Assembly: GCA_020345785.1 (NCBI GenBank)
Contig: CP070771.1
Location: 6,478,710-6,499,467 of the forward strand
From: Desulfobacterales bacterium
Lineage (GTDB): Bacteria > Desulfobacterota > Desulfobacteria > Desulfobacterales > JAFDCJ01
DNA length: 20,758 bases
Reading direction: 5' to 3'
Part shown: one piece after another, positions 1 through 20,758 of the stretch
Position numbering within the stretch: position 1 is the stretch's first letter
Layout: every line of letters begins with the position of its first letter
Translations under genes and position numbers: made by a program
The notes under the pieces: model-generated
The model's input: the letters and a program-made list of their open reading frames with translations, nothing else
Databases searched by the model: none
Told to the model about the DNA's origin: nothing

Positions 1-155
1 CTCTCCTTCGGGGCCCTGTTTACATCGGCCCTGTTTTTTTTGATGGGCGGCGGGGTGCTGAACACCCAACTCAGCCTGCGTATGACTCAGGAGGGTTTTT
101 CCACCCCGACAATCGGCACGACGCTGGCATGTTATTTTCTGGGTTTGGTAAAATT
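1..155 (+). pseudogene. MFS transporter, N-terminal fragment (left edge, truncated)
   Basis: Frame +1 is open from the window edge and reads a hydrophobic helix (SFGALFTSALFFLMGGGVL), a short cytosolic-loop-like stretch containing EGFSTPTIGT, and the start of a second helix ending YFLGLV. This matches the first one and a half membrane helices of YcaD-like major facilitator transporters, where an EGFST-type motif between TM1 and TM2 is characteristic. The start codon lies left of the window. Similarity ends at about 150-155, where the RAYT repeat begins; the frame then runs into a TGA at 169-171 inside the repeat. A complete protein of this type has around 390 residues, so this is a remnant. 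A matching C-terminal fragment lies at 15959-16102. The MFS assignment is fairly firm; the subfamily is judged from remembered motif patterns. Confidence 0.65.
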
Positions 156-180
156 AGGTGTCAAATCTTGATTAGTGATT
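156..180 (+). repeat. RAYT element inverted repeat, left arm (25 bp)
   Basis: These bases are an exact reverse complement of 786-810. The core AGGTGTCAAATCTTGA is nearly palindromic around TCAAATCTTGA, as expected for a REP-like hairpin recognised by a TnpA_REP-type transposase. The arm encodes the C-terminal SLIKI residues and the TGA stop of the transposase. Confidence 0.8.
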
Positions 181-745
181 TAATATGCTGGTATTTTCTT
201 TTTAACTCCTTGTCTTTGTTGAGCTTTTCCTTTAACACCCTTACCCGCTGACTTACGGTTGAATAGGTAAGTCCAAACTTCTCACCAATTTGCTCATTGG
301 TAGCCACTCCTAACAGCCAAGCAATAAAAATCAGCAAATCCCGGTCGGCTTTAACCCCTTGCGAAATTCTGGCTGATCCCCGGCACAGATTTAGTCACAA
401 CCCAATATCGCTGCCGCCTTTGAAAGCACTTTGTCTAGGTTCATATCCTTGGAATAAATGGCCGATTAGATTGTGACGCAGGTTAAATCTTTTGGTATAG
501 GTGGCGCCAAACCACTTCATGCTGCGGCACAAATTTGCGCGATGGGTGCGAAATAACAGGTGGTAGTGATTGTCCATCAAAACGTAGGCAAAAATGGCGA
601 TCTCAAACCGCTCGCCCATCTCACCCACGGTGGCTAAAATAAGCTTGCGGTCATCATAATTGACAAAGATATCTTGGCGTTCATTACCACGTAATAAAAC
701 ATGATAAAGCGCTCCTTCATATTCAATCTGCCATGCACGTGCCAT
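161..745 (-). pseudogene. RAYT / TnpA_REP (Y1_Tnp family) transposase, internally deleted
   Basis: The first 116 codons form the N-terminal half of an HUH-fold Y1 transposase. The metal-binding HYH of the HUH motif is at residues 60-62 (DNHYHLLF), followed by GHLFQG near residue 95. A full-length protein continues into a segment holding the catalytic Tyr and an ILNPVRA-like stretch, and this part is absent. The frame meets TGA at 395-397. Reading straight through it in the same frame gives the normal C-terminal end of these proteins: ARIS, KADRDLL, an HTH-like NEQIGEKFGLTYSTVSQRV, and the terminal SLIKI with a TGA stop at 161-163. The gene is therefore 195 codons including both stops, where relatives have roughly 250-330. 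It combines an internal in-frame deletion with a nonsense codon and is very likely inactive. The missing middle is inferred from family knowledge. Confidence 0.75.
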
Positions 746-785
746 AAATTGCTTTAAACAATTTTCGGCTTACTCGTCAAAATTT

Positions 786-810
786 AATCACTAATCAAGA
801 TTTGACACCT
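786..810 (-). repeat. RAYT element inverted repeat, right arm (25 bp)
   Basis: This is the exact reverse complement of 156-180 and lies upstream of the transposase start. Its last 16 bases recur in the same orientation at 975-990. Confidence 0.8.
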
Positions 811-974
811 CTTTCCTCCACTAAAGTTAAATTTTCCGGCACTTTAGCATAAGCCATCATGCTGATCAAGCGCAAATTAAGCGTTTATGCGAACTTTGAA
901 TAAAAAAAATCAAAAAAATTATGCTTCACTTAAACCGGAGCTAGTAATTAAAATCGCATTTGGGCAACAACCCG

Positions 975-990
975 TCAAGATTTGACACCT
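975..990 (-). repeat. Solo 16-bp copy of the RAYT repeat core
   Basis: The 16 bases TCAAGATTTGACACCT are identical to 795-810, in the same orientation and 180 bp away, and the following bases (ATTTCC versus CTTTCC) are also similar. No transposase gene lies next to this copy. It may be a dispersed REP-like site or the end of an older insertion. Confidence 0.6.
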
Positions 991-1107
991 ATTTCCCGGG
1001 CTCTCACAATTGAATCTAGGCGCAGGATATACAAAAAGGGATCCCGAGTCAACTATCATCTGCGGAGCTGACGGCTTGAATTATACCGCCAACAGGCGTT
1101 TAGCGTG

Positions 1108-1122
1108 GCCCGACCCCCGGGC
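1108..1122 (-). terminator. GC hairpin downstream of the catabolic operon (weak terminator candidate)
   Basis: GCCCG and CGGGC form a 5-bp GC stem with a 5-nt loop, about 32 bp past the stop of the last minus-strand gene. There is no following U-run, so it would be at best a Rho-dependent pause or an RNA 3'-end stabiliser. Confidence 0.25.
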
Positions 1123-1153
1123 AGGAGGGGAATTTACAATTAAGTTGGGTGCG

Positions 1154-1921
1154 TTACTGCGGTATTCGAGGAAAAGATTGTATATTCGGCACTTGGCCGC
1201 TGATCCGCAGGATGGATCGGTTGGGAATTTCCTGCCACTTGTCGCGATCCAATTCTGCATTATTGAGCACCTCCGAACAGATGACCATGCCTTTTGGCAA
1301 GCGATAAAAATATAGCCCATAGTAGGCCGCGAATTGATTGAAGTGCCGGATTACAAACAGCTCCCGGCCATTGCTCAGGATGCAGTTCAAAGCGGTATAT
1401 CGTGTTTTCAGAGCAGATATGTTCTTGGAGACTGTTTCTAAAAGATTCTGGTTGGCCTGTCGGTTTGATAAGATAGTCAGTAAAAAATGAAATAAGTACT
1501 CGGAATCCGAACCGCGCGAAGTCAATTTGAAGTCACGATTTCTTGGCAGTGTCTCGGGGTCATGTACCGTGCCGTTGTGGCAAAAAGCCCAGCCGCTATT
1601 AAAGAAAGGGTGCACATTGTCGATCGTAACCGGAACGCCGGGGCTTGCTTTTCTCAGATGGATAAGGAATACCGGCGGCTGCTTATCCAGGGACTCTAAA
1701 GTCTGCCTAAAAGCGAGTGAAAGATCAGCAGCCTCCGCCCGGCGTGCAATTTCAAACATGGTTGTTTGGTCATCCGACGCTCCGGCCATTCCCCAGCCGT
1801 CCCGGTGACCGGGCTCATCCACAACGGGCGGAATGAGTCCCGATTCGGCCAATTTCTGAAATTCCAATGCGATTTCTTTCCAGAACCGGACCTTGCCGTA
1901 TATTGCCAGCAGTCTACACAT
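1154..1921 (-). CDS. Class II glutamine amidotransferase (EgtC/YafJ-like), possible gamma-glutamyl hydrolase
   Basis: The 255-residue protein starts Met-Cys, so Cys2 becomes the N-terminal nucleophile after Met removal. This fixes the start even though the ribosome-binding site is poor. Other class II amidotransferase hallmarks follow: GHRDGWGMAG at 38-47, IHLRKASPG at 87-95, a CHNG oxyanion-type motif at 114-117 and SRGSDSE at 135-141. The domain is a single stand-alone Ntn-hydrolase fold with no synthetase domain attached. In this family EgtC removes a gamma-glutamyl group from an intermediate of ergothioneine synthesis, whereas others feed ammonia to a partner enzyme. It is the last gene of the minus-strand block, 38 bp after an SDR gene and in the same block as a GS-like ligase. 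My inference is that it hydrolyses a gamma-glutamyl amide made by that ligase. Ammonia channelling is the alternative. Confidence 0.82.
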   Translation of the reverse strand: MCRLLAIYGKVRFWKEIALEFQKLAESGLIPPVVDEPGHRDGWGMAGASDDQTTMFEIARRAEAADLSLAFRQTLESLDKQPPVFLIHLRKASPGVPVTIDNVHPFFNSGWAFCHNGTVHDPETLPRNRDFKLTSRGSDSEYLFHFLLTILSNRQANQNLLETVSKNISALKTRYTALNCILSNGRELFVIRHFNQFAAYYGLYFYRLPKGMVICSEVLNNAELDRDKWQEIPNRSILRISGQVPNIQSFPRIPQ

Positions 1922-1959
1922 TGAATCTGCTTTTCATGCTAGAGATTTGATCCGTCTGT

Positions 1960-2721
1960 CTATCCGCCCTTCACCATAATACCGCCATCTACCACAATCT
2001 CCTGGCCTGTAATATACGAAGATTCATCGGAAGCCAGGAATAGGGCACAATTGGCGATATCTTCCGGCTGCCCGATGCGGCCCAGAGGCACCCATGCTGC
2101 AATTGCTTTTTTAGTTTCCTCATCCCACACCTTTTGCATCGGCGTGTCGATTGGTCCAGGGTGGATGGTATTGGCACGGATGCCGTCTTTCGCGTAGACA
2201 ATCGCAAGGGAGCGGGTGAGTGATATCAGCGCACCTTTGCTGCAGGTATAGGCATCCTGGGCGGTTGAAAAACCCAGCAGGGCGGATACGGAGGCGATAT
2301 TGATGATGGAGCCCCCGCCGGCCTTGATCATTTCCGGTATACCGTATTTGCAGACCCAAACTGCCCCTTTAAGGTTGATGTCCATTACCCGGTCCCAGTT
2401 TTCCTCAATCGTGCGGGTGACCTCAAAATCCCTGTCGCGCCAGAGCACGCCGGCGTTGTTGTATAAAATATTCAATTTGCCAAAAGACTTGACGCCCTCT
2501 GCCACTGCTGTTTGGACTTGCTTTTCATCGGCGACATCACAGGGGCAGAATATGGCCTCAGCGCCCTGATCCCGGACCAGCGCCACCGTTTGGTTTCCTG
2601 CTGCCTCATCGATATCCAGCGCGATGATCCGCGCACCTTCACGCGCAAAAATTTCACAGGCCGTCCGCCCTTGGCCCATCCCGGCACCGGTAATCAGGGC
2701 CACTTTATCTGCCAGTCTCAT
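1960..2721 (-). CDS. SDR-family NAD-type oxidoreductase (classical, FabG-like)
   Basis: A 253-residue classical short-chain dehydrogenase. The nucleotide-binding TGAGMGQG is at 11-18, Asp36 at the end of the second strand (LDID) favours NAD over NADP, NNAG is at 88-91, catalytic Ser144 sits in NIAS, and Tyr158 and Lys162 form the YxxxK pair. The C-terminal end DGGIMVKGG is standard. A strong ribosome-binding site (AAGGAGAGG) precedes the ATG. The gene lies 26 bp downstream of the AOR gene, so the two are very probably cotranscribed. The likely role is NAD-linked oxidation of a secondary or primary alcohol in the pathway, or reduction of its ketone. It is clearly paralogous to, but divergent from, the SDR at 4710-5477, which suggests two different hydroxyl oxidations. 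The substrate is unknown. Confidence 0.88.
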   Translation of the reverse strand: MRLADKVALITGAGMGQGRTACEIFAREGARIIALDIDEAAGNQTVALVRDQGAEAIFCPCDVADEKQVQTAVAEGVKSFGKLNILYNNAGVLWRDRDFEVTRTIEENWDRVMDINLKGAVWVCKYGIPEMIKAGGGSIINIASVSALLGFSTAQDAYTCSKGALISLTRSLAIVYAKDGIRANTIHPGPIDTPMQKVWDEETKKAIAAWVPLGRIGQPEDIANCALFLASDESSYITGQEIVVDGGIMVKGG

Positions 2722-2747
2722 ATTTACCTCTCCTTTGTTGATAGAAA

Positions 2748-4658
2748 TTATGATAAGTTAAGCGATTCCGCTACCCAGGCCAATCCCAGTGAACATAGTT
2801 TGCCCCGCGTCGGACACCCATTTTCCCTGTTCCAGTTCATCATTTCATAGTAAAGCGTCACAGCTTCTTCGAACTGCAACGGATCCATTTTGCTGCCTTT
2901 GGCCGGACCTTCCGGCAGCGGCTCGAAAACACGGCCGGGCAGTCGATCCTGCTGACGGTCCATTCCCTCTCTAACATTGAATGCTTTCATCAGGTTAACC
3001 CGCCGCTCGCCGGCCCGCATCAACTCCCAAAAGGTCACCTGCCAACCGGTGGTCGCCGTGACGAACTGTGCAATATCGCGAAAACCATACAGGGCGCCGG
3101 GGCCCCAGCAAAAATCACAGAGGGTCAGGGAATCCATGAGACTATAGTAGAACTGGGACAGCATAGTCGCCTGCACCTTGATTCCATCCAGCGCCTCCAT
3201 CTGACCGAACTCTGACAGACCGAGCCCCCGGCCTAACTCCGTGTCGGCTGCCGCCAGCCAGTCATGCTCCGACGACATATGATCGGCACCGAATGGATTC
3301 ACGGCATACATCAGCGCCTGGCTCGGTTTGATCCGCGGCATGTGGGCTGGAAAGGATTGATTCTTGGTTTGAATGGCAAATTTAGCACAGGCATCGCCCC
3401 AGGCGGAGATGGCGGCCGGGTAGCCGCCGGCGAGAACATCCCCGATGCCCTCGCGCCGGGCGATCATATTCAGCAGCTCGAGGGCCGCCTCGCCGTTTCC
3501 GAAGGTCAATTTGAGCCCGTTGGTTTCCTTTTCCGAAATCATGCCGTTTTCGAAGCATTCCATAGCAAAGGCAATCATGCCACCGGCGGAAATGGTATCC
3601 ATGGTGGATTTGTTGCATATTTCGTTGAGTTTGCAGATCAAATCGAGATCTCCGATGCCCAGATTGGATCCCAGCATCGAGATGGTTTCATATTCGGGGC
3701 CACCATAGCGGGCTTCAATGACGTAGGGTTGTGCGGTCTCGACCACCCGTTTACAGTGCACCACGCAGGACCAGCAGGTATCTGTTTCCTTTAGGATGGT
3801 CTCTGTCAGCTTTTGCCCGGTGATGTTATCAGTTAACTCAAACTGTCCTGACTGAAAGTTGCGCGTCACAATCATGCCAAGCTTTTGAAAATGGGACATT
3901 CCCATGGCTGTGCCGTATTTGCGAAAATTCTGGTGCAGTTCCGAATTGCGGAAAGCCTCGCTGCCTTTTTTGGCCAGCGCCTTGACATCTTCCTCACTGT
4001 GAAAGGCATAGGCGCGTTTACCCCTCACGGCGATGGCCTTCAGATTTTTGGATCCCATCACCGCCCCCATTCCGGTGCGTCCGGCGAAATGGCTCAGCCC
4101 GCCCGTAATGCAGGCGAACTTGACCATGTTTTCTCCCGCCGGGCCGATCTGTGCGATTTCAATATTTCCATCTCCCAGTTCCCGGTGCAGGGCATCCTCG
4201 CACTCGCCGGTCATCATGCCCCATAAATGGGACGCATCCCGGAGCTCAGCGCGCCCCTTATCAAGCCAGAGATATACCGGTGCGGCTGCACGACCCTTGA
4301 TCACCACCGCATCAAATCCGGCGTGTTTCAGCTTGGGGCCCCAACCGCCGCCGCATTGGGCGTCCCCGATGGCACCGGTCAGCGGTGATTTGGCTGTGAC
4401 CGTAAAACGACTCGCGCCGGTAACGGGAGCTCCGGTGAGCACACTCGGCGCAAATACCAGGACATTCCCGGGCCCGAGGGGATCTGCACCGGCGGGGATT
4501 TCTTTAAAGGCATAGTAGGTTCCGATCAGGCTGCCGCCCAAATAGGTTCGATAAAATCCGGCATCCGGTTCGACGATTTCGGTTTGACCGCTTCCAAGAT
4601 CGGCGATGATGATCTTGCCATTGTAACCATACGATTGATTTGCATTATCTGGACTCAT
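2748..4658 (-). CDS. Aldehyde:ferredoxin oxidoreductase family protein (tungsten-pterin enzyme)
   Basis: The 636-residue protein has full AOR-family length and layout. An N-terminal pterin-binding part contains FGAP/ASRFTVTAKSPLTG-type sequence (around 75-95) and TGRTGMGAVMGSKNLKAIAV at about 194-211. The [4Fe-4S] ligands Cys295, Cys298 and Cys302 (CWSCVVHC) are present, and the distant fourth Cys514 (LTLCDFC) sits where Pyrococcus furiosus AOR has Cys494. GPEYET around 320-325 holds the conserved Glu next to the tungsten site. Family enzymes oxidise aldehydes to acids in the cytoplasm and pass electrons to ferredoxin; some act on other substrates or in reverse. The start is supported by AAAGGA 9 bp upstream. 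It sits between two SDR genes, which suggests it oxidises an aldehyde produced by one of them. The usual Gly of the DxxGLC motif is Thr here (DSLTLC). Substrate and metal (W rather than Mo) are inferred from the family. Confidence 0.88.
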   Translation of the reverse strand: MSPDNANQSYGYNGKIIIADLGSGQTEIVEPDAGFYRTYLGGSLIGTYYAFKEIPAGADPLGPGNVLVFAPSVLTGAPVTGASRFTVTAKSPLTGAIGDAQCGGGWGPKLKHAGFDAVVIKGRAAAPVYLWLDKGRAELRDASHLWGMMTGECEDALHRELGDGNIEIAQIGPAGENMVKFACITGGLSHFAGRTGMGAVMGSKNLKAIAVRGKRAYAFHSEEDVKALAKKGSEAFRNSELHQNFRKYGTAMGMSHFQKLGMIVTRNFQSGQFELTDNITGQKLTETILKETDTCWSCVVHCKRVVETAQPYVIEARYGGPEYETISMLGSNLGIGDLDLICKLNEICNKSTMDTISAGGMIAFAMECFENGMISEKETNGLKLTFGNGEAALELLNMIARREGIGDVLAGGYPAAISAWGDACAKFAIQTKNQSFPAHMPRIKPSQALMYAVNPFGADHMSSEHDWLAAADTELGRGLGLSEFGQMEALDGIKVQATMLSQFYYSLMDSLTLCDFCWGPGALYGFRDIAQFVTATTGWQVTFWELMRAGERRVNLMKAFNVREGMDRQQDRLPGRVFEPLPEGPAKGSKMDPLQFEEAVTLYYEMMNWNRENGCPTRGKLCSLGLAWVAESLNLS

Positions 4659-4709
4659 TGGTTTGTCCTTTATCTTATAGTAGTTAGATCCATCGGCGAG
4701 CAGGGGCTT

Positions 4710-5477
4710 TCACGCCCGGGCGATGATGCCGCCGTCAGCGACGTACACGCTGGCGGTAATGTAGGAGGCCTCGTCAGAGGCCAAAAAAAGGCACAAGTTG
4801 GCGATCTCCCGCGGCGTTCCGGCCCGGCCGAGCGGAACCGCTTCCGGCAGGGCCGCGTACACCTTTTCGACTCCGCCAAGCCGTTCGGCGTGTGCGTAGT
4901 TGATCGGGGTGTCGATGAAGCCGGGAGCGATGCAGTTGACACGGATGTTGTCCTTTGCATAATCGATGCCGATGCCTTTGGTGAACTGTGCGATGGCCCC
5001 CTTGGTGCCGCAGTAGATGGACAGGTACGGTTCGGCAACGATGCTGTTGCCGGAACCGATATTGACGATGACCCCCTTTCCCTGGCGCAGCATCTGGACG
5101 ACGGCGTATTTGCAGCCGTAGAATGTGCCCTTGTAATTTACCGCTACGGTGCGGTCGAATATGGACTCGGCCTCCTCTTCATGGATCAGACATGGCAGGT
5201 TGACGCCTGCATTGTTGACCATGACATCCAGGCTGCCCCAGCGATCGACAGCACCTTCCACCAGTGCCTTTACTTCAGTCCCCCTGGACACGTCGGTTTC
5301 GACGAAAAATGCCTCCCCGCCGTTCTTCTCGATGGTTGAAACGGTTTCGCGGCCGCCTTCAATATTGATATCGGCAACCGCCACCCGGGCGCCCTCCTCG
5401 GCGAAGCTTTCGGCGATGGCGCGCCCGATTCCGGAACCGGCGCCGGTCACGATGGCTACTTTATCCTTGAATCTCAT
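4710..5477 (-). CDS. SDR-family NAD-type oxidoreductase (second paralogue)
   Basis: A 255-residue classical SDR when started at the ATG at 5477. An upstream in-frame start at 5537 would add 20 residues with no counterpart in the family and would overlap the preceding gene, while the 5477 ATG has GGGAGG 7 nt upstream. Motifs: TGAGSGIG at 11-18, Asp36 (VADIN) favouring NAD, NNAG at 88-91, Ser142 in NIGSG, Tyr155 and Lys159 (YCGTK), and a standard DGG-containing C-terminal end. The gene follows the GS-like ligase by 46 bp and precedes the AOR gene by 51 bp. Its position directly after the ligase makes it the best candidate for the first oxidation of the gamma-glutamylated substrate to an aldehyde. 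Its exact substrate cannot be told. Confidence 0.88.
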   Translation of the reverse strand: MRFKDKVAIVTGAGSGIGRAIAESFAEEGARVAVADINIEGGRETVSTIEKNGGEAFFVETDVSRGTEVKALVEGAVDRWGSLDVMVNNAGVNLPCLIHEEEAESIFDRTVAVNYKGTFYGCKYAVVQMLRQGKGVIVNIGSGNSIVAEPYLSIYCGTKGAIAQFTKGIGIDYAKDNIRVNCIAPGFIDTPINYAHAERLGGVEKVYAALPEAVPLGRAGTPREIANLCLFLASDEASYITASVYVADGGIIARA

Positions 5478-5484
5478 TTGAAAA

Positions 5485-5490
5485 CCTCCC
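5485..5490 (-). promoter_or_regulatory. Ribosome-binding site fixing the SDR start at 5477
   Basis: GGGAGG on the minus strand lies 7 nt before the ATG at 5477. It decides the start in favour of the short, 255-residue form of this SDR over the longer in-frame reading. Confidence 0.75.
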
Positions 5491-5523
5491 TCAGGGTTGA
5501 CGGGCCTCACAGCCCGGCTGGAT

Positions 5524-6903
5524 TTATACCATTTCAAGGTATTTTCTTTTCTCCCATTCGGTCACATGGTCACAGAATTGCTCATACTCGCAATTTTTGA
5601 ATTCAGCATAGTAGTTAAAGAACGTCTCGCCGAAGTACCTTCGGGCGGTCTCACTTTCCAGGAAGCGCTTGACGGCGTCGCCCAGCGTGCGCGGCATCTG
5701 TTTAGCTTCTGCCGGTGAAACCTCGTAAGCATTTCCGGTGCGCATCGGCGGTGGCTGGATCTTGTTTTCGATGCCGTAGAGTCCTCCGGCCAGCATTCCG
5801 GCCAGAGCTATATAGGGATTGATGTCGGCACCCGGAGCCCTTTGTTCCAGGCGGCAGCCGGATTCGCTCTCGGATAAAACCCTTACGCCAACGGTTCGGT
5901 TGTCGATGCCCCAGGTCTCGTTAATGCCGGCAGCCGTCCCTGGAGCGATGCGTTTGTAAGAGTTAACATACGGCGCCCACATCAAGGCAAAATCGGTCAA
6001 CGTGGCGAGCAGTCCTCCGGCGTAGTAGGCCATCAGTTCGGATACGTGATGCTCCTTAGAAGCATTCCAGAAGAGGTTGCGTCCGGTTTTGCGGTCCACA
6101 ATACTCTGGTGAACGTGACAGCCGCTGCCGAAGTCGTTCGAGTCGAATTTAGCCATGAACGTGGCCGTCATTCCCTTGCGGGCAATGATTTCCTTGACGC
6201 CGCCTTTGTAGAAAAAGGCCCTGTCGGCTGCTGTGAGGATGTCCGCATGGCGCAGCTGGATTTCAAACTGCCCGCCGGAGGCTTCAACCTGGTAGGTGTC
6301 AACCGTGATGCCACGCTGGTTCATGTATTCAACAATTTCTTCGATCAAATCCTGATGAATCGCCATGCGGTAAAGGCTGTAGTCATAGGCACCGGGCGAC
6401 AGGCGTCTGAGGTCCCGGAACCCTTTGGCGGCGATTTCGTTGATCGATTCCGGAAACAGGATAAACTCCAGCTCGGTGGCCGCCAGGACACGGTAGCCGA
6501 GGTCGTTGGCCTGCTTGACCAGCTTTTTCAGCATGGAGCGGGGAGCGACCTCCAAAAGCTCACCGTTGTGTTGATCGTAGACATCACCGATGACGGCCGC
6601 CGTTTTGTTGAGCCAGGGAACCACACCGAATGTGTCCAGATCGGGCCGGATCACATAATCGCGATATCCGTCTTCCCAGCTTGGATACCAGGGAACCTGC
6701 CGTGTGTTTTCATGCAAACCATCCAGGGTGTCCATGTTGTAAATACAGTCGCAGATGCCCAGGCCTTCTTCGCAAATGGTGCCCAGAAAATGACCGGGCT
6801 TGACGCCTCTACCTCTAAAATTGCCGTTCGGATCAGGGGTGCCGACGAGTATTGTCTTCAGCTCCTGTTCTTCGATTAACTGCTTGATATCAGAGCGATC
6901 CAT
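5524..6903 (-). CDS. Glutamine synthetase-like gamma-glutamyl ligase (PuuA/GlnA-like, not housekeeping GlnA)
   Basis: A 459-residue GS catalytic-fold protein. Visible active-site residues correspond to the metal-binding Glu144 and Glu146 (TELEF), Glu207 and Glu214 (VEASGGQFE), His263 and His265 (GCHVHQS), Arg318 (NSYKR), Arg336/Arg341 (NRTVGVR), and Glu353 with Arg355 (RLEQRAPGADINPY). ATP and glutamate activation to gamma-glutamyl phosphate should therefore be intact. The ammonium-pocket loop FDGSS of true glutamine synthetases is absent; the equivalent region reads IYNMDTLDG. There is also no obvious adenylylation-site segment. This pattern is typical of ligases that use an amine in place of ammonia (PuuA, IpuC, aniline GS-like proteins). 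The start is ATG at 6903 with AGGAGG 7 nt upstream; a TTG one codon earlier is less well spaced. It follows livF by about 80 bp. The amine substrate is unknown. Confidence 0.85.
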   Translation of the reverse strand: MDRSDIKQLIEEQELKTILVGTPDPNGNFRGRGVKPGHFLGTICEEGLGICDCIYNMDTLDGLHENTRQVPWYPSWEDGYRDYVIRPDLDTFGVVPWLNKTAAVIGDVYDQHNGELLEVAPRSMLKKLVKQANDLGYRVLAATELEFILFPESINEIAAKGFRDLRRLSPGAYDYSLYRMAIHQDLIEEIVEYMNQRGITVDTYQVEASGGQFEIQLRHADILTAADRAFFYKGGVKEIIARKGMTATFMAKFDSNDFGSGCHVHQSIVDRKTGRNLFWNASKEHHVSELMAYYAGGLLATLTDFALMWAPYVNSYKRIAPGTAAGINETWGIDNRTVGVRVLSESESGCRLEQRAPGADINPYIALAGMLAGGLYGIENKIQPPPMRTGNAYEVSPAEAKQMPRTLGDAVKRFLESETARRYFGETFFNYYAEFKNCEYEQFCDHVTEWEKRKYLEMV

Positions 6904-6984
6904 CAATTCGCCTCCTTTTTAAAGAAATATTATCCAGGTTGCTCGTTAAGAGTATCAGTACTGTGATCAACGCCTCTTCTATAG

Positions 6985-7692
6985 TTAGCCTCCCAGGTAG
7001 GCTTGCTGCACCTCGTGGCTGTCCATCAGGTCTTTGGCCGGACCTTGCAGCACGACGCGGCCGGTTTCGAATACATAGGCAACATCAGCCAGCTCCAGCG
7101 CTTTTTTGGCATTTTGCTCCACCAGCAGCACGGTAACGCCCTCATCCCTGATTTTCTCTATGACTCTGAAAATCTCATCAACCAGAATTGGGGCCAGGCC
7201 CAGCGAAGGTTCATCCAGAAGCAGGAGTTTCGGTCCGTTCATCAATGCGCGGCCGAAGGCCAGCATCTGCCTTTCGCCGCCGCTTAGCGTGCCCGCTTTT
7301 TGCTTCAACCGCTCCTTGAGCACCTTAAAGAGGGTATACACCCGTTCATAATCCGAACTGAGTTTGGCCTGGTCCCTGCGAAGATAGGCCCCGGTGCGCA
7401 AATTCTCTTCGACGGTCAGCTTGGCGAAGATGCGTCCGCTTTCCGGAACCTGGGCAATACCGGCCTTGACGATTCTGGCCGGCTTCCAACCGTCAATACG
7501 TTTGCCCTTGAACCAGATCTCGCCTTCTATAGAGCGGTTGAGACCGGAAAGGGCTTTAAGCAGGGAGCTTTTGCCGGCCCCGTTGGCACCAACCAGAGAG
7601 ACAATCGTCCCTTCCTCAACGCTCAGGGAAACCCCTTTGACGGCTTCGATGCCGCCGTAGCGTACAATTATGTTTTTTACTTCAAGTAGCAT
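6985..7692 (-). CDS. livF: Branched-chain-amino-acid-type ABC transporter ATPase LivF
   Basis: A 235-residue ABC ATPase with Walker A GANGAGKS at 35-42, signature LSGGERQ, Walker B LLLLDEP and the LivF-typical SLGLAP following it, then a switch His replaced in the usual LivF manner by VEQN. The length and the short C-terminal end are standard. The start overlaps the end of livG by 11 bp, so translation is coupled. With LivG it forms the cytosolic ATPase pair of a Liv-type importer. The family name does not fix the substrate: Liv-type systems carry amino acids, amides, urea, aromatics and other small polar compounds. It is directly followed by the GS-like ligase gene, so the imported compound is plausibly the ligase substrate. 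Confidence 0.93.
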   Translation of the reverse strand: MLLEVKNIIVRYGGIEAVKGVSLSVEEGTIVSLVGANGAGKSSLLKALSGLNRSIEGEIWFKGKRIDGWKPARIVKAGIAQVPESGRIFAKLTVEENLRTGAYLRRDQAKLSSDYERVYTLFKVLKERLKQKAGTLSGGERQMLAFGRALMNGPKLLLLDEPSLGLAPILVDEIFRVIEKIRDEGVTVLLVEQNAKKALELADVAYVFETGRVVLQGPAKDLMDSHEVQQAYLGG

Positions 7693-8455
7693 TTACCCCG
7701 CTTCCCAGATAGGCTTCGATCACTTTCGGGTTGGATTGTATTTCCTTCGGGCTGCCTTGGGCGATCTTATTGCCAAAATTGATGACGACGATCTGCTCGC
7801 AAAGCTCCATCACCGCGCGCATGTTGTGCTCCACGACCACCAGGGTGGTACCGAAGCGGTCGCGGATGCTGCGGATGGTTTCGATCATTTCTGTCGCTTC
7901 ACTGGGGTTCATTCCCGTCAGCGGCTCGTCCAGAAGAAGAATCTTGGGTTTGGCCGCAAGCCCGATGGCTACGCCGAGCCGGCGCTGAATGCCGTGCGGC
8001 ATATTTTCCGCCAGCTCGTCCTCAATGTGGCGAAGGCCCATTATATCCAGTATCTCCAATGCTTCTTTATACAGCGCCATCTCTTTTCGGCGATAACTGC
8101 CGAGATTGAGAAGTGATTCGAAAAAGCCGATGTTCGATTGCAGATGAAACCCGACCAGAATATTCTCGAGAGCGGTGTAACCCTTGAAAAGCGTTACCAG
8201 CTGATAGGTCCGCACAATTCCGAGCTTGGCGATCTGGTGCGGCCGCATACCGCATAAATTTTGTCCTTCAAACAGGATGCGGCCACCTGAAACGCCGAGT
8301 TCACCGGTTATCAGATTGAAAGTTGTGGTCTTACCGGCTCCGTTGGGTCCGATCAGCGCGACGATTTCGCCCTGATCGGCCGCAAGATCAAGTTTATTCA
8401 CCGCGGCAAGACCGCCGAAAAATTTGGAAACACCTTTAAGATCCAGCTGAGCCAT
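7682..8455 (-). CDS. livG: Branched-chain-amino-acid-type ABC transporter ATPase LivG
   Basis: A 257-residue ABC ATPase with Walker A GPNGAGKT at 36-43, Walker B ILLLDEP and a switch His in VVEHNM. The signature is unusual for ABC proteins: MPHGIQRRLGVA in place of LSGGQ, followed by LTGMNPSEA after Walker B. I recall related MPHG/LPHG variants in Liv-like systems for compounds other than leucine, so this points to a subtype rather than to damage. It overlaps livM upstream by 20 bp and livF downstream by 11 bp, giving a tightly coupled operon. Confidence 0.93.
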   Translation of the reverse strand: MAQLDLKGVSKFFGGLAAVNKLDLAADQGEIVALIGPNGAGKTTTFNLITGELGVSGGRILFEGQNLCGMRPHQIAKLGIVRTYQLVTLFKGYTALENILVGFHLQSNIGFFESLLNLGSYRRKEMALYKEALEILDIMGLRHIEDELAENMPHGIQRRLGVAIGLAAKPKILLLDEPLTGMNPSEATEMIETIRSIRDRFGTTLVVVEHNMRAVMELCEQIVVINFGNKIAQGSPKEIQSNPKVIEAYLGSGVNAT

Positions 8456-9494
8456 GCCTTAGATCCTTTTTTCCGCGACCCGTCAACCGCCTCAAAGACT
8501 CGATCAGTAAAAACGGAAGACTGACCAGCCCACCGGGCAAAAAAAGCAGGATAAAGATCAGAAACCCGGAGTACAATAGCAGCTGCAGGTGGGCATAGCC
8601 GGCAAACACCTCGCCGGCCATCATCAAAACCACCGTGCCCATGATTGGACCGATAAAATTTTCCTGGCCGCCGACAACGGTGTAGATTGCCAGGTAAATC
8701 GTCAGCAAAACGGTGAAATCGAGCGGGGATATGTAGTAGGTGTAATGCGCATAGAAGCTGCCTCCCATGGCCGCCAATCCCGAGCATACGGCAAATGCGA
8801 GCACCTTGTAATTCATGATATTGATGCCGACTGCCCTTGCCAGCTTGTCGCCCTCGCGAATCGCTCCAAAAACCAGTCCAAAGCGTGACTTTTCCATGCG
8901 ATGCAGAACATAAAGCGTTAACACCATCAGAAAAAGGGCTAAAAAATAGTAGTGGAACTTTTCATTGAAATCGATTACGCCGATACCCGGCAGGTGGATA
9001 GGGTCCGGTCCGGGAATGGAGAATATTCCGAGCGGTCCGCCAAACGGTTCTTTGAAGCGAATGTAGATGAATCGGAGGGTTGCACCGGCCCCCCACGTGA
9101 TAATGGCAAAATAAACGCCTTTAAGCCTTAAAGCGGGATATCCGATCAAGACGGCAAAAAAGGCCGCCACGATCCCAGCCACCGGCATCGCCAGCCAGAA
9201 GGAAAAACCGGCCCGCATCACCAGCAGCACCGAGGTATAGGCGCCGATGCCGATAAACGCATGCGCGCCGAAATGGAACTGTCCGGTACGCAGCACAAAT
9301 CGATAGGTCGTTACATAGATGATGTGGTAAAAAACTGCAATCAGTACATGCAGCGAATAATTATTTCGAACAAACAGCGGAATGAGGCAGAGCACCAGCA
9401 GCGCTATACCGAAATAAAGTGGTGACCACTTCGTAGCGTTGATTTCCCGGGAAAATTTGGAAACCGAAGCTATGCGGGCCTGTGCCTGTGTCAT
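8436..9494 (-). CDS. livM: Liv-type ABC transporter permease LivM
   Basis: A 352-residue polytopic membrane protein with around nine hydrophobic segments. It has the LivM/BPD_transp_2 hallmarks GQFHFGAHAFIGIGAY near residue 72, the FGxxxGAIREGDKLARAVGIN cytoplasmic coupling loop (about 210-226), and GGQENFIGPIMGT near residue 270. Its first ATG overlaps the livH stop codon (ATGA). The basic, hydrophilic C-terminal end (RRLTGRGKKDLRH) is on the cytosolic side. With LivH it forms the transmembrane pore of the importer. Confidence 0.92.
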   Translation of the reverse strand: MTQAQARIASVSKFSREINATKWSPLYFGIALLVLCLIPLFVRNNYSLHVLIAVFYHIIYVTTYRFVLRTGQFHFGAHAFIGIGAYTSVLLVMRAGFSFWLAMPVAGIVAAFFAVLIGYPALRLKGVYFAIITWGAGATLRFIYIRFKEPFGGPLGIFSIPGPDPIHLPGIGVIDFNEKFHYYFLALFLMVLTLYVLHRMEKSRFGLVFGAIREGDKLARAVGINIMNYKVLAFAVCSGLAAMGGSFYAHYTYYISPLDFTVLLTIYLAIYTVVGGQENFIGPIMGTVVLMMAGEVFAGYAHLQLLLYSGFLIFILLFLPGGLVSLPFLLIESLRRLTGRGKKDLRHGSAGS

Positions 9495-10357
9495 TCTCTC
9501 TCTTCTCCCATCAGTCCTGTTGGCCTGAATATCAAGAAGGTGACGACGAATATGAAAATCAGCCCCCAGGTTATATCCGCTCCAAGGTAGGAGCCGCCGA
9601 AAGACTCAATGATGCCAATAATGAAAGCCGATATCAGAGCGCCGGGAATGCTGCCCAGCCCCCCGAGGCCGATGACCAGCAGTGAGATCAAGACTGCATG
9701 AGACCCCATGGTCGGCGTCAGAATGAATATCGGCGCCACCAGAAGACCGGCCAGGGCCGCCAGGCCGCAGCCGATAAAAAACCCCATGCTGCAAACGGCA
9801 TCATTACTGATTCCCTGCAGTTCAGCTGTTTCCGGGTCCTCGGCAAACGCCCTCATGCCTAACCCCCAGCGGCTCTTCATGAGAAACAAATATAAACCCA
9901 CGACTGCCAGCAGGCTGATCAGGACGACAACGGCCCGCTCCCAGCTGATTACTGCGCCTGCGATGCTGATGCGGCCGGTGAACACCGAGGCCACAGGTTT
10001 GGGACGCAGGCCGAAAACCAGGAACCCGGCGCTCTCCAGAAACCAGTTCAAACCAATCGCCAGAAAGATAACGGCCACATGGTCCCTGCGAATCGGTCGG
10101 AAGAAACCTTTCTCGATCACCACACCCAGCAGCCCGTTGATGAAAATACCGATGGGGATCGCCAGAAAATAATTGATCCCCAACTTGGCGCACAGGTAGT
10201 AGGCCGTGTAGGCGCCAAGCATGTACATGGCGCCGTGGGCAAAGAAGAGAATATCCATGATGCCGAACAGCAGGGTAAGACCCAGCGCCAGCAGGGCATA
10301 GATAGCACCGATCGAAATCGCATTGATGACAATCTGGATGAAGCTTTGAATATCCAT
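9491..10357 (-). CDS. livH: Liv-type ABC transporter permease LivH
   Basis: A 288-residue membrane protein with about eight hydrophobic segments and the LivH pattern: ISIGAIYALLALGLTLLFGIMDILFFAHGA near the N-terminus, the coupling loop GLGMRAFAEDPETAELQGI around 165-183, and LGGLGSIPGAL near the C-terminal third. It is preceded by GGCGGA as ribosome-binding site, lies 132 bp after livK with a hairpin in between, and its stop overlaps the livM start. It forms the permease heterodimer with LivM. Confidence 0.92.
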   Translation of the reverse strand: MDIQSFIQIVINAISIGAIYALLALGLTLLFGIMDILFFAHGAMYMLGAYTAYYLCAKLGINYFLAIPIGIFINGLLGVVIEKGFFRPIRRDHVAVIFLAIGLNWFLESAGFLVFGLRPKPVASVFTGRISIAGAVISWERAVVVLISLLAVVGLYLFLMKSRWGLGMRAFAEDPETAELQGISNDAVCSMGFFIGCGLAALAGLLVAPIFILTPTMGSHAVLISLLVIGLGGLGSIPGALISAFIIGIIESFGGSYLGADITWGLIFIFVVTFLIFRPTGLMGEERE

Positions 10358-10445
10358 AATCCGCCAAAAAAAATTCAGGTGATCATTGCCGGACGCCTGC
10401 TATGAAAACATGAGCTGCTGCAAGGGTGCATTTCTCAGGCGGCAA

Positions 10446-10487
10446 GCATCCGGCACTGCGGATATGCAGGCGGGTCCTGACCGGACC
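10446..10487 (-). promoter_or_regulatory. Two hairpins between livK and livH (differential-expression element candidate)
   Basis: Just after the livK stop the RNA can fold into a short stem (GGTCC with GGACC, 10473-10487, 5-nt loop) and then a longer one (GCATCCG with CGG-AT-ATGC, 10446-10467, one 2-nt bulge). Neither is followed by a U-run, so neither looks like an intrinsic terminator. A hairpin after the binding-protein gene often protects that part of the message from 3' decay and allows more binding protein than permease. That role is inferred. Confidence 0.35.
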
Positions 10488-10489
10488 AG

Positions 10490-11704
10490 CTACTTGAGAT
10501 AAGTGGCATACGCGCCGGTTATCACCTGAACCAGCTCGCCATTTTGAACCTGGCAGACGTTATAGGGATAAAGCGGCATACGATTGATACCGTAATAGCC
10601 TTTGCCCGCAAAATAAGCCGGTTCACCAAAGACGCTTTTCAACTGCATTTTCTCCAGGTGGTTGCTGACGATGGTGGTGTCGAACGAATTCGCTTCTTCG
10701 AAGGCAGCCGCCAGCCAGAAGGCAAAATCCCACAGCAGGTAGGCCAGAGATCCGATCCAGTTTTCTTCACCGTAGCGTTGGATGTATTCCTTTTCGACAT
10801 GTTTCTGTGCATCGGTCAGCTTGGTCTCATAAGGCAGAAAGTATAATCCCTCACAGTTTTCCCAGCCGGCTACGTTCTTCAAATTGGCCACATCCGGCGT
10901 GATCAGATACATGGGCCCCTTGAATCCCATCTCGCGCGCCTGTTTGACGAAGAGCGCCCGCGAGGCAGGGTCGACGTTGCCGATGTCGATCAAATCCGGC
11001 TTGGTTTTAAGCATGCGGGTAAGGATCGGGTAGAAATCGGTTGTGTCCGGAGGAAAGTATTCATCAAACACAATTTCAAGTTTGGTTTTGGATATCCCGA
11101 AGCGAGACGCTTCGGCGGTGGTGTGCCCGGTCCAATGATCCGGCTCGAGAATTGCAATTCGCTTGTGGTCCGTATTTTTTTCAAGCCAGGGATAGAAAAT
11201 GACCGAGGCAATGCAGTCGACGCCATACATCCAGGTGTAGAAATTCTTGGGATTGATATAGTCTTTGCCCGGTGAGGCATAGGCTATTGTAAACACCTTG
11301 GCCCTCTCGCTGATCGGCTGAAAGGCTTTGATCATGCCGCCGTCAAAGGCGAGGATATATTTGACCCCGTCTCTGGATATCAGCCGGTTGGCGGCCGAAA
11401 CCGCTTTAGAGGCATCAAACGCATGGTCATAGACCTGAAGCTTGAAATTGTATTTCTCTCCGTTGACGGTGATCCCTTTTTTCTTCCACCACCAGCCGCC
11501 GTTGTTGATGTCGTCGACGGCCATCTGCCAGGTGTTTTGCATGCCGATGCCCCAGGGCGCCGCCGGACCTGACAACGCGGTAATACCGCCCAGGATTATC
11601 TCCTTTGGTTTATCTGCGGCGCCGGACGCCGAAGTAAACAGAATTAACATCAGAACCGCCATGACAACCATGGTACCGCTTGACTTTAAAATGCATCTTT
11701 TCAT
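10490..11704 (-). CDS. livK: Liv-type periplasmic substrate-binding protein
   Basis: A 404-residue Peripla_BP_6-type protein. A Sec signal peptide (KR-rich n-region, hydrophobic core VVMAVLMLILFT, cleavage after about SASGA at 29) shows export to the periplasm; there is no lipobox Cys. The mature start KEIILGGITALSGPAAPWGIG is the standard first strand and ligand loop of the LivK/AmiC/UrtA fold. AAGGAG lies 6 nt before the ATG. The protein is longer than LivK (about 345 mature residues) and holds an unusual NNGGWWWKKKGI stretch at about 67-78, so the ligand is probably not a simple branched-chain amino acid. It is the first transporter gene, 103 bp after the regulator gene. That gap could hold its own promoter, though no clear -35/-10 pair stands out. 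Confidence 0.88.
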   Translation of the reverse strand: MKRCILKSSGTMVVMAVLMLILFTSASGAADKPKEIILGGITALSGPAAPWGIGMQNTWQMAVDDINNGGWWWKKKGITVNGEKYNFKLQVYDHAFDASKAVSAANRLISRDGVKYILAFDGGMIKAFQPISERAKVFTIAYASPGKDYINPKNFYTWMYGVDCIASVIFYPWLEKNTDHKRIAILEPDHWTGHTTAEASRFGISKTKLEIVFDEYFPPDTTDFYPILTRMLKTKPDLIDIGNVDPASRALFVKQAREMGFKGPMYLITPDVANLKNVAGWENCEGLYFLPYETKLTDAQKHVEKEYIQRYGEENWIGSLAYLLWDFAFWLAAAFEEANSFDTTIVSNHLEKMQLKSVFGEPAYFAGKGYYGINRMPLYPYNVCQVQNGELVQVITGAYATYLK

Positions 11705-11807
11705 GATCTGCTCCTTTTTTTAATACCGTTTTGATAGCCGTTAATGAAAAAAGAAAAATGGTCCTCTCCAAAAACGCTATGTTGAATTGGTGCTTGCCCC
11801 GGGCGCG

Positions 11808-12689
11808 CTATCTGTCAAACTGCGAATAGTGCAGCCGGCTCGACTGGACTACCCGCTGGAACTCGCCCAAAGCCGCCTCTGTCCGAACTGTATTGGTGGA
11901 TGCAATCTGTTCGGCGATCGCATTGATAAAGCAAAAGGGCGCCGTCAATGAGATCAGCATAAATTCGTGGCCCGACATATCGATTGTGAAATTGATGTCC
12001 GAGAACTGAACGATTTGTGCGCGGGGCTGATTGGTAACGGTTACCACACGGGCTCCCACTTTTTTTTCATGCACATACTCGATCGCTTCCAGCACTTCGG
12101 CCGAATAGAGCAGCTGATCGAATGCGATCAACAGGTCATCTTTATCGATAAACAGAAGCTGCTGAATCATGGGGCGCCGCTCCCGGATAACCGGTGTGGC
12201 GTTAAGAGACAGCAGCCTCAGGCAAAAACTCAGATACTCCGCCAGAAAAGACGATATCCCCCAGCCCATGCAAAAGATATTTCGAGCCTGCAGGATATAT
12301 TCGATCAATTTCTCGAAATCTTTCTTGTAAATACCCGCCATCGTCTTTGTGATGTATTCGATGTCTTTGTTTGTGACAAGATCAATCAGGGGATGCTTAT
12401 CATGACCTTTCAGCAGGGAGGCTTTTTGGGCCGGGTAGATGATCTGGCGGATGTAGGCCACAAGATCCTCTCGCAGTTCCCTGAAACCATTGTAGCCCAG
12501 TTCGCGAGCATATCGAACCAGAGTCGCATCGGAGACACCGACTTTTTTAGATATTTCGGTCAGCGATGCGAAAGTTGCCAAATCGAGGTTATTTAAAATG
12601 AAATCGGATATTCTCCGATTGGTGTCGTTTAAATTACCGTAGCTGTCTCGAAGCAGCTGTAGTATGTTAGTATTTTTTCGGCAAGGCAT
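11808..12689 (-). CDS. MurR/RpiR-family transcriptional regulator (HTH + SIS domains)
   Basis: A 293-residue regulator with an N-terminal RpiR HTH domain (about 1-80, with LTEISKKVGVSDATLVRYARELGYNGFRELR) and a C-terminal SIS effector domain (about 110-260, with IFCMGWGISSFLAEYL as the ligand-loop region). SIS domains normally bind phosphosugars, but members of the family also govern amino-acid and aromatic catabolism. The start is taken as ATG 12689 rather than the TTG one codon before it. It stands at the head of the minus-strand block, upstream of the binding-protein gene in the same orientation, and a TGTAG/CTACA palindrome array lies 128 bp upstream. It is the obvious local regulator of the pathway. 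Whether it represses or activates is not visible. Confidence 0.9.
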   Translation of the reverse strand: MPCRKNTNILQLLRDSYGNLNDTNRRISDFILNNLDLATFASLTEISKKVGVSDATLVRYARELGYNGFRELREDLVAYIRQIIYPAQKASLLKGHDKHPLIDLVTNKDIEYITKTMAGIYKKDFEKLIEYILQARNIFCMGWGISSFLAEYLSFCLRLLSLNATPVIRERRPMIQQLLFIDKDDLLIAFDQLLYSAEVLEAIEYVHEKKVGARVVTVTNQPRAQIVQFSDINFTIDMSGHEFMLISLTAPFCFINAIAEQIASTNTVRTEAALGEFQRVVQSSRLHYSQFDR

Positions 12690-12816
12690 CAATTTGTTCC
12701 AGGGATCTGGTGCCCGGTGGTCGTAGCAAGGGCTGCATCACACGGACTGCGTGGATTTATTCCACCGCTCACAACTTTAAATAGAATTCAGCCACAATCG
12801 ATAATTTAATTTTATA

Positions 12817-12841
12817 TGTAGCATTTACTACAGAAATGTAG
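12817..12841. promoter_or_regulatory. Putative RpiR-type operator: TGTAG-N6-CTACA-N4-TGTAG
   Basis: Three 5-bp half-sites alternate in orientation: TGTAG at 12817-12821, CTACA at 12828-12832 and TGTAG at 12837-12841. A fourth TGTAG is at 12938-12942. HexR, an RpiR-family repressor, recognises a closely similar TGTAR...YTACA palindrome, which supports binding by the adjacent regulator. The site lies in the AT-rich region between the divergent regulator and DUF362 genes, so it could control both. The half-site spacings here (6 and 4) differ from the 5 of HexR. Confidence 0.5.
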
Positions 12842-13005
12842 CTTATATTTAATACCTGTCAGAATATTTGTCAATGTTTTTTTAACCGATGGCAAAATTT
12901 TTCCAATATTGTATTTTTATTTGCGTCTGAAAACTGATGTAGTGTATTGGTATTCCCCTTGACGGAATTTAAAATGGGACGGGAAATTAGAAAGCGGGAA
13001 ATAAT

Positions 13006-13365
13006 ATGGCAACGGTCAGCATAATTCAGGCAGCCTATTCAGATCCCGGCATTGAAAACCTGCTGGCGCCTTTGGGCGGAATGGGGCAATTTATTAAAAA
13101 GAATGAGAATGTCCTGCTCAAGGTGAATCTTTTATCCGCCAAAGCGCCGGAAAAGGCCGTGACCACGCACCCTGAATTTGTAAGGGCCGTGGCCCGGGCT
13201 GTCAGAGATGCGGGAGGAGAACCGTACATTGGAGATTCACCGGGAGGCTCCCTTTCCAGGAGAAGTCTAAAAAAAGCCTATCAGCGTTCAGGGTTGATGA
13301 ATCTGGCACAAGCAGAACAGACCCCGCTGAAGCTTGATACCGGCGTAACAGTTAAGCTGGTATAA
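13006..13365 (+). pseudogene. DUF362 domain protein, N-terminal fragment truncated by the IS66-like element
   Basis: The 119 codons match the N-terminal part of DUF362 proteins: VLLKVNLLSAKAPEKAVTTHPE at about 36-57, then VRAVARAVRDAGGEPYIGDSPGG at about 59-81. DUF362 proteins usually run to about 300-450 residues and often carry ferredoxin-like 4Fe-4S domains. Here the reading ends at a TAA just where the IS66-like element begins, and no remaining part is found on the other side of it. The gene is divergent from the regulator and shares its 316-bp control region. Before truncation it may have been co-regulated with the pathway, possibly in electron transfer next to the AOR; that is inference. 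Confidence 0.7.
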
Positions 13366-13433
13366 AAACAATTTTTTCGTAAATTATAAAAAAAGCTCTG
13401 GACTCCAGTTGTCTTCGATGATATGAAGGTGGC

Positions 13434-14312
13434 ATGGGAAACAATCTGGTTGTTCAAGGGCGACGTTTAAGTTTGCAAGATATTGACTTGCTGTCTCGGC
13501 TCATCAAACAAAATCCGTCCTGCAGCCGCCGTCGCCTTTCAATAAAATTATGCCACCTGTGGAACTGGCGCAACGCCAACGGGCAAATTAAAGACATGGC
13601 TGCGCGGGCAATGATGCTCAAACTTGATAAGTTGGGCTACATCAAATTGCCCCCAAGGCGCCAAACCCCCTCCAATCGGATGCTGAGCAAACGCATTGAC
13701 TCGGTGGCGCATCCAACCACTGCCATTGAATGTGATCTAAAAGAAATCCTGCCTTTGCAGCTGGTCCTTACCCGCAACCAGCCTGATCATGAATCACTTT
13801 TCGCCTGCCTGCTGTCGCAATACCATTATCTAGGCTACCGAGGCATTGTCGGTGAAAACATGAAGTATTTAGTATTTGATCGGCATCAACGCCCTTTGGC
13901 ATGTGTCTTATTTGGTTCGGCGGCCTGGTCGGTTCAGTGTCGCGATAACTATATTGGCTGGGATGCCGATAAACGCAAACATAATTTAAATTTCACCACT
14001 AACAATATGCGGTTTTTAATTTTGCCCTGGGTACGCGTTACCAACTTGGCCAGTCATATTCTGGGGCTGATCCGCCGCCGCCTGAGCCTGGATTGGATCA
14101 ACCACTACGGTCATCACTTGTATTTACTGGAAACTTTTGTTGACAAAGATCGCTTTAACGGTACCTGCTATAAAGCCGCCAACTGGATTTATGTCGGCCA
14201 GACCAAAGGCCGCAGCCGCAATGACCGTTATGCACGGCTTAAAGTACCGATCAAAGATGTTTACCTATTGCCGTTGGTCAAAGAGTTTAAGCAAAAGCTG
14301 AAAATTATCTAA
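13434..14312 (+). CDS. DUF4338 (DruA-like) protein carried by the IS66-like element
   Basis: A 292-residue protein with the DUF4338 core. Recognisable stretches are YHYLGYRGIVGENMKYLVFD (about 124-143), PLACVLFGSAAW near 150, NNMRFLILPWVRV around 187-199, and the highly conserved LETFVDKDRFNGTCYKAANWIYVGQTKGR (about 239-267). DruA of the Druantia anti-phage system belongs to the same family, but no other Druantia genes (no DruE helicase) are present. Stand-alone DUF4338 genes beside transposases are, to my knowledge, common, and this one ends only 5 bp before tnpC, so its translation is probably coupled to it. The function is unknown; a role in transposition or element maintenance is the simplest guess. 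The gene is intact. A poor GGTGG ribosome-binding site precedes the ATG. Confidence 0.7.
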   Translation: MGNNLVVQGRRLSLQDIDLLSRLIKQNPSCSRRRLSIKLCHLWNWRNANGQIKDMAARAMMLKLDKLGYIKLPPRRQTPSNRMLSKRIDSVAHPTTAIECDLKEILPLQLVLTRNQPDHESLFACLLSQYHYLGYRGIVGENMKYLVFDRHQRPLACVLFGSAAWSVQCRDNYIGWDADKRKHNLNFTTNNMRFLILPWVRVTNLASHILGLIRRRLSLDWINHYGHHLYLLETFVDKDRFNGTCYKAANWIYVGQTKGRSRNDRYARLKVPIKDVYLLPLVKEFKQKLKII

Positions 14313-14317
14313 ACCAA

Positions 14318-15958
14318 ATGGCCACTACTGAAACCGAAGACTTATACTTTTACCAATCAGAAGATCGAAACGATCTTGCCGCCTTGCTTTCCGATGAATC
14401 CTTTCGCAATCTGCAGGCGCAAATTAAGCGATTGAAAAAAGATTCACCGCCCGTCTCGGGGTTAGGTATCGATCATCCACACTATATCCCGCGCACCGTC
14501 GATGAATGTCTGCAAAAAATGCAACGCCTTCCACAACGCTATAATTGGAGTCGGCAATTAGGCTTTTTCATCGAAATCTCTGAGCGCGATGCCCAGCGAC
14601 GTCTGCGACAGCTGAACAAAGAAAACCAGCTACTAAAAATGCAAAACGATGAATTGAAAAACGAACTCATCAGCGCACGCCACCAGCTGCAAACCCTGCT
14701 CGGCGTTAAAAAACGCAAATCGAAAAAGAGCGCTGATACCGATAAAGATAAAACACCATCAACGCAATCAAGCAAAAGAGGTGCTCCAGTTGGTCATATG
14801 GGAAAAACGCGACCCATTTCCGATAACGTCAACAATCAGCAAATCGTAGCACCACCGGATATCTGCCCCCATTGCGGTGGTACTGAAACAGTGCTCGAAG
14901 ATGACTTTATATCCAAGTATATCGAAGACATTGTCCCAGTGGTCAAAACCGTTACCGAACAACTATACCAGTGGGCCAGCTGTACTTATTGCGGCAAGCA
15001 ACTGATTGCCAAACAAGCCACAACCGGTGCGCGGGTAACCATCGGACCCAATCTGGTTGCCTGGCTCACGCTGCTCAGACAACAGATGGGCGTCTCATAC
15101 CGTAAGCTGAGCCAACTTTGCACCGAAACATTGCAAATCCCGCTCTCGGCACCAGCCGTGATGGGCATCATCAACCGCTTCAGTCAAAAATGCGAGCCGA
15201 TCTATAAAGGCATTGAGGCCAGCCTGCCGACACAACCCGTATTGCACGCAGATGAAACCGGCTGGCGCATGCACGGCAATCCATGGCAGCTGTGGTGCTT
15301 TTGCAACCGCTCGCTGGTCTACTTTCATCTGGATCCATCCCGCGGCGCTAAAGTTCCTAAAGCGATCCTGGGGCAAGATTATGACGGCATTTTGCACGCG
15401 GATTTTTATGCGGTTTACAATTTTTTCACCAGGGTTCAACGTTGTCTGATTCACTTTCTACGCGCTATCAGCGATGAGGTTGAAATTACCCCAAAAGATA
15501 AAAGCCTTACTCAGCTCAAAGAGGGCATTAAAAACATCATTGAAAAAGGAACTCAGCTTAAAAAGCTTGCTAATACCCGGCAAAAAGACGCCGGGTGACA
15601 ACAGCTTCAACAGACACTTGAATCCTTGACAAAACTAAAATCAGAAAACAAAAGAACTAACACGCTGATAAAACGTTTAGTGCGCCATCAACAGGAGTTA
15701 ATCCGCTTTGTCGATCATCCAGACGCCGAGTTTCATAATAACCGGGCTGAACGGAGCCTACGACCGGAGGTTTTTTTTAGAAAATTGTCCTTTGGCAATC
15801 GAACACCGGCGGGGGCTTATAACTACCAAGTTCTGGCAACTGTTCTTGAAACATGCCGGCTGAAAAGAAAAAACCTCACCGATTTTATTCATGCCGTTTG
15901 GCTAGCTACCAAAGATCAACTAATCCCTATCACCCGCGATCTACTTGACACATCATAA
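14318..15958 (+). pseudogene. tnpC: IS66-family transposase TnpC, interrupted by an in-frame TGA
   Basis: Reading 14318-15958 in one frame gives a 546-codon TnpC with a single TGA at 15596-15598; there is no frameshift. The N-terminal part is coiled-coil-like (RQLNKENQLLKMQNDELKNE near 98-117). A zinc-binding pair CPHC...CTYC follows at about 184-222, and then the IS66 DDE core: HADETGW (first Asp), LHADFYAVYN (second Asp) and NNRAERSLRP (Glu), the last lying after the stop codon. Without read-through the product lacks the catalytic Glu and is dead. The codon CGA (Arg) changed to TGA by one C-to-T transition would explain it. The downstream part could start only at a TTG (15626) and is not a functional gene. 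Confidence 0.85.
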
Positions 15959-16102
15959 TTTCTCGGCCCCCTGGCGGTGGGGGTTGTGCTCGACTTTTTT
16001 GGCGGCAACCGCCTGGCCTGGGGCATGGGATTTCTCTGCATGGCCGCTGGGTGCCTGCTGGGACCCATTTTTTTGGGACAGCTAAGTTCGGATACGAAGT
16101 AA
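15959..16102 (+). pseudogene. MFS transporter, C-terminal fragment
   Basis: Directly after the tnpC stop, and in the same phase, 47 codons read FLGPLAVGVVLDFFGG..., a second helix LAWGMGFLCMAAGCLLGPIFLG, and a hydrophilic end SSDTK before TAA at 16100-16102. This is the usual TM11-loop-TM12 end of YcaD-like MFS transporters, where GP...G.L.D..G precedes the last helix. It complements the N-terminal fragment at 1-155: both are on the plus strand and in the right order. Roughly 290 residues of a typical protein would be missing between them. There is no start codon or ribosome-binding site. Confidence 0.6.
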
Positions 16103-16439
16103 TAATAAAACTGGAACACCACGGCTTTTTGAATCTGTAATTGATGATAGCAGAAGGTGAAGAGTTGAAATCGATCCCAAAGCTAATTTTCCCTCTGTAA
16201 TAAAGATATGCTTTAAATATAACTATATAAATTTTGATGTTAACGAGACATATAGATAGCAGAAATATGAAATGGTGCCTTCATTATTATAAGTTTACAG
16301 TATCTGACATTTTACGATGTTCAAAATTGGACAGTTACTATGGAGATAAATGGAATTTAATAATAATTTTTAGGGTTCAAAATTCCAGCATTGAAAATGG
16401 AATCTCAATCTGTTGAGAATATCAATTTTTTTCACTCTA
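16103..16439. other. AT-rich intergenic stretch, no gene recognised
   Basis: The stretch lies between the MFS remnant and the convergent 3' end of the cyclase-like gene. It is AT-rich. A 60-codon frame at 16234-16416 has no ribosome-binding site or recognisable protein character. Two short hairpins lie near its right end: ATTCCA/TGGAAT at 16382-16403 and TCTCAA/TTGAGA at 16403-16418. Confidence 0.5.
16403..16432 (+). terminator. Weak intrinsic-terminator-like hairpin
   Basis: The 6-bp stem TCTCAA/TTGAGA with loop TCTG is followed, after 7 bases, by seven T residues (16426-16432) on the plus strand. The stem is AT-rich and the T-run is not adjacent, so this is a weak candidate. It would end plus-strand transcription coming from the MFS remnant, just before the convergent cyclase-like gene. 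Confidence 0.3.
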
Positions 16440-18326
16440 TCAGTTTAATCCTGCCTTACGAAGAGCGCCAAACCAATCTCTGACAACCTCAGAGTTTACA
16501 TGAGGATTAGGATAATTTTCTAAAGAGAAGTTAGGCTCTAATCTATATATATTTGCAACCACTTCATGGGCCTCATTTGTCATTCCGTTATTGATGTAAG
16601 CCACTGCTAATCCCATGTGAGCAAATAGATTAGTTGGCTCTCGTTTTAATGCCTTATTGTATTCATGTATTGCTTCTTCATATTTTTTTATCGCAATATA
16701 AGAATGGCCTAACACCATAAAGTAATAACCTGGGGGATTGGGATTGAGTCGTATCGCCTTTTTTAAAATTCCTATTGACTCTTTAGGCTTATCACTCATT
16801 AAAAGAATAAATGCTAATTGACAATAGGCGTCAGCCCCAGAAGGATTGAGAGAGACTGCTTTTTCTTCCGCTGCTATTGCTTTATCGTGCTGGCCTTTCA
16901 TAAGATATAAGGTGCCCAAAACTAAATAAGCATCTGAATTGTCCTTATCGAGAGCAAACGCTTTTTTTAGATTTTCATTCGCTTTAGCAAAAGAAATTAG
17001 CGGGGATGTTGAGGTGCCAAATATTATATCTTGAACGTGAGTAGCAGCCAGTAAGACATAGTTGCCTGCAAACTTCGGCGCTAAGGCTATCGCTTCTTCA
17101 GCGTTCATTCGAGCATTTTTAACATCCTCTTTATTGTGGCGACGTATGTATTCAAGTCCTTTCAATCCTTTTGTGTATGCTTCCAAGCTTACTGGTCCCT
17201 TTAACCTTAAACGGGCTTGCTGGCCTTCTGTCAGTTGTACCTCTAATGCAGAAACAATTTTTAGTGTGATCTCGTCTTGAAGAGCAAGAATGTCTTTTAG
17301 ATCCCTATCATATTTCTCTGCCCATAAGTGATGGCCAGATGCTGCATCTATTAATTGGACTGTAACTCTTACTCTATCTTTTGCCTTCTGAACACTCCCT
17401 TCGACCACATATTCCACTCCCAATTCACGTGCTACCTTTTGAATTATTATTGGCTGTCCTTTGTAAGTGAAAGTGGAATTACGTGCGATAACAAGAAGTT
17501 TAGGGCAGCCCGAAAGACCTGTGATAATATTCTCTGTTAATCCATCGCTGAAATACTCTTGCTCATAGTCGCCACTCATATTAACAAAAGGCAAAACGGC
17601 AATCGAAGGTCCCCTCGGCAATTTAAACGCCCTCCTTTCTTCTGGTATTCGCTCTACGGAAGGAAGACGAAAGTAAGCGTTCCAGACAAAACCTGCCGCC
17701 ACTGCAATTAAAAAGACGGTTACCCCTAAAGCAAAGATTGCCTTTCGCCAATGTTTCAATATTAAATTTTTTACGTCTTTCACCTCACTTGCGGTTTCTT
17801 GTTCCATTAAAACCCGATACACACGAATAGGTTCTTTTATATTCTTGACAATTTTTCGTCCCTGGTATTTGTATCGGAAAGGAAGTTTGTGCTTTATTTG
17901 ATCAAAAGCAGTACCTGAAATGCAGATGCCCCCAGCATCGGCCATCGATTCCACTCTGGCTGCGATATTAACGCCATCTCCGTAAATCCTATCTTTTTCC
18001 TCAACCACATCGCCAAGGTTGATACCAATCCGAAATTGCATTCTCTGTTCCATTGGCAACCTGGCATTGCGTTCGGCAAGTTCAGTTTGGATTTGAACGG
18101 CAGATCTGATGGCATCAACCACACTGCTATATTCGGCTAAAATGTTGTCCCCCGGTGTATCGACAACTCTCCCTCGGTATTGCAGAACGAAATCTGAAAC
18201 TATTGTACGATAGGAAGTCAGTCGGCGGATGGTTTGCTCTTCATTCTGACCCATTAAGCGACTGTATCCTTCAGCATCGGCACTGAGGATAGCGGCGAGT
18301 TTGCGTTTAAAACCTTCTTCAGTCAT
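16440..18326 (-). CDS. Class III cyclase-like / TolB-like / TPR membrane signalling protein
   Basis: A 628-residue protein. Residues 8-175 form a class III nucleotide cyclase domain: metal-binding Asp17 (SADAEGYS) and Asp60 (DTPGDN), and the transition-state pair Asn120 and Arg124 (GVNIAAR). A single membrane helix follows at about 196-216. A TolB-N-like (FlgO-like) domain runs from about 238 to 375, starting PSIAVLPFVNMSGD and ending WAEKYDRDLKDILALQDEIT, and TPR repeats fill about 390-600. The cyclase domain is thus cytosolic and the TolB/TPR part periplasmic. The purine-specifying Lys four residues before Asp60 is Asp56, and the partner Asp position reads Arg, so cAMP synthesis is not assured. 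The start has a GGGGGTG ribosome-binding site. It is transcribed alone, with a paralogue 546 bp upstream. Confidence 0.82.
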   Translation of the reverse strand: MTEEGFKRKLAAILSADAEGYSRLMGQNEEQTIRRLTSYRTIVSDFVLQYRGRVVDTPGDNILAEYSSVVDAIRSAVQIQTELAERNARLPMEQRMQFRIGINLGDVVEEKDRIYGDGVNIAARVESMADAGGICISGTAFDQIKHKLPFRYKYQGRKIVKNIKEPIRVYRVLMEQETASEVKDVKNLILKHWRKAIFALGVTVFLIAVAAGFVWNAYFRLPSVERIPEERRAFKLPRGPSIAVLPFVNMSGDYEQEYFSDGLTENIITGLSGCPKLLVIARNSTFTYKGQPIIIQKVARELGVEYVVEGSVQKAKDRVRVTVQLIDAASGHHLWAEKYDRDLKDILALQDEITLKIVSALEVQLTEGQQARLRLKGPVSLEAYTKGLKGLEYIRRHNKEDVKNARMNAEEAIALAPKFAGNYVLLAATHVQDIIFGTSTSPLISFAKANENLKKAFALDKDNSDAYLVLGTLYLMKGQHDKAIAAEEKAVSLNPSGADAYCQLAFILLMSDKPKESIGILKKAIRLNPNPPGYYFMVLGHSYIAIKKYEEAIHEYNKALKREPTNLFAHMGLAVAYINNGMTNEAHEVVANIYRLEPNFSLENYPNPHVNSEVVRDWFGALRKAGLN

Positions 18327-18872
18327 GGAGCACCCCCGTAACTAAAGTTTCAAACAATAGGACTCGATATGTGGATCATTCGGAAAAAGACGGTGCCAGA
18401 TGAGATGCAGGTTTCGGATCAGGGATTACAGATCAGTTTCTTATCAGGTGGAGTGGCATATTAAATATTATTAAACAAATAGATGGGATTTAGTCAATCA
18501 TTATTGGGGGTTCAGGCAGGTGTTGATATGTATGGAAAAAACTAAATATCCGCCGATTTCATGTATATTGAGATTCTCTGAACCCCGGCAATATTGAAGA
18601 TATGCTCTAAATTCTCCCGAAACTTAACCGAATCCTGACGGCTGATTTCTTGCCAGTATATGAAAATCAGCAATTATTCATATATCTTATGGCTATCTTA
18701 AAAAAAACAGCAAACTTTAAATCTAGTATAGATAGCAGTTACCGCAATTCAGCCCTAACAACCGGAGAAAAATGATATCTTAAACTTTTTGGGCAACTAT
18801 TTTTTATCGATTAGTTGGAGAAACCACAGGTTTTGGCACCGCTACAATATTTGTGCAGTATCTGTAGGTTGT
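18327..18872. other. 546-bp intergenic region between the two TolB/TPR genes
   Basis: No gene is recognised. The region follows the stop of the upstream minus-strand paralogue and precedes the cyclase-like gene, so it should contain the latter's promoter. It is AT-rich with scattered A- and T-tracts (for example around 18700-18720), but I see no clear terminator hairpin, repeat or operator. Confidence 0.45.
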
Positions 18873-20758
18873 CTATTCGGGCAATCCCGCATTGAGCATA
18901 GCTCCTATAACGCGCTCCGTCTCGGCTTGATTTTTGTATTGGAGCGTCTTTCTAAATAGCGCTACGGAAAATTTGGGATTCAACCGGAGTACTTCTTTCG
19001 CTGCAATACGGGCTTCTTCCTGGCGACCCGCCAAGCTGAATGCTATTGCTAACGTCATGTGGGAACCAGCGTCGTTAGGCGATACTTTTACCGCCTTTTC
19101 GCCAGCCGCGATTGCTTCCTCATACCTTCCAGCTCCATAATAGGCTGGACTGGCGAACTTGAAATAAGTAACCGGAGGAAAAGGATTGAGACGTATCGCT
19201 TTCTCAATCGCTTGAATGGCTTCCTCAAATTTACCTGCATATCTAAGGCACAGGCTCAAATACAGATAGCCATGAGCTCCATTGGGATCGAGGTCGACAC
19301 CTTTTTGCGCTTCCATGATACCCTTTTCATACTTCTTCATAATATACGTATTGAGAAAGCCTGACCAACCATGGGCTAAAGCATAAGAATCATCTAAAGC
19401 GATTGCCTTTTGTATGAATTCTACAGCTTGCTTAAAAGACTGTTGGGGCGATTTAGTGATTCTTAAAAAAACCTCCTGAAAATGGATGACGGATAGGACG
19501 TGGTAGGGAGGCGCATACTTAGGATCTAACGCAATGGCCTCCTCAGCTATGCGCCGAGCTTGAATAATATTTTCTTTAGTCTGGGTTAGATAAAGTTCTC
19601 TTGCTCGCAAGGACTTTAGGTAAGCCTCTAGATTATCAGTACCTTTCCTCCACAAACGAGCATGTTCTCCTTCAGTTAGCTCCACTTGTAGAGCATTAAT
19701 GATTTCTATTGTAATCTCATCTTGGAGAGCAAATATGTCTTTTAAATCCCGATCATATTTTTCTGCCCAGAGGTGCTCTCCGTTTTTGGCATCTATTAGC
19801 TGAGCTGTGATCCGAATCCTATCGTCGGACTTCTGGACACTTCCCTCCAGAACATATCTGACACCAAGCTCTCGGCCGATCTGCTGAACTTTGACCGGTT
19901 TGCCCTTGTAGGTGAAAGAGGAGTTTCTGGCAATTACAAAGATTTTGCCCACTTTGGACAGAGCGGTAATGATGTTTTCTGAAATTCCGTCTGCAAAATA
20001 TTCCTGGTCAGGGTCACCGCTCAGGTTATCGAAAGCGAGGACGGCGATGGACGGTTTATCTGGTAGTGGGAGGGGTGGTTCATAGGGCAATCCAGCACTA
20101 CGCAACGCATCGATGTACTGTTTTTTCACTTCAGGATTTTTATACGGAAGTGTCCTTTCAAGCTTTTTTAATGAAAAATTCGGGTTGAGTTTTAATACTT
20201 TTTTGGCTTGAAGTTGCGCTTCTTCTTCTCGACCTAATAAATAGTATACGCTACAAAGATGAACATTGCCGATAATATATTCGGGTTCTTGCTTAACTGC
20301 TCTCTCCGCCCATACCAACGCTTCTTTGAAATCTCCTTTAATTCGGTACATGGCTGCTAAATTATTAAAATACCAACTTGGAGACATCGGGTTAAGCCGT
20401 ATTGCCTTCTTTTGTACTAAGATTGCTTTGTCTATTTCATCTGTATAAAGAAGCCCCGTAGCCAAAAACGCCTGTAGGTCTGCCGCGTTAGGGTAAAGTT
20501 CCACGGCTTTTTCTAATTCAGGCATGCCTTTCTCATATTGTTTGGTCCAAACATAGAGAATGCCCAACCAGGCATGGGCATCACCTAAAGAATTATCTAT
20601 GGATAGAGCTCTTTTTGACAATTCGACAGCTCTTTTTATGGAGTCAGATGGTGAATCGCTTACGCCGAGTAAAATATCTAAAAAATGCGATGCGCTCAAC
20701 CACCTGTATGCTGCTGCATAATCAGGATCAAGCTCGATAGCCCGTTCCAATAGGTTAC
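18873..20758 (-). CDS. TPR / TolB-like / TPR protein, paralogue of the cyclase-like protein (5' end outside the window)
   Basis: The frame is open to the window edge, so the true start lies beyond 20758; the visible part is about 628 residues. It begins inside a TPR block (about 1-205, repeats such as ERAIELDPDYAAAYRWL and KKAIRLNPMSPSWYF). It continues with a TolB-N-like domain (about 230-360, PSIAVLAFDNLSGDPDQEYFADG to ALQDEITIEIINAL), and ends with a second TPR block (about 370-600). The TolB-like and second TPR parts align along their whole length with the neighbouring cyclase-like protein, including the linker ELTEGEHARL. The protein is thus a duplication product. Its unseen N-terminus may hold another cyclase domain and a first TolB domain, as the N-terminal visible TPR block ends with the same NPxVKxxxxxALRxAGL closing motif as the other protein. 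The function is unknown; envelope or stress sensing is the usual guess. Confidence 0.8.
   Translation of the reverse strand, partial: NLLERAIELDPDYAAAYRWLSASHFLDILLGVSDSPSDSIKRAVELSKRALSIDNSLGDAHAWLGILYVWTKQYEKGMPELEKAVELYPNAADLQAFLATGLLYTDEIDKAILVQKKAIRLNPMSPSWYFNNLAAMYRIKGDFKEALVWAERAVKQEPEYIIGNVHLCSVYYLLGREEEAQLQAKKVLKLNPNFSLKKLERTLPYKNPEVKKQYIDALRSAGLPYEPPLPLPDKPSIAVLAFDNLSGDPDQEYFADGISENIITALSKVGKIFVIARNSSFTYKGKPVKVQQIGRELGVRYVLEGSVQKSDDRIRITAQLIDAKNGEHLWAEKYDRDLKDIFALQDEITIEIINALQVELTEGEHARLWRKGTDNLEAYLKSLRARELYLTQTKENIIQARRIAEEAIALDPKYAPPYHVLSVIHFQEVFLRITKSPQQSFKQAVEFIQKAIALDDSYALAHGWSGFLNTYIMKKYEKGIMEAQKGVDLDPNGAHGYLYLSLCLRYAGKFEEAIQAIEKAIRLNPFPPVTYFKFASPAYYGAGRYEEAIAAGEKAVKVSPNDAGSHMTLAIAFSLAGRQEEARIAAKEVLRLNPKFSVALFRKTLQYKNQAETERVIGAMLNAGLPE

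Follow-up and report, generated by a model that had tools for sequence, protein, structure and literature searches.

To our knowledge, the tagging of amines with glutamate is described from aerobic or oxygen-using settings, such as those of Streptomyces, Escherichia coli and Paenarthrobacter. The E. coli Puu pathway proceeds by ligation to glutamate, oxidation and hydrolysis, and employs a PuuB-type FAD amine oxidase and PuuC. The GlnA4 pathway of Streptomyces coelicolor (SCO1611-SCO1615), as presented in the accessible part of its description, relies on a gamma-glutamylethanolamide synthetase, a GS-like ligase whose ammonia site is altered (E327 and D50 are lost and Y179 is changed), together with an SDR, an aldehyde-oxidizing enzyme, a hydrolase of the amidotransferase type and a regulator, all encoded in one cluster to which some species add a transporter (PMC6529630). 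A third system, the ipu (isopropylamine) cluster of Paenarthrobacter aurescens TC1 plasmid pTC1, has an SDR, an aldehyde dehydrogenase and two amidotransferases near IpuC, and differs by its P450, ferredoxin and ferredoxin reductase; an AOR is not annotated in the stretch of pTC1 that was consulted.

In the present work, we discuss an operon of a Desulfobacterales bacterium, an organism resembling sulfate reducers, from the point of view of these systems. The window, that is, the whole stretch of DNA analyzed, covers 20,758 nt of the forward strand (GCA_020345785.1, contig CP070771.1, positions 6,478,710 to 6,499,467). A sequence-only reading of it had proposed a Puu-like logic. The predicted succession of ligation, oxidation and hydrolysis would indeed be shared, but Puu turned out to be the wrong comparison: PuuA lies outside the ligase group, neither a PuuB-type FAD amine oxidase nor PuuC was seen in the block, and the hydrolase belongs to another class. 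By analogy, the closest known logic is that of the GlnA4 ethanolamine pathway, with an AOR in the aldehyde dehydrogenase slot. The window departs from that pathway by this AOR in place of an NAD aldehyde dehydrogenase, by a Liv ABC importer and an RpiR regulator, by an amidotransferase of class II instead of class I, and by a ligase of a separate clade with Ala rather than Phe at the position of E327.

Organization of the locus

The operon lies on the minus strand with tight spacing, in the order RpiR, LivKHMGF, GS-like ligase, SDR-A, AOR, SDR-B and class II amidotransferase; every gene named in the earlier reading was found in place, on this one strand. Pfam recognized GATase_4, two SDRs, AFOR_N with AFOR_C and Gln-synt_C, and on the transport and regulator side an ABC ATPase (LivF), two BPD_transp_2, Peripla_BP_6 and HTH_6 with SIS. 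Neither an amine oxidase nor an NAD aldehyde dehydrogenase was seen among the open reading frames and Pfam domains of the block (LivG being assigned by tblastn), nor was a ferredoxin gene seen there.

The first gene encodes the RpiR-family regulator (11808..12689, HTH_6 and SIS, likely ATG at 12689 after correction), whose relatives at the equivalent place are 57% (locus L001) and 65% (L003) identical. The sequence-only reading had credited it with its own operator-like site, and a candidate is the palindrome TGTAGTAAATGCTACA on the minus strand upstream of rpiR (12817..12832), which recurs upstream of rpiR in L001 and L003. The site was spotted by eye in the printed sequences, the palindrome scan having listed nothing at its settings. 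Its consensus has one site in the window at no more than one mismatch, compared with none in 100 shuffles, and was derived from the same three sites (window, L001 and L003) on which it was scored. A putative -35 hexamer, TTGACA, lies further upstream on the same strand (12869..12874, a consensus match only); the palindrome starts 42 (window), 37 (L001) and 44 (L003) bases after the start of the hexamer. General scans gave 18 sigma-70 sites against a shuffle mean of 10.9 (sd 3.9) and 16 terminators against a mean of 13.9, and were not used as evidence.

The importer genes follow on the minus strand: the LivK-type substrate-binding protein (10490..11704), recognized by Pfam and by relatives of 74% (L001) and 86% (L003) identity; the LivH-type (9491..10357) and LivM-type (8436..9494) permeases, both from Pfam and relatives; the LivG-type ATPase (7682..8455), an open reading frame with tblastn relatives of 62% (L001) and 68% (L003); and the LivF-type ATPase (6985..7692), from Pfam and relatives. 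The positions S79, T102, Y202 and E226, which we take to be the ligand contacts of leucine-binding protein, are not kept in LivK in what is a weak alignment, and this comparison was not used as evidence on the substrate.

The ligase and its relatives

The GS-like ligase (5524..6903, minus strand, likely ATG at 6903 after correction) is predicted from its Gln-synt_C domain, tree position and residues to join glutamate to an amine, probably an amino alcohol. It belongs to a separate clade of 19 rows (support 100/100) that nests in a group with GlnA4, IpuC and Csal_0679 (97/97) and joins the GlnA4 set with a support of just 89/88, the window ligase itself standing outside the GlnA4 clade; the root of the tree serves for drawing only. 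A phylogeny had been proposed as a check on the likeness to PuuA. It separates the window ligase from PuuA, which falls outside the group at a position that is unsure because the tree tool flagged PuuA as a long branch.

Eighteen GS sites were checked in the clade and thirteen are kept in all 19 rows (E129, E131, E212, E220, G265, H269, H271, R321, R339, R344, E357, R359 and Y397). The metal and nucleotide residues are retained, and both ammonia-site residues are gone throughout: Y179 is replaced by Asp in 19/19 rows and E327 by Ala in 18, with Phe in the remaining one. Because both are missing in every row, as the earlier reading of a GS-like ligase without the ammonia loop had implied, the enzyme is very likely a gamma-glutamyl-amine ligase and unlikely to act as an ammonia GS. 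Two observations count against the proposed function: all 19 rows have Phe in place of N264, which belongs to the glutamate site of GS, and the D50 column, in a poorly aligned stretch, holds Glu in 9/19 rows (Asp in 0/19). Neither changes our overall confidence, since Y179 and E327 carry the argument. The structure model has the GS fold, as would be expected, with a mean pLDDT of 72.8 and active-site loops below 50.

The same two positions bear on the substrate. Asp at Y179 is also found in the GlnA4-like rows, Csal_0679 and the Thermomicrobium and Acidimicrobiales rows, and in neither IpuC, which has Thr, nor PuuA. GlnA4-type rows carry Phe or Trp at E327, and the Ala of the window clade may point to a different substrate. 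Such an Ala could admit a bulkier amine, and with IpuC in the same group it is conceivable that an alkyl- or arylamine without a hydroxyl group, IpuC- or aniline-like, is glutamylated, the SDRs and the AOR then acting on a different portion of the compound or on an aldehyde set free at a later stage. The SDR, aldehyde dehydrogenase and two amidotransferases of pTC1 are in keeping with this idea, but they are accompanied by a P450 and ferredoxin, whereas the block showed neither a hydroxylase nor an amine oxidase, and the Asp at Y179 is common to GlnA4 and ethanolamine-linked rows rather than to IpuC. We consider this alternative unlikely. An amino alcohol, the substrate with one amino and one or two hydroxyl groups that the sequence-only reading had suggested, is the likeliest class.

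Other neighborhoods show comparable sets. Four GlnA4-type clusters (L004, L005, L067 and L068) combine a ligase with an SDR, an aldehyde dehydrogenase and a class I amidotransferase, and the Thermomicrobium relative has next to it an SDR as well as a permease annotated for ethanolamine. In plasmids, the best of 689 records for the ligase, IpuC, reached 38.7% identity; the viral_contigs scan confirmed none of its 53 pattern stretches. One protein of 1034 aa (P0348) carries both PF00120 and an AOR. Its GS half resembles ordinary GS most (38% to E. coli GlnA) and the junction looks frameshifted by eye, so that P0348 is better read as neighboring, possibly unfused genes.

The oxidoreductases

The AOR-family protein, a predicted aldehyde:ferredoxin oxidoreductase (2748..4658, minus strand), combines PF02730 and PF01314 with C295, C298, C302, C514, E324 and H460, all invariant in 22 rows. 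These correspond to C288, C291, C295, C494, E313 and H448 of Pyrococcus furiosus AOR (1aor, residues counted on the printed alignment), from which the window enzyme differs in that its operon also encodes a gamma-glutamyl-type ligase. The four cysteines presumably bind the Fe-S cluster, with the Glu and His near the cofactor. Its assignment to aldehyde oxidation is supported by analogy, the AOR standing where GlnA4-type clusters have an aldehyde dehydrogenase. The accompanying idea that an oxygen-dependent oxidase had been replaced does not hold: the GlnA4 pathway produces its aldehyde with a dehydrogenase, not an amine oxidase, and there would therefore be nothing oxygen-dependent to replace at that step.

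SDR-A (4710..5477, likely ATG at 5477 after correction, from Pfam) and SDR-B (1960..2721), both on the minus strand, are predicted alcohol dehydrogenases, the former accessory. In SDRs an Asp at the end of beta-2 goes with NAD. Both proteins have it and therefore probably use NAD, in line with the earlier reading of two NAD-type SDRs. Their status differs: SDR-B is conserved directly after the AOR (81% in L001 and 83% in L002), and in both loci no gene separates ligase and AOR, SDR-A being absent. A pair of SDRs was thus rejected as a defining trait, and of the two pathway parts first envisaged SDR-B alone is kept with ligase and AOR.

The amidotransferase

The last gene (1154..1921, minus strand) encodes a class II (Ntn, Cys2) amidotransferase-fold protein, a predicted gamma-glutamyl amide hydrolase. 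It begins Met-Cys, and Cys2 is found in all but one of 17 aligned rows, the exception being a row that starts later. The closest fold is that of EgtC hydrolase (4zfj, 4zfk and 4zfl) at 23% identity. Class II and the Cys2 nucleophile were correctly recognized in the sequence-only reading. The score of 66.9 bits for TIGR03442 lies below the EgtC family cut-off of 218.65.

This gene was rejected as an invariant part of the set, as it was not found beside a clade ligase outside the window. It occurs in 8 of 389 class genomes, one of which (G002) also has the ligase, about 4 Mb away. Upstream of rpiR, one of the two other ligase genomes encodes a class I amidotransferase and an M20 peptidase; in the other, SDR-B is followed by an M20 peptidase. 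In three of the eight (L089, L090 and L092), the neighbors of the class II amidotransferase are another GS-like gene and an isochorismatase-like gene, joined by Liv genes in L089 and L092. Pfam covered the L089 and L090 GS-like genes and the L090 isochorismatase, the rest being assigned from tblastn or visual inspection. Among the remaining five contigs some are short (L091, 3.8 kb; L095, 3.2 kb).

Conservation of the gene set

Two other Desulfobacterales genomes were found to carry the set RpiR-LivKHMGF-ligase-AOR-SDR-B, and both have the core order. The linkage expected elsewhere was therefore recovered for this core, but not for SDR-A or the class II amidotransferase. AOR matches above 1200 bits are confined to these two among 389 class genomes, the next scoring 785; in the phylum, 11 of 146 reached the threshold, with G002 alone above 800 bits. 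Up to three candidates per genome were scored in the class AOR survey, six in the class amidotransferase survey and eight in the phylum AOR survey; class and order samples largely repeat the same genomes, and other such samples scored four or five candidates. In plasmids, none of 86 AOR records reached 60% identity.

Among the matches listed (120 of 6957 for AOR; 120 of 1475 and 120 of 129 in the other listings), 6 of 21 other clade ligases (P0002-P0022) sit on a contig exactly equal in size to that of a close AOR, which is an indirect pairing. Ligase and AOR identities are correlated over eight pairs (r 0.72, Spearman 0.45, Mantel p 0.002), which also reflects common descent.

The two enzymes are not always linked, since 6 of 10 AOR relatives of at least 66% identity, all on contigs of 12 kb or longer, were not tied to a clade ligase among the matches listed. 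Wider-family AORs lie mostly away from GS-like genes: ten places, out of 24 AOR matches in the class survey, yielded one such gene, in a second, damaged locus (L080) with a class I (C26) amidotransferase, an Fe-alcohol dehydrogenase and an AOR. AOR, SDR and Liv might on these grounds serve ordinary alcohol or amino acid degradation, the ligase only detoxifying or assimilating a nearby amine under a shared regulator, with no linear pathway. Such a division is quite improbable, however, given that all three genomes keep ligase, AOR and SDR-B as an ordered group, SDR-A intervening between ligase and AOR in the window only, and that the ligase, SDR and aldehyde-oxidizing enzyme recur as a set, with an aldehyde dehydrogenase, in other bacteria.

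Proposed pathway

The whole scheme that we rather favor is catabolic, the operon serving to degrade a small amino alcohol, which would be ethanolamine or a slightly larger relative. After import of this compound by LivKHMGF, the GS-like ligase would attach its amine to glutamate at the gamma-carboxyl, at the expense of ATP. Using NAD, SDR-B, with the help of SDR-A in the window genome, would turn the hydroxyl into an aldehyde, and the AOR would convert this gamma-glutamyl aldehyde into an acid, with ferredoxin receiving the electrons. Cleavage of the gamma-glutamyl amide by the amidotransferase-fold protein would then release glutamate and an amino acid, glycine in the case of ethanolamine, and RpiR may repress the operon at the palindrome just downstream of the promoter. 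A biosynthetic operon, making and trimming a gamma-glutamyl amide as an osmolyte or natural-product part, would agree with the ergothioneine-biosynthetic name of EgtC and is highly improbable, as the dedicated importer and the RpiR regulator with its promoter site fit catabolism and no additional biosynthetic genes turned up in the block.

Biological significance

The literature search found no paper joining an AOR with gamma-glutamylation and no assay of this AOR subfamily on glutamyl-protected aldehydes; three articles contain both terms, which one of them, in its accessible part, treats as separate matters (PMC5023235). We tentatively raise the possibility of a dedicated anaerobic gamma-glutamyl branch in Desulfobacterales and uncultured relatives, in which a tungsten AOR would act on a gamma-glutamyl aminoaldehyde and the clade with Ala for E327 would represent a new amine specificity. 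The ATP spent on glutamylation would therefore be partly repaid as low-potential reduced ferredoxin, not NADH. If so, glutamate tagging of amines would also run without oxygen, and the AOR subfamily would gain a physiological substrate class, glutamyl-protected aldehydes, with a concrete substrate test following from the pathway. The operon would then offer a candidate route for the turnover of lipid-derived amino alcohols in sediments.

Organization of the operon

ORF reading and a domain search of the window delineate one minus-strand operon, running from 12689 down to 1154 in the order rpiR, livK, livH, livM, livG, livF, GS-like ligase, SDR-A, AOR (aldehyde:ferredoxin oxidoreductase family), SDR-B and a class II amidotransferase-fold gene. 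The pairs livH/livM, livM/livG and livG/livF overlap, and the intergenic gaps from livF through the last gene measure 26 to 81 bases, given the preferred ATG starts. A 7.2 Mb contig carries the listed entry of the ligase protein. The block is flanked by an IS200-like transposase gene (395-745) and an IS66 transposase gene (14318-15598). Divergent from rpiR lies a DUF362 ORF (13006-13365) of just 119 aa, covering domain positions 1-70 of 200 and perhaps truncated by the adjacent mobile element. Within 13434-15958, the IS66-type transposase gene seems broken into two ORFs and is immediately preceded upstream by a gene for a DruA-domain protein. Two big TPR-repeat proteins occupy the minus strand at 16440-20756; a guanylate-cyclase-type domain is present in one of them (16440-18326), and the other extends past the window end.

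A distinct clade of GS-like ligases

Among the best 120 of 1475 matches of a protein search, 18 full-length members including the window's own share at least 62% identity with the ligase, after which identity drops straight to about 43%. In a tree of 61 rows, these 18 and the ligase of the relative locus L001 form a clade of 19 (support 100/100), enclosed in a wider group (97/97) with IpuC, Csal_0679 of Chromohalobacter salexigens (5dm3), GlnA4-type rows and others; the GlnA4 rows were assigned via synteny with the published cluster (SDR, aldehyde dehydrogenase (ALDH), ligase, amidotransferase), not via accession. The Puu-like logic proposed by the sequence-only reading is partly supported. 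PuuA, flagged as a long branch, falls outside the wider group, as does GS. The closest solved structures are 11zs (259 bits) and 5dm3 (257 bits); the remaining GS-family chains among the matches listed score at most 181 bits, including the 1-naphthylamine GS 8wwu (172 bits), the gamma-glutamylmethylamide synthetase 9qur (145 bits) and 4hpp (63 bits), identified as PauA7 in the GlnA4 paper (PMC6529630).

Eighteen GS sites were scored across the 19 clade rows on a second alignment. Thirteen are conserved in all rows (E129, E131, E212, E220, G265, H269, H271, R321, R339, R344, E357, R359 and Y397), and the N264 position is Phe throughout. The S53 position is Ser in a single row; the D50 position, in a poorly aligned stretch, is never Asp and is Glu in 9/19. 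The sequence-only reading described the ligase as lacking the ammonia loop; of the ammonia-site residues, the Y179 position is Asp in 19/19 and the E327 position is Ala in 18/19 and Phe in one. For GlnA4, the Streptomyces gamma-glutamylethanolamide synthetase, reported to glutamylate ethanolamine in vitro, loss of D50 and E327 and the change at Y179 were argued to indicate an amine larger than ammonia (PMC6529630). Asp at Y179 is common to the clade, GlnA4-type rows, TrGS, L004 (a relative locus) and 5dm3; Thr is found in IpuC, Val in PuuA and Gly in 11zs. This Asp would be the best sequence pointer, as a hint, to an amino alcohol substrate. Ala at E327, against Phe or Trp in the comparison rows sharing that Asp, hints that the substrate may be of another size.

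Recurrence of the core gene order

A single scan of genome contigs yielded 25 loci. Three of them fall within the ligase clade, and these come from two Desulfobacterales genomes. L001 reads RpiR-LivKHMGF-ligase-AOR-SDR-B followed by an M20 peptidase. In CP070697, a run of N interrupts the ligase: in L003, RpiR-LivKHMGF-ligase N-part comes after genes for an M20 peptidase and a class I amidotransferase, and L002 carries ligase C-part-AOR-SDR-B and a flavin-reductase-like gene. The N runs split the operon in this record and put its halves some 600 kb from each other, which is probably an artefact of scaffolding. The expected neighbourhood co-occurrence holds in two other genomes for the ligase with AOR, SDR-B, RpiR and LivKHMGF but not for SDR-A and the class II amidotransferase, absent from both other clade clusters as far as the contigs extend. 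That the three genomes have different candidate amide hydrolases would suit an essential step open to more than one enzyme. Among 389 genomes sampled from the class, just 2 have the clade ligase; one further match reaches the ligase threshold, in genome G151, and is a more distant ligase adjoining an Fe-dependent alcohol dehydrogenase (Fe-ADH).

The operator-like site attributed to RpiR also recurs: the palindrome TGTARTRAAYRYTACA, a putative operator, lies upstream of rpiR in the window, L001 and L003, 42, 37 and 44 bases, respectively, downstream of the start of a TTGACA. Its consensus was derived from those three sites, and their agreement is an observation, not a test.

The AOR and its linkage to the ligase

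In alignment with the Pyrococcus enzyme, the window AOR retains the Fe-S cysteines together with the Glu and the His near the cofactor. At 1e-200, an AOR is found in 18 of 389 class genomes; scores above 1200 bits occur only in the two ligase genomes, the next being 785 bits. Pairing was assessed indirectly, through contigs of exactly equal size among the best 120 of 1475 ligase and best 120 of 6957 AOR matches: 6/21 other clade ligases listed pair with a listed close AOR, or 5/9 on contigs of at least 6 kb. Conversely, the matches listed include ten AOR relatives with at least 66% identity on contigs of 12 kb or more. Of these, three pair likewise with a clade ligase and one more, P0251, is the AOR of CP070697; six were not tied to any clade ligase. 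Over eight pairs, AOR and ligase identities correlate (r 0.72, Spearman 0.45, Mantel p 0.002), a result that shared ancestry by itself could produce. A listed 1034-aa protein, P0348, has a GS domain and a complete AOR; by eye, its GS half has Ala at the position of E. coli GS E327.

Related gene sets around other AORs

In locus L080, a GS-like gene complete at neither end is in one row with a class I amidotransferase of the C26 type, an Fe-ADH and an AOR 43% identical to the window's; the locus may be the same scheme put together a second time. It is the only one of ten wider AOR neighbourhoods with a GS-like gene. Among 31 other AOR loci with short flanks, Fe-ADH adjoins AOR in five (L051, L052, L053, L099 and L050, the last being the L080 place) and an SDR lies beside or near it in two (L055, L056). 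L071 (6328-15451) holds in a single row a class I amidotransferase, RpiR (56% to the window's), AOR, Fe-ADH, an M24 peptidase and a TRAP transporter, with no GS-like gene within the 17 kb covered. The window-family class II amidotransferase recurs with a different GS-like gene and an isochorismatase-like gene in L089 (1823-3963), L090 (4803-7757) and L092 (3659-6523), with Liv genes adjoining in L089 and L092; the Pfam search covered the GS-like genes in L089 and L090 and, for L090, also the isochorismatase. The cluster has the look of another pathway for an amine or amide.

Comparison with the GlnA4 pathway and proposed function

The Streptomyces cluster comprises SDR, aldehyde dehydrogenase, glnA4, regulator, transporter and amidotransferase, and its proposed route leads from ethanolamine through gamma-glutamylethanolamide, gamma-glutamylacetaldehyde and gamma-glutamylglycine to glycine and glutamate (PMC6529630); the same route was also proposed for C. 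salexigens (PMC9397018). Ligase, SDR, ALDH and class I amidotransferase occur together in L004, L005, L067 and L068, ligase and SDR in L069, and, on a plasmid from Thermomicrobium, ligase and SDR with a permease annotated for ethanolamine. Since ligase, SDR and ALDH sets occur elsewhere, the window has an AOR in the position that ALDH takes in a known gene set. The operon works alike in logic but differs in two tested features, a separate ligase clade and an AOR where GlnA4 has an ALDH; by these it is not a member of the GlnA4 family. Our literature search found no paper joining AOR with gamma-glutamylation. The best account of the operon is that an amino alcohol would be broken down anaerobically via gamma-glutamyl intermediates, with AOR as the aldehyde oxidase. 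Glutamylation would keep amine and aldehyde from reacting with each other, and part of the ATP spent would be recovered through the reduction of ferredoxin.
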